A DNA stretch of 64,000 nucleotides from the NCBI RefSeq assembly GCF_000993805.1, contig NZ_CP009961.1:800714-864713 (forward strand), read 5' to 3'. This document shows positions 1 to 64,000 of this stretch, one piece after another (the first letter of the stretch is position 1; each line of letters begins with the position of its first letter). A model generated the notes under the pieces. The model was not told the DNA's origin. It saw only the letters and a list, made by a program, of their open reading frames with translations, and made no database searches. The DNA comes from Thermofilum uzonense (GTDB lineage Archaea > Thermoproteota > Thermoprotei > Thermofilales > Thermofilaceae). A program made the translations under genes and the position numbers.

Positions 1-66
1 TCCTATAAAGATAAGTATAGCCTCAGCTCATAGGCCTTTCGCTTTGACGCCACTAACCTGGAAAAG
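1..66. other. Upstream flank, possible end of a preceding gene
   Basis: On the plus strand one frame is open from base 1 to a TAG at 31-33 and another to a TAA at 68-70, so a gene may end here, but too little is visible to name it. Nothing else is recognisable before the pyrG promoter. Confidence 0.3.
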
Positions 67-73
67 TTAATAA
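67..73 (+). promoter_or_regulatory. TATA box of pyrG
   Basis: TTAATAA is centred 24 bases before the ATG at 94, which fits archaeal promoter spacing and a leaderless pyrG transcript. Confidence 0.6.
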
Positions 74-93
74 GCTACGTTTCTTCCTATTGT

Positions 94-1761
94 ATGCATA
101 CAAGGTTTGTCTTCGTAACGGGAGGTGTTGTAAGCGGCCTTGGGAAAGGAGTTGTAACAGCTTCAATAGGGAAGCTTTTCCAAATGCGTGGGCTCAGGGT
201 GGACGTGATTAAGGCTGATCCATACCTGAACGTTGACCCTGGTACCCTAAACCCCATCGAGCACGGCGAGGTTTTTGTCTGCGAGGATGTGTGGGAGTTT
301 GAGCCGGCCCCGGGATATAAGTTCAGGATCGCTGAGATTGACCAGGACTTTGGGACATATGAGCGGTTCCTGGACGTGAACATGCACCCCTCAAACAATA
401 TAACCTCGGGGCAGGTCTACCTATCAGTCATATTGAAGGAGCGGGCTGGAATATATCTGGGCAGGACTATACAGGTTATTCCACAGATTACAGACGAAAT
501 CAAGTCTCGTATAAGGGCTGTGGCTGAGCGCAGCAAGCCCGATGTATTGATCGTCGAGGTTGGGGGTACTGTTGGCGACATCGAGGCAATGCCCTTCCTA
601 GAGGCTATAAGGCAGTTTCGGCTTGAACAACCACCTGGAACCACAGCGCTTGTGCACGTCACTTTGGTTCCGTACCTCTCGAGCCTGGGCCAGCTAAAGA
701 CGAAGCCAACACAGCACAGTGTAAAGGAGCTGCAGAGCATGGGGCTTCAACCCGACGTGATAATAGGGAGGTCTGACCGAGAGCTTCCCGAGGACGTTAG
801 GAAGAAAATAAGCCTGTATTGCAACGTACCCCCCGAGGCTGTGTACTCCGACCCGGATCTTGAGAACATTTATAAGCTTCCACTCCTGCTGGAGGAACAG
901 GGGCTGGGAAGATACCTGGGCAAGATTCTAGGCCTCCCAAGGGATCCTATTCCGGGTAAAATGAAAGAGTGGATAGGGGTAAGCGAGCAGTTCAGCAGTT
1001 TCAAGGATGAGGTTATAGTGGCGATGCCTGGGAAGTACACGATGATTCAGGACAGCTATATTAGTATTAACGAGGCTCTTAACCATGCGGGAGCCTCTCT
1101 CGGTGTAAGAGTTAAAAGGATATATATAGAAGGAGAGGAGTTTGAGAAAAATCCCGGGAAGGTCGAAGAGATACTTGGGAAGGCTGACGGAATACTTCTC
1201 ACCCCTGGTTTTGGCACTAGGGGCGTTGACGGGATGATTTACTCTGCAAGGTTCGCATTGGAGCGGAGAAAGCCCTTCCTAGGTATATGCTTTGGGGCCC
1301 AGTTGATGTTTATAGCTTTTATGAGGTACGTTGTAGGCTTGAAGGAGGCTCATTCCACGGAGATAGACCCGAACACCCGCTACCCAGTGGTGCATTTGCT
1401 TCCCGAGCAGAAGGAGGCAACTCTTAAGGGCGGGACTATGAGGCTTGGTGCACACCCAGTAAAGATAAGGAAGGGGTCTATGCTCTATGAGGCTTATGGC
1501 GAGGAATTGGTTTATGAAAGATTCAGGCATAGGTTTCATATCAACCCTGCCTTTACGGGACTGGCAGAAGAGAGAGGACTCGTGGTTTCCTCTACAGATC
1601 CTTCTGGACGTATTGTGAACTCGATTGAGTACCCGCAAGGGGGGTGGATCGTCGGAGTCCAGTTTCATCCAGAGTTCAAAAGTAGGCCTGGTAAGCCGTC
1701 TCCCGTATATAAGGCCTTTATAAAAGCCGTTCTGGAATACAAGAAGTCGAGGAAAGCATGA
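94..1761 (+). CDS. pyrG: CTP synthase
   Basis: CTP synthase makes CTP from UTP, ATP and glutamine, the last step of de novo pyrimidine nucleotide synthesis, in the cytoplasm. The 555 residues match the usual length of about 540. The N-terminal synthetase domain opens with the P-loop-like segment GGVVSGLGKG (residues about 10-19) and runs to about 270. The class I glutaminase domain follows, with the oxyanion motif TPGFGTRG, the nucleophile in GICFGAQ (Cys399) and the His-Glu pair in FHPEFKS. A TATA box 24 bases before the ATG supports this start. It stands alone; the next gene starts 53 bases later with its own promoter. The call is secure. Confidence 0.97.
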   Translation: MHTRFVFVTGGVVSGLGKGVVTASIGKLFQMRGLRVDVIKADPYLNVDPGTLNPIEHGEVFVCEDVWEFEPAPGYKFRIAEIDQDFGTYERFLDVNMHPSNNITSGQVYLSVILKERAGIYLGRTIQVIPQITDEIKSRIRAVAERSKPDVLIVEVGGTVGDIEAMPFLEAIRQFRLEQPPGTTALVHVTLVPYLSSLGQLKTKPTQHSVKELQSMGLQPDVIIGRSDRELPEDVRKKISLYCNVPPEAVYSDPDLENIYKLPLLLEEQGLGRYLGKILGLPRDPIPGKMKEWIGVSEQFSSFKDEVIVAMPGKYTMIQDSYISINEALNHAGASLGVRVKRIYIEGEEFEKNPGKVEEILGKADGILLTPGFGTRGVDGMIYSARFALERRKPFLGICFGAQLMFIAFMRYVVGLKEAHSTEIDPNTRYPVVHLLPEQKEATLKGGTMRLGAHPVKIRKGSMLYEAYGEELVYERFRHRFHINPAFTGLAEERGLVVSSTDPSGRIVNSIEYPQGGWIVGVQFHPEFKSRPGKPSPVYKAFIKAVLEYKKSRKA

Positions 1762-1769
1762 TTTAATAA

Positions 1770-1780
1770 TTTTTCTACTA
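1770..1780 (+). terminator. T-rich tract after pyrG
   Basis: A run of five T followed by CT lies about 10 bases after the pyrG stop. Archaeal termination commonly uses such T tracts. There is no stem-loop; the evidence is composition only. Confidence 0.3.
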
Positions 1781-1783
1781 TGC

Positions 1784-1792
1784 AATAAATAA
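1784..1792 (+). promoter_or_regulatory. TATA box of the transaldolase-like gene
   Basis: AATAAATAA is centred 27 bases before the ATG at 1815, which suggests a leaderless transcript. Confidence 0.5.
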
Positions 1793-1814
1793 GGTTTTAA
1801 CTCCTTTATTTTTC

Positions 1815-3950
1815 ATGGACACGAATATCTACGACTATCGGTCAGCGTTTAGACGAGAGGAACTCCCTGAGACCCCACCGGTGTCTGACCAAGTTTCGCT
1901 CGCAGTCTACGTGGCTCTAAGGGGTTACCCGGATCTCGGCGCTGACAACCTTTTGAACCCGAGGCTTGCAACGCTTTACTCACGGGTTATAGGTGAAGTA
2001 AACCGGGTAGTTCACCTTTCAATGCTAAGTGCCTTCGAGAAAGGAAACTTTCTAGAGAGTTTAAGGCTTTACTACTTGCTGGGGGAGCTAGCACTAAACA
2101 CAATCGGAATGGAGATGAGGTGGGCTGGCATACCCCCTGGTGAGAGGAGTAAATCACTGGAATTTATTCTGGGCGAAATAGCTAGTCTTGAGGAGCTCGA
2201 GAAAAAGAGTTTTGGAAACACACGTGTAGCAGCTGAATCTGTGAACGGTTACCTTGACGACATGAGGAAGGTGATGTCTAGCAACCCCAAGGCCAAAAGC
2301 ATGCTCGCCTGGATGGCAGACGAGGTCTCTAGACACATAGATCCTGATCATCCGCTCTCAAGCTTCATAATAGCTATGAGAAGCCTCATAGACGGGAACG
2401 CCTATTACCGAATGACCCTCAACGGCCTATGCCGTTTTGGGAACGACTATGCTTTAGGCTTGAGATGGCTTAGGAGGCTGGGGTTCGTCCAGGTATCCAC
2501 TAACCCTGTCCTGGCAGCTGAAGCGTACAAGGACGATCCTAGGCTATGGGAGAGATACGAGGAATATCTTTCAAAGCATCCCGAACTGCTCGAACGCCCA
2601 GAGGAAAGGGCAGACGATCTCGCCATGACCGCTACACTGCTAGCCCTGATCCCTAACATGGAGGTCTTCAGACCTGTTGCATTCCTGCTAGGCTTTAAGG
2701 ACGGGATGGTGAGCTACCAGTTAAACCCGAACTTTGCCGAAAGTGTCGAGGATAGCATACGGGACGCGTTGAAGATATACTCCCTCGCCGCGCAGTACTT
2801 CAAGCTCTACGACGCGTACCTGCTATGGGGCTGGCCTGACGGCATGACAAGGGGTAGACCAAACATAGTATTCAAGGTTGCCGGGAGTGGTGCAGCCTCA
2901 CTTGAAATAACAAGGATCCTTGAAAGCCTAGGGATTGGAACCAACAATACCGTAACTTTCAGCGTGTCCCAGGAGGTTAGTCTAATCCTCGAGAAGATAA
3001 GAGGCAGGTCTGAGGCGGCAAAGAGAGGGGTTAGACTCACCAAGGTTTATATGACGAATATGGGTGGCAGGCTCGAGGCGCATCTTCGAGAGGTTAAGGC
3101 GGCAGAGCTCATCAGGACTGCTCTGAGGTTCTATGAGGATCCTGAGGGCTCGCTCCTTGAGCTGGCTAGAAGTCTGGGTGTCCCCGTACTGGAGAAGGGG
3201 GGTACTTGGAGGGGGCCGAGTGGCTGGGGTTATGACATCGTGGCAAGAACGCTTGATGAGAAGGTTGAACTGGTGTCTAGCCAGGCTTATCTTAGAACAC
3301 TATTGAATGATGCCCTCATAGACTTCCTCGCGCGTGTAGGTGTTTGTGGAGCCAGTAGAGATGAGGTTAGAGAATGCCTTGAGGCATGGGAGCGTGCCTT
3401 GTCGCTAAGTGGAACCTTCGTCGCTCAGCGGGTCTGGTATCTCTTTTTCGATGAGGAAAACAGGAGGTTGTGGCTCTCCTATATAATGAGGAAGTATGGA
3501 CTTAGTGCTGAGCAGGCAGAGGAAGTTCTAGATGGGATCGACGTGCTTCCAGCCTCGAAGAGGAGGCCGGAGGACACATACTACACTCTCTCGGCTAGGA
3601 ACATGACCAACACTGAATTCCCTAATCATCAGCTTAACGTGCACTTAGAGTACCAGAAGAAAAGTCTAAGGCTAGAGGACCTGGCTGAGGCCGTTAGAGT
3701 CAACTGGGGGCCTGAATCTCTCGACCTACTCTTGAAGATGCCTGAATTTAGGAAGGCTTACGAGGTGACCCGAGAGATAAAAGCAGTACTACTAGAGGTA
3801 GGCGTTAAGGGGGCTGGAGAACTAGGGGAAGAGGGGCTGAGAGTTGATGAGTGGAAGTCCTTCGGGCCTAGGGAGAAGACCATGAGGGGGTTCACTGAGG
3901 CTTATAATAAATTCCGGGAAGAGTGTTTGAAAAGAGCTAAAAACGTTTAA
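1815..3950 (+). CDS. Transaldolase-like protein, greatly enlarged
   Basis: This 711-residue protein carries features of the transaldolase TIM barrel in its central part. There is a VSTNP segment (residues about 227-231), resembling the SNP or TNP motif of transaldolases, and IVFKVAGSGAASLE, in which Lys354 sits where the Schiff-base lysine of transaldolase is expected. A segment like the conserved 'N.T..FS..Q' motif follows (NNTVTFSVSQE). Normal transaldolases have 220-340 residues, so long N- and C-terminal helical extensions with no recognised domain flank the barrel. It could be a sugar-phosphate aldolase or transaldolase of the non-oxidative pentose phosphate route, which many archaea lack; substrate is unknown. 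The start is supported by a TATA box 27 bases upstream. The fold assignment is probable; the activity is inferred. Confidence 0.65.
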   Translation: MDTNIYDYRSAFRREELPETPPVSDQVSLAVYVALRGYPDLGADNLLNPRLATLYSRVIGEVNRVVHLSMLSAFEKGNFLESLRLYYLLGELALNTIGMEMRWAGIPPGERSKSLEFILGEIASLEELEKKSFGNTRVAAESVNGYLDDMRKVMSSNPKAKSMLAWMADEVSRHIDPDHPLSSFIIAMRSLIDGNAYYRMTLNGLCRFGNDYALGLRWLRRLGFVQVSTNPVLAAEAYKDDPRLWERYEEYLSKHPELLERPEERADDLAMTATLLALIPNMEVFRPVAFLLGFKDGMVSYQLNPNFAESVEDSIRDALKIYSLAAQYFKLYDAYLLWGWPDGMTRGRPNIVFKVAGSGAASLEITRILESLGIGTNNTVTFSVSQEVSLILEKIRGRSEAAKRGVRLTKVYMTNMGGRLEAHLREVKAAELIRTALRFYEDPEGSLLELARSLGVPVLEKGGTWRGPSGWGYDIVARTLDEKVELVSSQAYLRTLLNDALIDFLARVGVCGASRDEVRECLEAWERALSLSGTFVAQRVWYLFFDEENRRLWLSYIMRKYGLSAEQAEEVLDGIDVLPASKRRPEDTYYTLSARNMTNTEFPNHQLNVHLEYQKKSLRLEDLAEAVRVNWGPESLDLLLKMPEFRKAYEVTREIKAVLLEVGVKGAGELGEEGLRVDEWKSFGPREKTMRGFTEAYNKFREECLKRAKNV

Positions 3951-3975
3951 TAATAACCACTATGATTAGGGTTAA

Positions 3976-3984
3976 CATATAAAT
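3976..3984 (+). promoter_or_regulatory. Probable TATA box of the MalK-type ATPase gene
   Basis: An ATATAAATA element is centred about 36 bases before the ATG at 4016, which would leave a leader of roughly 10 bases. A second A/T-rich element (TATAAAAA, 3998-4005) is too close to the ATG to serve as the TATA box. Confidence 0.4.
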
Positions 3985-4015
3985 ATGCATGGTTAACTAT
4001 AAAAATTGAGAAGAC

Positions 4016-5107
4016 ATGGCCCGTGTAGCTGCAAAGGATCTTGTTAAAAGGTTTGGGAAAGTCCTTGCAGTGGATCACGTGAACTTTGAGGCCCGCGACG
4101 GCGAATTCCTAGTGCTGCTAGGACCCAGTGGTTGCGGCAAGACGACGACGCTGCGCATGATAGCTGGACTCGAAACACCTGATGAGGGAGAGATATATAT
4201 CGGGGAGAAGCTCGTAAACGATCTACCTCCAAAGGACCGCGATGTAGCCATGGTTTTCCAGAACTACGCGCTGTACCCCCACATGAAGGTCTATGATAAT
4301 ATTGCCTTTCCTCTCCGCGTAAGAAAAGTACCTAAAGACGAAATCGATCAGCGCGTGAGAGAGGTCGCTAAGCTTCTAAGAATAGAAGACCTTCTCGACA
4401 GGTATCCACGACAGCTCAGCGGTGGCCAGCAGCAGAGGGTTGCATTGGGCAGGGCTCTCGTCAGGAAACCTCAGGTCTTCCTGATGGATGAGCCGTTAAG
4501 TAACCTTGACGCCAAGCTCAGGGTTTACATGAGAGCAGAGCTTAAGCGACTCCAAAGGGAGCTCGGTATAACAACGATATACGTTACTCATGACCAAGCA
4601 GAGGCAATGACGATGGCGGATCGCGTAGCAGTGATGAACGAGGGGAAGATAATGCAGCTCGCGGAGCCCGCAGAGCTTTATTATAAACCTGCCAATACCT
4701 TTGTTGCCGGGTTTATAGGGGCGCCAGCGATGAACTTCATTGAAGCCTCACTTGTAAAGCGCGATGGAGAGTATGTTCTAGATACGGGGGTATTTAAGGT
4801 TCCACTACCAAAGGATTTTGTCCAATTTATAGAGGAGGCAGGGGCGCCGTCAGAAGTAATTTTAGGCATTAGGCCTGAGCATATCGAGATAAGCCGTGAG
4901 AAGACGCCTGAGGGGTTTGAGGTAGAGGTTTTCGTTACGGAGCCCCTGGGCTCTGAGACGATTATTGATTTCAGGCATGGCGATGCTATAGTAAAGGCTA
5001 AGTATCCAGGGCTTTTCGAGGCTAGACACGGCGATAAAGTCTGGGTACGTTTCAAGATGAAGGAGGCACATATATTTGATAAGAAGACGGGTAAGGCTAT
5101 CGTGTGA
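4016..5107 (+). CDS. ABC transporter ATPase, MalK/UgpC type
   Basis: This is the cytoplasmic ATPase of a carbohydrate importer of the CUT1 type. The nucleotide-binding domain has Walker A GPSGCGKT (residues 36-43), a Q-loop VFQNYALYPHM, the signature LSGGQQQR, Walker B VFLMDEP and the switch His in YVTHDQ. A C-terminal regulatory domain of OB-fold type follows, with the family motif GIRPEHI, giving the usual length of about 360 residues. No permease or binding protein is next to it, so it is probably a shared ATPase that serves permeases encoded elsewhere, as MsiK does in other organisms. The general call is secure; the sugar cannot be told. Confidence 0.92.
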   Translation: MARVAAKDLVKRFGKVLAVDHVNFEARDGEFLVLLGPSGCGKTTTLRMIAGLETPDEGEIYIGEKLVNDLPPKDRDVAMVFQNYALYPHMKVYDNIAFPLRVRKVPKDEIDQRVREVAKLLRIEDLLDRYPRQLSGGQQQRVALGRALVRKPQVFLMDEPLSNLDAKLRVYMRAELKRLQRELGITTIYVTHDQAEAMTMADRVAVMNEGKIMQLAEPAELYYKPANTFVAGFIGAPAMNFIEASLVKRDGEYVLDTGVFKVPLPKDFVQFIEEAGAPSEVILGIRPEHIEISREKTPEGFEVEVFVTEPLGSETIIDFRHGDAIVKAKYPGLFEARHGDKVWVRFKMKEAHIFDKKTGKAIV

Positions 5108-5141
5108 AAAAATTTTTCTACCTTCTCCTTTATCCCAAAAC

Positions 5142-5777
5142 GTGCTTCGTAATCGCAGCAGAATCTCGGTGGTCAGCTTTGACCTAGACGGAACTCTAGT
5201 AACACGAGAGTATGTTGATTATTTCTGGCTTGATCTTGTCCCGCGGCTTTATGCTGAAAAGTATGGAGTCGAGTTGGAAGAGGCAAAGAGAAAGGTCTTC
5301 GCTTCATACGAAGAGATCGGGTCCCGTGATACACGATGGTATATGCCGAGCTACTGGTTCAGGCGCTTTGGGATCGAGGAACACCTTGAGATGGCTCTTA
5401 GAGAAGCCGCTGAGAGGATAAAGCCTTATGAGGACGCTCTCGAAACCGTGGAAAAGTTAAGCGGGAAATACACGCTCGTCATCAGTACGAGCGCCGCGAG
5501 AGACTTTGTAAACCTGGTCTTAGAGAGAGTGCCATTTTACCGTTACTCCTTCAAGAGTATTTTCTCGTCATCCTCAGACTTCGGCCTCGCGGGTAAACCG
5601 CCTGCCTTCTTCCGGAAAATCTTAGAGCTTTTGAATATCGATAGTTCCGAGATGCTACATATTGGGGACGATGAGGAAAACGATCTTAAAAACGCATTAG
5701 AGGCCGGGATAAATGCTGTGCTTGTCGAGCGTAATAAGGGTCACGATCTTAGAGTGCTTCTAGACGGTATTATATAA
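5142..5777 (+). CDS. HAD-superfamily phosphatase-like hydrolase
   Basis: The four HAD motifs are present: FDLDGTLV with the nucleophile Asp14 and acid/base Asp16, the Ser/Thr of ISTSAA, the Lys of GLAGKPP, and the acidic pair of IGDDEEND. A helical cap lies between motifs I and II. An upstream start at 5076 would lie inside the preceding gene, so I prefer the GTG at 5142, giving 211 residues. It is a Mg-dependent phosphatase of unknown substrate. The gene follows the MalK-type ATPase by 34 bases and could share its transcript. Confidence 0.8.
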   Translation: MLRNRSRISVVSFDLDGTLVTREYVDYFWLDLVPRLYAEKYGVELEEAKRKVFASYEEIGSRDTRWYMPSYWFRRFGIEEHLEMALREAAERIKPYEDALETVEKLSGKYTLVISTSAARDFVNLVLERVPFYRYSFKSIFSSSSDFGLAGKPPAFFRKILELLNIDSSEMLHIGDDEENDLKNALEAGINAVLVERNKGHDLRVLLDGII

Positions 5778-5794
5778 AAACAGCTGTCACAAAA

Positions 5795-6697
5795 TCATTT
5801 CAAATTCTCTTCGATTTCCACTGCTAGAGTTTGAGGTATCCTAGGATTATCTGCTCTAGCAAGGTATCCTGTTCCATTCATCGTCTCATCTGGTTTTGCA
5901 ACTATGCTACTAAGGCCCTCGAATTCCAAGTCAAGGATTCTGCCGACGCCCATAGGGTTTATCCCGTACTTAAGCTCCGGGTATTTCTGGACCATTAACC
6001 AGCTGCTATTCTTCCACTCCCTCTCCACTCTTTCATCCCATGGTTCGGGGTTAGCGGAGGGCTGGACAAGAATATTGGCGCCCTGCCTGACCAGACGTGA
6101 GACAACATCGTCCTTGAATGCGTCTAGGCATATAGCCACGCCGAGTCTAGCCTCATTGGCTCTGCAAACGCTTATAGTGTTCAGATCACCTGGGGTTATC
6201 CCTAGTTGTACCTCGGGTATGTCTAGGTGTACCTTAGCTTGTTTACAGATTACTTTACCCTCAGCGTTGAAGACATAAGACATGTTGTAAATCCTGCCAG
6301 GTTCGACGGGTTCGATTAGCGAGCCAGCCACTATGACAGACTTGTATTCGAGGGCTAGCCTTCTAAAAGCCTCCATGTATGTTTTCCATATATCCTTCCA
6401 TTTCACCGTGAGAATAGCTTTTTTGAAACTTCTGGCCTGTAAAGCTTTAAGAATGAAAGAGGGGAATCTCCTAATAGCGATCTTAGCTAATGCCTCGTCG
6501 ATTTTCCCTACTCCCAGTCTTTCATCCATAAAAATCAGAAATGTCCCGATGTGTTCTGGGAATGTTACTATGCTGCCCTCAAGCCTGCCCAGCCTCGACT
6601 CCGCATCTGAGAAATGTTTTTCAAGAGACTCTAGGAAGACCTCCAAGCTATAATATTTCTCGAGCTTGAACTCGTATTGTACAGCTACCAGCTTCAC
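5795..6697 (-). CDS. Carbon-nitrogen hydrolase (nitrilase superfamily)
   Basis: The catalytic triad of the nitrilase superfamily is visible: Glu48 in TFPEH, Lys155 in KQAKVHL, and Cys190 in VAICLDAF. Members hydrolyse amides, ureides or nitriles through a cysteine thioester. The 300 residues fit the family. There is a helical insert between about residues 55 and 100. The substrate is unknown and neighbours give no hint: it ends convergently with the HAD gene and is divergent from a flavin reductase-like gene. The start is a GTG; no other start is closer to the first beta strand. The superfamily call is firm. Confidence 0.85.
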   Translation of the reverse strand: MKLVAVQYEFKLEKYYSLEVFLESLEKHFSDAESRLGRLEGSIVTFPEHIGTFLIFMDERLGVGKIDEALAKIAIRRFPSFILKALQARSFKKAILTVKWKDIWKTYMEAFRRLALEYKSVIVAGSLIEPVEPGRIYNMSYVFNAEGKVICKQAKVHLDIPEVQLGITPGDLNTISVCRANEARLGVAICLDAFKDDVVSRLVRQGANILVQPSANPEPWDERVEREWKNSSWLMVQKYPELKYGINPMGVGRILDLEFEGLSSIVAKPDETMNGTGYLARADNPRIPQTLAVEIEENLK

Positions 6698-6772
6698 GTG
6701 TAATACTTATCTGCATTGGGATTTAGCCTTGACGTCCCCACGGTCCAGTTGAAGTTTAGATAGCCCGTTTAG

Positions 6773-6779
6773 TTTATAA
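6773..6779 (+). promoter_or_regulatory. TATA box that decides the start at 6804
   Basis: TTTATAA is centred 28 bases before the ATG at 6804. This favours that ATG over the GTG at 6789, which would be only 13 bases from the box. Confidence 0.5.
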
Positions 6780-6803
6780 CCGTGAACAGTGGACTTAGAC
6801 TAC

Positions 6804-7364
6804 ATGTCTAATATCAAATATATTGAAGTCGATATAAGAAGGCATACAAGGCTCCTACACCCCAAGCTCGTGGTCTTGATAGTTACGTCGTCTAGCACTG
6901 GGAAGATAAACATCATGCCTGCAAGCTGGGTGATGCCTACAAGCGTAAATCCTCCACTCGTTACTCTCGCATTATCGCCTCGCCGGTACACTTATGAGCT
7001 TTTACAGTCGAAGAACGAGTTCACTGTGAACCCTGTATCCATGGACATGCTTAAGGTAGTCGACTATACTGGATCCGTGTCAGGACGAGAGACTGACAAG
7101 CTGCGGGGTACTGGTATTAGGCTCCTAGAACCAAAGGCCTTATCGACTCCCTGCATCGATGATTCACTGGCGTGTATTGAGTGCAAGTTGTGGGCTCAGT
7201 ATCCCGCTGGGGACCACGTGCTTGTGGTGGGGAGGGTTATGGCTGCACGTGTGCTCGGTAAGGCTTGGAGAAACGATAGTTACGTCTTAGATGTTGCAAA
7301 GCCTCTTTTCCATCTTGGAGGAGACAACTATACTACAGTTACAGGTGATGTTTTCGCTCCTTAA
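6804..7364 (+). CDS. Flavin reductase-like FMN-binding protein
   Basis: The 186-residue protein has the split beta-barrel pattern of the flavin reductase/flavoredoxin domain: a strand leading to MPASWVMPTS, then PPLVTLALSP and the segment NEFTVNPVS, which in relatives contact FMN. Such proteins act as flavoredoxins or NAD(P)H:flavin oxidoreductases in the cytoplasm. A GTG lies 15 bases upstream in frame; the ATG is preferred from the TATA position. It stands alone between a divergent nitrilase gene and the convergent ABC exporter. The redox partner is unknown. Confidence 0.8.
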   Translation: MSNIKYIEVDIRRHTRLLHPKLVVLIVTSSSTGKINIMPASWVMPTSVNPPLVTLALSPRRYTYELLQSKNEFTVNPVSMDMLKVVDYTGSVSGRETDKLRGTGIRLLEPKALSTPCIDDSLACIECKLWAQYPAGDHVLVVGRVMAARVLGKAWRNDSYVLDVAKPLFHLGGDNYTTVTGDVFAP

Positions 7365-7392
7365 CCGTTGGATTTCTACCAGAAAGAGTTGC

Positions 7393-8148
7393 CTAGTGTA
7401 GAGCTATAGCCCTGTATCCCGCGCGTTTCTTGACTAGCTTTTCAACACTCCTCGAATAAGAAATAGCGAATAACGAAAGTACGATTGTTGTAACGGTGAC
7501 CGCAAGGAAGACGCCGAGCGGCGGTTTTCCAGAGACGCACTGCCTTGCCACGTAGCCTGGTCCTAGGAGTGGTAGAAATGCAAAAGTCTGGAGATTTCCA
7601 GCGGGATAGTTTGCGAGTAGAAGCCCCAGATAGGCTAAGGCGGCTATATCGAGAAGAGCACTGGGAACGCTGGTTAACAGCACTGTTGAAGCGAGTATCG
7701 CGCCGTATGCTGTGGCTTGGGTCCAGAGTATAAGAAGGGAGAGTGCGAGAAGCCAAGGCGAGGAAATCTCTAACGGGTTAAACCCGAGTTGAAATGAAAT
7801 GAGCAGCGTGAAGAGTGAGGAGAGCCCTGTAGGAATAGCGATAACAAAACTCCTGGATGCTGCTGCAACCACTGGAGAAACGCCTGAAAAATCAAGTGGC
7901 TCAAGGAGGCCAAGCTCTGACAGGTAATCAATCCATCCTCCTATCATCCACCCTGCATTTGCTATTATACTCCAGGCCGCTAGGGCCCAAAACACTTCTC
8001 TAGCGTATGTGGGGCCTTGAGAAGAGTACGCTCCTATAAGGAACACTGCCATCCATATGGAATCGGTGACTGAGCCAGATAAGATGCTTAGAAGGTATCG
8101 GCGAACCCTAATAGCGTGGAGCCAGATCAAGGGTTTTATTTTCCTCAA
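7393..8148 (-). CDS. ABC-2 type exporter permease, second subunit
   Basis: This 251-residue polytopic protein has about six hydrophobic segments and follows, with a 4-base overlap, a second permease gene and an ABC ATPase gene in one operon. That layout and the size are those of ABC-2 type exporters for drugs, lipids or polysaccharides. The sequence itself carries no motif that identifies the substrate. It is probably translated by coupling to the upstream gene. Confidence 0.8.
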   Translation of the reverse strand: MRKIKPLIWLHAIRVRRYLLSILSGSVTDSIWMAVFLIGAYSSQGPTYAREVFWALAAWSIIANAGWMIGGWIDYLSELGLLEPLDFSGVSPVVAAASRSFVIAIPTGLSSLFTLLISFQLGFNPLEISSPWLLALSLLILWTQATAYGAILASTVLLTSVPSALLDIAALAYLGLLLANYPAGNLQTFAFLPLLGPGYVARQCVSGKPPLGVFLAVTVTTIVLSLFAISYSRSVEKLVKKRAGYRAIALH

Positions 8149-8927
8149 AGGTGGATCCCCCTCCTAAGCAGTTCAGACTCACCCTTAGAGACTAGAAGGT
8201 ATAGGATAGAGTTTAAGAGGATACTCGTTGTTAAATACATTATAGCTAGTCCGAGAAGCGTCTGGGCGCTGGCACCATTCTCTGTGATCAATTGAATGAT
8301 CTCGAAGAGATACGTAGTCGGGAATAGCCGTGATAGTAGCTGTAGCCAGGGTGGTAGGAGCGAGACGGGGTACAGTGCACCAGAGACTAGAAGGATTAGT
8401 GGTGCAAGCCAGTCTAGCCAGACTGTCTCTTCCTTTGATGATAGTACCGTGTAAGCTATAAGGGAGCTGAGACCCAGTAGGGGTAGAACCCCCACCAGTG
8501 AAAAGAGTAGGAGGATGAGTAGAAAACCAGCAGAGTGGGGGGAGTTAAGGACAAATAGCAGTGGGAGAAACTCGAGGGCCTTTAATACGGATTCGAGGAT
8601 GTACTTTGGCAGGTAGCTGAGGAGCAGGGAGAGGAAGGGTGAGGATGGCGCCGAGATTATGTAGGGGAGTATTCCTAGAAACCTTAGAGAGAGCGCGTTG
8701 GAGGCTACATCCCAGAGTATGTCAATGGAGGAAACTACGAGTATACTGATGAGGACGTTTCTAATTATGCTGAGAGGGTTAGTGGAGGGCTCTATGGCGA
8801 ATAAAGCTATTAGGACGAGGTAGGGTCTGAGGAGTAAAACGGATACGAGGAGGGGGGAGCGTTTGTAGAGTGAAAACCAAAGGAAGATTCCTGCTTTTAT
8901 TTGGCATAGGAACAATTTGAGATCCAT
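8145..8927 (-). CDS. ABC-2 type exporter permease, first subunit
   Basis: The 260 residues contain about six membrane segments, with the late pattern LVSGALYPVSLLPPWLQLLSRLFPTTYL that is typical of ABC-2 permeases (the segment before the last helices with Pro-rich re-entrant region). The gene directly abuts the ATPase gene upstream, with no intergenic base, and overlaps the next permease gene. The two permeases probably form a heterodimer. The substrate is unknown; such exporters often confer resistance to toxic compounds. Confidence 0.85.
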   Translation of the reverse strand: MDLKLFLCQIKAGIFLWFSLYKRSPLLVSVLLLRPYLVLIALFAIEPSTNPLSIIRNVLISILVVSSIDILWDVASNALSLRFLGILPYIISAPSSPFLSLLLSYLPKYILESVLKALEFLPLLFVLNSPHSAGFLLILLLFSLVGVLPLLGLSSLIAYTVLSSKEETVWLDWLAPLILLVSGALYPVSLLPPWLQLLSRLFPTTYLFEIIQLITENGASAQTLLGLAIMYLTTSILLNSILYLLVSKGESELLRRGIHL

Positions 8928-9926
8928 TCACATCGACCTGTGAGCTGTCAGTGTTATGAAAACGTCTTCGAGAGTTGGCTCTTTTACAGAGACACCACGA
9001 ACCTTTAAGCCTTGACTCCTGAACTCATGGACGATTCTCTCTAATGCTTCATCTGCGGCTTTAACAGGCACTACAAGTGTTAGTTTTTCGACTGTACCGT
9101 CGCGATGGTGCGTGCTTAGCCTTATGTCTTGGAAGTTACTCAGAACTTTCTTTAAGGACTCCTGTGGTGCGCCTGAGAGTCTCACCTCGACGAAAACAGA
9201 GTCGGCTACACTTTGCTTTAAAGCGTCGACGCTGTCTATCGCGATTATTTTTCCATCAACTAGTATGGCGACCCTGTCCAGTAGAATCTCTGCTTCAAAC
9301 ATATTGTGTGTTGTGAGCAGAATCGTTCTGCCTTGCTTATGCGCTAATTCCAAGAGGAGCCCTCTAATCCTCCTGGCCGAGACGGGGTCTAGCCCGAGGG
9401 TGGGCTCGTCCAGGATTAAAACCTCAGGGTCGCTTAAGAGGGCCCTGGCAATGCTTAGTCTAGCCTTCATTCCCAGGCTCATCTCCTCATACATCTTGTC
9501 AGCGTGTTTTACGAGGCCCACCTCCCGTAGAACCTCATCAACACGAGTCTTCAGCCTTGGACCTTCTATACCGTAAAGCATTCCGAAATACTTCAGGTTC
9601 TCCCTTGCGGTAAGCTTGTAGAAAAAACCCTTTTCCACGCTCATCGAGATTCCTACACGCTTCCTGACTTCGTCCCTCTCCTTTACCACGTCATAGCCTA
9701 GGATGCGTGCTTCTCCGCTATCCGGTAGCAGGAGTGTGGCTAGTATTTTTACAAGGGTTGATTTTCCGGCACCATTAGGGCCGAGGATGCCGAATACTTC
9801 TCCCTTTCTCGCAGTGAAAGATACTCCTCTTAGAGCCTCAACTACCTTGACCTCATACTTCAGGAACCCTTTCCGGATCCTCGAGACATACTTCTTCCTC
9901 AATTCTGATACGATAACCGTTGACAT
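8928..9926 (-). CDS. ABC exporter ATPase (ABC-2, drug/lipid type)
   Basis: Walker A is GPNGAGKST (residues about 49-57), the signature region reads EEMSLGMKARLSIARALL, with LSLGM replacing the usual LSGG, and Walker B is VLILDEPTLGLDP, followed by the switch His in LTTHNM. A C-terminal domain of about 90 residues, as in DrrA-type ATPases, follows. It is the first gene of the three-gene exporter operon. A TATA box at 9991-9998 and a perfect inverted repeat at 9952-9978 lie in front of it, and a GGTG ribosome-binding sequence precedes the ATG. Confidence 0.92.
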   Translation of the reverse strand: MSTVIVSELRKKYVSRIRKGFLKYEVKVVEALRGVSFTARKGEVFGILGPNGAGKSTLVKILATLLLPDSGEARILGYDVVKERDEVRKRVGISMSVEKGFFYKLTARENLKYFGMLYGIEGPRLKTRVDEVLREVGLVKHADKMYEEMSLGMKARLSIARALLSDPEVLILDEPTLGLDPVSARRIRGLLLELAHKQGRTILLTTHNMFEAEILLDRVAILVDGKIIAIDSVDALKQSVADSVFVEVRLSGAPQESLKKVLSNFQDIRLSTHHRDGTVEKLTLVVPVKAADEALERIVHEFRSQGLKVRGVSVKEPTLEDVFITLTAHRSM

Positions 9927-9951
9927 TTGGACACCTTTACCTTTAATCCCT

Positions 9952-9978
9952 TAGAATATTCCGTTCCTCAATATTCTA
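9952..9978 (-). promoter_or_regulatory. Operator-like inverted repeat at the ABC exporter start site
   Basis: The arms TAGAATATT and AATATTCTA are perfect complements separated by 9 bases. The repeat is centred near 9965, about 29 bases downstream of the TATA centre, that is, over the predicted transcription start. A repressor site is the simplest reading. Confidence 0.5.
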
Positions 9979-9990
9979 TGTATGACGGTG

Positions 9991-9998
9991 TTTAAATA
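9991..9998 (-). promoter_or_regulatory. TATA box of the ABC exporter operon
   Basis: TATTTAAA on the minus strand places transcription start near 9968 and leaves a leader of about 42 bases before the ATG at 9926. Confidence 0.5.
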
Positions 9999-10095
9999 AT
10001 ATTTCACATGAGGTTTGGGGTAGTTTCCTATAAGAGATTGATTAAGGATTAGCGTGGATTGCTTATGGTATACCCCGTGAAGGCCCGGAAAATTA

Positions 10096-11205
10096 TCAGC
10101 TAGAGGCATTCTTGATTTTCCTGCGTCTGTAAATTATAGTGCCCGGTAGCGCTATTAGAAGCGAGAGCATACTTGAGAAACTTATGGGTTCAGCATGCAG
10201 TAATACATGGCTCAGACCGCTGATCGGGGGTGCGATTGCATATCCTAGTCCTATGAATGACTCGAAGAGCGAGGTAGCCCTCTCAACGCCTTGCCCCCGC
10301 TTGAAAACTTGTTCAAGTGCTGTAGCGTAGATCACTCCCTGGGCGTAACCTATGAGCATTGATGTGAGGACTACTAGGAGTGGTTGTTGAGTTTTTGTGA
10401 GAAAGCCTCCTACTAGGAAGAGAGCTGAGGCTAATAACGGATCCCGTACAAGGACCGGAATCCTTTCATAAAAAAAGAAAGTTATCGTCCTTGATAGGAG
10501 CATTGAGAAATTCACAAGGGAGATGTAGTCTTTTGATAAACCGTTTCTTTCAACGAAGAGCGGGTAAAATGTGAAAACGCCGCTTGCAGAGGACGCATAA
10601 GCTAGACAGTAAAGCCAGGGAGTCACGAGTAGAAGCAGTGAGAAGATATTGTTATCATGCTTGACTTCTGATTCATTAACAGATACCTTCTCATTGAGTT
10701 TCAGTGCAATAAGAGCCTGTATAACTGAAAGAAGAGCGTAGCTGGCGAATAAAAGCCTCGCATCGAAGCGTAACAGGGTGGATGTTAAAAAGGCGCCGAG
10801 GAGGGAGCCAGAGCTCCAAGAGAAGGAGAAAAGCGAAACACTTGTCCCGCTGTGCGACATGTACGTCTCTAAGGCCGGCCAGAAGACACCAAGGCTTAAA
10901 AGAACGATGCTTGCAGCTAGTAAAATGCTATAGAAATCATGGGAGAACAGGTGAGCTGCCAGCCCCGCCGCAAGTATCCCGAAAGCCAGGACTATTATCC
11001 TCCGTGCACCTATCCTTGAGTATAAGCCTGCCGACGCCAATGCGCCGGGAATGTAGACGAGCGAGGCAAAACCAGTTATAAGGCTTATCTCTAGTTCCCT
11101 CAAAGAAGAGAGATAGGCATAGACTACCAAGGTAGGTATAAAGACGGATTGAAGAAAGGAGGCTACGAATGATGAAACATATGCAACTCCAAAATCTCTG
11201 GGCAT
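10096..11205 (-). CDS. Major facilitator superfamily transporter
   Basis: This 369-residue protein has about 12 predicted membrane helices in two halves. The loop between helices 2 and 3 (YSRIGARRII) is a degenerate form of the MFS motif A. A longer reading from 11277 would add 24 residues that are not hydrophobic. I prefer the ATG at 11205 because GGTGGCAGG lies just before it and TATA-like elements lie 20 and 30 bases upstream. The substrate is unknown. The gene precedes the ABC exporter on the same strand by 169 bases, with its own promoter in front of each. Confidence 0.75.
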   Translation of the reverse strand: MPRDFGVAYVSSFVASFLQSVFIPTLVVYAYLSSLRELEISLITGFASLVYIPGALASAGLYSRIGARRIIVLAFGILAAGLAAHLFSHDFYSILLAASIVLLSLGVFWPALETYMSHSGTSVSLFSFSWSSGSLLGAFLTSTLLRFDARLLFASYALLSVIQALIALKLNEKVSVNESEVKHDNNIFSLLLLVTPWLYCLAYASSASGVFTFYPLFVERNGLSKDYISLVNFSMLLSRTITFFFYERIPVLVRDPLLASALFLVGGFLTKTQQPLLVVLTSMLIGYAQGVIYATALEQVFKRGQGVERATSLFESFIGLGYAIAPPISGLSHVLLHAEPISFSSMLSLLIALPGTIIYRRRKIKNASS

Positions 11206-11319
11206 CCTGCCACCCGTATTTAAACACATATAAAAATTTTTGAAAGAAAAACACTCTAGGAGCTTACAAGTACTCACGCATGGGTCACTGTCTTCATACG
11301 CATCAATCCTAGAGCATCG

Positions 11320-12201
11320 TTAGGCCAGAGGCCCCACGATAAATCCTTGAAGGAAGGGGATGAGAAGGGTAAGTACGAAGCCGTGAATTATGCTAACCAC
11401 TGAGGCCTCCTCACCGTACACGTAGCCGTAGACGGGAAGCGTGTTGTCCATGGTTGTAGCGCCTCCAAGGCTCACCATAGAGAGGAATGGTTTACGGAGT
11501 AGTGGAACCAGGATAAAGGTGGCCTGCTCACGTAGAACATTGACCAGGAACGCTGTGAAACCCCATAGGGGCCCATATGCTTGAGCTATGAAGGGGCCGG
11601 CGAAGCTATACCACCCTAGACCGAAAGCAATGCCAAGCGTGATTCTGGGGGGAACGTTCAAGATGTACGCTGCTAGAAGCCCAGAGATAAGAGCGGAGGT
11701 CAGGCTCAGCATCGCTGCAGTGAGCGCCGATCGCCCTCCACGTTTTAGTGTCTCAAGATTTATAGAGTTGGCCACAGTCAGGCCCGTCACCGCTATAACG
11801 AGATAAACCTCTAGTGCAACGACCTCCTCTACAATATCTTGAGGCAGCTTTGCACCGGATAGGCCGATGAGCCAACCTGCTATAACAGCAACGATTAGGG
11901 GTATGTCTACTCGGCCTTTTGGCTCGGCTATCGCATTATCCGCGCCTCTTCTGTCAACTAGGTATCCTATTGCTAATAAAGAGAGTATGATGAGAGATAA
12001 TATAAAAAGGGAGGTAGCCGTGCTTTGGAGAATAACTCCTAAGCCGTTTAGTGTGGCCCACATAGAAATCGTGAATACTAGTATCAACACTATTATTCTG
12101 AAAAGGATTTCTGGAACTCTCAGCCTCAAGGCTTTACCTATAAATATGGTTATTGCAAACACCACCATTATGCCCAGCGATCCTACCTCCATATAACGCA
12201 T
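11320..12201 (-). CDS. LysO-family (DUF340) membrane exporter
   Basis: The 293-residue protein has about eight membrane segments. It shows three landmarks of the LysO/YbjE family: FGLGWYSFAGPFIAQ (near residue 195), FLVNVLREQ, and GGATTMDNTLPV near residue 250. E. coli LysO exports lysine and its toxic analogue thialysine. The size and the order of motifs fit well, so export of lysine or a related amino acid is a fair inference. A TATA box centred 24 bases before the ATG suggests a leaderless mRNA. It is divergent from the SDR gene. Confidence 0.75.
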   Translation of the reverse strand: MRYMEVGSLGIMVVFAITIFIGKALRLRVPEILFRIIVLILVFTISMWATLNGLGVILQSTATSLFILSLIILSLLAIGYLVDRRGADNAIAEPKGRVDIPLIVAVIAGWLIGLSGAKLPQDIVEEVVALEVYLVIAVTGLTVANSINLETLKRGGRSALTAAMLSLTSALISGLLAAYILNVPPRITLGIAFGLGWYSFAGPFIAQAYGPLWGFTAFLVNVLREQATFILVPLLRKPFLSMVSLGGATTMDNTLPVYGYVYGEEASVVSIIHGFVLTLLIPFLQGFIVGPLA

Positions 12202-12220
12202 TGAAGCATTACATGCAGGA

Positions 12221-12238
12221 TTTTTAAAGATTTTTAAC
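12221..12238. promoter_or_regulatory. Back-to-back TATA boxes of the LysO-like and SDR genes
   Basis: Minus-strand TTTAAAAA (12221-12228) lies 24 bases before the ATG at 12201, and plus-strand TTTTTAAC (12231-12238) lies 26 bases before the ATG at 12261. Two bases separate the boxes, so initiation in one direction may hinder the other. Confidence 0.5.
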
Positions 12239-12260
12239 CCTAGAAAGGATAGTTTACAAT

Positions 12261-12971
12261 ATGCGACAGAGCCTTTACGCTCTAATTACGGGGGCATCAA
12301 GCGGCATTGGCCTTGAATTGACGAGAAGAATGTTAAAGGAAGGATATCAAGTTCTGGGCACCGGGAGGAATAAGAAAATACTGGAACAATTAAGAGGGGA
12401 ATTCGCTGATAAGTTCCAGTACGTCTCTTGCGATCTCGCCCAACAAAGCTGCCTTCAAGAAATAGTAAACCGCGCGAGAAACGACTTCGGCAGATTAGAT
12501 GTCCTCGTAAACAATGCAGGTTTTGCTTACTACAAACCGATTCTCAATCACACGATCGAGGAAGTGGAGGGAATCTTCCTAGTGAACACTATTAGACCCG
12601 TCCAACTCATCATCTCCTTACTGGACATTATGCCTCCGAACAGCCTGGTCGTAAATGTGGTCTCGCCAGCGGCCTTTGTTCTCTTAAAGAACATGACAAC
12701 ATACACGGCCACTAAAGCTGCGCTACATATTCTCTCGCTTGAACTTGAGAGGGAATTGGCTTCTAGAAAAATAAGGATGCTAAGAGTTTACCCCGGAGCA
12801 ACGTCCACTTCCTTTTTCGAGAGAATTAACTTGAATACACCCTGGTATTCTCTAAAAGCTGAAACCGTAGCAGACAAGATATTGAGATGCATAAAAAAGC
12901 GATGCAGAAAACTCTACATACCCTGGGTATTGGGGTTCCTAGAGTTATTCTCACCGAAAATTAGAGTGTAG
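12261..12971 (+). CDS. Short-chain dehydrogenase/reductase
   Basis: The classical SDR layout is present: the nucleotide-binding TGASSGIG (residues 10-17), NNAG near residue 90, a serine in VSPAA and the catalytic YTATK (Tyr and Lys four apart). TGRN after the second strand suggests NADP(H). Length, 236 residues, fits. The C-terminus is basic and somewhat hydrophobic, resembling members that act on lipid-like substrates, but the substrate is unknown. A TATA box 26 bases before the ATG fits a leaderless transcript. Confidence 0.88.
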   Translation: MRQSLYALITGASSGIGLELTRRMLKEGYQVLGTGRNKKILEQLRGEFADKFQYVSCDLAQQSCLQEIVNRARNDFGRLDVLVNNAGFAYYKPILNHTIEEVEGIFLVNTIRPVQLIISLLDIMPPNSLVVNVVSPAAFVLLKNMTTYTATKAALHILSLELERELASRKIRMLRVYPGATSTSFFERINLNTPWYSLKAETVADKILRCIKKRCRKLYIPWVLGFLELFSPKIRV

Positions 12972-13274
12972 GAATTGTTGGTCACCTCACTCATCATTAA
13001 TCATGACTTCTTTTACTCAAACCTTTTTCATCCAATCTCCTCATCTAATAATGGTAGAAAAATCTTTATAGATTGATAAAGATTTTTCAAATTTCTAGTA
13101 GTCGGTAAAATAGAAAAAATATTTTAGTTTTGGAAAGTCGCTAAAAAGACTTCAAGAAGCCATATTGCGATACTTCTGCCGAATGGATCGTGAAAACTTG
13201 TATCAGAATGATCTTACACGTGAAGTCTCTGAGAACAGATAATTCAAAGCCATGGATAAAAAGTTGCAAGAGTT
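12972..13274. other. A/T-rich gap of 303 bases without a gene
   Basis: This stretch between the convergent SDR and HAD genes is A/T-rich. I see no open frame with family features and no tRNA. Its one clear structure is the perfect inverted repeat at 13057-13088. Confidence 0.6.
13057..13088. repeat. Perfect 13-bp inverted repeat
   Basis: The arms GAAAAATCTTTAT and ATAAAGATTTTTC are perfect complements around a 6-base loop. The second arm ends in a T run on the plus strand, and the first arm gives one on the minus strand. It lies 85 bases after the SDR stop and could be a two-way terminator or a protein site. Confidence 0.6.
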
Positions 13275-14012
13275 CTAGGGTTTTTCTTTAGCCGCTTGCT
13301 CCTTGCCTACCAGTGTCTCATAGAGTATGCAGAGGTTGTCAAGCACGATAATGTCATCTCTTAGAGGAATGCTTGTGTTGAGCATACCTGTCTTTACAAG
13401 TACAGCCTTAAAGCCAGCCTCTGCTATACTGTTCACATACTCAGCCCTATCATCTATGTGAGCTACTTCATTATAACTTAAGCCATATTGAGAGGCAAGC
13501 CTAGCTAGAGCCTCGATCCTTGAGGGATAGTCTTCTGGGACAACAGCTATCAAGTCGAAAAACTTCGAGAGACCCCCCAACTCGATTCTTTTTCTCTTCA
13601 TCCCCGGGACTCCGTCACCACCTGAGACTGTTACGACTATTTTCCCTATTGCTTTCAGTTGACGTAGCACGCGGACCGCGCATGGTAGTGTCTGGGAGGC
13701 TTTTACCCGTGCCTCTAGTAGGAGCTCGTTGAACTCCTCACGCTTCCCGATTAGAGTTATGCCGTTTTTCTCGGCGGACTCTATTAACAAGTCGTACATC
13801 CGGGAATAATCCATTGTCGCGTTTTTCTCGCGTTCGTACCAGGCCTCAACCGCCATATTCGAAACAGGCTGGAGCATGCCTGGAGGGACGCCAAGGTACA
13901 AGAGCAGTATCTCTATAACGTCTCGCATGTAGCTATAACTGTCTATGATCGTCCCGTCGATGTCGAATGAAAACATTTTCACGCTTTCAACGAGGGATTT
14001 TAAATCCTGCAT
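13275..14012 (-). CDS. HAD-superfamily phosphatase-like hydrolase
   Basis: Motif I is FDIDGTII, with the nucleophile Asp and acid/base Asp near residue 17-19. Motif II is the VTVSGGD segment, motif III the Lys in MKRKRIEL, and motif IV HIDDRAEY. A helical cap of about 90 residues separates motifs I and II, as in phosphoglycolate phosphatase-like members. The ATG at 14012 is preferred over a TTG three codons earlier. The family call is sound, the substrate unknown. Confidence 0.78.
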   Translation of the reverse strand: MQDLKSLVESVKMFSFDIDGTIIDSYSYMRDVIEILLLYLGVPPGMLQPVSNMAVEAWYEREKNATMDYSRMYDLLIESAEKNGITLIGKREEFNELLLEARVKASQTLPCAVRVLRQLKAIGKIVVTVSGGDGVPGMKRKRIELGGLSKFFDLIAVVPEDYPSRIEALARLASQYGLSYNEVAHIDDRAEYVNSIAEAGFKAVLVKTGMLNTSIPLRDDIIVLDNLCILYETLVGKEQAAKEKP

Positions 14013-14156
14013 GGCTACCAATGCTTGATACCCCTGATGTTAAAAAAGTTTAGGGCACATGCGCAGAGAAAATAGGGGCTACGGAGCCTATTGGGCCGAT
14101 AAAAGCTTAGAAAGCCTATTGCCTGGAAAAACTGTTTAACCAGGGGGTATTAAAAT

Positions 14157-14870
14157 TTATGAACGCTGGTACTCCTTGCGATTTCTAGTTTTATATATGT
14201 AGAAAGCCAAGACAGCTATTATTGCGAGTACAATAACTACATAGTCTAATACCCTAGCGTATTTTTCGATGACAACCCAGTGCTCCCCCAAAACCAACCC
14301 AACGTACGTGAGAGCAAGATTCCACGGGACAGAGCCTAGAAAGGTGTACGCTAGGAATTTAGGCAGGTTCATCCGCGAGATGCCAGCAGGTAGAGAGATA
14401 ACTGTCCTCACTGCTGGGAGCATCCTACCAGTGAAAATGATAAGGCTCCCGTATCTTGAGAAGAGCTGTTGTGCCTGTGCCACCTCGGGCTCTCCTATCA
14501 TGAAATATTTCCCGTATTTTTCTATGAACTTGAGGCCGGGTCCTTCGCCCAGCTTGTAAAGAATAAAGGATCCAACTAGATTACCAAGTGTACCTGAGAG
14601 AACAACCAAGGTCAAGTCCATCTTCCCGCTCCAGACCAGGAATCCTGCGAAGGGCATAACGATCTCGCTTGGGATTGGTACGAGTGCGCTTTCTAAAGTC
14701 ATCAATATGAATATTCCCAAATACCCTATTTTCTCTATAATGGCTGCCGAGTAAAGGACAATGATTTCGAGCAGTGAGTGTCCATGTAAAGTGTGAATTA
14801 TATACACGGATCCAGCCACTATAACTGCTAGCGAGAGCAGTAGGGGGACGAGTAGGCGTTGCCTGAGCAT
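14157..14870 (-). CDS. DedA-family membrane protein
   Basis: The 237-residue protein has about six hydrophobic segments and the DedA/VTT signature: an acidic residue with Pro in ESALVPIPSEIVMPFAG, then GxxxG-type helix GNLVGSFILY, the amphipathic GRMLPAVRTVISLPAGISRM and GSVPWN. DedA proteins are lipid scramblases or carriers for undecaprenyl-phosphate-like lipids in bacteria; in archaea the role is not settled. It stands between a HAD gene and a thioredoxin gene on the same strand but has gaps of 145 and 70 bases. Confidence 0.88.
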   Translation of the reverse strand: MLRQRLLVPLLLSLAVIVAGSVYIIHTLHGHSLLEIIVLYSAAIIEKIGYLGIFILMTLESALVPIPSEIVMPFAGFLVWSGKMDLTLVVLSGTLGNLVGSFILYKLGEGPGLKFIEKYGKYFMIGEPEVAQAQQLFSRYGSLIIFTGRMLPAVRTVISLPAGISRMNLPKFLAYTFLGSVPWNLALTYVGLVLGEHWVVIEKYARVLDYVVIVLAIIAVLAFYIYKTRNRKEYQRS

Positions 14871-14940
14871 TTCCTAAAGCACCAAAGCCTTCAGTAAGCT
14901 CCTATTAAAAACCATTACTAGGGCTACTCAATATAGTCTT

Positions 14941-15351
14941 CTAGACACTTGAAAAGTAGGAGTTAAGCAGTCCCGTTATGTTCCTATAAAGCATGGGCGA
15001 ATATCCTATAAAACGCCTTGCCTCTTTCCCCCTGTGGAAGAGTAGGAGGGTCGGTATACTGTAGACTTCAAACGAGGCGGCAACGTCTGGGTTCTCGTCC
15101 ACATTTATCTTGACAACAGCTAATTTGTCCCCGTATTCCTCACTTATCTTTTCGACTACGGGCTCGACTAGTCTGCAAGGACCACACCATTCAGCCCAGA
15201 AGTCAACTAACACAACCCTACACTTGGACAAGGCCTCTTCCAGCTTAACCTTGTCTCCTCTTTTCTCAACAGTACACTTTTGTTCTACGGGCTTTTTGGT
15301 CAACATTTGTTTTAATAAACGCTGCTTTATGAGTTCAAGATCTCCGCTCAT
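14941..15351 (-). CDS. Thioredoxin
   Basis: The active site is WCGPC, preceded by VLVDFWAE and followed by the cis-proline in YSIPTLLLF, so this is a complete thioredoxin fold. It reduces protein disulfides in the cytoplasm. About 35 residues, charged and helical, precede the fold. I prefer the ATG at 15351, which has GGAAGGT directly upstream, to a TTG at 15396. The T-rich element at 15408-15420 would then give a leader of about 35 bases. Confidence 0.9.
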   Translation of the reverse strand: MSGDLELIKQRLLKQMLTKKPVEQKCTVEKRGDKVKLEEALSKCRVVLVDFWAEWCGPCRLVEPVVEKISEEYGDKLAVVKINVDENPDVAASFEVYSIPTLLLFHRGKEARRFIGYSPMLYRNITGLLNSYFSSV

Positions 15352-15442
15352 ACCTTCCACGCAAAAAACGGAATGTCTTTTATTTTCACGTGGCAAAATC
15401 TTGATCAGTTATAATAAAAATAAGAAAAAATTTGATATGAGT

Positions 15443-17221
15443 CTAAGGAGGCATGGCAACGTGGAAGGCGGCAAAAGCCACGTTGTACCATGTTATTAGT
15501 AGTGCAGCTATGAAGGCGCCTATCCAAGCATTTCCTGTTCTCCTGTTATAGTACGTAATAATAGAGACAGTTATGATGCTTATTATAGGGACAACGATAT
15601 AGTAAATCATTGCTAGGGGTACGCCTCCGAATACATAGTTCCATGAGAGTGTCTGGGGCATTCCAAGGTATAAGGGTATGTAGTAGTAGAGTAAGAATCC
15701 GATAGAACCCAGGGAGATTATCAAGGAATTAATTATTATTTCTTTTGACAGGCTGACATTTCCAGCCTTAAATCTCATAAAACCATAGAAGAGGACTGCT
15801 ATAACCAGGTAGTAGAAAAGGAAAGGTAGGAAGTACATAACTGTGAAACCGAAACGAACCATGCTCATGGGCCTCAGAACAATGGGCTCTGGTAACCCGG
15901 CGAGAGTAAATGGAACCCTGAAGAAGGCATAGCAGTATGCCAGGGTCAGGTATACAGGTGCTAAGACAAATACTGCGAAAACAAAGCTCTTCAATATCTT
16001 CTCGAGAGGAAGTTTTAGTCCTGTGTTCTCGAAGTTAAATCCCTTCTTCTTTAGACTAAGGTAATAGAATACTGCAAGGAGAATAACTGTCACTAACGCA
16101 ACCGTGTCCATCCACGCTAGATAACGGTTCGTCGGAGCTTGAGGGGTGAGCACGTTCAAGAATAGTGGATTCATGCCCCACTCAATGAATGTTGGGAGGA
16201 ATAGGAGCGGTCCTAGCAGGGTTGTAATTGCAGCGGCTATCCAGTAGCTACTACCTGTGAAGCCTCTATACTCAGGTGTTGGGGCGGTAAGGTCTTGGAA
16301 ATATTTTGTGTCAAGGAGGAATGTCCCAAAGGAGAATATGAAGGCGACGGCTGCTAGAAATGCTATGCTTGTGAATAGTTGTTTTAGCGGGAAAATAAGG
16401 TCGTTTCTAGGGATGTCTTTACCTCCTTTAAGCGTCATTTGCATCCATTCAATAACATTGCCTATGCTAGTCGGATCATCTGTAGAGGCTGCGTGGTCGA
16501 TGTATGGGCTGTAGAGAATTCTGGCCGTGCCCTTTGAAATATCACCGTATACTTTCCCGGGCACTATGTCCTCGCTGACGTTGAAGATCTGCTTAAGAAC
16601 AGGGGATCGAGGTATATCTTTTCCTGTAGGCACCTGCAGCCAATACGGTGTGAATTCGTCGGCGAAGGCCATCTGTATTGCAACGTTTTTAAGCTTGGGA
16701 GCTACGCTTGGAGGAAGCACGTAGGAGTCCATATAAAACATTGATTTGTAACCGTCGGGGACCGCTAGGGCGGCGGCTTGTATTGCCCAGCCACCCATGG
16801 ACATCCCTACTAGTCCTATGTTGTTTTTATCAACGTAGGCAAGCGACCTCAAGTAGTTTAAGCCTGCAACCGCACCATACGAGAACAAGCCTACAGCTCC
16901 CTCTGAAAAACCGTGTCCCGTCATATCTATTGCCAAGACGACGTAGCCTCTCCTGGCTAGCTCTAGCGCGGTATTGTCCATGTATTCTTTTTGATTATTG
17001 TAACCATGAATGGCTAGTATACCTGGTGCGGGCTTCTGCGGTGTTGCATCTGCTGGGACGTAAAGGTGTGCGCTGATGAGCTCGTTGTTTGGACCGTAGA
17101 ATCTGACGTCTTGTACAGTTACGTATCCGAAGCTACTCATGACGGAGTATGCGAGGAAAGAACTTATGATCATTGTTAGAAGGAGGGCCAATGATATTAA
17201 TCCCGGATTGATTTTCGTCAT
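15443..17221 (-). CDS. Alpha/beta hydrolase fused to a polytopic membrane domain
   Basis: The first hydrophobic segment (residues about 10-32) is a signal anchor. An alpha/beta hydrolase domain follows to about residue 275, with the HGYNNQ oxyanion region, DMTGHGFSEG, and the nucleophile elbow GMSMGG. The rest, about 300 residues, holds seven or eight membrane helices. The hydrolase should face outside the cell. It resembles peptidase S9- or dienelactone hydrolase-like enzymes, but the substrate is unknown. TAAATATATG centred 25 bases before the ATG suggests a leaderless transcript. Confidence 0.78.
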   Translation of the reverse strand: MTKINPGLISLALLLTMIISSFLAYSVMSSFGYVTVQDVRFYGPNNELISAHLYVPADATPQKPAPGILAIHGYNNQKEYMDNTALELARRGYVVLAIDMTGHGFSEGAVGLFSYGAVAGLNYLRSLAYVDKNNIGLVGMSMGGWAIQAAALAVPDGYKSMFYMDSYVLPPSVAPKLKNVAIQMAFADEFTPYWLQVPTGKDIPRSPVLKQIFNVSEDIVPGKVYGDISKGTARILYSPYIDHAASTDDPTSIGNVIEWMQMTLKGGKDIPRNDLIFPLKQLFTSIAFLAAVAFIFSFGTFLLDTKYFQDLTAPTPEYRGFTGSSYWIAAAITTLLGPLLFLPTFIEWGMNPLFLNVLTPQAPTNRYLAWMDTVALVTVILLAVFYYLSLKKKGFNFENTGLKLPLEKILKSFVFAVFVLAPVYLTLAYCYAFFRVPFTLAGLPEPIVLRPMSMVRFGFTVMYFLPFLFYYLVIAVLFYGFMRFKAGNVSLSKEIIINSLIISLGSIGFLLYYYIPLYLGMPQTLSWNYVFGGVPLAMIYYIVVPIISIITVSIITYYNRRTGNAWIGAFIAALLITWYNVAFAAFHVAMPP

Positions 17222-17240
17222 TGAGCCTAATGGAATCTAA

Positions 17241-17250
17241 CATATATTTA
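17241..17250 (-). promoter_or_regulatory. TATA box of the membrane hydrolase gene
   Basis: TAAATATATG on the minus strand is centred 25 bases before the ATG at 17221. Confidence 0.5.
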
Positions 17251-17315
17251 TGTATTTTGTAAGCTATGTTAATAATGGAAAACTTATTAGAGTTTCTATA
17301 CTAAATATTAAACGC

Positions 17316-18890
17316 ATGAGTGAAAAAATCCTCGTTATAGATCAGGGGACAACTGGGACGCGTGTAGCTATTTACGACGAGGAGGGGAAACCCGTACAAG
17401 GGGGCTGGGCTTACAGGGAGCACTCACAGATCTTTCCAAAGCCCGGTTGGGTTGAGCACAACCCTCTAGAGATTTGGGAGAAAACACTGATATGTATGAA
17501 GGAGGTTCTTGATCGCTCTAGGATTAGAGCAGAGGAAATAGCCGCTATAGGTGTGACCAACCAGCGTGAAACTGTTGTGGTTTGGGATCCGCGTACAGGA
17601 CAGCCCCTTTACAACGCCATAGTCTGGCAGGACAGAAGGACCGCACCTATCACTGATGAGCTCCGCCGGGGACATTTCGAGCTGATATATGAGAAGACTG
17701 GCTTGGTCCCCGATCCGTACTTTTCAGGTAGCAAGATCAGGTGGTTGTTGGAAAACATCCCGGGCCTCCGTGACAAGATGGGTAAGGGAGAAGCGCTCTT
17801 TGGAACCATTGACTCTTGGATTATCTGGAACCTGACCCGAGGGTCGCCGAACACGTTGACCCCGGATAAGGGCGGTGCCCACGTCACGGATTACTCTAAC
17901 GCTTCTAGGACAATGCTCTTCAATCTGCATAAGCTGGATTGGGATCCAGAGTTGTTGGAGCTATTAGGTGGCATCGACGTGGAAAGTCTTCCTCTACCTA
18001 GACCTTCAAGCGAAAGAGATGCCTACGGCTACACGGGACCAGAAGTTAACGGTGTGTTTAATGGAAAAAGTGTACCTGTGACAGGCGATGCAGGGGATCA
18101 GCAGGCAGCCTTGTTCGGACAAGTGGGTTTCGATGAGGGGGATGTTAAGTCAACGTATGGTACGGGGAATTTCATACTCTTGAACACTGGGAAGAATGTC
18201 GTCAAGTCCAAGAATAATTTACTTTCAACTGTTTTTTACAGCCTTGAGCCGGGGAAGGCGACTTACGCACTCGAAGGTAGCATATTCATAACGGGTGCCG
18301 CGATTCAGTGGCTTAGAGACGGTCTTAAACTAATAGAGGTTTCACCGGAGATTGACCCACTAGCGGAGTCTACCGATGACACTGGGGGATTGTACTTTGT
18401 CCCAGCTTTCACTGGTCTTGGAGCCCCATACTGGGATCCCTACGCTAGAGGATTAATAATCGGTATAACGCGTGGAACCTCGAGAAAACATATTGCAAGG
18501 GCTGTTATAGAGAGCATTGCATACTTGACGAGAGATGTTATAGAGGCGATGGAGAAAGACATCGGTGGTAGGATCAGGATCTTGAAGGCGGACGGCGGAG
18601 CTGCTAAAAGCAATGTCTTGCTTCAATTCCAGGCCGATATCCTCGGCGTCGAAGTCCAGAGGCCTTTGATTAGCGAGACAACATCGCTCGGCGCGGCGTA
18701 CCTAGCAGGTCTTGCGGTTGATGTTTGGGAGAGCCTTGACGAGATCCGCAAATTATGGAGAGCTGAGAGAGTTTTCAAACCCCAGATGGATGCGGGGAGA
18801 AGAGAAAAACTCTACAGCGGGTGGAGGGCTGCGGTTAAGCGTTCACTCGGCTGGGCCAAGGAGGTTCCCTGGGCTTATGGGTATGAGTAA
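17316..18890 (+). CDS. glpK: Glycerol kinase
   Basis: It phosphorylates glycerol to sn-glycerol 3-phosphate with ATP in the cytoplasm. The FGGY kinase pattern is complete: IDQGTTGTR near the start, [15 protein letters not shown], the [13 protein letters not shown] segment and TYGTGNF, then [19 protein letters not shown] and the C-terminal ADGGAAKSN. Length 524 fits. A longer frame begins at 17250, but the ATG at 17316 begins right before the first strand ([11 protein letters not shown]). It heads the glycerol cluster with the dehydrogenase and SDH-like subunits downstream. Confidence 0.96.
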
Positions 18891-18916
18891 GAAAATAATA
18901 TATCTTATTTTAAATA

Positions 18917-18931
18917 TTTTTGTTACAAAAA
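18917..18931. promoter_or_regulatory. Small inverted repeat between glpK and the dehydrogenase gene
   Basis: TTTTTG and CAAAAA flank TTA in a 71-base gap that is otherwise A/T-rich. The TTTTG...CAAAA core resembles the palindrome at 35712-35735. The short arms in such composition make this weak. Confidence 0.3.
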
Positions 18932-18961
18932 ATTGAAATACTATGTAGGGGTAATGTCGCT

Positions 18962-20125
18962 GTGGAAAGACGGGACAAGGAGATACTAGTCATCGGCGGC
19001 GGCGTTACGGGTGCAGCTATAGCATATGACCTTGCCCTTCGCGGGTTCAAGGTTCAGGTTGTCGAGAGGGGCTCTCTCGGCGCGGGGACGAGTGGGCGAA
19101 CTCATGGACTCTTACATAGTGGTTGCAGGTATATTGCCGACGTGGAGGTTGCACGTGAGTGTTATGAGGAGAATGTCATATTGAGGAGGATAGCGCCTTT
19201 CCTCTTCGAAAAGAATGGAGGGCTTTTCATCGCTATTACAGAGGATGATTTAAAGTACAAAGACTTTTTCCTAAAGCAGTGTGAGCGGGCTCGGATACCT
19301 GTTCGCGAGGTATCAAGAGAGGAGGCGTTGCGCCTTGAACCTAACCTTAATCCTGAACTCAAGGCAGCAGTAGAGGTGCCGGATGGAACCTTTGACCCCC
19401 TGAAGGTCATCTTGAGCTTCGCGGCTTCGGCTAAAAAATACGGGGCTGAGTTTAGGCCTTACAACGAGGTAGTAGGTTTTAGAGTCTCGGATGGTAGAAT
19501 CGTCGGAGTACGTGTCCTGGACAAGGTAAGGGCTCGGGAGTACGAGCTTACCCCTGACTTCATCATAAACGCGACAGGTGCTTGGGCTGACAAGGTTGCA
19601 AGGCTGGCAGGCGTCAGGGTTCCCGTGAAGCCTAGCCCGGGGGTAATGGTGGCGCTGGATGGTAGGATTGGGTACATGGTGTTTAACAGGCTTAACAAGC
19701 CGGGGGATGGGGATATAATAGTTCACCATAGAGGGACTAGCGTCGTGGGAACCACTTCGTGGGTCGTCGAGGATCCAGACATTGTTAGAGCTCCCCAGGA
19801 TCACGTAGAGCTGATGATCAAAAGGGGTTCCGAGCTAGCTCCGATCGTGTCAAAGCTGAGGGTGAAGGCTGTATACGTCTCGTCTAGGCCACTAATAGGA
19901 GAAGGAGCGGCCACGACTGGAAGGGAGGTTAGCAGGAGCTTTGCAATACTGGATCACTCTCGTGACGGAGTCGAGAATTTCGCGAGCATCATAGGTGGGA
20001 AGTTTACTACTGCGAGGCTTATGGCCGAAAAAATGGGTGATTTTGTTGCCGAGAGACTTGGCGTTTCTGTGCGGTCCAAGACCTCGGAATTACCCATGAG
20101 CCCCTACTGGCTCTACTTCGAATAG
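18962..20125 (+). CDS. glpA: FAD-dependent glycerol-3-phosphate dehydrogenase, GlpA type
   Basis: It oxidises sn-glycerol 3-phosphate to dihydroxyacetone phosphate. The N-terminal FAD-binding motif is GGGVTGAAIAYDLALRG, followed by ERGSLGAGTSGRTHGLLHSGCRY, the hallmark of the GlpA/GlpD family, and a C-terminal GGKFTTARLMAEKM region. The 387 residues include the dehydrogenase core but not the C-terminal helical or BFD-like domain of E. coli GlpA. The GTG at 18962 is chosen since AGGGG lies upstream and the first strand begins six residues later. SdhB-, SdhC- and SdhD-like genes follow within 11 bases, so this protein probably sits in the flavoprotein position of an SDH-like complex. Confidence 0.9.
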   Translation: MERRDKEILVIGGGVTGAAIAYDLALRGFKVQVVERGSLGAGTSGRTHGLLHSGCRYIADVEVARECYEENVILRRIAPFLFEKNGGLFIAITEDDLKYKDFFLKQCERARIPVREVSREEALRLEPNLNPELKAAVEVPDGTFDPLKVILSFAASAKKYGAEFRPYNEVVGFRVSDGRIVGVRVLDKVRAREYELTPDFIINATGAWADKVARLAGVRVPVKPSPGVMVALDGRIGYMVFNRLNKPGDGDIIVHHRGTSVVGTTSWVVEDPDIVRAPQDHVELMIKRGSELAPIVSKLRVKAVYVSSRPLIGEGAATTGREVSRSFAILDHSRDGVENFASIIGGKFTTARLMAEKMGDFVAERLGVSVRSKTSELPMSPYWLYFE

Positions 20126-20135
20126 GTGAGAATGG

Positions 20136-20807
20136 ATGAAATACAAGGTTGTGATAAGGAGATATAAGGATGGAAGGATTAGCTTCGATACCTTCGAAGT
20201 AGAGGCAAATCCCAGCGAGAGTGTTCTTGATGTTGTCGAGAGAATAAGCATCGAAAAGGACAAGACACTGGTATTCGAGCACGCTTGTCACCATGGCGTC
20301 TGTGGCGCTTGCGGGATGGTGATTAACGGTGTGGAGAGGCTTGCCTGCATCACGAGGATCGGAGACGTGGCTAGGAATGGGGTTGTTGTACTTGAACCCT
20401 TAAGGGGCTTTAAGGTGATAAGCGACCTGGCCGTGGACAAGTCGAGAATGTTTGGACGTTATAGGCATGTGGCCCCGTCTACACTTGAAAAGCTCGAGTT
20501 AAGGTTGAATAATGCTGTGTCAATTCCGCGGGAAAAGCTATACGACTGCCTGGAGTGCGGCATCTGCTATTCAGCATGCCCGATTGCTAACACGTTCCCC
20601 GAGTATCTCGGGCCTTCATTGCTAGCCTTGATCTCTAGGTCGGGCAACGAGAGAGTTCCACGTGTCGTAGACTCGCGTAGGGGTGTCTGGGGGTGTCATG
20701 CGGCTTTCGAGTGTAGTGTTAGGTGTCCTGTAAACTTCAAGCCCGGGGAGTCGATCCTGAAGCTTAGAAGGAACATTATTAGTGGTAGGGTTAGGGTTGA
20801 GGGGTGA
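20136..20807 (+). CDS. SdhB/FrdB-like iron-sulfur subunit
   Basis: All cysteines of a three-cluster SdhB are present. CHHGVCGAC plus a later Cys (EHAC...LAC) ligate a [2Fe-2S] cluster in a plant-type ferredoxin domain (residues about 1-95). CLECGICYSACP and CHAAFECSVRCPVN ligate a [4Fe-4S] and a [3Fe-4S] cluster in the C-terminal domain. In SDH this subunit carries electrons from the flavoprotein to quinone. Here no SdhA gene is present; the gene lies 10 bases after the GlpA-type dehydrogenase and six before a membrane anchor gene. The likely role is an electron wire from glycerol-3-phosphate dehydrogenase to the membrane. Confidence 0.9.
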   Translation: MKYKVVIRRYKDGRISFDTFEVEANPSESVLDVVERISIEKDKTLVFEHACHHGVCGACGMVINGVERLACITRIGDVARNGVVVLEPLRGFKVISDLAVDKSRMFGRYRHVAPSTLEKLELRLNNAVSIPREKLYDCLECGICYSACPIANTFPEYLGPSLLALISRSGNERVPRVVDSRRGVWGCHAAFECSVRCPVNFKPGESILKLRRNIISGRVRVEG

Positions 20808-20813
20808 GGTTTT

Positions 20814-21194
20814 GTGGGTTTAAGAGATGCTTTTACTAGTTGGTTTAGGATTAAGGGCAGAAGCCTGGAGCATGTAAGTTTCGCTATCAGGAGACTGACA
20901 GGTATAATTATGGCATTCTATCTTCTCGGCCACCTTGTTGACATTACGACGCTGCTGGCTGGACCCGAGGCTTACTCGCAGCTTTTAAACCTCTTTGCCG
21001 GGCCCATGGGAGTCGTGATAGACTCGTTTTTATGGGCTGTACTCGTTATTCATGGAACTCTGGGTATCTATTCCGCTATTGTTGAAATGGGGTTCCTTCT
21101 AGAGCATAGGCGTAAACTTCTCGTTATTGCATGGATCTGTGCTCTCTTATTCATTCTGCTTGGTGTAGAGGTGATTATAAATGTCCTCAGGTAG
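20814..21194 (+). CDS. SdhC-like membrane anchor subunit
   Basis: The 126-residue protein has three membrane segments. RRLTGIIMAFYLLGHLVDI matches the 'R.TG......HL' first helix of SdhC-type cytochrome b subunits, and VIHGTLGIYSAIVE resembles their 'H...G.R' second helix; the two His could ligate heme b. It starts with a GTG with GTGAGG seven bases upstream in the end of the previous gene. Its last 14 bases overlap the next gene. It probably anchors the Fe-S subunit and may form part of a quinone site. Confidence 0.82.
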   Translation: MGLRDAFTSWFRIKGRSLEHVSFAIRRLTGIIMAFYLLGHLVDITTLLAGPEAYSQLLNLFAGPMGVVIDSFLWAVLVIHGTLGIYSAIVEMGFLLEHRRKLLVIAWICALLFILLGVEVIINVLR

Positions 21195-21528
21195 AAAAAG
21201 CCTTGGATGGATCTTCCAGGTAATTACAGCGGTAATCCTAGTCGTAGCTGTTCTTGCCCACCTCTTACGCGTACACATCTGGGGCTCTTATAAAGGGCTG
21301 CCAACATACCAAGACGTGATAGCGGCCTTCAAGAACCCTCTTGTACTCGGCATGGAACTCGTCTTGGCCGGTGCGGCTATCTACCACGCCTTGTACGGAC
21401 TCCACATGGTTCTAGTTGAAGCTAACTTAGTGAAAGAAGAAAAATCTAGGAAAATTCTAACCATATTAGGTTCAGCTATGTTCATCTATGCATTAATCCT
21501 GTCGATTATCCTAGCAATTAAACCATAA
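21181..21528 (+). CDS. SdhD-like membrane anchor subunit
   Basis: The 115 residues form three membrane segments. HLLRVHIWG and IYHALYGLHMVLVE carry histidines, the latter matching the 'YHAL.GLR' heme helix of SDH anchors. The gene overlaps the SdhC-like gene by 14 bases and ends the glycerol operon. With its partner it would make a six-helix anchor as in type C/D SDH. The family assignment relies on those motifs and on context. Confidence 0.78.
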   Translation: MSSGRKSLGWIFQVITAVILVVAVLAHLLRVHIWGSYKGLPTYQDVIAAFKNPLVLGMELVLAGAAIYHALYGLHMVLVEANLVKEEKSRKILTILGSAMFIYALILSIILAIKP

Positions 21529-21592
21529 ACTTGACTTTAGAACAAGTCTAGGAAAAAAGTTAATTTATTAAAAAAATGGAAAGAAAAAAGTC
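21529..21592. terminator. Convergent A/T-rich end region of the glycerol operon
   Basis: Runs of A and T lie between the convergent ends at 21528 and 21593. The A runs at 21549-21575 read as T tracts on the minus strand, as expected for termination of the secreted-protein gene. A weak GACTT/AAGTC hairpin (21533-21548) precedes them. Confidence 0.3.
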
Positions 21593-22726
21593 TTATTTTC
21601 TTTTACCCTGTGAGCTCTGTGTTAGTGGGTTTTCCTCGTGCTCCTCATCATTGTCTCCGTGTCCTTTTTTCTCGAGGCCTGGCGGAAGGATTTTCTCCTT
21701 AGGGGGTTTTGAGGCTGTAGGTATATCCACCTCCTCTTCTATCTCTTTCACGTGTTTACCCTCCTCTTTGACCTCTTCTTTTATCTTCTTCTCGATCTCT
21801 TTGATTTGCTTTGATATGTTTTTGGACATGTTTCTTACCTCGGCTTGTATCTCTTCCAGCTCAGCTGCTGTTTCATTGATACCTGTGCGAGTCCGATTGC
21901 GAACCTCCTTTAACTTGGGGATTTTATGAATTATTAGCGACTGGTTAAGGAATGCTGTGTCATTCTTCTTTAAGAGGCCTAGCTTCATCGCCTTGATTAC
22001 AGTGACGTGTAATGACTGTCTGTTTAGCTCAGCGTTTACAAGTCCGAGGATCTTTTTGACAACTGCAAGGTTTTGGGCTAAAATGGACACAGTGATGTTA
22101 CCTTGGGCAAGCTGGTTTCTCGTCTGGGCTAGTATTGTCTTAGCATAGTCAAGCAGTTGGAAGACAAAGGTGAGGTTGAACTCTGACTGATTTAGCTTTG
22201 AAAGTGATGCTTCGAGCGCAGTTACTCTAGCCTCAAGTACTTGAAGCTGCAGGAGTAGTGCTGTCTTGTTGAGGGCTTCCTCAACCTCTTTTACCTCGGT
22301 TTGGTTTAGGTGTTCCTCTGCTTCCTCAAACTCTAGATTTATTCCAGCTTTCTCAGCGAATTCCTCTAGGATCTCAATAACGTTATCATAAGTGTTTATA
22401 GCATAGATTGCATAAAGCTTGGCTCCCGTAAAGTTTCCTGAGTTGTATAACTGGATGCTTAAGTTCAGGTATGTGTCAGCCTGGCTGAGTAGTCCTTCAA
22501 TCAATGATAAGTTGAGAGACTTTGTCATGTTCAACAGAGACTTGTTTGCGCTCAGGACAGAGAGCGTGACGTTTAGCCTCTCGTAGGCTATCTTTTTGAG
22601 CTTTTGGGCATTCCTTATCAGTATTTCGACAGAGTTATCTTTTGAGGCACTAACGCTCGCAGAGTAGGATAACATCGAGGCTAGCAGCAGTGTTACCAGT
22701 AGCATGCCTACCAATTTTTTGGTCAT
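21593..22726 (-). CDS. Secreted, sequon-rich helical protein of unknown function
   Basis: A signal peptide of about 27 residues is clear (basic start, hydrophobic core, ASVSAS). The mature part is largely predicted helix and coiled coil and carries about 17 N-glycosylation sequons (Asn-X-Ser/Thr), such as NVT, NKS, NMT and NLS. The C-terminal third becomes highly charged with alternating Lys and Glu and then a Pro-rich and acidic tail. I recognise no family. It may be an extracellular or surface-bound glycoprotein. It ends convergently with the glycerol operon and has no operon partner. Confidence 0.7.
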   Translation of the reverse strand: MTKKLVGMLLVTLLLASMLSYSASVSASKDNSVEILIRNAQKLKKIAYERLNVTLSVLSANKSLLNMTKSLNLSLIEGLLSQADTYLNLSIQLYNSGNFTGAKLYAIYAINTYDNVIEILEEFAEKAGINLEFEEAEEHLNQTEVKEVEEALNKTALLLQLQVLEARVTALEASLSKLNQSEFNLTFVFQLLDYAKTILAQTRNQLAQGNITVSILAQNLAVVKKILGLVNAELNRQSLHVTVIKAMKLGLLKKNDTAFLNQSLIIHKIPKLKEVRNRTRTGINETAAELEEIQAEVRNMSKNISKQIKEIEKKIKEEVKEEGKHVKEIEEEVDIPTASKPPKEKILPPGLEKKGHGDNDEEHEENPLTQSSQGKRK

Positions 22727-22859
22727 GGCTTAACCCGGCACTTTAATCGCGGAGGGGGTTATTTAGGAAAACCATGGAAAAACATGAGAAAAGATCTTTT
22801 CATAACGAGAAAAACTACATTAGGTTTATTGCCTAGAGTGAAAAAGCCTTCTTGATGAC

Positions 22860-23897
22860 ATGAGGATAGGCTGGCTGGAGAGCGAGATAGGAAAAATACT
22901 TGAGGTTGAATTAACAGAGGCTGAGGAAGCAATAGCTATATCAGATACCCATTTGGGGCTAAAGTACAAGGGTAGAGAGCTTTCTAAGAGCCGGGAGCTC
23001 TCAGAGTTTCTCGAGAAAATACTAGGGGACAATAATGTGAAGTTAATAATACTCCTAGGCGATATTTTTGACTTTTGGAGCGCAAAAGTAGGGGATATCA
23101 TTAGGAGCGCTTACGATCCTGTAAAAGTCTTGGTTGGCTCTGATAAAACGATAGTTTATGTCGCGGGTAACCACGACAGGATAGTCTCATGGATAAAACT
23201 TGAGAGTAGTCGTGGGAAAGGTGACATTTACACAGTTCCGGATTTTTTCATCCTGAACGTGGACGGAAGAAAATACTTGCTGCTGCATGGACACCAGCTT
23301 GATGCTCTTTTTACAAGATTTAAGGGCTTGTGGAAGATTCAAAGCTACGTGTATATACTTTCAGAGTCGCTGTTCTCGCTACCGGGGCCATCGGAATGGA
23401 TGCTTGCCGCTTTGAGCGCTGGATCACTTGCATTCCTGCTAGCATCTATAACTGCGGACAATGTGTTACAGGAGTTTATCCTCTTCCTGGTATCTATCCT
23501 ACTCCTCTCCCCTCTTCTAGTTATGTTGTGGAGGAAACTACAGGACAGAATATGGTATGGTCTTCTCGAGGAATTAAATATGAAATTATCAAAGAGTAGG
23601 CTTCGCGGGAAAAGCCTTAGACACTTGTCTGTAAGCAAACCGCTCAACCGCTTCCTCCGATCCCTTGAAAGTATACCCCAAATCGGGCGAATCGATGGAG
23701 TAGTATTAGGACACACACATGTGCCAGAGCTGCTAGTTGAGGAGGGGAGAGTTTACGCCAATACTGGATCCTGGATCGAAAACGGACACAACAGTACCTG
23801 TACCTTCGTTAGGATCACGTCTCACATGATCACACTTGGAAAATGGGATAATGGGAGAGAAACAAAGATCCACGAGGCAAGTTTACCTGGAAGCTGA
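22860..23897 (+). CDS. Metallophosphoesterase with a two-helix membrane insertion
   Basis: The calcineurin-like metal motifs appear in order: SDTHLG (residues about 28-33), LGDIFD, GNHDR, LLHGHQ and GHTHVPE, so both metal sites should be intact. Between GHQ and GHTH is an insertion of about 110 residues with two hydrophobic helices (residues about 178-225). The overall pattern recalls UDP-diacylglucosamine hydrolase-like phosphoesterases. The catalytic part probably sits on the cytoplasmic face and is held to the membrane by the insert. The substrate may be a lipid phosphate, which is inference only. Confidence 0.82.
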   Translation: MRIGWLESEIGKILEVELTEAEEAIAISDTHLGLKYKGRELSKSRELSEFLEKILGDNNVKLIILLGDIFDFWSAKVGDIIRSAYDPVKVLVGSDKTIVYVAGNHDRIVSWIKLESSRGKGDIYTVPDFFILNVDGRKYLLLHGHQLDALFTRFKGLWKIQSYVYILSESLFSLPGPSEWMLAALSAGSLAFLLASITADNVLQEFILFLVSILLLSPLLVMLWRKLQDRIWYGLLEELNMKLSKSRLRGKSLRHLSVSKPLNRFLRSLESIPQIGRIDGVVLGHTHVPELLVEEGRVYANTGSWIENGHNSTCTFVRITSHMITLGKWDNGRETKIHEASLPGS

Positions 23898-23965
23898 TTA
23901 CACATTAGCTCCTCCAAGTGGACAAGCTCTTGTACTCTTGAATCAAGTAAAGATAAATTAAATCA

Positions 23966-24454
23966 TTACTCTGATTTTTGGCTCTCTAGATTTTTTAAAG
24001 TCAAGATGAGCAGGGGCAGGGAAGCTAGGCCAAGCCATATTTCGGGTCTCAGTATGCCGGTTTCAAGGGTTCCTTGTGTTAACCACTCCCATGTAAATTC
24101 TTCCCCGGAGATATGGGAGAGATAAGCGTTGAGGCCATCCGCACCTATAATGAGCATATATACTACACTGTAAGCCCCGGCAAGGAGCGCACCTACGAGT
24201 GTGAAACCCAGCGATTCGTTCCTCCCCTTTAAGAGGTCTAGGCTCCTGAGATATACTGCTCCAATTGTGAGGGATGAGAATCCTCCAAAGAGGTCTCTGC
24301 TAGGAAGATACGGCAAGCTTAAGTTTCCTGAAGGATCTATGAACCAGTTCCAGATGGCCAGGATAAACTCCGCTAAGCCAATTACAACGTAGAGCAATCC
24401 CATGATCAAAGCATATACAACCAGTATTCCTTGATTATTCCGGGTTCTTACCAT
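23966..24454 (-). CDS. Small membrane protein of unknown function
   Basis: The 162-residue protein has four hydrophobic segments (about residues 10-37, 62-75, 86-104 and 138-153) and no recognised motif. Its gene starts 11 bases after feoB on the same strand, so it may be the last gene of the iron-uptake operon and help ferrous iron transport, but that rests on position only. Confidence 0.6.
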   Translation of the reverse strand: MVRTRNNQGILVVYALIMGLLYVVIGLAEFILAIWNWFIDPSGNLSLPYLPSRDLFGGFSSLTIGAVYLRSLDLLKGRNESLGFTLVGALLAGAYSVVYMLIIGADGLNAYLSHISGEEFTWEWLTQGTLETGILRPEIWLGLASLPLLILTLKNLESQKSE

Positions 24455-24465
24455 TTTTCTTCACC

Positions 24466-26448
24466 TCATGCGAAACCTAACAGATGACCCACGATTATAA
24501 TCGCGAAAGCAACAACATATGCCAGTATCATTGAATAGACGATAGCAAACAACGTCCACTTCAGCGAGTTAGTTTCCCTGTATATCGCTGCGATAGTCGC
24601 GACGCAAGGCATGTATATGAGGGTAAAGGCCATGAATGCGAAGCCCGTGAGTGGAGTGAAAATCCCCTGACTCCTAAGAGCCTCAGGCAACCCCGTCGCC
24701 TCGGCTCCAAGGAGTAGACCGAAGGTTCCCACGACTACCTCCTTGGCCAGAAAGCCGAAGAAGAGTGCTACGACAGCACGCCAGTCAAAGCCAAGAGGAC
24801 GGAAGAGGGGTTCAAGTGTGCGGCCCAGCATTCCCACGTATGACTCCTCGAGGTGTGACCCCCATGGATAACTCGAAAGGAACCACACCACAATCATGGT
24901 AAGTGTTATTATTGTCCCCGCCTTCTTCAGAAAAAGTGAGCCCCTTTCCCACATGTGTAGCGCAGTATTCCGTAGAGTTGGTCGTGCGTAATGTGGTAAC
25001 TCTAGGATGAACGGTGAGGGTTTACCCTTGAGTATTGTCCTCCTGAAAAGGAGGGCCATAATTAGGGCTAACGCTATTCCGAGGAGATACATCGAGTAAA
25101 CGCCTATAGCTGCATAAGATCCCAGAACAGCCGAGCTTATTAGAATATAGACGGGTAGCCGAGCGCTACACGACATTAACGGATTAACGAGTATTGTTAT
25201 TATTCGGTCCTCATCACTCTCTATTATCCTGGTTGCCATGACTGCTGGGACATTACAACCAAAGCCTAGAAGCAAGGGGATAAACGATTTCCCGTGGAGA
25301 CCCAGCCTATACATGATCCTATCCATTACGAAGGCAGCCCTTGCAAGGTAGCCGCTGTCCTCGAGAAGTGAGAGCCCGAAGAACAGGAAGAATATAGGTG
25401 GAATGAACGTCAAGACGGCGCCAACACCTCCCAGGAGTCCGTTAACCACGAACCCGGCGAGTTGCTCATTTGGTATGGATGCGGAGGCTAATGTGCCGAG
25501 CCAGCCAAAGAACATTTCTATCAAACTCGTGAGGGGTGCTGAGACGTCGAAGGTAAACCTGAAGAGGAGCCACATAGACGATAGGAAAACAGGTATTCCT
25601 GCATACTTGTCTAGCAGCGCTTTGTCGAGTAGGTCGGTGACCGTTAATGGTTTCGCTCCTCTTACAGTTTTACCAAGCACGCCACTTATGAACTCATAAC
25701 GTGCCTCAGCTAAAACTACGCTAGCATCTCCGCCGAGTTCCTTCTGGAGGCTCTCTTTGAGGGCTAATATTCTTTCCTTTTGAGAACTTTTCTCAATCTC
25801 TTTTAATACTTCTTCATCACTCTCTAACACTTTTATAGCAAGCCATCTTGTAGGATACGCTTCAGCGAGTAACTTGTCTTCTTGGATGAGCTGCTCCATT
25901 CTTGAGATTATTTTCTCGACGCGTTCATTATAGCGTAGCGTGCTACCTCTCCTCCTCTGTTTTGAGGCTTCAAGGATGGCGTCTAACAGCTCCTGCATAC
26001 CTTCCTTCGTCGTTGCGATTGTCGGTATAACCCTTACACCAAGCATTTTCGAAAGGCCCTCAACGTCTATTTGAAAGCCAAGGCTCTTTGCCAGGTCATA
26101 CTTGTTCAAGGCAACGACGACATTTGCCTCAAGCTCGAGCAATTGAAGTGTCAGGTATAGATTTCTTTCGAGGTTCGACGCGTCGACTATGTCAACCACG
26201 ACATCAGGCTTCTCCTTCACTATATAGTCACGCGCTATCATCTCGTCAATAGTCTGAGCGGTCAAGCTATATACTCCAGGAAGATCAACAATCTGGATAT
26301 CCTCTCCTCTATGCCTGCATCGCCCCTCCTTCTTCTCAACAGTTTTACCAGGCCAGTTTCCGACGTGAACCCTACCCCCCGTGAGATTGTTGAATATTAG
26401 ACTTTTACCGACATTAGGATTTCCAATGAGAGCTACCCTTATAGTCAC
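24466..26448 (-). CDS. feoB: Ferrous iron transporter FeoB
   Basis: FeoB is the G-protein-coupled Fe(II) uptake permease of the membrane. The G domain has G1 GNPNVGKS (residues 9-16), G3 DLPGVYSL and G4 NKYD, followed by a helical domain and a core of about eight to ten helices with the two FeoB gates: GFGCNVPAVMATR and, later, MPCVATIAAIYRE, each with the conserved Cys. The 660 residues fit. A GTG at 26448 overlaps the stop of the preceding feoA as GTGA, which suggests coupling; an ATG five codons earlier is possible. Confidence 0.96.
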   Translation of the reverse strand: MTIRVALIGNPNVGKSLIFNNLTGGRVHVGNWPGKTVEKKEGRCRHRGEDIQIVDLPGVYSLTAQTIDEMIARDYIVKEKPDVVVDIVDASNLERNLYLTLQLLELEANVVVALNKYDLAKSLGFQIDVEGLSKMLGVRVIPTIATTKEGMQELLDAILEASKQRRRGSTLRYNERVEKIISRMEQLIQEDKLLAEAYPTRWLAIKVLESDEEVLKEIEKSSQKERILALKESLQKELGGDASVVLAEARYEFISGVLGKTVRGAKPLTVTDLLDKALLDKYAGIPVFLSSMWLLFRFTFDVSAPLTSLIEMFFGWLGTLASASIPNEQLAGFVVNGLLGGVGAVLTFIPPIFFLFFGLSLLEDSGYLARAAFVMDRIMYRLGLHGKSFIPLLLGFGCNVPAVMATRIIESDEDRIITILVNPLMSCSARLPVYILISSAVLGSYAAIGVYSMYLLGIALALIMALLFRRTILKGKPSPFILELPHYARPTLRNTALHMWERGSLFLKKAGTIITLTMIVVWFLSSYPWGSHLEESYVGMLGRTLEPLFRPLGFDWRAVVALFFGFLAKEVVVGTFGLLLGAEATGLPEALRSQGIFTPLTGFAFMAFTLIYMPCVATIAAIYRETNSLKWTLFAIVYSMILAYVVAFAIIIVGHLLGFA

Positions 26449-26681
26449 GGCGATCCACCCCATTCGACAATAATCTTCATCAGAATACCTCGCCCCACCA
26501 TGACTCTAGATCCCCTCACCTCTATGAGAACAGGCCCCGCAGAACCAGAATGAATGACTTTTACCTTGGCACCAGGGGTAAGGCCTAAATCTAAGAGCCT
26601 CCTCATAATGCCCATACCTCCTCTAACCTCGACGACTATGGCTTCCGCGTTCTCCGGAAGAAACGCTAGCGGGAGCCTCAC
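26445..26681 (-). CDS. feoA: FeoA-domain protein 2
   Basis: The 78 residues form an SH3-like FeoA domain with the motif MRRLLDLGLTPGAKVKVI and a final strand VMVGRGILMKIIVEW. FeoA binds the G domain or the membrane part of FeoB. Its GTG start overlaps the preceding feoA and its stop overlaps feoB by four bases, so the three are translationally linked. Confidence 0.85.
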   Translation of the reverse strand: MRLPLAFLPENAEAIVVEVRGGMGIMRRLLDLGLTPGAKVKVIHSGSAGPVLIEVRGSRVMVGRGILMKIIVEWGGSP

Positions 26682-26925
26682 CTTCCCTCACCTCATTCAC
26701 AATGACGTATATGTGCTCGCTTTCACTCTTCCTCAAACTAATATTGTATCCCTTAACAAGATACTCTATAGGGTCACCCAATGGTGCCTTTCTGAGAACA
26801 ACTACCTCCGCGCCCTTGACAAAGCCCATATCCATCAGCCTTTTACGTAGAGTTGGCTCGCCTGTGACGCGTGAAACGATACCTTTTTCTCCAGGTTTCA
26901 AGGAAGCCAGAGGTTTTTCGCTCAT
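26623..26925 (-). CDS. feoA: FeoA-domain protein 1
   Basis: The FeoA landmark is RKRLMDMGFVKGAEVVVL (residues about 27-44), followed by DPIEYLVKGYNISLRKSE, which ends the small barrel. A Ser/Gly/Glu-rich tail of about 20 residues overlaps the next gene by 59 bases. It is the first gene of the feo operon; GGGGGG with AAA precedes the ATG. Two FeoA proteins and one FeoB are a common arrangement in thermophiles. Confidence 0.88.
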   Translation of the reverse strand: MSEKPLASLKPGEKGIVSRVTGEPTLRKRLMDMGFVKGAEVVVLRKAPLGDPIEYLVKGYNISLRKSESEHIYVIVNEVREGEAPASVSSGERGSHSRRG

Positions 26926-26943
26926 TTTCCCCCCATTGAGAAA

Positions 26944-26988
26944 TTTTAGGTTTCACTAATATTTATTGCTTGCCCTAAAAAATTTAGG
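26944..26988. promoter_or_regulatory. Two DtxR-box-like palindromes in front of the feo operon
   Basis: TTAGGTTTCACTAA (26946-26959) has TTAG/CTAA arms and touches the TATA-like element at 26957-26967. CCTAAA-AAA-TTTAGG (26974-26988) is a perfect palindrome just upstream. Both resemble the TTAGG/CCTAA core of DtxR/IdeR operators, and a DtxR-type gene lies divergently next door. Confidence 0.55.
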
Positions 26989-27078
26989 TTCATATTTTTG
27001 CTCTGAGATCAATGAGAGGACAAACCGCTCGCATCGGAATACTTAAAGAAGAGAGAATAATGTAAAAAATAGGTTTAC

Positions 27079-27531
27079 ATGAAACTTAAGATCACTCCCC
27101 GAAAAGAGGACTACCTCCGAGCAATCTACAGGATTACAAAGGAGAAAGGCTATGCTCGAGTGAGAGATATCGCTAAAGAACTTGAGAAAAAGCCCTCAAG
27201 CGTGGTCGAGATGGTTCGCAAACTACAGGCAGAGGGTTATGTCAATTATGAGAAATATGGAGGAGTGACTTTGACTCCCAAGGGGAAAGAGGTTGCCGAG
27301 ATAATTGAAATGAGATACTACACGTTTCTCAAGCTACTCAGGTTAATACTCGTACCTGAAGACATTGCTTTAAAGGATGCTCATGTTCTTGAACACATGT
27401 TGGACCCTAAAACCACCTTGCAGTTTATAAGATTGGTTGAATTTCTTGAGACAAGATTCCAGAACTTTGAAGAGGAGTTCAGTGCTTACTGCAGGAGAAA
27501 AAGCCATGGCTTGGTTCATGGTACCCTTTAG
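27079..27531 (+). CDS. DtxR/MntR-family metal-dependent regulator
   Basis: The 150-residue protein opens with a winged helix (RKEDYLRAIY, VRDIAKELEKKPSSVVEMVRKLQ, VNYEKYGGVTLTPKGKEVA) and continues with the dimerisation and metal-binding domain, with DAHVLEHMLDP in the place of the E..H.ls motif. No SH3 domain follows, as in MntR-type short members. It is divergent from feoA-feoA-feoB, and DtxR-like palindromes lie between, so it very probably represses Fe(II) uptake when iron is plentiful. Confidence 0.88.
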   Translation: MKLKITPRKEDYLRAIYRITKEKGYARVRDIAKELEKKPSSVVEMVRKLQAEGYVNYEKYGGVTLTPKGKEVAEIIEMRYYTFLKLLRLILVPEDIALKDAHVLEHMLDPKTTLQFIRLVEFLETRFQNFEEEFSAYCRRKSHGLVHGTL

Positions 27532-27575
27532 TACGTATTAAAAGTTATAATAATTAATTTATCCGGACTACTGTT

Positions 27576-29579
27576 GTGACCTCTATGGGTCTAGGAGAAT
27601 ATTTAGAGTGCTGTGCAAAGCAGATAGGCAATAAAAGTTTTTCTCTAGAGGGAATCTTAGATTGCGCAAGGTTACATTGGGATAGTATCGCGGGAATCTT
27701 TACAAGTCTCTATGGTTCGAAAAGGGCTGAGGAGATTTACAGCGTCTTGAATCAAGGCTTAAAGTTGGGTGAAGTAGAAGAATCTCATGAGGTTTTCAAA
27801 GTTGTTTCAGAGCTACTTGAAGTTTTCCTGGGAAGCCTTGATATGACTCTAGCCAGCCCGATTTTAGTATCTAACCTTGAAATGATCCTCAATATTCTAG
27901 TGGAGAAGGGTATCATGCCAGAGGATAGGCGTCGTTTATGGGAGAGAATTCTCTTGGAGGTAAAGCTGAGGCTCGAGAAAAATGTTCTATGGGTTGAAGG
28001 CGGCTCAGCAACCCCTCTCATCGCCTTGAGTGACGAGGACCTGCCGTGGGCTCTGGGTTACCTTTGGCCGTATTTCCTGGATCAAGTGGAAGGTAAGGGT
28101 GTTGAGGGAGTCTTGAAGGAGGTTCAAAGTAGCATATATGAGGGTATAGCGGTAAGATTGAAGGGAACCCCTGGGTCGGGTAAACTAGCGTTAACATACC
28201 TTACGCTAAAGCACCTGATAACTGAGGGTTACCTTGTCTATGCAGGTGACCCGAACTATGCACAGTTGCTGAGCGGCGATAAGGTTGTCTTCTCGCCTAG
28301 GGGATATTACTTGTCACCTGCGGGAAACAAGGGGGACATTAAGGAAATTGACGTTTCAGGCCGCTTAACACTGGAAGAGCTCAAAGAAATAGCCCTAAGG
28401 ATCGGAGCTTGGGATGGTGTTAAGATCTCCGAGTCTATGCTAGGGGCACTTGTTGAGCATTCAGGCGGGAATCCTGGATTCGTTGAGGCGGCTTTGCTTC
28501 ATCTCGCGCTTTGCGAGATGAGCCAGAGGCGATGCGAGGTGCCCGATTCTATGGAAAAGTTAAAGGCGAAGTTGAGGGCTGATCTTCCTCCAGCACTCGT
28601 CGAAAAGCTCACTAACTTGTCTTTGATTTCCGCACGCTGCTTCCCAACCGGGCTCTTGGAAGTAGGTGAAGATGAGGAGGACTTCTTTAACCGTGTGTTT
28701 CTAAAATATGATCCCTTGGGGCTTTATTCATGGAGGAGTCTTGTATCTCGAGAAGCCTTTAGTAGGAAGATTGCCTTCCCGTATAATCCCTACGAGGTGG
28801 TCTTTTCATCGGAGTCGCCGTTCCACAGCGCATGGTCTCTTCTCTCCAGCTCTCCCAGGATCGGGAGCTATGTAGCCGCTAAAGCCTTAAGTGAGTTGTA
28901 CGAGGAGCAGTCTTACCCGCTTCTAGAAGCTGTTGTTACGCTGTCTCCAGGTACGGTTGCGCGGCTCCTTAGGAGCTCTACTGTTTACCGTTTAAGGGTG
29001 CTTGTTGGAGTCGCAGAGAAAATGGGAAGCTTGGCATTGGCGGAGGAGCTCCTAAGCCTATCCACTAATATCCTTAAATCAATGGGGGGAGAGGTGCTTG
29101 CGGAAGAGCTGGAAGCTCTGACAGTGGAGCTGGCTGAGATTCAGGCTAAGAGATTGTTGCCAGAGCTTGCCCTGCGAACACTCAGCGGCTTCTCACCTAG
29201 AGATGAATCATTAAGGCTAAGATCCGAGTGGATAAGAGGTGCGTCGCTCTTAAACATAAGCGAGTACGAGAGAGCCTTTACTCACCTACAGGAAGCACTG
29301 AGGTTGTCCCAAGAGGGGAATTCGAGGCGTGAGACTTACTCAATTAGAATACTTATCGTTGACGCCTTGCTAGGAATGGGTAGGAGGGATGAGGCGGTCA
29401 AAGAGATTGAGAGCATCGTCAAGGAGCTTGTTAGGGCTGAGTGCACCTTAGTGGATCTCCTATTTGAGGCGGCTATCAGGGAAAAGCAACTAAAAGGTAA
29501 AAACAATTACGCAGTCTGCGCCTCCCTTACACGATGCGGGTATCCAGACCTCGCAGGTTCGTATGGATGTTTTAGCTGA
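27576..29579 (+). CDS. STAND-like P-loop protein with helical repeats
   Basis: A P-loop reads GTPGSGKL (residues 197-204); the usual Ser or Thr after Lys is Leu. An N-terminal helical region of about 150 residues precedes it. After the nucleotide-binding part comes a winged-helix-like stretch with GGNPGFVEAALLHLAL, a signature of AAA/STAND proteins, and the final 200 residues are helical repeats of TPR type (SEWIRGASLLNISEYERAFTHLQEAL). Regulatory proteins such as MalT have this layout, but no DNA-binding domain is evident. A TATA box (27545-27552) supports the GTG start. The role is unknown. Confidence 0.6.
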   Translation: MTSMGLGEYLECCAKQIGNKSFSLEGILDCARLHWDSIAGIFTSLYGSKRAEEIYSVLNQGLKLGEVEESHEVFKVVSELLEVFLGSLDMTLASPILVSNLEMILNILVEKGIMPEDRRRLWERILLEVKLRLEKNVLWVEGGSATPLIALSDEDLPWALGYLWPYFLDQVEGKGVEGVLKEVQSSIYEGIAVRLKGTPGSGKLALTYLTLKHLITEGYLVYAGDPNYAQLLSGDKVVFSPRGYYLSPAGNKGDIKEIDVSGRLTLEELKEIALRIGAWDGVKISESMLGALVEHSGGNPGFVEAALLHLALCEMSQRRCEVPDSMEKLKAKLRADLPPALVEKLTNLSLISARCFPTGLLEVGEDEEDFFNRVFLKYDPLGLYSWRSLVSREAFSRKIAFPYNPYEVVFSSESPFHSAWSLLSSSPRIGSYVAAKALSELYEEQSYPLLEAVVTLSPGTVARLLRSSTVYRLRVLVGVAEKMGSLALAEELLSLSTNILKSMGGEVLAEELEALTVELAEIQAKRLLPELALRTLSGFSPRDESLRLRSEWIRGASLLNISEYERAFTHLQEALRLSQEGNSRRETYSIRILIVDALLGMGRRDEAVKEIESIVKELVRAECTLVDLLFEAAIREKQLKGKNNYAVCASLTRCGYPDLAGSYGCFS

Positions 29580-30762
29580 GCTGGAAGTCAATTGAGGCGC
29601 CTCTATCGACTCTTACACTCCACCCCATCTGAGCCCCGGCCCTCATTGCCTCCTCTAATATCTTGTGCTGCACGTTTGAATCTGGCTGTGTTAATCCAAG
29701 GAGGCTTCCCCCCAATCCCGCACCGCTTATCTTCACGCCTAGCGCCCCGGCTGCGAGCATGGCGCTTCTTATTTTTTCGAGCTCAGGGAGGCTTACATCG
29801 TATAGGTCTCTTAATAGCTCGTGCTGGTAATTTACCTCGTATGCTATAAGGTTTAGGTCGACACGTCCCGTCTTCAAGCTTTCCACTACTCGCATTGTCG
29901 ATTGGTGCATTAGGAGAGTAAAGGTAACTCTCTTAGCAAGCTTTTCAGGTAGCCTGCTGAGATAGCCTTCTAATTCATCAAAACTCAATTGATCCCACAA
30001 CGTTTCATCGAGGCTCGGCTTGATCTTCGCTTTAACGTCAGGTGGAATATCGTCCATAGAGTACAGAGTACGTAAAGCCTCGTTGAGCTCAGCCTGCCTC
30101 TTTGGATGAATATCAGCAACGCTGTGTCTGATCCCGGAATCTGCTATGATTAAGTTCAGCTTTCCTATCTCGAGTTTCTCTACACGTACTGGAGGTTTGG
30201 GGTATAATAGTATCGCTCCTCCCAGGGAGGACGCATACTGGTCCAGCCTACCGCAGGGGATACCGGCGACTCTGTTTTCGGCCAGAAAGGCAAGCTCGGC
30301 TACTTCTTCCGGTGATAGGCCAAGGTTGTAGTGGGCGTCTAAGGCCTTGAGGAAGGCTACTTCTAGGGCAGCACTGCTCGAGAGCCCAGAGCCTATTGGC
30401 ACCTCGCTGTATATGACCGCTTTGAAGCCCCTTGTAAGCTTCAATCCCCTGTATTTTTCTAGGGCTATAACAACAGCCCTGAGATAGTTTCCCCACCAGC
30501 CTCGCACATGTAGCTCAGGGTTGGTTGCCGAGAAAACATCTTGAAACTCAGCTCCTTCCTTTTTCAGGTTCAAGCTTATTACCTGGAAGTTGTAGCTTTC
30601 TGATAAAACTGCCACGTAGGTTCTCAAGTTTACCGCGACTGGAACTACAGGCAGGCCCTTGTAGTCCTGATGGGTATTAAGGAAGTCAATGCGTCCAGGT
30701 GCAGAGGCTACGAGTAGAGGCGTCCGGTCCAGACTGGAAGAAAGCTCATACGGTATCTTCAC
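29572..30762 (-). CDS. galK: Galactokinase (GHMP kinase)
   Basis: It phosphorylates galactose at C1 with ATP, the first step of the Leloir route. The three GHMP motifs are present: APGRIDFLNTHQDYKG near residue 21 with the galactokinase-type N-terminus, PIGSGLSSSAALEVAFL (ATP loop), and GVKISGAGLGGSLLGL near the end. NRVAGIPCGRLDQYAS includes the catalytic Asp region. I choose GTG at 30762, since a TATA box is centred 25 bases upstream; a longer frame begins at 30837 within the divergent galT. It ends convergently, overlapping the STAND-like gene by 8 bases. Confidence 0.9.
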   Translation of the reverse strand: MKIPYELSSSLDRTPLLVASAPGRIDFLNTHQDYKGLPVVPVAVNLRTYVAVLSESYNFQVISLNLKKEGAEFQDVFSATNPELHVRGWWGNYLRAVVIALEKYRGLKLTRGFKAVIYSEVPIGSGLSSSAALEVAFLKALDAHYNLGLSPEEVAELAFLAENRVAGIPCGRLDQYASSLGGAILLYPKPPVRVEKLEIGKLNLIIADSGIRHSVADIHPKRQAELNEALRTLYSMDDIPPDVKAKIKPSLDETLWDQLSFDELEGYLSRLPEKLAKRVTFTLLMHQSTMRVVESLKTGRVDLNLIAYEVNYQHELLRDLYDVSLPELEKIRSAMLAAGALGVKISGAGLGGSLLGLTQPDSNVQHKILEEAMRAGAQMGWSVRVDRGASIDFQLS

Positions 30763-30797
30763 AAGAAATAAAACGTCGTTCTGAAAATAAATCTCAC
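30763..30797. promoter_or_regulatory. Overlapping divergent promoters of galK and galT
   Basis: Only 35 bases separate the GTG starts at 30762 (minus) and 30798 (plus). The plus-strand AAATAAAA (30766-30773) is centred 28 bases before galT, and minus-strand TTTATTTTC (30783-30791) is centred 25 bases before galK. Each promoter therefore lies within the footprint of the other. Confidence 0.6.
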
Positions 30798-31814
30798 GTG
30801 CGGCGGGAAACTTACAACGAGCTTCGATGGAATCCACTTATTGGTAGCTGGATCATAGTCTCTAGTAAAAGGGCTGTCAGGCCCTGGAGGCAAGTCGAGA
30901 AGTGCCCTTTTTGCCCTGGGTCCGAGGAAACGGGGGTCGGCTGGGATGTCCTCGTGCTAGACAATAGATTTCCAGCTCTCAGGGTTGATGCGGTAGCCTC
31001 TCGAGGAAGCAGGGGATTGTATAAGGTTGAAAGGGCATATGGTTATTCGAAAGTAGTTGTAGAGACACCAGATCACGAAGGTGACCTAGACACGATACCC
31101 TTCGTGAACCTCATAAAATACCTGAGAGTAATCGCAGATCTTACAGAGAAGCATTGTGGTGATCCAAAAATAGAGTATGTTTTGCCATTCAGGAACAAAG
31201 GGGAAGTCATAGGCGTGTCTCTCACTCACCCCCATTCACAGGTATACGTTTTGCCCTTTATACCGCCACGGGTAAAGAGGGAGTTATCAATGATTAAGGA
31301 GCATAGGGAAAAGACAGGTTCCTGTCTTCTATGCGATATCCTGAAGGCTGAAGAATCAGATGGAGAGAGAATATTGTATTCAAATAGTCACTTCACGGCT
31401 TTTCTCCCGTTTTTCGCTATGTGGCCTTACGAGGTACATATATACCCTCAAAGGCATGTCGGATCACTTCCTCAACTAGACCCTGAGGAGCTCCAAAGCC
31501 TAGCTGACGCTATTAGAATGGTTGTCGGGGCATATAATCGGCTCTTTGGCTTCAGCCTCCCCTACATTATGGTTTTCCACCAGTCCCCCTGCCGCGACTC
31601 CGGCGAATTCCACTTCCACGTCGAATTCTACCCTGTTCACCGATCCCAGGATAAGTTAAAGTATCCCGCGGGTATAGAGTGGGGAGGGTGGATCTTCACG
31701 TATGACGGCTTGCCCGAGGAGAGGGCGGGAGAGCTGAGAAAAGCGTTTCAAAGAGCCCTAGTCGATTTCGAGACGAAGGGTTTAAAACCATTTGGAAGAG
31801 TCCCCGAGAAATGA
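30798..31814 (+). CDS. galT: Galactose-1-phosphate uridylyltransferase
   Basis: It exchanges galactose 1-phosphate with UDP-glucose. The catalytic HPHSQ motif (nucleophile the second His) lies mid-protein, CPFCPG and later HYP- and HFHVEFYP-type motifs of the HIT-like halves follow. The 338 residues match. The GTG at 30798 is chosen because a TATA box lies 28 bases before it; frames starting further upstream would run through the galK start. Paired divergently with galK. Confidence 0.92.
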   Translation: MRRETYNELRWNPLIGSWIIVSSKRAVRPWRQVEKCPFCPGSEETGVGWDVLVLDNRFPALRVDAVASRGSRGLYKVERAYGYSKVVVETPDHEGDLDTIPFVNLIKYLRVIADLTEKHCGDPKIEYVLPFRNKGEVIGVSLTHPHSQVYVLPFIPPRVKRELSMIKEHREKTGSCLLCDILKAEESDGERILYSNSHFTAFLPFFAMWPYEVHIYPQRHVGSLPQLDPEELQSLADAIRMVVGAYNRLFGFSLPYIMVFHQSPCRDSGEFHFHVEFYPVHRSQDKLKYPAGIEWGGWIFTYDGLPEERAGELRKAFQRALVDFETKGLKPFGRVPEK

Positions 31815-31834
31815 GAAGGCTTATCGGACTACGC

Positions 31835-31842
31835 TTTTATAT
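31835..31842 (+). promoter_or_regulatory. TATA box that decides the start at 31866
   Basis: TTTTATAT is centred 27 bases before the GTG at 31866 but only 18 before the GTG at 31857, so the second GTG is favoured. Confidence 0.45.
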
Positions 31843-31865
31843 CTGAAGCTTTAATTGTGTGCATT

Positions 31866-32792
31866 GTGAGCATCAGATACGTGGTCTTAATCACCCTGGG
31901 GCTCCTAGTTATCCCTAACCTGGTTTTCGCTCAGCAAACAGGCGTAGTAAACGTCGAGATTTTTCCTACGGGAGGCGCCCATGTCGTCTATATTCTTCCA
32001 GTAAATGGGTCACTCATAGTTGATCTGAAACTGATTGGTCTTCCAGACCCTAACTTCCTGGTAATTGTCCAGAACGAGAAGGGTGAGCCACTACCATACT
32101 CGATAAATGACACTACTGGCTACATGACTATAATTACGTTAGGGTCGTCTCAGTTAAAAGTAGACTATTATACCTCATCTATAACCTCCAAAGTAGCAGG
32201 CAGATGGATCGTAAACTTTACATCTCCACTCCCAGTCATATTGAAGCTTCCCCCAAATGCAACACTCTCAGCGATTTACACCATTCCAGAAGGAATCTCC
32301 ACTCAGGATGGAAGCATAGTCTTGTCCTTCAAACAAGGCCCAGTCCTTATAGGCTATGTTCAACCCCCTGTTAACGTCGTTGTACAAAAGCCTATAACGC
32401 CTCCTTCCAATCCCGCAATACCACCTGGGAGTAACACCAGTAGCACAACGAGTCCAGGAACTACACCACAATCGCCTTCGAGCCCCTCTCTGCCCTCTAC
32501 AAGTCTTACAAGCCCTATAATCCTAGGCGCTATCACCCTAGCTACGGTCGCCGTATTGGTACTTTTCTTACTTCTGAGAAGGAGAGAGAGCGCTAAGGGC
32601 TTTTCAGAGGTTGACGCGCAGATAATTGAGCTATTAAGGAGTGCTGGTGGAGGACTTTTTCAATCTGAACTTGTCAACAAGCTTGGGCTACCCACTACGA
32701 CTGTCTGGCGTCATATAAGGAAACTAGAGTCTAGCGGCATCGTGGTTGTGGAGAAGAGGTTTGGGAGAAACTACATCAGACTCTCCCGGTGA
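31866..32792 (+). CDS. Membrane-tethered protein with cytoplasmic winged helix
   Basis: The N-terminus is a signal peptide (hydrophobic to LVFA). An extracellular beta-rich domain of about 160 residues follows, then a Ser/Thr/Pro-rich linker, one membrane helix (about residues 215-237) with RRRES on its inner side, and a C-terminal winged helix of MarR/ArsR type (SEVDAQIIELLRSAGGGLFQSELVNKL, TTTVWRHIRKLESSGIVVVEKRFGRNYIRLS). Such one-pass regulators could pass an outside signal to a promoter. It stands just after galT, so a link with sugar use is possible. No partner is known to me. Confidence 0.72.
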   Translation: MSIRYVVLITLGLLVIPNLVFAQQTGVVNVEIFPTGGAHVVYILPVNGSLIVDLKLIGLPDPNFLVIVQNEKGEPLPYSINDTTGYMTIITLGSSQLKVDYYTSSITSKVAGRWIVNFTSPLPVILKLPPNATLSAIYTIPEGISTQDGSIVLSFKQGPVLIGYVQPPVNVVVQKPITPPSNPAIPPGSNTSSTTSPGTTPQSPSSPSLPSTSLTSPIILGAITLATVAVLVLFLLLRRRESAKGFSEVDAQIIELLRSAGGGLFQSELVNKLGLPTTTVWRHIRKLESSGIVVVEKRFGRNYIRLSR

Positions 32793-32891
32793 GTGAAAAC
32801 TATTAGGTTTGAAGGGGTGGGCAAGCATCTCATTCATACGCTGGGGGAGTTAAAAATGAGATCCTATGTTTTATATAGCTTTATTTTTGCT

Positions 32892-34454
32892 TCACTGCCT
32901 AGACGGCTTTATGACTTTTAATGCCTCTTTTACATACTTATCTGGTACATATCCTTCCCTTATAATCTCCGCTAGAACATCCGCGCTAGGCCTCCTGATC
33001 CTCTTCTTAGACTCGAGGTCTACAGCGTAAAGGCCGAACTTCATCCTAAAGCCGTCGGCCCACTCGTAGTTATCTACAAGCGCCCAGTGCAGATACCCCT
33101 TCACAGTGTTTTTCTCCTGAATGTATTCTTCTAGGGTTTTGAGGTGTAAGGCTATAAAGTGTGGTCTAAGCCTGTCTTCGCGATCTGCGATACCGTTCTC
33201 AGTCACAATTATAGGTTTTCCATAACCGGCTGCGATGTCTAGAACCTCTGCTAAGCCCTCAGGGTAGATCTCCCAGCCGAAGTTGCTTGTAGGTCGACCG
33301 GCCATGCTATAGGAGTCTGGGACACACTCGTTTCCATAGCCTTTTACCATCTCTGGGAAGACTGGAATACCTAGGATGAAGGAGAGGGGGTTTCTTTTGC
33401 CGTGAACAACTTGCCTCGAGTAGTAGTTGACGCCTATCCAGTCTACCTTATCCTTATATGCCGCGTACATCTCGCTAGGTTCTTCCTTCATGTTCGTGTC
33501 CTTGTCAACCCATCCGCGCGTTACAGCGTTGAGGATCCACCTGTTGTGTAGATGGTCTGAGAAACGTGCAGCTATTACGTCGAGATGACGCCTTGGGTCT
33601 AGAGGGTGGAAGGGTATCATGTTGTGAATTATTCCGACCTCAGCTGGGCTAGATGTTTCTGGATACGCTTTTGTCTTGTCTATGCTCTTTATGATCTTAT
33701 AAGCCAAGACGTGGGCTTGAGCTATATTTACTAGGGTTTTCCGGTAACCGTCGAAGTTGAATAATCCAGGAGGGAACTTTCCGTTCTTGAAGAGAAAGCC
33801 AGCCTCAGCCACTACGCTGGGCTCGTTGAATGTTGACCATATGTCCACCAGGTCTCCGAACCTCCAAGCTGCGTAAGCTGCGAATTTTACAAACTCGATC
33901 GGAAAGCGTGGGTCTGCATAGCCCAGTGGTCCTCTTTTTAGGTTCGTGGCTCTAGCCTGGATAGGGTCATGGAGCCATATGGGTAGCGTGAAGTGTACAA
34001 GGTTTAAGATGACGATGAATCCTTTCTCGCGTAGGTCCATTATCACCTCACGGTAATGCTGTACAGCTGACTTATCGGCCAGCTCGTCAAGCTTCGCCAG
34101 GTCTTCTTCGTCTAGACTTGCGTTTACTAGTAGAGACTCGTCTTTCTCGACGTGGATGTTGATGTTAAAGGTGGGTCTTGGGAATATCCTGCTCCACTCT
34201 AGATTTAAGCGGTAAGCATTCATGCCTAGAGACTTAGCGATATCGTGGTCTTCACGGAAACGATGCCAATAGTCTATCCCCTTTTCGGGCAGGTCTCCGC
34301 TCACGATTCCTCGCTTAATATTGGATTCGTCGTGAACCCAGACAAACCAGTCTGTGTTAGGGTCGATTGCTCTCCCTTCAGGGTCTCCCATCTCGAATTG
34401 GAAGCCTGCGAGTGAGACACCCCAAAGGAAGTTTTTCGGGAACAATTTAACCAC
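32892..34454 (-). CDS. Family 1 beta-glycosidase
   Basis: The GH1 TIM barrel has its two catalytic glutamates in STFNEP (Glu211, acid/base) and IVTENG (Glu419, nucleophile), with the start FPKNFLWGVSLAGFQFE and WSRIFPRP typical of the archaeal LacS type. It has 520 residues and no signal peptide, so it acts in the cytoplasm. The natural substrates of LacS-like enzymes are beta-galactosides, beta-glucosides and cellobiose-like sugars. It overlaps the upstream MFS gene by 8 bases, so uptake and hydrolysis appear coupled. Confidence 0.93.
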   Translation of the reverse strand: MVKLFPKNFLWGVSLAGFQFEMGDPEGRAIDPNTDWFVWVHDESNIKRGIVSGDLPEKGIDYWHRFREDHDIAKSLGMNAYRLNLEWSRIFPRPTFNINIHVEKDESLLVNASLDEEDLAKLDELADKSAVQHYREVIMDLREKGFIVILNLVHFTLPIWLHDPIQARATNLKRGPLGYADPRFPIEFVKFAAYAAWRFGDLVDIWSTFNEPSVVAEAGFLFKNGKFPPGLFNFDGYRKTLVNIAQAHVLAYKIIKSIDKTKAYPETSSPAEVGIIHNMIPFHPLDPRRHLDVIAARFSDHLHNRWILNAVTRGWVDKDTNMKEEPSEMYAAYKDKVDWIGVNYYSRQVVHGKRNPLSFILGIPVFPEMVKGYGNECVPDSYSMAGRPTSNFGWEIYPEGLAEVLDIAAGYGKPIIVTENGIADREDRLRPHFIALHLKTLEEYIQEKNTVKGYLHWALVDNYEWADGFRMKFGLYAVDLESKKRIRRPSADVLAEIIREGYVPDKYVKEALKVIKPSRQ

Positions 34455-35724
34455 CTTTTAATTCCATCTTTCTCTCTTGCATTAGGACTCTAAGCCTGTC
34501 TATATCCTTAGGTATTATTATCGTAAGCGCTAGGAAGAAGACGAAACAGAGCAGCCAGGTGGACACACTGACAAGGGTTATGGATTTTCCTAGAGATAAT
34601 CCTTCCGCGAGTATCCCTGTAAGAGCTGGAGACACCGCGCTCCCAATATTTTCGAAAAACCTTAGGTAAGCCGTAGCACTGGATCTCAGCTCGGGCTCCG
34701 TAATATCTGTAACAGCCGCTACAACGTTAGGCCCGGCCATGGGGATTACGAAGGCTGTCAGGAGGCCAAAAAAGAGGAACTCATCGGTTGTAGGTGAGTT
34801 TATAGTTAGATAGATGAGGATGGCTGAGAATAGAACCACAACGGCGCCTAGCAGCGCTCTCCCTCTTTTCGTCCTTTTGAAGAGTCTATCGCCAAGGTAT
34901 CCTGCTGTAATGTTGCCGAAAGTCATCGCTATGAGCCAGAGAACCATTACCAACATTACTAGTTCTGGTGTGAGTCCTCTCTCGAGCTCCATATAGGTTA
35001 TTATCCAGAAGGTTATAGCGTTCCATGGGAATACACCCCAGAAGCCCTGCAGATAGAGCAAGAGCAACGACCTGTTTTTAAGGAGCTTCGGCAAATCTGA
35101 GGCCCTTGCCTTGTAGATATCCTCTTTCAGGAGTCCTTCAAGCTCTGGTTCAGAGCTCCCTCTAGGTACATCTTTTATGACAAGAATTGTCAGAACACCG
35201 ATAAGGATGCCTATTGGCCCTGTTATGTAGAAAGCGTTTCGCCAGGAATATCCGGCGGATACTATCGTGAGAGCTAGGATTGTCCCCAATATAGAGCCGA
35301 GCGGGCCCGAAGCGTTAAGAATACCCATGGCTTTACCTCTCTGGTGGGGCTCGAAGTAATCTGAGACTAAGCTGTATATCCCGGGTGGAGCCGCATCATC
35401 TATGCCCGTCGCCATTCGCGTCGCGAAAAACTCGTTAAATGTCCTGCTAAGAGCATTAAATATTGTTGTGAATCCCCAAATCGCTGCAGCTAAGCCAGCA
35501 AGGATCTTCCTTGAATACCTATCATAGAGATACCCCCATAGAGGATATAACACCGCGGCTACTAGAACGGTCAAAGAGAATACAATTCCCAGCTGACCGT
35601 GAGATATTTTGAATTCTTCCTCAATATTCGGAGCGACAGCCGAAATTATGAAGCGATCCGCTTGGTGGAGGGTCAAAAAGATGGCGAAAAATGCAACGAC
35701 GAACCATTTATATTTATTTTGCAT
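34447..35724 (-). CDS. MFS transporter, probable glycoside permease
   Basis: It has 12 predicted helices in 425 residues and MFS motif A-like loops (GYLYDRYSRK after helix 2, and GYLGDRLFKRTKRG in the second half). The N-terminal HQADRFI and GIDDAAPPGIYSLVSDYF resemble spinster/UhpT-like MFS members. It is the first gene of an operon with the GH1 enzyme and thus a likely importer of a beta-glycoside. A TATA box and a perfect palindrome over its start codon lie in front. Confidence 0.85.
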   Translation of the reverse strand: MQNKYKWFVVAFFAIFLTLHQADRFIISAVAPNIEEEFKISHGQLGIVFSLTVLVAAVLYPLWGYLYDRYSRKILAGLAAAIWGFTTIFNALSRTFNEFFATRMATGIDDAAPPGIYSLVSDYFEPHQRGKAMGILNASGPLGSILGTILALTIVSAGYSWRNAFYITGPIGILIGVLTILVIKDVPRGSSEPELEGLLKEDIYKARASDLPKLLKNRSLLLLYLQGFWGVFPWNAITFWIITYMELERGLTPELVMLVMVLWLIAMTFGNITAGYLGDRLFKRTKRGRALLGAVVVLFSAILIYLTINSPTTDEFLFFGLLTAFVIPMAGPNVVAAVTDITEPELRSSATAYLRFFENIGSAVSPALTGILAEGLSLGKSITLVSVSTWLLCFVFFLALTIIIPKDIDRLRVLMQERKMELKGG

Positions 35725-35735
35725 ACAAAATAAAT
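35712..35735. promoter_or_regulatory. Operator-like palindrome over the MFS start codon
   Basis: ATTTATTTTG and CAAAATAAAT are perfect 10-base arms around CATA, the spacer holding the complement of the ATG at 35724. The TATA centre (35751) lies 27 bases upstream, so the palindrome covers both transcription and translation starts of a leaderless mRNA. Confidence 0.5.
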
Positions 35736-35747
35736 CTTAGTTTGCAC

Positions 35748-35755
35748 TTAATATA
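35748..35755 (-). promoter_or_regulatory. TATA box of the MFS-GH1 operon
   Basis: TATATTAA on the minus strand is centred 27 bases before the ATG at 35724. Confidence 0.5.
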
Positions 35756-35861
35756 TTTTTTTATTATACTGTTAACCCGAAAGGAATACTATGTGAGAAT
35801 CTTCTCACCATCTAAATAAAGAGTGGGAGGCGGATCTTCGAATGAAAAGGAATAAGAATAG

Positions 35862-35869
35862 TTTAAAAT
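35862..35869 (+). promoter_or_regulatory. TATA box of the DUF2139-like gene
   Basis: TTTAAAAT is centred 26 bases before the GTG at 35892, which supports that start and a leaderless transcript. Confidence 0.5.
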
Positions 35870-35891
35870 AAACGCAGAATTCTTAGCACTT

Positions 35892-37355
35892 GTGAAAGAG
35901 ATCCATACTTTCCCTCCTCGCTATGGGCCCGAGTGGGGAAGCGGGGGAGTCTTCGGCCTAAAATACTATAAAGACACATTATACTTCACCCTTGCTTTTG
36001 AGGCTGAGGCACACTTCGTCCAAGATGATGAGCATAAAATTTACCGTTTTGAGCAAGTGGGCTACCTGCCCACGAGTGGAGGTGACACCTACAACGCTGT
36101 GGATGTCGTGGACGACTCTATATTTTTCGGTGGATGGGTTCATGCTCCAGCCATATATGCGGGTCGGGTTGGTAGAGGAGGATTAATTCATTTTTACAAT
36201 AAGTACAGCCACGTCCACGAGTATGTGATAAGTGAGGAAAGGGTTAAACTATTGTGGAAGGAGAGCATTAGACACGAATCAGAGTGGGCAGGAGAGATTT
36301 CCAACATCATTTACGACCCAGTGAATGACAGGCTTTTACTTTCTAGGTCGGATGGACACAAGAACCTGGGCGTATACGCTCTGCCGCGTAGAGGTGGAGC
36401 AGCCGAAAAAATAAGCGAGAACCCCTCTCTTAAGGGGGCTTTACTCGGAGATTATGCATGCTTCGATGTGATAAAAGATTGGAGGCGAGGCGTTGAGGCT
36501 GTACAGTGTCATGACCTTATATCAGGAAAGTGGGAGTTATTCGACATAGATTATTCTAAGATGAGTGTTGACGGTAGCCCAGCATTTTTCACTATGAGTG
36601 GACCCGCAATTTCAGCTTATGGGAGATACATGCACTTTGTTAGAGGAGGCGTCCTAGTGGGTAATCCCTTGAACTATGAGGGGCTGTCGTTCCTCAGACT
36701 CTTCGATTTCGGCCTCTCGGGTTATGGACCTCTTCGAACCTCAGCTGTGCCTTTTGCTGGCGGTATCCTCGTGGCCTTTAATGCGTTCACTCATGGAGTT
36801 CAATATCCTAGAAACAATGATGAAATGGAGGCGGCTAAGGCTATGAATACGATAGTCGGGCCAAGTGTTCTACTTTACATTACTCCGCCTATAGCTCGTA
36901 TAGTGGGCGCGTTTGGAGCAAGAATCACATCCATTGAGAGCGCCGGGGGCAAGGTGTTTCTCGGAACCTCTACTACAGCGAATTATGGTGCGCTTGACGC
37001 CGGGCCCGTTGATGCAGGATGGAAAGAAGTTGTAGGTTTAGATCTAGCCGGGGCTTTGAACAGTGCACCTCCAGTGGTCTTCAGAGTTGACGGTTCAAGG
37101 ATTCTCGATATGGCGTGGGGAGGTATACCGTTATATGGGTACAGGAATCCAAGAATTATAGTATCGACTAGCCGTGAAAACGAGTTGATTCTACGAGAGT
37201 ATGACTTTAGTTTGTCACCCAGTAAGGCTGAGGAGGAAAGAATTAAACTTACGAAGGGTAGGAATATTATTGAGCTCGGAGCATATAAGGGGATTCTCTC
37301 CTTCCAACTTATAGAAGAAGACCCATCTCTTGTAGCTAAGATAGTGCTCGAATAA
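35892..37355 (+). CDS. DUF2139-like protein of unknown function
   Basis: The 487-residue protein is a chain of repeating beta-strand units with many Gly and aromatic residues (for example PRYGPEWGSGGVFGLKYY and GGDTYNAVDVVDDSIFFGGWVHAP), which suggests a beta-propeller. It has no signal peptide and no membrane segment. I relate it, from memory, to the archaeal family DUF2139. It is divergent from the MFS-GH1 operon with 167 bases between, so it could take part in glycoside use. Its activity cannot be inferred. Confidence 0.55.
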   Translation: MKEIHTFPPRYGPEWGSGGVFGLKYYKDTLYFTLAFEAEAHFVQDDEHKIYRFEQVGYLPTSGGDTYNAVDVVDDSIFFGGWVHAPAIYAGRVGRGGLIHFYNKYSHVHEYVISEERVKLLWKESIRHESEWAGEISNIIYDPVNDRLLLSRSDGHKNLGVYALPRRGGAAEKISENPSLKGALLGDYACFDVIKDWRRGVEAVQCHDLISGKWELFDIDYSKMSVDGSPAFFTMSGPAISAYGRYMHFVRGGVLVGNPLNYEGLSFLRLFDFGLSGYGPLRTSAVPFAGGILVAFNAFTHGVQYPRNNDEMEAAKAMNTIVGPSVLLYITPPIARIVGAFGARITSIESAGGKVFLGTSTTANYGALDAGPVDAGWKEVVGLDLAGALNSAPPVVFRVDGSRILDMAWGGIPLYGYRNPRIIVSTSRENELILREYDFSLSPSKAEEERIKLTKGRNIIELGAYKGILSFQLIEEDPSLVAKIVLE

Positions 37356-37430
37356 TCTTCCCGTAAATTACCCTTGAATGGTTAAGCTTTTATCTCGGGT
37401 TTTTTGCCTAATGCGAATTGTAAGAGGTAA

Positions 37431-38462
37431 ATGGAGGTAGCCAGCTTGGAGAAGATATCCGACAAGTTCGGCATTAAACTGTGCGAGAGAAAGATCGTTT
37501 TTGAGAGCGGCAAAGAAGGTGTTCTCGCTTCCATCGATCTACCTTTGAATGCTGAGGCTTTTGTTGTCCATACACCTGAGGGGTCCTCGGTTGCTAGTAA
37601 GCCCGAGATAGTGGGCAGGGAACTCGATAGCGCCATCATAGAGCCGGCACGCGTAACAGCCTCTTTTCTTAAGCAAAGACTCGAGGGTGTGGAGGATATC
37701 GTATTCCTACACGTTCTCAGAGGGTCTCAAGGGTATCGTCTTGATGTGGCTTTGCGTGAGGCTGGCTTTGAGATCAGGGAAGAGTTTGTGCGGGTGGTCT
37801 ATGAGGGAACAGGGGAGAAGCATCTGGATTCAAGCCCACGCATTGGTAGAGTACTGTTCGGTGAGCTTTCAGGAAAAGAGAAAGTCCTGGTCGTCGCTGA
37901 TACTGTGGCTACGGGGAGAACACTACTTGAGGCTCTCAGGGTATTACTCGATCTCGCCCAGTTTAAGGGAGTAGAGTTCAAACAGGCCATAGTATATGGA
38001 TTCATCTCCGAGAACGGCGCAACAAAAGTTTCAGAGTTCCTGGAAAAGCGCGGAATTACCCCATTTTTAATCTCTATTGAAAACTTTTCAGCCCTCGCGT
38101 CTAACATGTTCGATATGCCCCTTTATGGTCCCGACGTGACGCGCGACAAAATCCAGGTTGATAAACTGATAGCTGGCTCTACGATTCCGCTTGCCCTGAA
38201 ATCCATGCTTGAACACTATTTTCCAGGATTGGACCAGCCTGGCGATTGGAGCGAGAGACAGTGCCTCTTATTCAACGGAACATCTTATGAGCGCGGCAGG
38301 ATAGAGAAGCATCTAGAAAACAGTATGAGCGCCCTTGAAAATCTGTATTCAGCGATAAAGGCTGTAGACTGGTTTGAAAACTGGATGGGTCGAGTCTACC
38401 AGGAGAGGAAGAAGGGTCTCAGAAAAGCTATGAGAAAGGATTACTGTGCTCCCGAGCTTTAG
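37431..38462 (+). CDS. Phosphoribosyltransferase-fold protein, enlarged
   Basis: The central segment VLVVADTVATGRTLLEAL is a PRPP-binding loop of the type I phosphoribosyltransferase fold; the usual acidic pair reads Ala-Asp. The N-terminal 100 residues carry the hood (HTPEGSSVASKPEIVGR) and the C-terminal 130 residues are helical with no known domain, giving 343 residues, far above the usual 180-250. GAGGT lies before the ATG. It ends convergently with the ECF ATPase gene with a 35-base overlap. It might be a nucleobase salvage enzyme or a regulator; the substrate is not clear. Confidence 0.6.
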   Translation: MEVASLEKISDKFGIKLCERKIVFESGKEGVLASIDLPLNAEAFVVHTPEGSSVASKPEIVGRELDSAIIEPARVTASFLKQRLEGVEDIVFLHVLRGSQGYRLDVALREAGFEIREEFVRVVYEGTGEKHLDSSPRIGRVLFGELSGKEKVLVVADTVATGRTLLEALRVLLDLAQFKGVEFKQAIVYGFISENGATKVSEFLEKRGITPFLISIENFSALASNMFDMPLYGPDVTRDKIQVDKLIAGSTIPLALKSMLEHYFPGLDQPGDWSERQCLLFNGTSYERGRIEKHLENSMSALENLYSAIKAVDWFENWMGRVYQERKKGLRKAMRKDYCAPEL

Positions 38463-40080
38463 CTAGGATCTTGCAAACCTGTACTTCTACTGGCTGGCGC
38501 AGGTGTGCCTTGTAGACTATATCATCCTCCTCCAGGATAAGTCTAGGAGAACCGTCAGCTATTATCCTGCCGTCTACCATTACTAATAGACGGTCCGCGT
38601 ACTTGTAAGCCAGCCCTACGCTATGAGTGACAACTAGCACAGTCTTGCCTTTATCGACTAGCGACCTAAAAATAGACATGAGCTGCTCGCCGAGTCTTCT
38701 ATCCTGCCCGGTCGTGGGCTCATCGACTACTAGAACCTTCGGGTTAAGGGCATATACACTTGCTATGGCGAGTCTTCGTTTTTCCCCTTTGCTCAGAAAG
38801 AACGGATGTTCTTCCTCCAGCCCTTTAAGGTTGAAAAGCTTGAGGGCTTCCTCAATCTTCTCAGCGTATAACCTTTCGGGGACTCCCCTAAGCCTCCATC
38901 CGAAGGCTACCTCATCCCAGACAGTCTGATTAAAGATCTGATGCTGTGGATTTTGATATATGTAGGCTATAATGCTGGATAGCTCTTCCCGCGTATACTC
39001 ACCTACCCCCCTCTTGTCGATTAGAACCTCGCCCTTAGAGGGTTTGAGAAGCCCAGCAACAAGCTTCGAGAGAGTTGTCTTACCGCTCCCGTTGGGACCC
39101 ATGAGGAAAACTAACTCTCCTAGTCGTAACTCAAGATCCACACCCCTTATGACTGGTTTTTCAGGCTTGTATTCGAACCAAACATCTCGAATCGATACTA
39201 TCACATCCCCTTTACGCCCTTCTATGACTCTAGGGTTGCACACGCCGTTAAACTTCACAGCGTTGGAGTACGCCTGTCTCAAGAGGTCGCCGGTGTCTCT
39301 AGCTTTGATGTTGAGCTGTCTCGCAAGTTGTATATAGTCGGGCGGGTAAGCCGCGTGTTTTAAAGCCGTCTCGCCTAACTCGTATACTTCACTGGGCTCT
39401 CCTTCTAGAACTATTCGTCCTTCATCCATAACCAGGAGCCTGTCCGCAAACTCTACTATGAGTTCTGGCTCGTGTTCAACCATTACGACTGTTGTCCTGT
39501 ATTCATTTATCAGGCTTCTCAGGGCCGAGACAACTTCTTCCTTACCCTGGGGATCCAAGTCGGATGTGGGCTCGTCGAGTATTAGGAGTTTTGGTCTCCT
39601 GGCAACCGCCGCTGCGATGGCCACGCGTTGCTTCTCACCCCCAGATAGCTGTAGAGGTGACCTTGGGAGAAACGACTTGTCAAGGCCTACAAGGTTTAGC
39701 GACCATTCGATTCTCTCCTGTATCTCATGCTCATCTAACTGCAAGGGCTCCAAGCCCAGTAGTATTTCGTCCTCAACGTTACTCATCACGAACTGGATCT
39801 CTGGATCCTCAAATACGACGCCGACGTTCCTAGTTATCTCGGAAATCTGGGTTCTTGACGTATCGTAACCCAGGAGTAATACTTTACCTTGAAATTCTCC
39901 TGGAAGCCTCTGTGGAATGACCCCTATAAGTGTGAGAACGAGGGTGGTTTTTCCCGCACCACTAGGCCCTGTGATAGCGACGAATTCTCCCTCATCTACC
40001 CTCAGATTAATATTCTCTAAAATGGGTTTTTTGGACCCAGCGTATCGCCAGTAAACTTCTTTAGCTTCTAGAATCGCCAT
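38428..40080 (-). CDS. ECF transporter ATPase, two fused ABC domains
   Basis: Two complete nucleotide-binding domains are joined in one chain of 550 residues. Domain 1: Walker A GPSGAGKTT (about residue 34), signature LSGGEKQR, Walker B LLILDEPTSDLD. Domain 2: GPNGSGKTT (about residue 317), LSKGEKRR, VLVVDEPTTGQD. This matches the EcfA-EcfA' energy unit of energy-coupling-factor importers. The second signature has Lys for Gly. The ATG at 40080, with GGTGGT before it, is preferred to a GTG four codons earlier. It overlaps ecfT. Confidence 0.93.
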   Translation of the reverse strand: MAILEAKEVYWRYAGSKKPILENINLRVDEGEFVAITGPSGAGKTTLVLTLIGVIPQRLPGEFQGKVLLLGYDTSRTQISEITRNVGVVFEDPEIQFVMSNVEDEILLGLEPLQLDEHEIQERIEWSLNLVGLDKSFLPRSPLQLSGGEKQRVAIAAAVARRPKLLILDEPTSDLDPQGKEEVVSALRSLINEYRTTVVMVEHEPELIVEFADRLLVMDEGRIVLEGEPSEVYELGETALKHAAYPPDYIQLARQLNIKARDTGDLLRQAYSNAVKFNGVCNPRVIEGRKGDVIVSIRDVWFEYKPEKPVIRGVDLELRLGELVFLMGPNGSGKTTLSKLVAGLLKPSKGEVLIDKRGVGEYTREELSSIIAYIYQNPQHQIFNQTVWDEVAFGWRLRGVPERLYAEKIEEALKLFNLKGLEEEHPFFLSKGEKRRLAIASVYALNPKVLVVDEPTTGQDRRLGEQLMSIFRSLVDKGKTVLVVTHSVGLAYKYADRLLVMVDGRIIADGSPRLILEEDDIVYKAHLRQPVEVQVCKILAKAREHSNPFS

Positions 40081-40898
40081 GTGAACCACCACGCAAGGAA
40101 AATTGTCAGGAATACCGTGAAAGCTAATACGAGGTAATCCTTTATTGTAAGCTTGCCTCTGTGTAGGCTTGCCGAGAAAGTAGTAGAGGGTTGTATCCCT
40201 CTAGACTCTAGTGCAAGGGATATCTCTAGACTTCTGGTTACCATAAGGGAGAGTAATGGTATCAAAGCGTTGAGGTAAATTCTGAATTTTCTTGCGAGAC
40301 TTGATTTTTCAAAATCAACTCCGCGTGCAATCATAGCCTCCCGAACTATAAGGAAATCTGAGACGAAGAAACTAATACCCCTAAAGAATAGAGAGGCTGA
40401 GATGCTCACCCATGCAGGTAATTTTAGCCTTCTTAACCCCCACACTATGTCCCGGTCGGATACAGTTGCTATAAAAAGCGTTGCGGTGAAAATCATCGCG
40501 AGTATTCTAAGAATGAAGAAAGCCGTCTGCAGGAGAGCTGTGTCTGTAATCAGTATCTTCCACTCCCATACTCCTCGTTCAGCGTTAACGCGCAAGATTG
40601 TCGTGGAGTAGAGGGTGTTACCTGGAACCTCTTTAAAGAAAACGAAGGATAAGACGATAAAGAAAGATAAACTCAGAATTAGGAATAAGTAGTTTTTCAG
40701 GAACCTCAATGGGACGCCCGCCCATAATAGAAACACGAGAGCTGTGACAGCCAACAGGGTAGCTGTGGTAATGTCCTTGACGAAGAACACGTCAAGCGAC
40801 AGAAAAAAAGGAACAATTATTCTAGTAACAGCGTCGAGTTCACTGTAACTTGTATGTCTTACATACACACCTGCAAGTTCCTCAAGTATTGTGGGCAT
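40068..40898 (-). CDS. ecfT: ECF transporter transmembrane subunit EcfT
   Basis: The 276-residue protein has about five membrane helices and a cytoplasmic part with two ATPase-coupling motifs, seen as REAMIARGVDF and LALESRGIQP, the Ala-Arg-Gly motifs of CbiQ/EcfT proteins. It links the fused ATPase to the substrate-binding S component. Its gene overlaps both neighbours or is within 4 bases of them. Confidence 0.9.
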   Translation of the reverse strand: MPTILEELAGVYVRHTSYSELDAVTRIIVPFFLSLDVFFVKDITTATLLAVTALVFLLWAGVPLRFLKNYLFLILSLSFFIVLSFVFFKEVPGNTLYSTTILRVNAERGVWEWKILITDTALLQTAFFILRILAMIFTATLFIATVSDRDIVWGLRRLKLPAWVSISASLFFRGISFFVSDFLIVREAMIARGVDFEKSSLARKFRIYLNALIPLLSLMVTRSLEISLALESRGIQPSTTFSASLHRGKLTIKDYLVLAFTVFLTIFLAWWFTWRF

Positions 40899-40901
40899 GG
40901 G

Positions 40902-41696
40902 CTAGGCCCACCATCCTTCGACATATAGTCCAGTCCTTTTGAATATGGGTGTTAATGCTGTCAGGATTCCCGTGGATAGAACCGAGAGCACGATAAAGTC
41001 TCCTATAACCCAGCCTGTGAATATAGGCCAGAAGAGTTCGGCTGGTAGGGGCGGTGGAACATTATATAGAGTCAGGGTGGCCGCTCCCCATATACCAGAC
41101 GCTACCGAGGTGAGTATTATGCTGGCAATGTACACGCCCCATGTCTTCGCATCGCCTACCAGGAGGCCAAGCATTATTCCTATGACTGCAAGCCCCAGTC
41201 CAGTATACACGCTCGCCACATAGATAGAGGTAAACGGTTCTCCTAGGGATCCCAGTAAAACCTGTATTATTATTCCAAGGATAAGTATAATGAAGCCTGT
41301 TGAGACGAATACTGGGAACAATCTAGCCGCAGCTCCACGTTTAACCGTGAAGTCTGGATCAATGCGTAGGATTCTAAATAAGAGGGCTGGGATAAAGGCC
41401 TCTATAAAGTCTGCGAAAGCCCAGATGACCGACTGGTACAGCGTATAGCCGCTCGGGTATAGTCCGAGGAAAAGACAGCTTAGGTACCCCGCAAGTGCTC
41501 CCCAACCACCCATCCAAATCCCTAAGGGGACGTAAACCGAGCTTGCAACGTAGAGAGCGGAGACACCTGGGGCTCCTAGAACTGGGAAAATCAGCGATGA
41601 GAGCACGGCAAGCACATACGCCATTGCTGTGGCAAGGATGAAGGTAACGATGTGGGCCCATGTAACCCCTCTTTTAAAGGCTTTTCCCTGCGTCAC
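40902..41696 (-). CDS. ECF transporter substrate-binding (S) component
   Basis: The 264-residue protein has six or seven membrane helices; APGVSALYVASSVYVPLGIWMGGWGALAGYLSCLFLG resembles the gated region of S components, and its gene precedes ecfT by 3 bases and ecfA as an operon. S components bind vitamins, nucleobases or metals. The flanking genes are two PRTase-fold proteins, one divergent with a DNA-binding-like N-terminus, so a purine or pyrimidine base is my guess, not a finding. A TATA box is centred 25 bases before the GTG start. Confidence 0.75.
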   Translation of the reverse strand: MTQGKAFKRGVTWAHIVTFILATAMAYVLAVLSSLIFPVLGAPGVSALYVASSVYVPLGIWMGGWGALAGYLSCLFLGLYPSGYTLYQSVIWAFADFIEAFIPALLFRILRIDPDFTVKRGAAARLFPVFVSTGFIILILGIIIQVLLGSLGEPFTSIYVASVYTGLGLAVIGIMLGLLVGDAKTWGVYIASIILTSVASGIWGAATLTLYNVPPPLPAELFWPIFTGWVIGDFIVLSVLSTGILTALTPIFKRTGLYVEGWWA

Positions 41697-41716
41697 AAGC
41701 TAGAGTTTTTTCATCT

Positions 41717-41760
41717 ATTTATAAAATTTTCTTTATTTTAAAACATAAAATTTTTATACT
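41717..41760. promoter_or_regulatory. Divergent promoters of the ECF operon and the PRTase-fold regulator
   Basis: The minus-strand TTTATAAAT (41717-41725) is centred 25 bases before the GTG at 41696, and plus-strand TTTATACT (41753-41760) 25 bases before the ATG at 41782. Both transcripts would be leaderless. Confidence 0.55.
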
Positions 41761-41781
41761 ATTATCTTATTCGTGATAACA

Positions 41782-42510
41782 ATGTACTCGAAAAGAATCG
41801 AGGAAGCTACCACACAGGTCATATGTCACAAAGCCTTGAAGGCCGTTAGAGCACATATCCCCCCAAAGGAAATTCTCGAAGAACTGAATAGGGCAGGAAT
41901 AGATGTGTCGCCGGTGGACCTAAGCAGGTATCTTGGCGGTCTTGTTTTACCTGCGCCAGATAAAGCGTTGCAGATATTGGAGGCGATCTATAAAACCGGG
42001 CTAGCTGAGAGAGTGCTCCGTGTAAGGGTTCATGTAGACTCTCATGGGGTCGTCAATGTCCCAGACATAGCCTTCGATACTCGAATATTGGAGCTGGCCT
42101 CCGCGGTTGCATTCCTGTTATTTAGGGGTAGAGTGGATTTAGTCGTTACTGCTGCAACGAACGGCATACCACTGGCTTCTACCATTGCATCCTTCCTGGG
42201 GGCCAGACTTGCTGTAGCTAGACGTGAAAGAGAGAGCCCTAGCATTAAATATATAACAACTGGATTGTTTCTGAGGGATCCTCCTAGTTATGTCCACCTC
42301 TACCTTCCCGCTGATTCTATTCGGCGGGGTGACAGAGTTCTCATAGCCGACGATCTTTTTAGCACAGGTAGGACACTAAAGGCACTGCTAAATATGGTCG
42401 AGGAGGCGCGCGGGAATCCTATTGGAGGGTTTGCCCTTATAGCTATGGGCAACGCTTGGAGAGAAGTAGCTCCGAGCGGGCTTGAGATCGTAACTCTTCT
42501 AAACGTATGA
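41782..42510 (+). CDS. PRTase-fold transcription regulator, probable
   Basis: The C-terminal domain has a type I PRPP loop, VLIADDLFSTGRTLKAL, with the hood SIASFLGARLAVARR before it. The first 75 residues are helical with a helix-turn-helix-like stretch (PPKEILEELNRAGIDVSPVDLSRYLGG). This HTH-PRTase arrangement is that of PurR and of archaeal GfcR-type regulators. It is divergent from the ECF operon and is likely to regulate it, sensing PRPP or a nucleotide. The ATG at 41782 is preferred to GTG at 41773 on TATA spacing. Confidence 0.75.
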   Translation: MYSKRIEEATTQVICHKALKAVRAHIPPKEILEELNRAGIDVSPVDLSRYLGGLVLPAPDKALQILEAIYKTGLAERVLRVRVHVDSHGVVNVPDIAFDTRILELASAVAFLLFRGRVDLVVTAATNGIPLASTIASFLGARLAVARRERESPSIKYITTGLFLRDPPSYVHLYLPADSIRRGDRVLIADDLFSTGRTLKALLNMVEEARGNPIGGFALIAMGNAWREVAPSGLEIVTLLNV

Positions 42511-42520
42511 AAGCCCACAC

Positions 42521-42529
42521 TATATATAT
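42521..42529 (+). promoter_or_regulatory. TATA box of the HAD phosphatase gene
   Basis: TATATATAT is centred 25 bases before the GTG at 42550 and 28 before the ATG at 42553; both starts fit. Confidence 0.5.
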
Positions 42530-42549
42530 CATACAACAAACTTCCTCAA

Positions 42550-43254
42550 GTGATGGGCAGTAAAGCACCTGTTTTTGTTGTAGACTATGATGGAACACTA
42601 TCTCGTGAAAATACACCAGTCGAAGAGAAAGTACTTAACGCCATTCTTTCATTGAAGAATACTTATGGATTTAAACTTGTACTTGCGACGGCAAGGCCTT
42701 TTAGGGATATCGAGCAATTTGTAAATGCAGGGATTTTCGATGCTTTGATTCTTGAACTTGGAGGAGTTCTTCATTTCCCACCCTCAGATATCGTAGTCTT
42801 CAAGCCAAAGTGGTGGAATATGGTAATTGAAAAAATTGCTCTCAGAGTCCCACCGGTCAATAAAGGAGAGCTATTATATTATTTTGACGAGAATCATCTG
42901 CCACAGGCCCTCGAGGTTTTAAACATTATAAGTCCTACACACCCGGTAGAAGTTAAGAAGGTCGGCTCTAGAACTCATGTATTCGCCCCACAGGGACTCG
43001 ACAAAGGAGTGGGGCTTACAAGGCTTTCAAGGTTTATAAGCTTGGAAAAAGCTGAGATTATAGCTATTGGGGACAGCATGTCAGATATGCCCCTATTCAA
43101 GGCTGCCGGGTTTAGGATAGCTGTTGCTAATGCTGAAGAACGTATAAAGGTTGAGGCCGACTATGTGACAAAAAGTCTCTATGGTGAGGGCGTAGTTGAG
43201 GGCATAGGATTCTTTCTGGAAAAAACATCAGGTAAAAAAGAAGAGTATTTTTAA
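42550..43254 (+). CDS. HAD-superfamily IIB sugar phosphatase-like hydrolase
   Basis: Motifs: DYDGTLS (nucleophile Asp and acid/base Asp), LATAR, the Lys of LDKGVGL and GDSMSDMPLF. The C2-type cap between motifs II and III and the length of 234 residues fit the Cof/SPP subfamily, which dephosphorylates sugar phosphates, phosphoglycolate or mannosyl-phosphoglycerate. It is tail-to-tail with the PTS permease gene, and could be a phosphatase for a PTS product. Start may be GTG 42550 or the next codon, ATG. Confidence 0.82.
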   Translation: MMGSKAPVFVVDYDGTLSRENTPVEEKVLNAILSLKNTYGFKLVLATARPFRDIEQFVNAGIFDALILELGGVLHFPPSDIVVFKPKWWNMVIEKIALRVPPVNKGELLYYFDENHLPQALEVLNIISPTHPVEVKKVGSRTHVFAPQGLDKGVGLTRLSRFISLEKAEIIAIGDSMSDMPLFKAAGFRIAVANAEERIKVEADYVTKSLYGEGVVEGIGFFLEKTSGKKEEYF

Positions 43255-43264
43255 AAGAATTGTT

Positions 43265-44869
43265 TTATCCGAGGATTCCAAGGATGGCTAGTATGAAGGC
43301 TACGAGGAAGAGCACTATCACCGCTTTGCCGTAACTGTAGCCCTTGTTCTTGATTAGCCAGTACGTGAAGAGTGTGAAGAGTAACGGGAGTAGTGAGGGC
43401 ATAAGCTGGTCTAGGACTGGTTGCAGCTTTATGGCCTGCCCGTGGAACTGGGCTAGAACTATTGGCGTTGTGGCTCTCACGTAGGTTGCTGTAATCCCAC
43501 CTATCACTGCCATAGCGAACGCCATTACGGCTTCGCGGAAGACCTTCAAAACGTCTCCCTTGAGGACTTCTGAGAGCGAGAGACCGTACTTGTAGCCGTA
43601 CACTAGGGAGTAGTATTTGATAGCCCAGGAGACGGGAATCCATATGAGGAGTGCTACTAGCGGGCCCAGAATGTTACCGTTGACTCCTAGAGATGCTCCA
43701 AGGAGGAAGGCTATGGGAAGTAGGGTGAACCAGAGCATGGAGTCGCCTAGCCCTGCAAATGGTCCCATGAGGGCGGTCTTAACTCCACGAATTGTATCTG
43801 GGTCGGCGCCCTGCTCCTCAAGTGATATTACCATCCCGTATATCGCGTTGTGCACGTGGGGCTCCGTGTTGTAGAACTCGTTATGTAATCTCATCCAGGC
43901 TTTCAACTCCTCGGGGTCTTTTCTGAGCTTCTTTTCAACCTCTAGCATACCATGTGCGAAGCCCGTGCCCATCATTCTCTCATAGTTCCATGAAGACTGT
44001 ATGAACCATGATAATCCAAACCATCTGAAGAAGTCCTTCGAAGTCGCTGAGCCTTTAACCCCCTGAGACCCGGATGAAAGGGTTAACTGTTGGAGTGCTT
44101 CGCGGTGGGTGAACAGGTAGAGAGCAAAAATGATTGAGCCGGCAACTAATGCTATTGCGAGTAGGCTGAGTTTGAGGTAGGCGGCTAGTGCAAATCCGAG
44201 AATGTAGAAGGCTACCGTCTCCCTTGAAAGCATCATTTTCATCATTATAGCGGCACCTAGAGCTGGTAGAACTGCTCCGGCGACTCCCATCGCGTCCCAG
44301 AATCGAATCGTTAGCGGGCCTAGCTGTACTACTTGTAGTGCCTCGATGAAAGATTTCACGGCCTGCGGGTTTATCGCTAGCGCACCCACGAAGGCCCATA
44401 TAGGAATAGCTCTGCTGAGAGCCCACGGGACGGCGCCTAGGATATTTATGAGGGGTATTTTATCGAAGTTTCCTTTCTCGATCTCGGCGTCAGCCCAGTG
44501 GGTGAATACCGCGTCGAAGGATCTTACGACGATCTCCAGGTTCATCGTCAGGACTGCCACTGGTATTGCTAGTGGAACGGCTGCCTCAGGCTTTATCCCC
44601 GCTGTGATTGCAACTACGACTGAAGCAATTGTTCCTGTAGCAGCCTCAGGGACTGTTCCGCCGCCTATAGTGAAGAGTCCTGCAAATACGAATTCTAGTA
44701 GTGAGCCTACGATTAGACCTGTAATCGGGTCGCCTAGGATAATTCCTGTAAGGGTGCCTGCGACTACGGGGCGCCATATTCCAAGGGGGGTGACCCATAT
44801 GTAGTCGAGTCCGAAGATGAAGGCAAGCAGTCCTAGAAGTCCGACTTCAACTGGTCCTAGTGCTGTCAT
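43265..44869 (-). CDS. PTS mannose-family permease, fused IIC-IID
   Basis: Residues about 1-255 form a IIC domain of the mannose (Man) family (start VEVGLLGLLAFIFGLDY, GDPITGLIVGSLLEFVFAG, TGTIASV); a Ser/Gly-rich linker (about 263-277) leads to a IID domain (SSWNYERMMGTGFAHGMLEVE, HNEFYNTEPHVHNAIYGMVISLEE, PFAGLGDSMLW, with a hydrophobic C-terminus). IIC and IID are usually two proteins. The permease takes up the sugar while IIB phosphorylates it. The start ATG has a TATA box 27 bases upstream. IIA and IIB lie divergently on the plus strand. Confidence 0.93.
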   Translation of the reverse strand: MTALGPVEVGLLGLLAFIFGLDYIWVTPLGIWRPVVAGTLTGIILGDPITGLIVGSLLEFVFAGLFTIGGGTVPEAATGTIASVVVAITAGIKPEAAVPLAIPVAVLTMNLEIVVRSFDAVFTHWADAEIEKGNFDKIPLINILGAVPWALSRAIPIWAFVGALAINPQAVKSFIEALQVVQLGPLTIRFWDAMGVAGAVLPALGAAIMMKMMLSRETVAFYILGFALAAYLKLSLLAIALVAGSIIFALYLFTHREALQQLTLSSGSQGVKGSATSKDFFRWFGLSWFIQSSWNYERMMGTGFAHGMLEVEKKLRKDPEELKAWMRLHNEFYNTEPHVHNAIYGMVISLEEQGADPDTIRGVKTALMGPFAGLGDSMLWFTLLPIAFLLGASLGVNGNILGPLVALLIWIPVSWAIKYYSLVYGYKYGLSLSEVLKGDVLKVFREAVMAFAMAVIGGITATYVRATTPIVLAQFHGQAIKLQPVLDQLMPSLLPLLFTLFTYWLIKNKGYSYGKAVIVLFLVAFILAILGILG

Positions 44870-44890
44870 ACATTAGTGTTTTGGTATACT

Positions 44891-44948
44891 TTTTTATAAA
44901 GTTTTCTTAAGAAGAAAACATGATATACTTATGACTTGTTATAAGTCA
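44891..44948. promoter_or_regulatory. Divergent promoters and palindromes between IIC-IID and the IIA-IIB operon
   Basis: A minus-strand TTTATAAAAA (44891-44900) serves IIC-IID and a plus-strand TATACTTA (44924-44931) serves 44957. Between them lies a perfect palindrome GTTTTCTT-AAG-AAGAAAAC (44901-44919), and after the plus TATA is TGACTT-gttat-AAGTCA (44932-44948). Confidence 0.55.
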
Positions 44949-44956
44949 ATGAGAAC

Positions 44957-45841
44957 ATGGTTAAACGAGTGTTAGATTTAACAGGGCAAGAACTTGCCTC
45001 TATAACTGCTAAGGACTTCCTTGAGGCGGTTAAGGCCTCGGAGGGCAGAGTAGTGGCTGCTGAAGTCGTTGTAATTGCACGGCCGCTGGTAGACGGTGTT
45101 TCCAATGTTGAGCTCGCAGCGAGGTTCGGGGCTGACCTTCTGATTCTAAACATGTATGACGTTTTTGATCCCAAGGTTGAAGGAGTGCCACCTCAGCATA
45201 GTTCAATTGGAGGAATTTCTGTCTTCACCCAGCGATTTACAGGAAATAATCTTGAGCCTGTAGATGCAGGGATGCTCCCAGAGGGTAGGAGACTTACCAG
45301 AGAATCTGTGCTCAAAAGTATTGAACATGGTTCTCGCCTCTTGTTGGTTACAGGTAATCCGGGTCTAGGGGTGACGTGGAGGCGAATAGCTCTAGGAGTT
45401 GAGACAGCTAAATCGGTAGCTGCAGAAAAATCCATTGTTATGGGGGGTAAGATGCATAGTGGTGGATTAAGGGTTGAAAAAATGTTTGACTTGAATCTTA
45501 TCGAAGAAGTGCTGGCTAGGGGGGCTGACGGCATATTAATACCTGCGCCTTATACAGTTCCATCATCAACGCCCGAGAATGTTAGAACGGTTGTTTCACT
45601 GGCGGAGAAATACGATGTCTTAGTAATGTGTACAATCGGGACGTCCCAGGAGGGGGCCCAGCCGGAAGTCATAAGAAGCATAGCCTTGCAATCGAAGGCT
45701 TGCGGGTGTGACATTCACCATATCGGTGACTCAGGCTACTCGATGGGCATCGCTAGACCGGAAAACATACTGGAGCTCTCGATAGCTGTGCGAGGAGTAA
45801 GACACACTTATAAGCGTATAGCTATGTCTCACCTAAGGTGA
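44957..45841 (+). CDS. PTS-associated TIM-barrel-like protein (DUF7916-like)
   Basis: The 294-residue protein has the repeating beta-alpha pattern of a TIM barrel, with GADLLILNMYDVFDP, HGSRLLLVTGNPGLGVTW, GADGILIPAPYTVP, and ALQSKACGCDIHHIGDSGYSMGI. I recognise it, with moderate confidence, as the family found in PTS operons of Firmicutes and sometimes annotated as PEP phosphonomutase-like or haloacid dehalogenase-like. Its reaction is not known. It is the first gene of an operon with IIA, IIB and an oxidoreductase; its stop overlaps the IIA start as GTGA. A role in converting the sugar phosphate is likely from context. Confidence 0.65.
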   Translation: MVKRVLDLTGQELASITAKDFLEAVKASEGRVVAAEVVVIARPLVDGVSNVELAARFGADLLILNMYDVFDPKVEGVPPQHSSIGGISVFTQRFTGNNLEPVDAGMLPEGRRLTRESVLKSIEHGSRLLLVTGNPGLGVTWRRIALGVETAKSVAAEKSIVMGGKMHSGGLRVEKMFDLNLIEEVLARGADGILIPAPYTVPSSTPENVRTVVSLAEKYDVLVMCTIGTSQEGAQPEVIRSIALQSKACGCDIHHIGDSGYSMGIARPENILELSIAVRGVRHTYKRIAMSHLR

Positions 45842-46302
45842 AAAGCTTGAAACTCGTACTAGCCTCCCACGGGAGCCTTGGCTGTGAAATGATCAAAGCC
45901 GTGGCAATGATACTAGGCGTCTCCATAATGGAGAAAGCCAATTGTGTAGAGCTCCTCGAGGGAGAAAGCCTAGAAAATTATTACGAGAAACTCTCAAAGA
46001 CTGTCGACAAGGACACAGTCGTGCTCGCAGACCTCTTCGGGGGAACCCCGAGTCGAGCCGCACTAATGCTTCTCCAAGAGGGTAAGGTAAAGGCTGTATT
46101 AACAGGCTTTAACATGGCAATGATGATAGAGATTCTATCAAGCGATGCTAAAACTACTGAAGAACTTATTCAAAACGCGAGGAGAGCAGGCCGTGATGGT
46201 GTTAGAGCCTTTGTAGGCACAGATTTACGTGAACTTATTGACACCCAGGAAACCCAAGAAAAATCTTTTATCCAGCAGTTGTTAAGAAGAGTAAAAAGTT
46301 AA
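45838..46302 (+). CDS. PTS mannose-family IIA component
   Basis: IIA takes the phosphate from HPr and passes it to IIB. The 154 residues show the Man-type IIA fold: SHGSLG carries the phosphorylated His11, and DLFGGTPSRAAL is the second signature. The GTG start overlaps the preceding stop by four bases. It is a stand-alone IIA, unlike the IIAB fusion of E. coli ManX. Confidence 0.9.
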   Translation: MKSLKLVLASHGSLGCEMIKAVAMILGVSIMEKANCVELLEGESLENYYEKLSKTVDKDTVVLADLFGGTPSRAALMLLQEGKVKAVLTGFNMAMMIEILSSDAKTTEELIQNARRAGRDGVRAFVGTDLRELIDTQETQEKSFIQQLLRRVKS

Positions 46303-46317
46303 TGGTAGGGGGTCAAG

Positions 46318-46821
46318 GTGGGCTATCAGCAAAACATATTCATCAGGATTGATGACCGCTTCATACATGGACAAGTTACGGCTGCCTGGACAAAACGGTT
46401 CGGCGCGACTTCAATATGGGTCGTCAACGATAAGATAGCGTCGAACCCGGCACTTAAACAGCTGCAGTTAATGCTTGCTCCCCCAGGGGTATCGGTTCAG
46501 GTTCTTAAGGTAGAAGAGGCATCCGAAAAAGCAAAAAAGCTCAACAATAACGAGAAAGTTCTTATGCTCTTCGAGAACCCCGTGGATGTTGCCAGCTTTC
46601 TAGAAAAGTCGGGTATAAAAGTCGAATACGTTCTTCTAGGCCAGATGGGTTATAGGGCCGGGAGAGTAAAAATTGAAAAGACATTCGACATAGGTCCCGA
46701 GGACCATAAGGCTCTGCTGAGAATACTTGATATGGGCATAAAATTATACTACCAGCAACTCCCGGATTTTCCGCCCAAGCCCATAGACATGGAGCAGAAA
46801 ATTAGAAGCCTTAAGTTTTAG
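46318..46821 (+). CDS. PTS mannose-family IIB component
   Basis: IIB transfers phosphate to the sugar at the permease. The hallmark IRIDDRFIHGQV holds the active His17, and the 167 residues match Man-type IIB. GTG start with AGGGGGT-like sequence about 8 bases before it. It lies 15 bases after IIA and 9 before the oxidoreductase gene. Confidence 0.93.
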   Translation: MGYQQNIFIRIDDRFIHGQVTAAWTKRFGATSIWVVNDKIASNPALKQLQLMLAPPGVSVQVLKVEEASEKAKKLNNNEKVLMLFENPVDVASFLEKSGIKVEYVLLGQMGYRAGRVKIEKTFDIGPEDHKALLRILDMGIKLYYQQLPDFPPKPIDMEQKIRSLKF

Positions 46822-46830
46822 GGGATTTGT

Positions 46831-47949
46831 TTGAAAATAAGGGTCGGGATTATAGGATCTGGCTGGTCTGCAAACGCGTTAGCATGGGCGTTTAATGCGG
46901 TTAGATTTAGTGTAAGAGAGGAGAAGTTCCCTAAAATAGAGCTAGTCCGTGCTATGAGTAGAACAGCCAGGAAAGTCGAGGCCTTTGCGCGAGAGTACGG
47001 CTTTAAGGAGTGGACAACCAGCGAGACCGATTTCTTTAAGGGAGATTTAGACTTGATTGCTATAAGTACGCCTAATAACACACACGCCTTATACTCTATT
47101 AAGGCAATGGAGTCTGGAGCCGATATTATTATAGAAAAACCTTTCACCGTCTCGCTATCAGAGGCGAAAGACGTTGTTTCGAGAGCCGAAAAGCTGGGGA
47201 GAAAAGGCGCTATATGTCTAGTCTCGAGGCTTATTCCGGCTTCCGTGATTGCTCGCGACATGATTTCAAGAGGTGAACTGGGAGAAATAAGAGAGTTCAG
47301 GGCAGTTATAGCCCATGCAAAGCACGCCTACGAGGACACACGGTTCGAGTGGCGTATGAGTAAACAGGTTGCGGGTGGAGGGGTATTCGCGGATCTCGGC
47401 GTCCATGCTTTAGATCTCGCTGAGAGTATAACTTCCCGCAGGATAAAGAGGATTTTGGGACGAACATACACTGTTATTGTGGAGCGAAAGGATCCTGTAA
47501 CAAGGCAGAGCGTAAAGGTTGATACTGAGGATGTTGGCTTCGCATTATTCGAATACGAAAACGGAGCTCCTGGAATAGTGGAGGCTTCCAAGTTATCTCC
47601 TGGATTTGAGGAGCAGATGCGGGTCGAGATCCACGGATCAAGAGGAGGTGTACGGTTCACGCTAACAGAGCCACACACAGTATACCTGTTTAAGAGGGAG
47701 ACTCAGAGGATTGAGAAAATAGTCAAGGGATTCGAGGAGATATATCCATGGCTCAACTGGCCGGCACCTAAAAGCTTTGAGGGATGGGTGTACTCTTACC
47801 TTGTTCTTGTGAAAAATTTTGTGGACAATATTGCTGGGTTAAACGAGAGCCCCTATCCAAACCTCAAAGATGGTCTACGAAGCCAGGAACTTCTAAGCAG
47901 TTTTTACGAATCTGCTGCTAGCGGGAAACCCATAGAAGCCATTCTTTAA
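46831..47949 (+). CDS. Gfo/Idh/MocA-family oxidoreductase
   Basis: The N-terminal Rossmann domain starts VGIIGSGWSA and the family's EKPF lies at residues 102-105. The C-terminal beta domain includes GGGVFADLGVHALDLAE, with the conserved Asp and His. Members oxidise or reduce sugars, amino sugars and cyclitols with NAD(P). The 372 residues fit. It begins with a TTG that follows GGGGAT. As the last gene of the IIA-IIB operon it may modify the imported sugar phosphate or a derivative. Confidence 0.9.
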   Translation: MKIRVGIIGSGWSANALAWAFNAVRFSVREEKFPKIELVRAMSRTARKVEAFAREYGFKEWTTSETDFFKGDLDLIAISTPNNTHALYSIKAMESGADIIIEKPFTVSLSEAKDVVSRAEKLGRKGAICLVSRLIPASVIARDMISRGELGEIREFRAVIAHAKHAYEDTRFEWRMSKQVAGGGVFADLGVHALDLAESITSRRIKRILGRTYTVIVERKDPVTRQSVKVDTEDVGFALFEYENGAPGIVEASKLSPGFEEQMRVEIHGSRGGVRFTLTEPHTVYLFKRETQRIEKIVKGFEEIYPWLNWPAPKSFEGWVYSYLVLVKNFVDNIAGLNESPYPNLKDGLRSQELLSSFYESAASGKPIEAIL

Positions 47950-47998
47950 ATGTCTCTACTTACAAGATAACTTGTAAAGCCGAACAGTCTCAACTTAA

Positions 47999-49243
47999 TT
48001 AGTTATCCTTCAAAGATCTATCATTGATCATAGCTTGTATTTGACCTCGTATCCTGACCTTATCCTGTTTAGAGACAAGCTCGAAAATATACTCATAGCT
48101 TTTAGTTGCTTCTGGAGCTAGATACGCGTAGTAACCGTTTGCGTAGGAGACGATAAGTGTTGGTAAAGAGGTGCTAGCACGTGCTTCAAACAAGCCTGAA
48201 GAAACCTCGAAAGGCAGCCAGATGCTATGCAATATTCCCTTAAGTGTCAATCTTACGATTATTGCCTGGACATTCCTTGGCCAAGCCTTTAAACCGGAAA
48301 GCTTTTCTAAGAGCTCTTTTCCTTCCATTGCGGCTTCAGACCTACGATCCGTTTTCTCTCTACCTACTTCAGAAAAGAATGAAACTTCGCTAAGCTTCTC
48401 AGATGGATGTTTAAGCCTAAGATCCACCTGGTGCTGTTCGACTGAGATGTCTTCAGCTCGTGCTTCTTTAGTGGTAAATATGGGTGCAGAGCCAATGGTT
48501 TGTCTTGCAAGTAGGACTCCCAAACGTTGAGCCTCCGAAAAATTCTGTCCTTTGCGGACGAACCTTGTTGAAACGTTACCCGCCTCTCCATTTACAAAGA
48601 GACATGTCTTAACGCCGAGTTTTTCCTCGATATAATCTGTAGCATACCCGACTAAATCCCGCGAGATGAGGAGATTCTCGGGTCCAAGTACAGTGGGATG
48701 GACACCAAAGTGGAGTAGACCACACTTATCTCCGTTTCTTGAAGAAAAAACTAGAAGCGTAGACTTATCGTTTATCTCACGTGCAGGATCATCCCTGTCG
48801 GTAGCTACACCCTTCACCTTTGCTGTATAGAGGCTTACACTGGCTTGAGAAAGTTTTTCCTCGGCCTCTAGGACAGCATGTTCGAGGGAATCTAAGACAT
48901 AGTCGAAGTAAAGTTTGTCAAACACCTCGTCTCCAAAGGTCAGTAAAGGTGATTTAAACAATGAGGCTGGAGCTGAGTGAGTATGAGTTCCAACCGCTAT
49001 AAACACTTCCCGGCTACTCGCCACCCTCGATTTTGCCGAAGCATACAAATTCTCATCAACTCCCAGTAGGTCAAAACTAGTTATCAGGACTCGAAGCCCT
49101 CCAGATTCCAGTAATAACACCTTGACAAATATGTCATCATGTACTCCCTGCGAGGGCTCCTTCCTCCTAATGTACCCGGCAAGGGGGTGACCCGCCGGAT
49201 TCTCTGGAGTAATAACAGCTTTACCACACCCTACTCGAAGCAT
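47999..49243 (-). CDS. Neutral ceramidase-like Zn hydrolase
   Basis: The sequence starts VGCGKAVITPENPAGHPLAGYIRR, as in the neutral ceramidase family, and has the zinc/catalytic motifs THTHSAPA, LLHFGVHPTVLG and NGEAGNVSTR. It has about 414 residues, with no signal peptide, thus cytoplasmic, and lacks much of the C-terminal domain of true ceramidases. An N-acyl amide is the expected target. It is the last gene in the operon nagA - GlmS-like - this gene. The ATG at 49243 starts right at the domain; a GTG at 49267 overlapping the upstream stop is the alternative. Confidence 0.75.
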   Translation of the reverse strand: MLRVGCGKAVITPENPAGHPLAGYIRRKEPSQGVHDDIFVKVLLLESGGLRVLITSFDLLGVDENLYASAKSRVASSREVFIAVGTHTHSAPASLFKSPLLTFGDEVFDKLYFDYVLDSLEHAVLEAEEKLSQASVSLYTAKVKGVATDRDDPAREINDKSTLLVFSSRNGDKCGLLHFGVHPTVLGPENLLISRDLVGYATDYIEEKLGVKTCLFVNGEAGNVSTRFVRKGQNFSEAQRLGVLLARQTIGSAPIFTTKEARAEDISVEQHQVDLRLKHPSEKLSEVSFFSEVGREKTDRRSEAAMEGKELLEKLSGLKAWPRNVQAIIVRLTLKGILHSIWLPFEVSSGLFEARASTSLPTLIVSYANGYYAYLAPEATKSYEYIFELVSKQDKVRIRGQIQAMINDRSLKDN

Positions 49244-49263
49244 TGAATATCGCTCTTTATAGT

Positions 49264-51093
49264 TCACCTTAAGACTGCCTTAGTTAAATAACGTGGAGCA
49301 TCGATTGGCCTACCTAGATCCACGCCGAGGCGATATGCAAAGAGCTGGAGAGGTATCGAGTAGGCGATTGGTGCTAGGTGTCGCTCTGCTCTCGGAGTTC
49401 TTATAAGGGAAACTGTTTCGGTTTGAATTTGAGATAATTTCTCGTCGCCCTCTAGACTGAAAACCACTGTGGAGGCCCCCGCCTCGATAGCTGAGAGAAT
49501 TAACGGGTAGGTGGCTTCAGCGGCCAGTCTCTCGACAGGAATTATGAATCCCGTCATGAAGCCTTTCTCAACGAGAACAAAGGGACCATGCTTAAACTCG
49601 CCTGCTTCAACACCCTCCGCGTGGAAGTAGGAGGCTTCCTTGAGCTTTAAAGCCGCCTCCAGTGCTAATGGGTATGTTATTCCTCTCGAGACAATATATC
49701 CGCCGCGGCAATTCCTCGCATGGATAATTGCCTTTTTAACCTCCTCATCCATTCTCGTCATTGTCTCTGAGAGCCGGGAGGCCACAGATTTTACTGACTC
49801 CATTTTTTCTCTATAGGTAATTGAATCTATGCGTCCGGATTCCTTAGACGCCGCTAGTGAGACCAGGTAGAGCAGGAGAAGAGTCGAGGTGAAAGTCTTT
49901 GTTGCGGGTACTGAAAGCTCTGGACCAGCCGCTATTGGAAGATAAACATTTGACAGCCTCGCTAGTCTAGAGCCTATATAGTTTGTAAGTCCAAGAATCG
50001 TAGCTCCTCTGATTTTTGCTTCGTATAGTGAGGATAAAACATCTCCTGTTTCGCCAGATTGCGATATTGCGACTACCAGGCTTCCAGGACCAATATTTTC
50101 TACATAGTAAAGTGGGAACTCCGCGGCACTTGTAACTACAGGGCTTACGCCCACTAGCTCGGAAAGATAGTATGAGGCTACCATTCCAGCGTGGAGGCTT
50201 GTGCCGTTAGCAATAATGTATATGTTGTCGGCGCCAAGGATTAGACGTGAGGCGAGCTGCAGGTATTTCTCTTGGAGGGTGTATAGCGTTCGCAGTAGTG
50301 AAAGTGGTGCCTCATATATTTCTCGAAGCATATGATGTGGGAAGCCTCCCTTATCAACGAGTGCAGGGTCTACCTCGAGAGTCAACACTTGTCTCGGGGT
50401 TGTCTCATGTCCTTTTGAGTATACATTTACTCCTTCGCTTGTGACAAAGACAGTTTCAGAAGGGTCAATGATAATGTAGTGATCGGTAAACCCGTGGAGT
50501 GCTGTCAGCGTATTTGTCAAGTAGAAAGCGTTTGGGGATACTCCGACGTAGAGCTTCGTCATGGATGAGTATGCAGCTATACTGGCTGTGTCCCGATCCA
50601 ACACGGAAACCGTGTAAAACCCTTCAAGTTTCTCCTTGAGAGTCTCGAGAGCATTCAATAGGTTATCCTCTCGTTCTAGGGACTCTTCCAAGAGGTGGGC
50701 TGGCGGCTCAAAGTCGCTCCTGGACTGAAGCTTGTGTCCAGACATGAGGACTTGGTCCTTTATTTTCTCATAATTTCCGATAGAGCCGTCGCCAGCTACA
50801 GCTATTCTTTGCCTGCAGTCAGTAAATGGGTGAGCATTCTCAGCAGTTGGTCTGCCATGGGTTGCATACCTGGTCTGTCCTAGGGCAATGGAGGCTTTTC
50901 GTTCGCTGAGGCCGAGTTTTTCAACTACGATATCTACCCAGCCGACCTCCTTATAGACGTTTAGTATACCATCCTCGATGAGTGCAAAGCCTGTACTGTC
51001 GAATCCTTTAAAACGCAGCTTTCTTAGTCCCGAAATCACCTGAGGGACAACATTCTCGTTTTTCCTAGAGACAACCGCAAATATTCCGCCCAA
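49264..51093 (-). CDS. GlmS-like double-SIS protein without a glutaminase nucleophile
   Basis: The whole 609-residue layout is that of glutamine:fructose-6-phosphate aminotransferase, with an N-terminal Ntn domain (about 1-240) and two SIS domains (about 280-420 and 450-609). The SIS part keeps ISQSGETGD, AGEFKHGPF, and the PRYLTKAVL terminus. The Ntn domain keeps QTRYATHG and NAHPF, but the first residue after Met is Gly, not Cys, and the glutamine-binding NG segment reads GDGSIGNY. Ammonia supply from glutamine is thus unlikely. Between nagA and a hydrolase gene, the protein is better explained as a deaminase-isomerase of a hexosamine 6-phosphate. Confidence 0.88.
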   Translation of the reverse strand: MGGIFAVVSRKNENVVPQVISGLRKLRFKGFDSTGFALIEDGILNVYKEVGWVDIVVEKLGLSERKASIALGQTRYATHGRPTAENAHPFTDCRQRIAVAGDGSIGNYEKIKDQVLMSGHKLQSRSDFEPPAHLLEESLEREDNLLNALETLKEKLEGFYTVSVLDRDTASIAAYSSMTKLYVGVSPNAFYLTNTLTALHGFTDHYIIIDPSETVFVTSEGVNVYSKGHETTPRQVLTLEVDPALVDKGGFPHHMLREIYEAPLSLLRTLYTLQEKYLQLASRLILGADNIYIIANGTSLHAGMVASYYLSELVGVSPVVTSAAEFPLYYVENIGPGSLVVAISQSGETGDVLSSLYEAKIRGATILGLTNYIGSRLARLSNVYLPIAAGPELSVPATKTFTSTLLLLYLVSLAASKESGRIDSITYREKMESVKSVASRLSETMTRMDEEVKKAIIHARNCRGGYIVSRGITYPLALEAALKLKEASYFHAEGVEAGEFKHGPFVLVEKGFMTGFIIPVERLAAEATYPLILSAIEAGASTVVFSLEGDEKLSQIQTETVSLIRTPRAERHLAPIAYSIPLQLFAYRLGVDLGRPIDAPRYLTKAVLR

Positions 51094-51095
51094 GT

Positions 51096-52250
51096 CTAAT
51101 CCCCTTGATATGCCTCTACACCGCCAATAATAGTCTTTTCAACACTTAGCTTATCATTCAATAAGACCAGGTCGGCATTATAGCCTAGAGCTATAACACC
51201 GAACTCTCCGCCCAGACCAATACTCTGAGCGGGATTCGTTGAAGCCATTCTGAGAGCGTCCTGGATGCTTACCCCGAGTTTAACCATGTTGGATACTGCT
51301 TTGTCAAGGGTTAACGTGCTTCCAGCTAGAGCTCCTGTTTCAGCTAGGTGCGAAACACCATTCTTGACGATTATCTTGAGCCCTCCGAGTGTATACTCGC
51401 CATCTGGGAGGCCTGTAGCTGCAACTGCGTCCGTGATTAGAATAACTCTTCTAGGCCCAGCCGTTTTAACGACTAGCCTCATGGTAGTTGGGTGTAAGTG
51501 TATGAAATCCGATATCATTTCAATGTAAACATTCTCCTGATCAAGCAATGCCATGGCTAGGCCGGGTTCTCGATGGTGGAAGCCACGCATCTGATTAAAT
51601 ATATGGTTGGCTTTCGATGCCCCCGCTAGTACTGCATTCATCGCTTCAGCATAGGTTGCATCACTGTGTCCCAGGCTTACAACAATTCCCCGTTTTACAG
51701 CCTCCCTAATGAATTCATATGCACCAGGTAACTCAGGGGCAACGGTAACCTGTTTTAAAAGACCCCTTGCCTCTTCTTGAAACTCTAAGAGCTCTTGAAG
51801 AGAGGGGTTCTTGAAGTGGCCTGGATTCATAGCCCCCCTCATCTTGGGGTTTAGATATGGACCTTCAAGATGTACTCCGAGAATACGTGCACCTCGTCCT
51901 TCATTCCATGCATGCGCCGCTTGAGCTATCTCGTTACAGGCTTTTATTAGTTGGTTGTGGGGAGCGGCAACAGTTGATGCAAGGAAACCAGTAACTCCGT
52001 GCTTTACAAGAAGACCAGAGACTTTTAGTATATCACTCGAGCTTGCTGTCGTGAAATCAACGCCTCCATAGCCGTGAAAGTGCGTGTCTATAAAACCTGG
52101 AGCTACTATCAGCCCGGTAGCGTCTATCGTTTTATCCCCGGTAAGATTCTCACCGATCTGTTGGATCCTCCCGGACTCGATAGCAATATCCTTTGAACCT
52201 ATATCTGCGAATGGGGTTAGTACTCTTCCCCCCTTAATAACCAACTTCAT
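51096..52250 (-). CDS. nagA: N-acetylglucosamine-6-phosphate deacetylase
   Basis: NagA removes the acetyl group from GlcNAc 6-phosphate or a related amino sugar phosphate in the cytoplasm. Metal and catalytic motifs are present: DTHFHGYGG, HLEGPYLNP, SLGHSDAT, NHIFNQM and ITDAVAATGLPDGEY. Length 384 is typical. I take the ATG at 52250, since residues of a longer frame from 52325 lack similarity and the ATG is followed directly by the first strand (MKLVIKGGRVLTP). It is first in the operon with the GlmS-like and ceramidase-like genes and divergent from ptsI. Confidence 0.93.
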   Translation of the reverse strand: MKLVIKGGRVLTPFADIGSKDIAIESGRIQQIGENLTGDKTIDATGLIVAPGFIDTHFHGYGGVDFTTASSSDILKVSGLLVKHGVTGFLASTVAAPHNQLIKACNEIAQAAHAWNEGRGARILGVHLEGPYLNPKMRGAMNPGHFKNPSLQELLEFQEEARGLLKQVTVAPELPGAYEFIREAVKRGIVVSLGHSDATYAEAMNAVLAGASKANHIFNQMRGFHHREPGLAMALLDQENVYIEMISDFIHLHPTTMRLVVKTAGPRRVILITDAVAATGLPDGEYTLGGLKIIVKNGVSHLAETGALAGSTLTLDKAVSNMVKLGVSIQDALRMASTNPAQSIGLGGEFGVIALGYNADLVLLNDKLSVEKTIIGGVEAYQGD

Positions 52251-52269
52251 ACTTACCGCTATGTAATTA

Positions 52270-52296
52270 AAGAAGCTTATGGCTAAAAAGCTTCTT
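52270..52296. promoter_or_regulatory. Operator-like inverted repeat between nagA and ptsI
   Basis: AAGAAGCTT and AAGCTTCTT are perfect 9-base arms 9 bases apart. They cover the region from the nagA TATA-like element (52295-52302, TTATTTAA on the minus strand) to its predicted start and lie in front of ptsI. Confidence 0.5.
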
Positions 52297-52349
52297 AAAT
52301 AATCTCTTTTAAGCAATGAAGGCAAGGCAATGTTTATCTAGTATGGGTC

Positions 52350-54077
52350 ATGGATGAAAACGTGCTGGCTGAGGGTATTGTAGCCTCACCCGGAATAGCT
52401 GTCGGACGAGCCCATGTATCAAGAAAGATAGATATCTTGGAGAAAATAAGGAGTGAAAGAGTCCAAAACGTCACAGTAGAAGTTGAAAAGCTAAAAAACG
52501 CAGGAAATATCTTGGCTGAGAAGCTTAATGAGATTAAAAGGCTACTTCCAAAGGAGGAACAGGAAATAATTGATGCCCAACTCCTTATTCTCGACTCTTT
52601 TGTCTCAGAGGCCTCAGAGCTTATAAAGAGCCTCGGATACTCGGCAGCATTCGCTGTTCGCGAAATCTATGAGAAGTATGGCGAGATGATGAGGCAGGGA
52701 GGCGAGCTTTTCGCACTGAGGGCACAGGATCTCCGGGACCTAGCATCCAGGCTGGTAGGTCTATTATCGGAGCAAAGCATTTCTACTTCTGCAAGATATG
52801 AGGTAGTTATAGGAGAGGAGATAGACCCTATAGAATTTCTCGAGCTAGCCAACAGCGGCGTAAAAGGTCTCGTGACCAAGGAAGGAGGAGTTACATCCCA
52901 TGTAGCCATACTAGCTCGTCTCCGCGGCATCCCCTATATCATAGCCCGTAAACTCGATATCAACAAGATAAGAGATGGCATTACAGTCATTGTAGACGCT
53001 TTAAACGGCCTAATCATACTCGAACCCAGTGAAGAAGAACTTAAAAAGTACGAGGCAATAGCGATCGAATATAGGAAACTCTTAGAGGCATTTTCACGTG
53101 AAAGCAAGCTAGAGGCGTTGACTCTTGATGGGCATAAAGTAAATATATATTGTAATATTGGAAATTTTGAAGAGCTCAGAATTCTAGACGAGTACGGGTG
53201 CGAGGGTGTAGGATTATTCCGCGTGGAATTTGCGTATATGCAACGCTCTTCACCTCCAACCGAGGAGGAACTCTACGAGCTTTTCTCAAAAGCAGCTCAG
53301 ATATTGGGTGAAAAGCCTTTAACTGTAAGAGCCCCCGATATCGGGGGAGATAAGCCCATACCTTTTATCGAGCTCCCAAATGAGGCTAACCCTCAACTCG
53401 GTCTCAGAGGGGTGCGACTCCTATTTAAATACGAGGACCTCTTACTCGTTCCACTAGTCCGAGCCCTTCTAAGGGCTTCAGTCCATGGCAAGCTCAGGCT
53501 TATGCTTCCCATGGTAAGCACGGTAGATGAGGTTTTGTATTTCCAGGAGGTCGTGGAGCGAGAGAGGAAGAATTTAGAGTCGAGTGGAGTGAGGACGGGT
53601 AGGCTCGAACTAGGAGTTATGATCGAAACTCCGTCTGCCGCACTGCTTGCAAACGATCTCATTGAAAGAGGGGGATTAAGCTTCATAAGCTTCGGTACAA
53701 ATGATTTGACACAATACGTGTTAGCTGCGGACAGAGGAAACAGTCTTGTCAGCTACCTCTACGACGAACTTAACCCCTCCGTCCTAAGACTCATCTCGCT
53801 TGCTGCGAAAAGGGCTAAGGGTAGGGCTGAGATAGAGGTTTGTGGGGAAGTAGCTTCGAAGCCTCTTGCGATACCTCTACTCATTGGCTTGGGTGTGGAA
53901 AGCCTTAGCGTCTCACCACAGTTTGTGGGAAAGGTAAAGTACATCATTAGAAGAGTAACCCTGTCGAAAATAAAGGGCGAGGTTGAAAACATCATTGAAG
54001 TCGCGAAGACGAACATCGATATAAAGAAGTGGTCCGAGGCGTTGCTTAGGAGTAGCGGGATAACCTTTATCGAGTGA
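52350..54077 (+). CDS. ptsI: PTS enzyme I
   Basis: Enzyme I takes phosphate from PEP and gives it to HPr. The phosphorylated His is His184 in GGVTSHVAILAR (usually GGRTSHAAI). The C-terminal PEP-binding barrel has DIGGDKPIP, LPMVSTVDEV, SFGTNDLTQYVLAADR and VCGEVASKP with its catalytic Cys. Its 575 residues are typical. It is divergent from nagA and convergent with the HPr gene. All motifs needed for activity are seen. Confidence 0.96.
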   Translation: MDENVLAEGIVASPGIAVGRAHVSRKIDILEKIRSERVQNVTVEVEKLKNAGNILAEKLNEIKRLLPKEEQEIIDAQLLILDSFVSEASELIKSLGYSAAFAVREIYEKYGEMMRQGGELFALRAQDLRDLASRLVGLLSEQSISTSARYEVVIGEEIDPIEFLELANSGVKGLVTKEGGVTSHVAILARLRGIPYIIARKLDINKIRDGITVIVDALNGLIILEPSEEELKKYEAIAIEYRKLLEAFSRESKLEALTLDGHKVNIYCNIGNFEELRILDEYGCEGVGLFRVEFAYMQRSSPPTEEELYELFSKAAQILGEKPLTVRAPDIGGDKPIPFIELPNEANPQLGLRGVRLLFKYEDLLLVPLVRALLRASVHGKLRLMLPMVSTVDEVLYFQEVVERERKNLESSGVRTGRLELGVMIETPSAALLANDLIERGGLSFISFGTNDLTQYVLAADRGNSLVSYLYDELNPSVLRLISLAAKRAKGRAEIEVCGEVASKPLAIPLLIGLGVESLSVSPQFVGKVKYIIRRVTLSKIKGEVENIIEVAKTNIDIKKWSEALLRSSGITFIE

Positions 54078-54108
54078 TATCAAATCTTAAGAATGGCTCC
54101 GATGAAGG

Positions 54109-54384
54109 TTATTTGTCCTGTTCAGGCAATACTTCGAGGATGAGCTTTGACAGCTCCTCAACAGCCTTATCCTCATCGGGACCCTCGGCAATCAACTCTA
54201 TCTCATCACCCATATCTATTCCTAGAGAGAGTATTTGCAAAATGTTTTTTGAGTCGGCAGATTTTCCATTCTTCTTAACCGTTATCTTCGACGTAAAGCT
54301 CTTGGCATGTTGGACAAAAATCGCTGCAGGCCTAGCATGCAAGCCGCTTTTATTGCGCACTTTAAGTCGAACCTGCCGAGCCAC
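54109..54384 (-). CDS. ptsH: Phosphocarrier protein HPr
   Basis: The 91-residue protein has SGLHARPAA with the phosphorylated His16 and SKNILQILSLGI, where the Ser46 of Firmicutes HPr is Asn47. It relays phosphate from enzyme I to IIA. The start is GTG with a TATA box centred 28 bases upstream. Gene end is 31 bases from the end of ptsI, tail to tail, instead of the usual ptsHI operon. Confidence 0.93.
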   Translation of the reverse strand: MARQVRLKVRNKSGLHARPAAIFVQHAKSFTSKITVKKNGKSADSKNILQILSLGIDMGDEIELIAEGPDEDKAVEELSKLILEVLPEQDK

Positions 54385-54405
54385 AAGGTAAACGATTCTC
54401 CCTAC

Positions 54406-54416
54406 AAATTTATATG
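54406..54416 (-). promoter_or_regulatory. TATA box of ptsH
   Basis: CATATAAATTT on the minus strand lies about 28 bases before the GTG at 54384, giving a leaderless HPr mRNA. Confidence 0.5.
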
Positions 54417-54523
54417 CTTTTTTGATAATTGAGGATTTAGTAGTGTATTGTTTAGGAGTATATTGTCTCTCAGGAATAAATCATGCTTTTATATTTCCAA
54501 TGTGAATACTAATTGATAAGCAA

Positions 54524-55261
54524 ATGAACGCTCTCGAGAGGTTTTATAACAGTGTAACTGAGCACCTGCATAACGTTTTCCTCTCACAAAGGGAAAACAT
54601 GGAGAAAGCAGCCGAGGAGATAGCTGATTCAATGTCAAGAGGGGGCTTCCTATACGTTTTCGGGACGGGGCACTCGATGATAATGGCCCTGGAAATGTTT
54701 TATAGGGCTGGAGGCCTAGTCAGAGTATATCCCTTGTTTGATTTAAGCCTGTCAGGCCTCGGGGGGGCCGTCAGGAGCACGTTCCTGGAGAGAACCCCAA
54801 ATTATGCAAAGGCTATTCTTGACTCTGTATCTGTCTATCCAAACTCTGTCCTCATTATTGTGAGCAACTCGGGAAAGAACTCTGTTCCCGTTGAGATGGC
54901 AGAGGAGGCCCATAGGAGGGGGTTAAAAGTGATAGCCATCACAAGCGTTGAATATAGTCGCCGGGTACCGGCTTCTAATCCCTTAGGTAAAAAGCTGTAC
55001 GAGTTGGCAGACATCGTGATAGACAATAAGGTTCCGGAGGGGGATGCTATTCTAGAAATAGAGGGATTCACGCAAAAAGTGGCACCCATATCCACGATAG
55101 TCTGCGCGTTTATCTTGCAGTCAATCGCTGCGCGCGTGGTAGAAAAGCTTCTTGAGAGGGGCCTGGAGCCCGAAGTATGGATGAGCGCAAATGTTCCCGG
55201 TGGAGATGAGAGAAATAAAAGATATATAGAAAAATACTCTGAAAAGATTAAATACCTTTAA
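54524..55261 (+). CDS. SIS-domain sugar phosphate protein (UPF0309-like)
   Basis: The 245 residues make one SIS domain: [20 protein letters not shown], then [21 protein letters not shown] with the Ser-Asn-Ser-Gly phosphosugar loop. The pattern, including the N-terminal helix and GTGHS, fits the UPF0309 group, whose members bind or isomerise sugar phosphates. It sits at the edge of the PTS region with its own promoter (TTTTATATTT near 54485-54495). It may handle the amino sugar or be a phosphosugar sensor. Confidence 0.78.
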
Positions 55262-55271
55262 AAACACACTA

Positions 55272-55282
55272 TTTTTTAAAAA
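55272..55282. terminator. T tracts between convergent genes
   Basis: A T6 run (plus) and an A5 run, T5 on the minus strand, lie in the 28-base gap between the SIS gene and nuoN, suitable as end signals in both directions. Confidence 0.35.
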
Positions 55283-55289
55283 TTCTTCT

Positions 55290-56660
55290 TCAAGGCCCTA
55301 GTATAAATGGAATAACACCAGTTATCAACGTAAGGACAGCTAGAATCTTTACAGCAGCTGTGGTTGCAGGGTAAGACGGCTTGGGCTCTCCTTTACCCCA
55401 GTATAACGCCTTAATAAGGCGTACGTAGTAGGCTGCAGCTATGCCCGTGTTGAGAAGCGCTAGGCCTGTCAGCCAGGGAGCCTGTGACGCTGGCGCGAGG
55501 AACAGATAAAGCTTCCCCCAGAAGCCGGTCAGAGGAGGCATTCCCATGAGGCTGAGAGTTAGAATGGCAACCGATGCGGATAGGAGGGGGTCAACTTGTC
55601 CGAGACCGCCGAGCTCGTTAAGCAGGATTGGTCTCCCTTCTTTCTTCCTGAGAGTTTTTGCGAAGAGGAATAGGCCTGTCTTGGCCAAAGAGTAAGCCAG
55701 GAGCTGTATGGCGAGACCGTAGAGCGCGTATCGATGAGTCTCGCCTCCCTGGATTGCCAGGGAAGCTACGCCTATCAAGAGGTATCCAGCCTGAGCAATG
55801 CTGCTGTAGGCTAAGAGTCCTTGGAGGCCTGGCTGTAGTAGAGCAGTTATATTCCCATACGTCATTGTCAGAACAGCCATAGTGCCGAATAGAAGAGTCC
55901 AGAGATCTCTAGCGCTAGGAATGAGTGTAACTGACAACTTGTAAAGAACTAGAACAGTAGCAGTCTTGGAGAGAGGCGCTATAACCGAGATTGGTAGAGG
56001 ATCCGCGTAGCCATAGGCATCTGGCAGCCAAGCATGGAATGGGAAGACACCAATTTTGAAGCCAACAGATGCTAGTATTAGCGTCATGAGTCCCAGAGCT
56101 GTGGTTATAGCTAGGGGTGTATGTGTGTAGAGTGATAGGGTCCCCGTGGAGGATACAAGTATTCCAAGGAAGAGCAGGAAAAGATTGGTAGCTGCAAGGC
56201 CCATCAGCCCGTACTTGGCGGCCCCACTAGCTGAGAAACCATCGCGCGGGATGGCCATCAAGGCGTAGCTTGAGACGGAGAAGAGCATCCATGACGCAAA
56301 GAGCATGAGTATGCTTCCCGACCATGCGATTCCCAATAATCCTAAAACAGAGGCTGCAACGAGCAGGAATAAGCCGCCTGGATGCTTGTATTCACGGGAC
56401 GGGTCGCGGAATCCTATCAAAGCAATTATCATGTCTAATAGAGCTATAAGGAGAAGTGCTTGCGAGAAGGCATCTGTGGAAACTTCTCCGATGGGCTGCG
56501 AAGGTGGGTTGAGTAGTGATATCCCGTTTAAAATCGAGGCTAAGCCTAGGGAAATGATGGTTATAGTGAAGGATATGTTATGTTTTCTTTCAAGAAAGAG
56601 CGTTAAGAGCATACTCGAGAAAAGCACGATGATGCTTGCAAGGAGGAGCTCCGTCGTCAT
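55290..56660 (-). CDS. nuoN: Complex I-like subunit N
   Basis: An antiporter-like membrane subunit of 456 residues and about 14 helices. FPFHAWLPDAYGYADPLPISVIAPLSKTATVLVLYKL is the NuoN helix 7-8 region, and the Lys of APLSK is the channel lysine. YSSIAQAGYLLIG and MGMPPLTGFWGKLYLF are also typical. It is the last gene of the nuo operon and starts 1 base after nuoL. Confidence 0.9.
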   Translation of the reverse strand: MTTELLLASIIVLFSSMLLTLFLERKHNISFTITIISLGLASILNGISLLNPPSQPIGEVSTDAFSQALLLIALLDMIIALIGFRDPSREYKHPGGLFLLVAASVLGLLGIAWSGSILMLFASWMLFSVSSYALMAIPRDGFSASGAAKYGLMGLAATNLFLLFLGILVSSTGTLSLYTHTPLAITTALGLMTLILASVGFKIGVFPFHAWLPDAYGYADPLPISVIAPLSKTATVLVLYKLSVTLIPSARDLWTLLFGTMAVLTMTYGNITALLQPGLQGLLAYSSIAQAGYLLIGVASLAIQGGETHRYALYGLAIQLLAYSLAKTGLFLFAKTLRKKEGRPILLNELGGLGQVDPLLSASVAILTLSLMGMPPLTGFWGKLYLFLAPASQAPWLTGLALLNTGIAAAYYVRLIKALYWGKGEPKPSYPATTAAVKILAVLTLITGVIPFILGP

Positions 56661-56661
56661 A

Positions 56662-58740
56662 CTAGATCACCCACAGGATTATGATAAGAAGGATTATCGA
56701 GAAGCCGAGCCAGAAATAGATGAGGTAGTGTGGGGCACGCCCTGTCTGCATCTGCTTGAAGCCAGACCAAAGTGCCTTGAAGCCGTTTACAAGCTTCACG
56801 TGCAGGATCGCGTCATATGCTGACTCAATGAGTCTCGTTGAAGTAGAGAGAGCGATGAAGGACGCGGGCAATACCCTGTGATAGAATGTGTCAATTACTC
56901 CCCTGTCTATATATTTCGACGTGAAGCTTGACAGGGCTTGGAATCCGGCCACTATTGTCCTGTAATAGACAGCGTTGAGGTACCACCTGTCGTAGAGGAA
57001 GCCGTGCAGGGATGATAAAAGCTTGCTTGCCTGAATACGGGGATAGGGAGTCCATTTCTTGGAAGAGTATAGGTACAAAACAACGAGAAAACCACCCAGG
57101 GCTAAGGTTAGGGTTGCCTCCGTGGCTCCCGAAATCCCGGTATGCTCTGTCAACCTTAGTTGTCCTTGAACCCCAAGCGTGTGCTCCAAGAGGCCTTCTA
57201 TTCCAGTGTTTAGAATAGGCCATGCGAGGCCGAGGAGAAGGCTGAGAACGCCGAGAAATAGGTAAGGTACTAACATTGCAGGACGGGGTTCATGGACATG
57301 CTCGGACTTTGGAGGGCCCGTGAACACTCTAGCGAATACACGAGCTGTATAGATTGCTGTCAGGCCAGCTGTTGTGACTGCTAGGATTGTTGGAATGACT
57401 AATCCATCCTCTGCTGTTAGGTGAATTATTTCATCTTTGGTCCAGAACCCGGCAAAGGGAGGGATGCCGGAGAGGCTCAAAGCTGCTAAGAGGAATGCAA
57501 TAGTAGTAAACTTCATGGATGCTGCTAGTCCACCCATGTCGTCTATAAACCTGCTGTGAACAGCATGTATCACCGCGCCTGCAGCAAGGAAAAGCGCGGC
57601 TTTGAATACAGCGTGACTCATAAGGTGCGAGAACCCTGATGCTAGTCCCCCCAGGGAGCCAATGGCTAGTGTTCCAGTGGCAACGCCCAGGAACATGTAG
57701 CCGAGCTGGCTGGCGGTGGAAAACGCTAGTACGAGCTTTAGCTCTCTGCTGACGATAGCCATTGTAGCCATTATGAATGCTGTGAATGCGCCGAGAAGCG
57801 CGATGTTCTCCAAGAAGGATGGAATGATATTGGGGGCTCCTATAGCGTTCAGGGCTAGGTGTGCGGCAACTAGGAAGGGTGCGAAGCGTAGTAGAAAGTA
57901 GACGCCGGCTTTGACCATCGTGGCTGCGTGTATAAGGGCGCTTACTGAGGTGGGACCGGTCATAGCCGTCACCAACCACTCGTGGAAGGGAAACTGGGCA
58001 CTTTTCGCTATCGCACCTAGGAAGAGAAGCCATAGGAAAGCTGGCAATACACCCGCAGTGAAGAGCCTCGAGGCCCAGGTAGCTTTAGAAACTTCTGAAA
58101 GAAGCGTTGTCCCTAGTAAAGTGTGGAGCGTGGCTATGCCAAAGATCATTCCGACGTCGCCTATCCTTGTAAAGGTGAGTGCTCTTAGACCAGAGTGGCT
58201 TGGCTCAAACCACATCGGTATCCCGAGGGCCTTCCTTCCTGGATCTCCTACCCATCTTTCTTCTTCGTCTGTGAACCAGTGCCCTATAAGAGCGTAGCTT
58301 GCTAAACCCGTACCCTCCCAGCCTACAAACATAGCTAGAAGATTGTCTGAGAGGATGAGGAGCATCATGCTTCCCACGAAGAAGGTGAAAAAGATCCAGT
58401 ATCTGGTCTCCCCTCCCTCTCCTCTCATGTATTCATAGCTGTAAACGGCTATCAGGAAGCTGAGCCAGGAGACGACTAGTGCCATGAGTGTTGAGAGCCC
58501 ATCGAAATAGACGCCTACATTGACGCCAAGTGTTTTTATCCAGGTGTAGGACAAGTGTGGCTCGTGACCCGTGAGTAATTCTAGGAGGCCGAGGGTTGAA
58601 GCTAGAGCTGAGGACAGGATGCCCGTGATGGCTATTATTGATTTAGCCTTCCAGGAAGCCTTTGAGAGAATCAATACCATGAAGGTCGCAATGTAAGGGC
58701 CGAGCCATGCAAGCAAGAGTGCTTTAGTCACTCGCTTCAC
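56662..58740 (-). CDS. nuoL: Complex I-like subunit L
   Basis: The 692-residue membrane protein is the longest antiporter-like subunit; after 14 helices it has the long amphipathic C-terminal part that runs along the membrane arm. Typical segments: GWEGTGLASYALIGHWF, FPFHEWLVTAMTGPTSVSALIHAATMVKAGVYFLLRF and SGIPPFAGFWTKDEI. TMVKAG, with Lys, is as in MrpA-like proteins. It comes after nuoM in this operon, whereas E. coli has L before M. GTG start. Confidence 0.93.
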   Translation of the reverse strand: MKRVTKALLLAWLGPYIATFMVLILSKASWKAKSIIAITGILSSALASTLGLLELLTGHEPHLSYTWIKTLGVNVGVYFDGLSTLMALVVSWLSFLIAVYSYEYMRGEGGETRYWIFFTFFVGSMMLLILSDNLLAMFVGWEGTGLASYALIGHWFTDEEERWVGDPGRKALGIPMWFEPSHSGLRALTFTRIGDVGMIFGIATLHTLLGTTLLSEVSKATWASRLFTAGVLPAFLWLLFLGAIAKSAQFPFHEWLVTAMTGPTSVSALIHAATMVKAGVYFLLRFAPFLVAAHLALNAIGAPNIIPSFLENIALLGAFTAFIMATMAIVSRELKLVLAFSTASQLGYMFLGVATGTLAIGSLGGLASGFSHLMSHAVFKAALFLAAGAVIHAVHSRFIDDMGGLAASMKFTTIAFLLAALSLSGIPPFAGFWTKDEIIHLTAEDGLVIPTILAVTTAGLTAIYTARVFARVFTGPPKSEHVHEPRPAMLVPYLFLGVLSLLLGLAWPILNTGIEGLLEHTLGVQGQLRLTEHTGISGATEATLTLALGGFLVVLYLYSSKKWTPYPRIQASKLLSSLHGFLYDRWYLNAVYYRTIVAGFQALSSFTSKYIDRGVIDTFYHRVLPASFIALSTSTRLIESAYDAILHVKLVNGFKALWSGFKQMQTGRAPHYLIYFWLGFSIILLIIILWVI

Positions 58741-58748
58741 CCCTGATT

Positions 58749-60269
58749 CTAATGCGGCGTTATCTGAGTGAGCTGGGTTACCAGTGGGTCGATCAGCGGT
58801 GAGGCTAAAAGGAATGAGAGTACTCCGAGGGCAGCAAGGATAACTAGAGGAACCAAGAGCTGGCTTACCGCCTCGTGGGCGTTGCCCACTTTTAACGAGC
58901 CGTAAAAGACTCGCTTCATCGTGAGGAAGGCATAAGCTGTCGAGAGACCTATGCCTATTAAGAGTGCAACGGCTACTCCGACGTACCAGGCCGTGCCAAG
59001 CCCAAGGGCTTTTTCAACAACCCCACGGATTATAAGGTACTCGCTCCACAAGCCCGCCGTGGGAGGTATGCCTGTTATATGCATGAAGCCGAGAAGCGCT
59101 AGCGCCGCAGTATACGGCATTTTCTCGGCTAACCCTCCCATTTTGGTGATGTCCCTAAGGCCATGGTATGTGACTATAATTATCCCAGCGACCCCGAAGA
59201 GGATTGCTTTCCCGAACGCATGAACCATATAGTGTAGAAATGTGCCTGCGAATCCGTAAGACGTGACTGATGAGAGTCCTAGCAATAGATAGCCCATCTG
59301 TGATATACTGCTGTAAGCAAGAAGCCTCTTGAAGTCTGTCTGGTTTAGGGCCATGAGACCACCATATATTATTGTGGCTAAAGCCCATAGGGCAAGGAGT
59401 GGGCTGTTTGACGCGAAGGTGTTAGGGAAAACTACGTAAACTATTTTGAACATCATGGCTGCGCCTAGACCGATGAGGTTAGGGCTTAGGAGTGCTGAGA
59501 TCGGTGTGGGGGCCTCCGCATGTGCGTAGGGAAGCCACATATGTACACCAAGGACTGCAAGCTTAACGGATAGGCCGATGATCATGAGCCAGAAGGCATA
59601 GACGGCTAGAGTTATTCCTTCACCCATTCCCAGTTTATATCCACTCGTCATATCTATGAAGTCGAATCCCTTCTGGAACCCCACTGTAAGAGCACCTATC
59701 AGGAACAGTAGTGCGCCTACATGGGTCCATAATAGGTACATGATCGCTATTCTTATCCTGTCGCCATAACCGTAGAAGGCTATTAAGAGAAAGCTGGGTA
59801 TGAGTGTGAGTTCTAGGAAGACATAGAATTCAATAATGTTTGTAGAGAGAACTGTTCCTATCATGGCCAGCGAGAAAAGCTGGAACAAGAAGTAGTAGGA
59901 ACGCCATCCAGGAGGACTAATTCCTTCGTGTTTCATTTCCTCGTAGCGGTGATGCATGTAGGGTAGGCTGTAAAGTGCTATTAGAGCCGTTGTTACCGCT
60001 ATGGAGAAGGCCACGAGGAACGATGGTGCGTCGAGGAGTAGACCGAACGTTCCTAGCCCGACAACGTTGAGGCTTAGAGGATCACTCCATGGTCTACTTG
60101 CCGCATGAATAACGTAGGCGGCTAGCAGGCTTCCCGCCGAGACAAATAAAGAGCCGGAGGCCAATAGCGCTGTGATCTTCTTATCTTTAAAGAAAAGTAT
60201 AAGCAAAGCCGACGCTAACGGGGATAACAACGCTATCCATAAAAAGGGTATGCTACTCAACCTCCTCAC
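58749..60269 (-). CDS. nuoM: Complex I-like subunit M
   Basis: An antiporter-like subunit of 506 residues and about 14 helices. FYVFLELTLIPSFLLI has the conserved Glu of helix 5, and VHMWLPYAHAEAPTPISALL the helix 7-8 loop. The channel Lys that follows in other NuoM proteins (E. coli Lys265) seems to be Gly here (LIGLGAAMM). GTG start in the end of nuoK (17-base overlap). Confidence 0.92.
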   Translation of the reverse strand: MRRLSSIPFLWIALLSPLASALLILFFKDKKITALLASGSLFVSAGSLLAAYVIHAASRPWSDPLSLNVVGLGTFGLLLDAPSFLVAFSIAVTTALIALYSLPYMHHRYEEMKHEGISPPGWRSYYFLFQLFSLAMIGTVLSTNIIEFYVFLELTLIPSFLLIAFYGYGDRIRIAIMYLLWTHVGALLFLIGALTVGFQKGFDFIDMTSGYKLGMGEGITLAVYAFWLMIIGLSVKLAVLGVHMWLPYAHAEAPTPISALLSPNLIGLGAAMMFKIVYVVFPNTFASNSPLLALWALATIIYGGLMALNQTDFKRLLAYSSISQMGYLLLGLSSVTSYGFAGTFLHYMVHAFGKAILFGVAGIIIVTYHGLRDITKMGGLAEKMPYTAALALLGFMHITGIPPTAGLWSEYLIIRGVVEKALGLGTAWYVGVAVALLIGIGLSTAYAFLTMKRVFYGSLKVGNAHEAVSQLLVPLVILAALGVLSFLLASPLIDPLVTQLTQITPH

Positions 60270-60561
60270 CCCTTAAACCAGGAACCTGATAAACATCCAC
60301 ATGTTTAAGCCTCCTAAATAAAAGAACAAAAATAGAAACCAATACTCCCACCTCAACACTACTGAGTGATATTGCCAGAATAGCAAGAGAAGAGGCCAGC
60401 TCGGGGCTCCTCGTTGATAAAGCCAGGACGGCTAGAAGCACCCCGTTAAACATGACCTCAAGCGAAATTAACACCTTCACCGCGCTCCTGCTCGAGATGG
60501 CTCCAAAAGCACCGGCCTGTATTAGAATAGCTGAAACGACAAGTAGGGACTCCATGATCAT
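60253..60561 (-). CDS. nuoK: Complex I-like subunit K
   Basis: The 102-residue protein has three helices; Glu residues in LISLEVMFNGVLLAVL and SLSSVEVGVLVSIFVLLFR are the conserved intramembrane acids of NuoK. The gene overlaps nuoJ by four bases and nuoM by 17. Confidence 0.92.
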   Translation of the reverse strand: MIMESLLVVSAILIQAGAFGAISSRSAVKVLISLEVMFNGVLLAVLALSTRSPELASSLAILAISLSSVEVGVLVSIFVLLFRRLKHVDVYQVPGLRGEEVE

Positions 60562-61055
60562 GTGTTACCCACCTCATCACCAGAGGCCAACATGATACCG
60601 GAAACTATCAGGACTGCCAAGGAAATCGTAAGGAATATTATTGCGAGGGGGTTTTGATGGAAGAGATACTCCCCTAAGCGCTCAAGATCCAGGTTCACTA
60701 CATTTATCGTATATCTCTGAACTTCGAAAAATAACGCTAGAAGAGATGCGGCCAACAACGTAGAGGTTAAGAGTGCTGGGAGTAAGGCTTTCTTCTCGAG
60801 GCCTGCCGTGCGACCTATTAGAACTACTCCGAAGACTACGAACATGACTGTTGCCCCCACGTAGACTAATGCATGAAAAACACCTATGAAGCCGTAGCCA
60901 AGGAGCGCTATCAGTGATGCTGTCGAGAGGCCTGTAACGCCTAAAAGTATAGCGGCGTAAAAGTCTTCTTCCGACTTGACCGCATATACTGCAGAGAATA
61001 TAGCTGCTAGGGAGCTCAACAGGAAGCTTAATTCTACGCCACTAGGCAGGCTCAT
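60558..61055 (-). CDS. nuoJ: Complex I-like subunit J
   Basis: The 165-residue membrane protein has five hydrophobic segments. [26 protein letters not shown] corresponds to the NuoJ helix 3 with its pi-bulge Tyr (ALVYVGA). It overlaps nuoI by 14 bases and nuoK by four. Confidence 0.9.
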
Positions 61056-61518
61056 GTCTCAACCCCCTCTCCTCATCTATTACTGTTTTCAGTTTTTTGG
61101 CCCCCTCAGCGACTACTGGGGATACGGGCTCTTGCGAGAATTTTTCAGGAGTGAAAATCATTTCTTCTAGCTGTTTGAAAGCTACGTCGTGAACCTTTGT
61201 CATCTCCAAAGCGTTTTGAGGACAAATGTCAACGCAGAAACCGCAGAAAATACAGCGCTGATAGTTCACGCCTGGCCTCCCCTTCTTGTCCTCACGGGTA
61301 CGATACATCTTCATCGCGCCAGCTGGACAAATCATGGCGCAGAGACTGCACTGGATGCACTTCTCCGGGTAATACCTTATTAACCCTCTATAACCCGTCG
61401 GAAGCTCTATGTACTCCTCTGGATAGTACACTGTAATGCGATTCGGTGATATAAGGTACTTTAGACCCGTCTTTATGGCCTTTAAATGTTTACCAAACGA
61501 TTCAATAGGTTCAGACAA
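61042..61518 (-). CDS. nuoI: Complex I-like subunit I (2 x [4Fe-4S])
   Basis: Two eight-iron ferredoxin motifs, [12 protein letters not shown] and [12 protein letters not shown], ligate the N6a and N6b clusters that pass electrons to Nuo[14 protein letters not shown] is the usual start of the motif. The 158 residues agree. Overlaps nuoH by eight bases. Confidence 0.95.
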
Positions 61519-62533
61519 TATTCACCACCCTTAAGAAAATTGATAGGAGAACAGCGATGAGTGATAGGGGAAGGTAAACCCTCCACCCCGCCCTTAAAGC
61601 CTGGTCGAGCCGGTACCTCCCGTAAACCGCTCGAAGGAACACTATGAATAACATCAGAAGGAATGATTTGATGAACAAGAATATTCCTGCCAATCCCGGG
61701 TAAATGGAGTATAGCGGTGTTATAACGGGGTTCCAGCCTGAGAGGAAGAGTATACTGTATATCAGAGTGAGAGAATAGAGCTTAAGGTATGCAAGCCCCA
61801 TCCCTATACCGAAAATAATACCACTATACTCCACGTAGGGTCCAGCAACTATTTCCTGTTCACCCTCGACGATGTCGAAGGGCAACTTGCCTGCACTCAT
61901 CACCATCCCGACAAAGAACGTAAAGGCTGCAATAGGGTTGAGAAGTAGTCCTGGTAGCCACTGCTTCGTGACTGCCTCTTCGAGATCGAGAGTCCCGTAT
62001 AGAAGGCCCATTGCGAGAGCACTAAGGAAGACGACGGCTTCATATGCTAGCCCCATAAAGGCCTCCCTTACAGCGCCCTGGATGGCGAATTTATTGTTAG
62101 AGGCCCAGCCCATGAGCATTACGGAAAGCGGTATAGAGGATATCAGTGCCAGGACGGCGGGCAGAGAGTACTGAGACTTTATGGGTACGAAGCCCGGGGC
62201 AGAGGGTATAAATGCGAAGGGAACTATGGCGAGTGTTAGAGCCATAACCGGTGCAACTACAAAGGGAGTCTTGTCAGCAGAGTCTGGAATTATAAATTCT
62301 TGAAACATGTATCTGGCTCCGTCTGCTAACATCTGCAAAACTCCTCCCAGCCTCCTGGTAACATAAAGAGGGCCTACGCGCATCTGTACCCTGGCTGCAA
62401 TCTTCCTCTCAGCCCAGATTATGATGAGTAAGACCATGAGAGCCGTTAAAAGCCCTGGAAAGACTATCGGGGCGAAGACCTGTGGGCTTAGTACTATTTT
62501 CAATAACCATGTGATTATTCCTTCAATATTCAT
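61511..62533 (-). CDS. nuoH: Complex I-like subunit H
   Basis: The 340-residue membrane subunit joins the peripheral arm to the membrane arm. The signatures [26 protein letters not shown] and, in the third loop, [20 protein letters not shown] with its acids are clear. I take the ATG at 62533 as start, with GGTGAGG just before it; a GTG three codons earlier overlaps the nuoD stop. Confidence 0.94.
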
Positions 62534-62538
62534 AACCC

Positions 62539-63756
62539 TCACCTATCACCCTCCGGCGGGAAGTAGTCGAGACTACCATAAATGGCTGGGAAATCCATAA
62601 ACCTGTGACCGGGCATAAGGTAGCGGAAGAGGATCACGTTGCGGAAACTGGGTGTCACTACTCTTAGCCTGTAAGGTTTAGTGCTGCCCGCACCGGTAAC
62701 GTGATAGAATATTTCGCCGTGCCCCATTTCGACCCTGCTTACGGCGTCCCCTTCGGGGAGTTTGAGAGAGGCAAAGATTCCGGGAAACTTGACTTGGCCT
62801 GTCTGTGCAACCTGCTGTCTTATGGCTGGTGGGAGCAGACGCGTATACTTCTCAGCAAAGATAGGGCCTTGTGGGAGCTTCTTAATTACTTGTCTTATAA
62901 GGCTCATGCTCTGCCTTATCTCCTCTACCCTGACCTGCATCCTGGCAAGGCAATCGCCGTCTTCACGCATAGGAATTTCAAACTCAAGGTCAGGGTAAGC
63001 TGCGTATCCCTCGGCAAGACGTGCATCGTACTTTACACCGCTTGCGCGGAGGTTTGGACCTACTATGCCAAGCCTGCTAGCCTCGCTCTTCTTTAAGACC
63101 CCTACCCCCTCGTACCTGGATCTGACCTGAGGGTTATCGAGGAAAATCTCCATGTAGTCTTTTAGTCTTCTCTCCATGTACCTTATAGCCTTCTCAGCCC
63201 TCTCGGGAAACGCCTGAGGCATGTCGCGCCTTACCCCTCCTGGAACGCTGTACGTATGGGTTAGTCGAGCGCCCGTGAGATCTTCCGCGAGCTGTATCCA
63301 CACCTCACGGTCGCCGAAGGCCCACATGAACATCGTTGAATGATTTAGCATTATGCCGGCGATTCCTAAGCCGTAGAGGTGGCTTGAGATCCTGTTAATC
63401 TCGGACAGGAGTACACGCAAGTATTGGGCCCTTGGTGGCGCCTCTACGTCGAGAAGTTTTTCCAATGCGAGAACTAGGCCTAATGTGACGTTGTGGCTGT
63501 CTATTATTGTCATTCTCTCTAGAAGAGGTATAGCTTTTATGACCTCTCTACCTTCAGCCAGTTTTTCCATTGTTCTGTGTACGTAGCCTATGTCCGGATC
63601 CACACTTACGATTATATCTCCTTCGAGGCGGACTATGAAGCGCATGTGCCCTGAGGAGGGATGCTGAGGACCTATGAAGAGCTCATAGATGGACTCGTCT
63701 CCCTCCTTGGCGATGAGCCTACTGTAAACAACGCCGTTTTCACTCGAGGTCGACAT
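62539..63756 (-). CDS. nuoD: Complex I-like subunit D
   Basis: The 405-residue 49-kDa subunit starts at ATG 63756 (GAGGGT before it, after a longer frame upstream within nuoC). GPQHPSSGHMRF, GYVHRTMEKLAEG, SEINRISSHLYGLG, LTGARLTHTYSVPGG and the end FMDFPAIYGSLDYFPPEGDR all fit NuoD. No CxxC pairs of a [NiFe] hydrogenase are present, so it is not a hydrogenase large subunit. The quinone-binding Tyr87 of Thermus Nqo4 aligns, without gaps, with an Ile in ERMTIIDSH. Overlaps nuoC by 17 bases. Confidence 0.95.
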   Translation of the reverse strand: MSTSSENGVVYSRLIAKEGDESIYELFIGPQHPSSGHMRFIVRLEGDIIVSVDPDIGYVHRTMEKLAEGREVIKAIPLLERMTIIDSHNVTLGLVLALEKLLDVEAPPRAQYLRVLLSEINRISSHLYGLGIAGIMLNHSTMFMWAFGDREVWIQLAEDLTGARLTHTYSVPGGVRRDMPQAFPERAEKAIRYMERRLKDYMEIFLDNPQVRSRYEGVGVLKKSEASRLGIVGPNLRASGVKYDARLAEGYAAYPDLEFEIPMREDGDCLARMQVRVEEIRQSMSLIRQVIKKLPQGPIFAEKYTRLLPPAIRQQVAQTGQVKFPGIFASLKLPEGDAVSRVEMGHGEIFYHVTGAGSTKPYRLRVVTPSFRNVILFRYLMPGHRFMDFPAIYGSLDYFPPEGDR

Positions 63757-64000
63757 AGATACCCTCCTCTTGCACCTTATAATCCTTGCGGAGCGGGGGT
63801 ATTTCGGACCACCACGGGGGTAGTAGCAGGTGTCTGAGATCAGGGTTTCCCTCAAATACTACCCCTAGCATCTCCCAGGTCTCACGCTCCAGTAGTATCG
63901 CGTTGGGCCAAACATCTATAAGGCTCTCTAGTCTAGGATTATCACGTGGGACTCTTACACGTATTTCTAAGAGCAACGATCTTAGATCATCATTATAGCT
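63740..64000 (-). CDS. nuoC: Complex I-like subunit C, partial (5' end beyond the window)
   Basis: The visible 86 codons read open up to the window edge. ERETWEMLGVVFEGNPDLRHLLLPPWW is the signature of the 30-kDa subunit NuoC, and the C-terminus is at 63740. The N-terminal part is outside. nuoA and nuoB are expected further upstream. Confidence 0.92.
   Translation of the reverse strand, partial: SYNDDLRSLLLEIRVRVPRDNPRLESLIDVWPNAILLERETWEMLGVVFEGNPDLRHLLLPPWWSEIPPLRKDYKVQEEGIYVDLE

Follow-up and report, generated by a model that had tools for sequence, protein, structure and literature searches.

A GlpA-SdhBCD locus in Thermofilum uzonense and the putative glycerol-3-phosphate:quinone oxidoreductase it encodes

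Related systems

For Thermofilum-related species, a glpA gene followed by putative sdhB, sdhC and sdhD genes has been described by Schmerling et al. 2025 (PMC11962113), where the layout is named 'GlpA-SdhBCD (T. pendens)' (Fig. 9b legend and text) and the three downstream genes are proposed to serve membrane anchoring and electron transfer. The initial annotation of the DNA analyzed here had considered this layout undescribed, which does not hold, as it is already in print. The glpA-sdhBCD arrangement is already known, and the T. uzonense locus is another instance of the GlpA-SdhBCD type, with the gene set described for its congener T. pendens. The parts of PMC11962113 that deal with this layout give the synteny and a drawn complex, and are silent on heme ligands and SdhB switches, on a missing quinone pathway or PsrABC genes nearby, and on any testing for SdhA. 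To what those parts contain we add the GlpA truncation, the SdhB switches, four histidines, the PsrABC neighbour and the absence of MqnA/MqnD together with the presence of a MenA-like gene. A literature search returned no test or assay of GlpA-SdhBCD.

Three other systems are informative for comparison. GlpABC of E. coli and haloarchaea shares with the Thermofilum locus a GlpA core of roughly 380 residues, with 40% identity to E. coli GlpA. However, Thermofilum GlpA lacks the C-terminal Cys region, the Fe-S (bfd-like) domain, and the operon genes examined include neither glpB nor glpC, with SdhB/C/D in their place. In Sulfolobus and relatives a GlpA relative is also present, but with a different membrane partner encoded downstream, CoxG; this protein anchors without electron transfer, and quinone reduction by the S. 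acidocaldarius enzyme does not require it (PMC11962113). Finally, complex II (succinate dehydrogenase/fumarate reductase, SDH/FRD) shares the B, C and D subunits, as in the A-B-C-D order read in genome G039. Common to both are an SdhB with [2Fe-2S], [4Fe-4S] and [3Fe-4S] ligands and two Sdh_cyt anchors with membrane histidines. In contrast to complex II, the Thermofilum locus has a DAO-fold GlpA and no SdhA/FrdA, as judged by PF02910; the [2Fe-2S] loop is altered, and the Arg of HxxxGxR is replaced in both anchors.

Gene layout and domain composition

The locus lies in a window of 64,000 nucleotides; all coordinates are window positions, and all features are on the + strand. It starts with glpK (17316..18890), coding for a glycerol kinase of 524 residues that scores above the cut-offs of both NF000756 (713 bits, cut-off 498) and TIGR01311 (669 bits, cut-off 590). 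Downstream, TTTAAATA (18909..18916) is a candidate archaeal TATA box for glpA-sdhBCD, judged against the archaeal consensus; it is the sole match to three TATA-like words in the range 17151-21000. The next gene, glpA (18962..20125), has a GTG start and encodes a short FAD-dependent G3P dehydrogenase of 387 residues with the DAO fold (Pfam DAO, 6e-56). A TTG start at 18920 would make this open reading frame longer than relatives support, and the GTG at 18962 was used. The sdhB-like gene (20136..20807), coding for an iron-sulphur subunit of 223 residues, begins 10 nt past the glpA stop. Two genes for membrane anchors complete the locus, an sdhC-like one (20814..21194, 126 residues, Sdh_cyt 9e-10) and an sdhD-like one (21181..21528, 115 residues, Sdh_cyt 1e-9), which overlap by 14 nt.

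The order given in the initial annotation (glpK, GlpA, SdhB and two anchors) agrees with the Pfam domains, namely FGGY_N and FGGY_C in GlpK, DAO in GlpA, Fer2_3 and Fer4_8 in SdhB, and Sdh_cyt above cut-off in each anchor. Among NCBIfam models, the best match of GlpA is TIGR03377 (glycerol3P_GlpA), at 435.7 bits below its cut-off of 552.8 and over positions 2-376 of 530. SdhB passes TIGR00384 (144 bits, cut-off 88) but falls below the cut-offs of the equivalog SdhB models, and SdhC and SdhD are both below the cut-offs of theirs.

The GlpA of T. uzonense stops at residue 387, whereas E. coli GlpA continues with a C-terminal Cys-bearing part. Residues R56, Y57, R309, H332, K347, T350 and R352 are unchanged in both GlpA and GlpD of E. 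coli. On the other hand, N245, H255 and other residues of Thermofilaceae GlpA occur in none of the 26 other GlpAs compared (26 of the 28 non-Thermofilaceae loci; G059 and G074, with short open frames, were left out).

Conservation of the gene order

A search of archaeal genomes for GlpA-SdhB-SdhC-SdhD neighbours, suggested in the initial annotation, found this order in all eight Thermofilaceae genomes that have the short GlpA type, although in the eighth it was read across two contigs. With the order kept in 8/8, the arrangement is not due to chance. Upstream of glpA, seven of the eight genomes have glpK (about 1 kb distant in G005), and none lies beside glpA on the short G008 contig. The 36 GlpA loci have one partner type each: CoxG-like in 24, SdhB in 8 and GlpB in 3, with one locus cut off; 10 further GlpA-bearing genomes yielded no locus. 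The phylum search covered 398 genomes, with SdhB in at least 220 and GlpA in 45, and the adjacency counts were taken from GlpA loci only, not from SdhB matches. The Pfam check covered the CoxG domain on three loci and the FAD domain on one. A contig scan with two narrow GlpA peptide patterns, which is no census, returned three loci, all from Thermofilaceae.

Iron-sulphur subunit

All three Fe-S cluster motifs noticed initially are there: the 11 cluster cysteines of SdhB are present and invariant in 8/8 genomes. By homology we assigned C51, C56, C59 and C71 (20286..20348) to [2Fe-2S], C138, C141, C144 and C148 (20547..20579) to [4Fe-4S], and C187, C193 and C197 (20694..20726) to [3Fe-4S]. Eight of the 49 SdhB columns conserved in both groups compared are switched. 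Five of these sites fall within residues 48-58 (20277..20309), the loop at the first [2Fe-2S] ligands, which reads EHACHHGVCGA as opposed to RYSCR...S in most SDHs (hypergeometric 0.0014 for this stretch, picked post hoc; scan permutation 0.0058). Counted per cluster, the switched sites are 6/17 for [2Fe-2S], 0/7 for [4Fe-4S] and 1/10 for [3Fe-4S]. Switches mainly near [2Fe-2S] are expected if the flavoprotein partner changed. In a tree of 48 rows the eight Thermofilaceae SdhB sequences form one clade (100/100) with a long stem (1.45). The clade joins two sequences of family f15, possibly through long-branch attraction.

Membrane anchors

The initial annotation pointed to heme-type histidines in two SdhC/D-like anchors, and we indeed find Sdh_cyt in both, together with four invariant membrane histidines. 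Invariant in 8/8 are H40, H80, S22 and R26 of SdhC and H27, H69 and H32 of SdhD; hydropathy places H40 and H27 in the first hydrophobic segment of their respective proteins and H80 and H69 in the second. Weak PDB profile matches pair H40/H80 of SdhC with H44/H182 of a di-heme FrdC. The placement of the four histidines, which resembles that in two-heme anchors, suggests that SdhC and SdhD may form an anchor with two hemes.

Search for an SdhA subunit

As judged by PF02910, the absence of SdhA, first noted for the locus, extends to the genome. The C-terminal domain of SdhA (Succ_DH_flav_C, PF02910) has no match in the 1.61-Mb single-contig genome of T. uzonense (G000) and was found in 0/13 Thermofilum-order genomes, several of them incomplete, and in 9/9 other genomes of the same search. 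As to a separate sdhABCD operon, another point raised initially, the one Fer2_3 match in the T. uzonense genome is the SdhB of the glpA locus. Short Fer2_3 matches of family f9 were considered as a second GlpA partner and rejected; they adjoin a second SdhA-like gene in G034 and G039.

These results bear on a conventional explanation, according to which SdhBCD is part of a normal succinate dehydrogenase or fumarate reductase with its flavoprotein encoded at another locus, and GlpA, an independent enzyme, only shares the operon. We consider this unlikely. SdhB does retain every cluster ligand and exceeds the TIGR00384 cut-off, and a flavoprotein having only FAD_binding_2 would escape our SdhA search, which used PF02910 only. 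However, PF02910 is missing from all 13 Thermofilum-order genomes, including the single-contig one, glpA and sdhB are adjacent in 8/8, SdhB is switched at the [2Fe-2S] loop, and GlpA has neither its C-terminal Cys region nor a CoxG or GlpB neighbour.

Proposed enzyme

From the genes and their conservation we infer that the locus probably encodes an sn-glycerol-3-phosphate:quinone oxidoreductase bound to the membrane, with a complex II frame on which a GlpA-type flavoprotein takes the place of SdhA. The replacement, proposed already in the initial annotation, appears to be the best reading of the 8/8 linkage, the 0/13 result for PF02910, the GlpA without its C-terminal Cys region and the SdhB switches at the [2Fe-2S] loop.

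In such an enzyme, G3P made by GlpK would be oxidised to DHAP on the FAD of GlpA, as the family and the conserved residues suggest. Electrons would pass from GlpA to the [2Fe-2S] cluster of SdhB, a stand-in for the Fe-S domain absent from GlpA, and [4Fe-4S] and [3Fe-4S] would carry them on to the SdhC/SdhD anchor. The motifs of the clusters are present, and the order of the clusters is presumed to be that of complex II. The anchor would reduce a membrane quinone, and the quinol could be re-oxidised by a PsrABC-type sulphur/polysulphide reductase. PsrABC-type genes adjoin sdhD in a relative (G004), and Psr-type genes are also present in the T. uzonense genome. Several observations count against the G3P:quinone reading: glycerol does not support growth of T. 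uzonense or T. adornatum, MqnA/MqnD were not found (see below), and G008 has no glpK at its glpA and no NrfD match. If the reading is true, complex II is built in a modular way, its frame accepting a catalytic subunit from another protein family, and the swap is visible in the residues near a single Fe-S cluster. The complex would then also offer an entry point to the electron carriers of the Thermofilum membrane and to the needs of the genus from other archaea.

Structure prediction is neutral on the GlpA-SdhB contact. Two AlphaFold2 runs with tethered GlpA-SdhB chains (G001, 49 rows; G005, 73 rows; just 5 rows with both halves) gave pLDDT of 81.0 and 86.6 and pTM of 0.66 and 0.67, without a confident placement of GlpA relative to SdhB. 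In the first alignment 2-13 residues were misplaced in 18 of the 19 distant SdhB rows, whereas the second alignment held up under a comparable test. The second model is confident over almost all residues of the two halves; its pTM of 0.67 is about the value estimated, without a control run, for two unplaced domains of such sizes. This model therefore appears to count neither for nor against contact.

The complex might also be real but reversed in the cell, with quinol reducing DHAP so that G3P formation serves as an electron sink, which we regard as very improbable. The lack of growth on glycerol would fit, and enzymes related to complex II can run either way. Nevertheless, DHAP/G3P (about -190 mV) lies below menaquinone (about -74 mV), so the reduction needs a driving force, and glpK upstream in 7/8 genomes points to catabolic G3P. 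It is just as hard to credit that the substrate is another alpha-hydroxy compound: although GlpA is below the curated GlpA cut-off, has residues such as N245 and H255 seen in none of the 26 other GlpAs, and lacks an adjacent glpK in one of the eight genomes, its best-matching families are GlpA, it has R56, Y57, R309, H332 and K347 in common with E. coli GlpA and GlpD, and glpK lies upstream in the other seven.

Quinone and electron acceptor

A G3P:quinone oxidoreductase raises the question of its quinone. Neither MqnA nor MqnD exceeded its cut-off in the seven genus genomes, leaving the futalosine menaquinone route without a match there. This absence is a weak counter-argument, because G089, G103 and G149, which have Succ_DH_flav_C, are also without MqnA/MqnD. 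A MenA-like prenyltransferase is above cut-off in 6/6 genus genomes searched; NrfD matches occur in the same six, with none in G008 (76% complete).

A broader scenario would have Thermofilum respire G3P with sulphur via a complex II with a DAO-fold flavoprotein, using a quinone whose head group is not made by a known route of its own. The quinone or its head group would come from neighbours, with prenylation by the MenA-like enzyme, and it would be partly for this quinone that the cells require Thermoproteus lipid or filtrate from crenarchaeal cultures. We hold this to be improbable as a whole. Growth is supported by Fervidicoccus and Desulfurococcus filtrates but not by cell-wall fractions, and 'T. 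librum' grows without supplement, all of which counts against quinone as the growth factor.

UbiE (TIGR01934) was uninformative as a quinone marker, since no genome exceeded its cut-off, even those with MqnA/MqnD. The MenA-like gene is oriented convergently with the CyoE-like gene.

GlpA and SdhBCD in Thermofilum

GlpA in T. uzonense most likely takes the place of SdhA on SdhBCD, and the two would form a membrane G3P:quinone oxidoreductase. This is the interpretation put forward in the initial annotation, and among the observations that point to it are the lack of a PF02910 (Succ_DH_flav_C) match, the linkage of glpA to sdhBCD in 8/8 genomes, and residue switches near the SdhB [2Fe-2S] cluster. 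The initial annotation also knew of no description of the layout; this is superseded by Schmerling et al. 2025 (PMC11962113), where the legend to Fig. 9 includes 'GlpA-SdhBCD (T. pendens) (b)' in a set of reconstructed complexes; the portion of that paper covered here contains no experiment on the complex. Our literature search found the archaeal glpA-sdhB pairing in that paper only, and the other matches for glpA and sdhB concerned, judging by their listing, E. coli and Salmonella gene expression. The remaining interest lies in the flavoprotein-swap signature of SdhB and the identity of the Thermofilum quinone.

Gene cluster and its conservation

The T. uzonense genome is a single contig of 1,611,988 bp. 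Open reading frames for glpK, glpA, sdhB, sdhC and sdhD occupy 17316-21528 of the window on the forward strand. The gene sdhB is separated from glpA by 10 nt and from sdhC by 6 nt, and sdhC and sdhD overlap by 14 nt. The layout and gene identities had been read correctly from sequence: every gene has a matching Pfam family assignment and NCBIfam concurs, glpK scoring above its cut-offs, SdhB exceeding only that of TIGR00384, and the scores of GlpA and the two anchors falling short of the cut-offs of their models. By the archaeal consensus, TTTAAATA at 18909 could be a separate promoter of glpA-sdhBCD. Further along, 21593-22726 codes for a 377-residue protein without Pfam matches; each of the other six genus genomes encodes a relative close to the cluster, at 38-60% identity. 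The stretch 24466-27531, a few kb away from this Fe-S enzyme operon, carries genes that Pfam assigns to FeoB, FeoA and an iron-dependent repressor.

The order glpA-sdhB-sdhC-sdhD is shared by 7/7 genus genomes (G000, which is T. uzonense, to G006) and by G008, a further member of Thermofilaceae in which the cluster is spread over two contigs, the second opening with the GlpA C-terminus. Upstream of glpA, glpK is found in seven of these eight genomes (about 1 kb off in G005) and is absent from the 3.5-kb contig of G008. The nine other Thermofilaceae searched (G007, G009-G016) gave no match to T. uzonense SdhB, and none to GlpA at 1e-40. Altogether, GlpA matches were found in 46 genomes (33 in one search, 45 in another, 32 common to both), and the locus was obtained for 36. 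The proposed check for GlpA-SdhB-SdhC-SdhD neighbours yielded eight genomes, all Thermofilaceae (G008 via locus L087); elsewhere the GlpA neighbour is CoxG-like (24), GlpB (3) or a contig end (1). Pfam assigned COXG to 3/3 and a FAD-binding (GlpB-like) protein to 1/1 of the sampled neighbours. Among the listed reading frames GlpA length tracks partner type: ~387 residues with SdhB, mostly 428-466 with CoxG-like proteins and ~533-553 with GlpB.

GlpA residues R56, Y57, R309, H332, K347, T350 and R352 are invariant in comparison with E. coli GlpA and GlpD; several of them bind G3P in GlpD. Unlike E. coli GlpA, the Thermofilum protein ends at residue 387, ahead of the C-terminal cysteine-bearing region. 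At 31 positions it has a residue found in none of 26 CoxG- and GlpB-type GlpAs. Positive charge is gained at D84 to K (D in 21/26), D281 to H (D in 22/26) and E288 to R (E in 23/26), and lost at R245 to N (R in 26/26) and R303 to A (R in 25/26). A Foldseek search with the first tethered GlpA-SdhB model returned GlpD and GlpO entries on top, as expected for GlpA.

Search for SdhA and the SdhB signature

No PF02910 match was found in any of the 13 Thermofilum-order genomes searched (G000-G009, G011, G012, G017), three of which (G002, G007, G008) are 76-81% complete, while the same search found it in 9/9 other genomes. T. uzonense itself has a single Fer2_3 match. In two other genomes short Fer2_3-like proteins (G034:C1:239941-240650 and G039:C1:23717-24432) lie beside a second SdhA-like gene and match the [2Fe-2S] half of SdhB only; similar short matches occur in other f9 genomes.

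We compared SdhB from eight Thermofilaceae with 40 sequences from the phylum. All 11 cluster cysteines are present in 8/8. Eight of the 49 columns conserved in both sets (8/8 and ≥80%, respectively) are switched in Thermofilaceae: R48E (phylum residue in 39 of 40), Y49H (33), S50A (38), R52H (36), S58A (38), P67E (32), N91G (35) and V201F (35). Five of them fall within residues 48-58, around the [2Fe-2S] ligands (hypergeometric 0.0014 for a window picked post hoc; scan permutation 0.0058). Per eligible columns, switches number 6/17 near [2Fe-2S], 0/7 near [4Fe-4S] and 1/10 near [3Fe-4S]. Since the eight sequences form one clade, this may be a single event counted eight times. In known complex II the [2Fe-2S] loop of SdhB is turned toward the flavoprotein, and the switch pattern therefore fits what would be expected after a change of flavoprotein.

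Membrane anchors

The heme-type histidines pointed out initially, SdhC H40 and H80 and SdhD H27 and H69, are invariant in the eight Thermofilaceae. Among the canonical anchors chosen for comparison, the second-helix histidine is present in 12/12 SdhC and 10/10 SdhD, and the first-helix histidine in 7/12 and 8/10. The arginine of the HxxxGxR motif, present in all of these canonical anchors (12/12 SdhC, 10/10 SdhD), is in contrast another residue in 8/8 Thermofilaceae in both subunits. An SDH subunit, 6lum_C, is the top anchor match in the PDB for SdhC and SdhD alike. In a weak profile match (E 0.04-0.08), SdhC H40 and H80 align with H44 and H182 of a di-heme fumarate reductase subunit C, residues that are heme ligands in the Wolinella enzyme. 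Thermofilaceae SdhC and SdhD probably form a two-heme anchor.

Quinone and electron acceptor

MqnA/MqnD (PF02621) had no match above cut-off in 12 Thermofilaceae genomes and G017 (one sub-threshold match, in G008); matches above cut-off occur in G034, G039, G045, G049 and G139. The family was likewise not found in G027, G089, G103 and G149, all with a Succ_DH_flav_C match, and its absence is therefore no proof that a genome's owner has no quinone. A MenA-like prenyltransferase (NF004617) scores above cut-off in 6/6 genus genomes searched and in G103, and in none of G008, G009, G012 and G017. By coordinates, its gene is convergent with a second UbiA-family gene in all six genus genomes. The latter is heme O synthase-like in 5/5 scanned, above cut-off in T. 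uzonense only (in the other four a partial stretch was scanned); the T. uzonense pair lies at L076:6244-8020 (C1:900243-902019; TIGR01473 214 bits, cut-off 210). Heme-copper oxidase (PF00115) was not found in these six genomes. Another T. uzonense locus (L079:5630-7749) codes for a second MenA-like prenyltransferase, directly followed by a radical-SAM protein resembling the heme b synthase AhbD (both below cut-off).

According to the part of PMC4673724 consulted, T. uzonense needs culture filtrate from other Crenarchaeota, while T. pendens depends on a polar lipid fraction from Thermoproteus. A quinone may belong to this growth-factor need, we suggest; against it, the same part of the source states that the filtrate is not replaceable by cell-wall fractions and that 'T. 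librum' needs none. It speaks against the proposed complex that glycerol is used by neither T. uzonense nor T. adornatum; the pathway may instead provide DHAP for G1P lipids or act as a supplement.

As for the acceptor, NrfD (PsrC-like) was found in 6/6 genus genomes searched (G000, G001, G003-G006) and not in G008, G009, G012 or G017. Both NrfD genes of T. uzonense are preceded by a molybdopterin oxidoreductase gene (Pfam), the product of which begins with a twin-Arg motif identified by eye. The sole NrfD of G004, the genome fitting T. pendens, belongs to a PsrABC-type operon with molybdopterin and Fer4 subunits (L083:1777-5650; 812, 187 and 292 residues) that is convergent with sdhD and ends 12 nt from it on the opposite strand. 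Tpen_1121-1123 of T. pendens are listed, in the part of PMC2678158 covered, as a molybdoenzyme sulphur/polysulphide reductase. Together with the position of the operon, this listing makes plausible a short chain in which electrons would pass from G3P through quinone to polysulphide. In G001, G003, G005 and G006, a ~690-residue reading frame lies close to the corresponding place, and it is raffinose-synthase-like by Pfam in G001, the one genome scanned.

Follow-up and report, generated by a model that had tools for sequence, protein, structure and literature searches.

The locus examined here raises the question of which sugar the bacterial-style PTS of a heat-loving archaeon brings into the cell and how that sugar is then broken down. 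It lies in a 64,000-nucleotide window of the Thermofilum uzonense genome (contig NZ_CP009961.1, positions 800,714 to 864,713), the whole stretch of DNA that was analysed, and all coordinates below refer to this window. In our assessment, the module probably serves PEP-driven uptake and catabolism of an N-acetylhexosamine, most likely GlcNAc, and ends in deamination by a GlmS paralogue. From the observed gene content, residues, co-occurrence and phylogeny we infer the substrate, the direction of the GlmS-like reaction and the accessory roles.

The PTS genes are interleaved with genes for NagA, a GlmS-like protein, a DUF7916 protein, a Gfo/Idh oxidoreductase, a ceramidase-like hydrolase, a HAD phosphatase and a SIS protein. 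With the exception of DUF7916, which it overlooked, these genes had been named by a first-pass annotation of the window; all of them are open at the positions given below and match curated families. The annotation had also proposed a comparison with other Thermofilum genomes, and most of the gene order was found to be retained there. Since a near-identical module recurs in other members of the genus and parts of it occur in further Thermoproteota families, the module is not a chance arrangement. A search for an operator shared by the three divergent promoter regions found no 8-mer that occurs in all of them, and inverted repeats seen in T. uzonense are not claimed as one.

The claim of a full archaeal PTS with intact phosphoryl His residues was borne out, with every component scoring over its family cut-offs. 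Enzyme I (52350-54077, + strand) reaches 446 bits on TIGR01417 against a cut-off of 342, and alignment to a solved EI (2hro) places its phosphoryl His184 and its PEP-site Cys498. HPr (54109-54384, - strand) exceeds the cut-offs of TIGR01003 and PF00381 (101 bits on the latter), with an aligned phosphoryl His16 and an Asn at the regulatory Ser46 position. The mannose-family IIA (45838-46302, + strand; PF03610, 56 bits) has an aligned phosphoryl His11, and His17 of the mannose/sorbose-family IIB (46318-46821, + strand; PF03830, 137 bits) aligns with that of E. coli ManX IIB. The permease (43265-44869, - strand) is a single ORF of 534 aa that fuses an EII-Sor (IIC) domain at residues 9-247 (PF03609, 192 bits) to an EIID-AGA (IID) domain at residues 276-533 (PF03613, 279 bits), and it matches the E. 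coli ManY/ManZ structures. The phosphoryl residues of EI, HPr, IIA and IIB, together with both IIC and IID, are among the features that define a mannose-family PTS, and a complete system of this type is supported as a prediction from genes and residues. Thermofilum pendens has been reported to carry a PTS transporter (PMC2678158), in agreement with its citation as a known crenarchaeal case. In our survey of 398 Thermoproteota genomes HPr was found in 20, and PTS genes in this phylum extend beyond Thermofilum.

An N-acylated hexosamine had been suggested as the substrate, and several findings strengthen that suggestion. NagA (51096-52256, - strand) scores 315 bits on the GlcNAc-6-P deacetylase model TIGR00221 against a cut-off of 226, and its metal-binding and catalytic motifs HxH, HLEGP, GHSDA, NHIFN and ITDA are intact when aligned to solved NagA. 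The company that DUF7916 keeps in bacteria, the likeness of the SIS protein to NagS and the co-occurrence of the GlmS-like protein with NagA, all described below, point the same way. An N-acetylhexosamine is thus the supported substrate, most likely GlcNAc and less probably GalNAc. Against this, neither chitin nor chitosan supports growth of T. uzonense; no test of free GlcNAc was found in the consulted part of its description (PMC4673724).

The GlmS-like protein (49264-51093, - strand) passes the TIGR01135 cut-off (460 bits vs 418). A glutamine-dependent GlmS has the catalytic Cys1 and the oxyanion Asn98; this protein begins with MGG rather than MCG, and GDG replaces its oxyanion Asn-Gly. It is glutaminase-dead because Cys1 is replaced by Gly and Asn98 by Asp, and by these residues it cannot be a normal glutamine-dependent synthase. 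C1G, N98D and the loss of W74 occur in all 29 paralogues (the window protein and 28 relatives), whereas Cys1, Asn98 and W74 are present in 19 of 19 canonical copies. The isomerase residues E481, H504 and K603 (E. coli numbering, aligned) are kept in every one of the 29 paralogues and in all canonical copies, and a phylogeny separates the two groups with 100/100 support. The same genome encodes a canonical GlmS elsewhere (724 bits; contig positions 190830-192641), and a search of the T. uzonense genome found no NagB, which rules out NagB as the deaminase. With a normal GlmS elsewhere and NagB absent, the paralogue is predicted to be a GlcN-6-P deaminase, GlmS probably running backwards. Against this, it does not pass the curated models for SIS-type GlcN-6-P deaminases and falls far below them (68.3 of 580 bits for GlmD and 112.2 of 430 for NagB-II).

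Across the 398 Thermoproteota genomes, NagA was found in 37 of the 50 that carry a dead GlmS and in 24 of the 348 others; some of the 13 dead-GlmS genomes in which NagA was not found are incomplete. The two genes lie within 2.2 kb of each other in 16 genomes, ten of which lack HPr. Dead GlmS is directly beside NagA even in genomes without a PTS, and the phylum-wide search ruled out an exclusive link between the GlmS-like gene and the PTS.

The overlooked gene at 44957-45841 (+ strand) encodes a DUF7916 protein (PF25509, 345 bits). AlphaFold models (pLDDT 88.8 and 92.7) predict a TIM barrel. Among 26 Bacillota loci, 22 have DUF7916 beside a GlcNAc-PTS-type (nag-type) IIBC, and seven of the eight such IIBCs tested exceed the curated TIGR01998 cut-off. 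Its neighbours at other bacterial loci are NagB (L047), AgaS-LacD in an Enterococcus PTS operon (L050) or GH20 (L055). A sequence search of the PDB returned NanE (ManNAc-6-P 2-epimerase) as the best match with an E value of 0.23, and hhalign gave NanE a 91% probability over 128 columns vs 0.4-3% for four controls. Foldseek matched only generic TIM barrels at TM about 0.5-0.6, and therefore no enzyme name was assigned from the fold; aldolase and PEP mutase, one of them a name in a public record, were set aside on this basis. DUF7916 marks GlcNAc-PTS operons and is a candidate enzyme of phospho-amino-sugar metabolism, with a possible distant likeness to NanE. We lean slightly towards a joint proposition, that a discrete glutaminase-dead GlmS subfamily in about 50 of 398 Thermoproteota genomes provides these archaea's GlcN-6-P deaminase and that DUF7916 is an undescribed phospho-amino-sugar enzyme shared with bacterial GlcNAc PTS operons.

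The SIS-domain protein of the UPF0309 family (54524-55261, + strand) scores 311 bits on PRK02947 against a cut-off of 135. Its closest solved structure is NagS (PDB 9eol, E 2.7e-44), a Streptomyces GlcNAc-6-P dehydratase that binds GlcNAc-6-P (PMC12680351). Identity to NagS is about 38%, and eight of nine NagS residues studied by mutation are identical, the exception being S91, which is Thr here; the essential H53, R64, E94 and D179 correspond to H50, R61, E89 and D174. This level of identity places the protein outside the Streptomycetaceae NagS clade (58.7% or more), and homologues from outside Streptomycetaceae at 26-36% identity showed little or no activity on GlcNAc-6-P (PMC12680351). The Gfo/Idh/MocA oxidoreductase (46831-47949, + strand; PF01408, PF22725, PF02894) is, judging from gene order, probably the GH109-like MA03_04265 of the T. 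uzonense description (PMC4673724). The neutral-ceramidase-like hydrolase (47999-49267, - strand) matches PF04734 with 64 bits in its N-terminal half and conserves the HxH, His and Tyr motifs. In other families, several PTS or NagA-GlmS clusters have neither of these genes beside them, and hence both are dispensable for the core. The HAD-IIB phosphatase gene (42550-43254, + strand; PF08282, 97.6 bits) adjoins the permease gene in those Thermofilum loci that reach that far, and its product probably acts on a sugar phosphate. Upstream lies a gene for an adenine PRTase/PurR-like phosphoribosyltransferase-domain protein (41773-42510, + strand; PF00156; 150.9 bits on PRK08558, under the cut-off of 184). 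Its position is kept in three loci (L029, L189 and L191), and in Thermofilum it often adjoins the HAD gene; a tie to the amino-sugar pathway is uncertain.

In the proposed pathway, phosphate would pass from PEP through EI, HPr and IIA to IIB, and the fused IIC-IID permease would import the sugar as GlcNAc-6-P. NagA would convert this to GlcN-6-P and acetate, and the GlmS paralogue, with its dead glutaminase and intact isomerase domain, would yield fructose-6-P and ammonia in place of NagB. The DUF7916, UPF0309, Gfo/Idh, ceramidase-like and HAD proteins would be accessory, probably acting on side forms of the amino sugar phosphate.

The same PTS module might instead import GalNAc or galactosamine, with breakdown via tagatose-6-P in the manner of the E. 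coli aga operon. Among NCBIfam subfamilies the best models are indeed from this GalNAc/Aga branch, AgaF for IIA and AgaW for the IIC half, and the Enterococcus operon noted above associates DUF7916 with AgaS. However, every subunit scores well under the Aga cut-offs, the cluster contains neither a tagatose-bisphosphate aldolase nor a tagatose-6-P kinase, DUF7916 chiefly accompanies GlcNAc-type IIBC, and a GlmS-derived isomerase domain is expected to act on GlcN-6-P. We consider this route unlikely, and GlcNAc stays the favoured substrate.

Slightly less likely still is that the dead GlmS works as an ammonia-dependent GlcN-6-P synthase, or else as a regulatory pseudoenzyme, with the pathway ending elsewhere. 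The isomerase residues are intact, which makes it chemically feasible for the enzyme to run forward on free ammonia; moreover, the dead glutaminase domain has been kept rather than deleted. Nevertheless, the genome also encodes a canonical glutamine-dependent enzyme, the paralogue tracks the catabolic NagA across families, and the genome has no NagB to complete the pathway. Doubtful to a similar degree is a rarer N-acylated or ether-linked amino sugar, for instance one that is MurNAc-like or has a longer N-acyl chain. It would account for the ceramidase-like hydrolase, the oxidoreductase and the SIS protein, three conserved accessory genes without a role in plain GlcNAc breakdown, and the UPF0309 protein NagS has a relative in MurQ, the MurNAc-6-P etherase (PMC12680351). 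Yet NagA clears the cut-off of a GlcNAc-6-P deacetylase model, and the first two accessory genes are not core.

A Thermofilum PTS had been known before, from T. pendens. The present analysis supports and sharpens the amino-sugar interpretation and adds the glutaminase-dead GlmS paralogue, the link of DUF7916 to the GlcNAc PTS and the NagS likeness of the SIS protein. If the reading is correct, duplicating GlmS and inactivating the glutaminase half of one copy would be a way for archaea without NagB to complete the catabolism of amino sugars. Dead-GlmS proteins are automatically named glutamine--fructose-6-phosphate transaminase, which would put a catabolic enzyme on the biosynthetic side of many archaeal metabolic models. 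The analysis also links DUF7916, a family of many bacteria that is found on Enterococcus faecium plasmids as well, to GlcNAc import, and it shows that PTS phosphocarriers in Thermoproteota are not confined to Thermofilum.

Compared with known systems, the module shares its genus and its PTS transporter with T. pendens, and order and content are conserved across the sampled Thermofilum genomes. PMC2678158 records gene presence only, and we found no description of the pathway or the GlmS paralogue in the literature searched. Bacterial GlcNAc operons (nagE/nagP-nagA-nagB) share PTS import, NagA and, in many Bacillota, a DUF7916 neighbour, but use a Glc-family IIBC permease and NagB where Thermofilum has a mannose-family fused IIC-IID and a GlmS-derived protein. 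The E. coli aga/gam system for GalNAc and galactosamine likewise combines a mannose-family EII, a deacetylase and a SIS-fold protein for deamination; its AgaS is a short SIS protein, whereas the Thermofilum counterpart is a GlmS of full length whose glutaminase domain is dead, in a cluster without tagatose aldolase. Thermococcus GlmD and NagB-II are SIS-domain GlcN-6-P deaminases, as predicted for the Thermofilum protein, and are relatives of the GlmS isomerase half; neither has a glutaminase domain, which the Thermofilum protein retains in inactivated form. With Streptomyces NagS the SIS protein shares its UPF0309 family and nearly all of the mutated residues, and with the haloarchaeal PTS of Haloferax volcanii the module shares archaeal EI and HPr, although on the haloarchaeal model for HPr the Thermofilum protein scores only 69.5 of 140 bits.

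All the genes named in the first-pass annotation at 42550-55261 were found to be intact open reading frames matching curated families, and the order of the cluster is HAD (+), IIC-IID permease (-), DUF7916 (+), IIA (+), IIB (+), Gfo/Idh (+), ceramidase-like (-), GlmS-like (-), NagA (-), EI (+), HPr (-) and SIS (+). Alignment to solved relatives confirmed that the phosphoryl histidines are intact (EI His184, HPr His16, IIA His11 and IIB His17) and placed the PEP-site cysteine of EI at position 498. The permease is a single 534-residue chain carrying IIC and IID together, and it matches the ManY and ManZ structures. HPr (54109-54384) aligns an Asn with the regulatory Ser46 position, which makes control by an HPr kinase unlikely. 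By eye, we also noted that the divergent promoter regions at 44865-44975 and 52250-52365 hold inverted repeats, GTTTTCTT-AAG-AAGAAAAC and AAGAAGCTT...AAGCTTCTT, respectively; neither had a counterpart in the relatives' intergenic regions compared in the same way. Adjoining the cluster (38428-41696) are ECF-type transporter genes encoding a two-domain ATPase, a CbiQ-like T component and an unassigned membrane protein, possibly the S component.

The GlmS-like protein (49264..51093, -) starts with Met-Gly-Gly, whereas canonical GlmS starts with Met-Cys-Gly. Its TTG start codon comes immediately after the stop codon of NagA, and no alternative in-frame start with Cys lies farther upstream. In an alignment with E. 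coli GlmS numbering, all 29 members of this glutaminase-dead subfamily have Gly for Cys1, Asp for Asn98 and Tyr, Phe or Ser for Trp74, whereas Cys, Asn and Trp occupy these positions in 19/19 canonical archaeal copies. The two groups split with 100/100 support, and the isomerase residues E481, H504 and K603 are retained in all 48 proteins. Cys1 is the nucleophile that frees ammonia from glutamine, and for this reason the subfamily should be unable to use glutamine; its sugar half looks functional. A canonical GlmS is encoded elsewhere in the T. uzonense genome (724 bits), and no NagB-type deaminase was found in that genome.

A profile built from the dead paralogues gave a high-scoring copy in 50 of 398 genomes, about 30 of them checked by residue and the others assigned by score. 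NagA exceeded its curated cut-off in 61 genomes: 37 of the 50 with a dead paralogue and 24 of the 348 without one (Fisher p = 4e-25, shared ancestry ignored). In 16 genomes the two genes start no more than 2.2 kb apart (for example, at loci L100, L105, L106, L111, L113 and L116), and 10 of the 16 lack HPr; the association is therefore independent of the PTS. This pairing is consistent with a deacetylation step that leads into deamination.

Lying between the permease and IIA genes, the ORF at 44957..45841 (+) belongs to DUF7916 (PF25509), a family not named in the open literature searched. DUF7916 exceeded the cut-off in 27 of 299 Bacillota genomes, and in 22 of 26 Bacillota loci an IIBC resembling the GlcNAc-specific type lies 1-4 kb away. 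Eight such IIBC proteins were scanned: seven exceed the curated cut-off for GlcNAc specificity (TIGR01998), and the other is a shorter ORF. NagA adjoins it at L163 and L164, and elsewhere its neighbours are NagB (L047), an AgaS-like SIS protein with LacD (L050) or GH20 (L055). The structure is confidently predicted to be a TIM barrel; a fold search returned general TIM barrels only, and profile comparison gave 91% for NanE versus 0.4-3% for four control enzymes. We take DUF7916 to be an enzyme acting on phospho-amino-sugars; that it might be an epimerase is a guess. Plasmids of E. faecium and E. durans also carry the gene (L050, L055 and L056), beside SIS-LacD-PTS genes or beside GH20 and an annotated hyaluronate lyase gene. 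Of the 221 matching plasmid records, many bear the names HAD hydrolase or PEP phosphonomutase, to which the Pfam match gives no support.

The nearest solved structure to the SIS protein (54524..55261, +) is the UPF0309 protein SCO4393 (E 2.7e-44), known as NagS, a GlcNAc-6-P dehydratase (PMC12680351). Nine residues were mutated in that study; eight are identical here, and Ser91 is replaced by Thr. We do not call the protein NagS because homologues at 26-36% identity had no or almost no activity (PMC12680351); its family tie to GlcNAc-6-P stands. At L189 (G171, 2787-4339), near a split Thermofilum cluster, a further SIS gene of the UPF0309 type, 62% to the copy in the window, adjoins a partial GlmS-like match (29%).

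Comparison across other Thermofilum genomes, as proposed in the first-pass annotation, revealed that gene order is mostly kept at L025/L191, L030/L190 and L032, partly kept at L192, and divided into two parts at L027/L189. Among 398 sampled Thermoproteota genomes, HPr exceeded its curated cut-off in 20 and IID occurred in only 10, including all seven sampled Thermofilum. In a tree limited to 13 archaeal EIs, none of them haloarchaeal, and 20 EIs of Bacillota and Chloroflexota, a branch (98/98) separates the archaeal from the bacterial proteins. Compared with its near-identical relative L030/L190 (G147), L029 (G177:C2) is missing approximately 4.8 kb, covering the ceramidase-like gene, Gfo/Idh, IIB, IIA, DUF7916 and the permease's first third, and retains EI, HPr, NagA and the GlmS paralogue; the gap may reflect genuine decay or an artefact of assembly. 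A second amino-sugar-like PTS type in Thermoproteota is found at L048/L036 (G224), where lactose/cellobiose-type components (PF02378 IIC, PF02255 IIA) occur with EI, HPr, a double-SIS protein, a ceramidase-like gene and DUF7916. In two related genomes (L022 and L023; G199 and G241), HPr adjoins a 248-aa ORF matching the N-terminal part of EI only.

Taken together, the earlier interpretation of an amino-sugar PTS taking up an N-acylated hexosamine is supported and refined. PEP would drive the import of GlcNAc, entering as GlcNAc-6-P, NagA would deacetylate it, and the dead-glutaminase GlmS would then deaminate the product to Fru-6-P. The substrate is a weak point of this reading, as the subunit models, each scoring under its cut-off, tilt slightly towards the GalNAc branch; the reaction direction of the GlmS-like protein is another. 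Neither chitin nor chitosan supports growth of T. uzonense (PMC4673724), and thus other organisms would have to set the substrate free as a small sugar. The requirement of T. uzonense for culture filtrates of other archaea is in line with this, suggestive but no more.

Neither the glutaminase-dead GlmS subfamily, with its tie to NagA, nor the link between DUF7916 and GlcNAc PTS operons appeared in the open literature searched, most subscription journals lying outside it. Two entries in the genome paper of T. uzonense 1807-2 (PMC4673724), which makes no mention of a PTS, probably correspond to genes of this cluster: the CE9 enzyme MA03_04280, judged by position, to NagA, and the GH109-like oxidoreductase MA03_04265 to Gfo/Idh. 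That Thermofilum has a PTS is already known: the transporter is on record in T. pendens (PMC2678158), the known case named in the first-pass annotation, and T. adornatum is mentioned as carrying a PTS transporter gene (PMC6965361).
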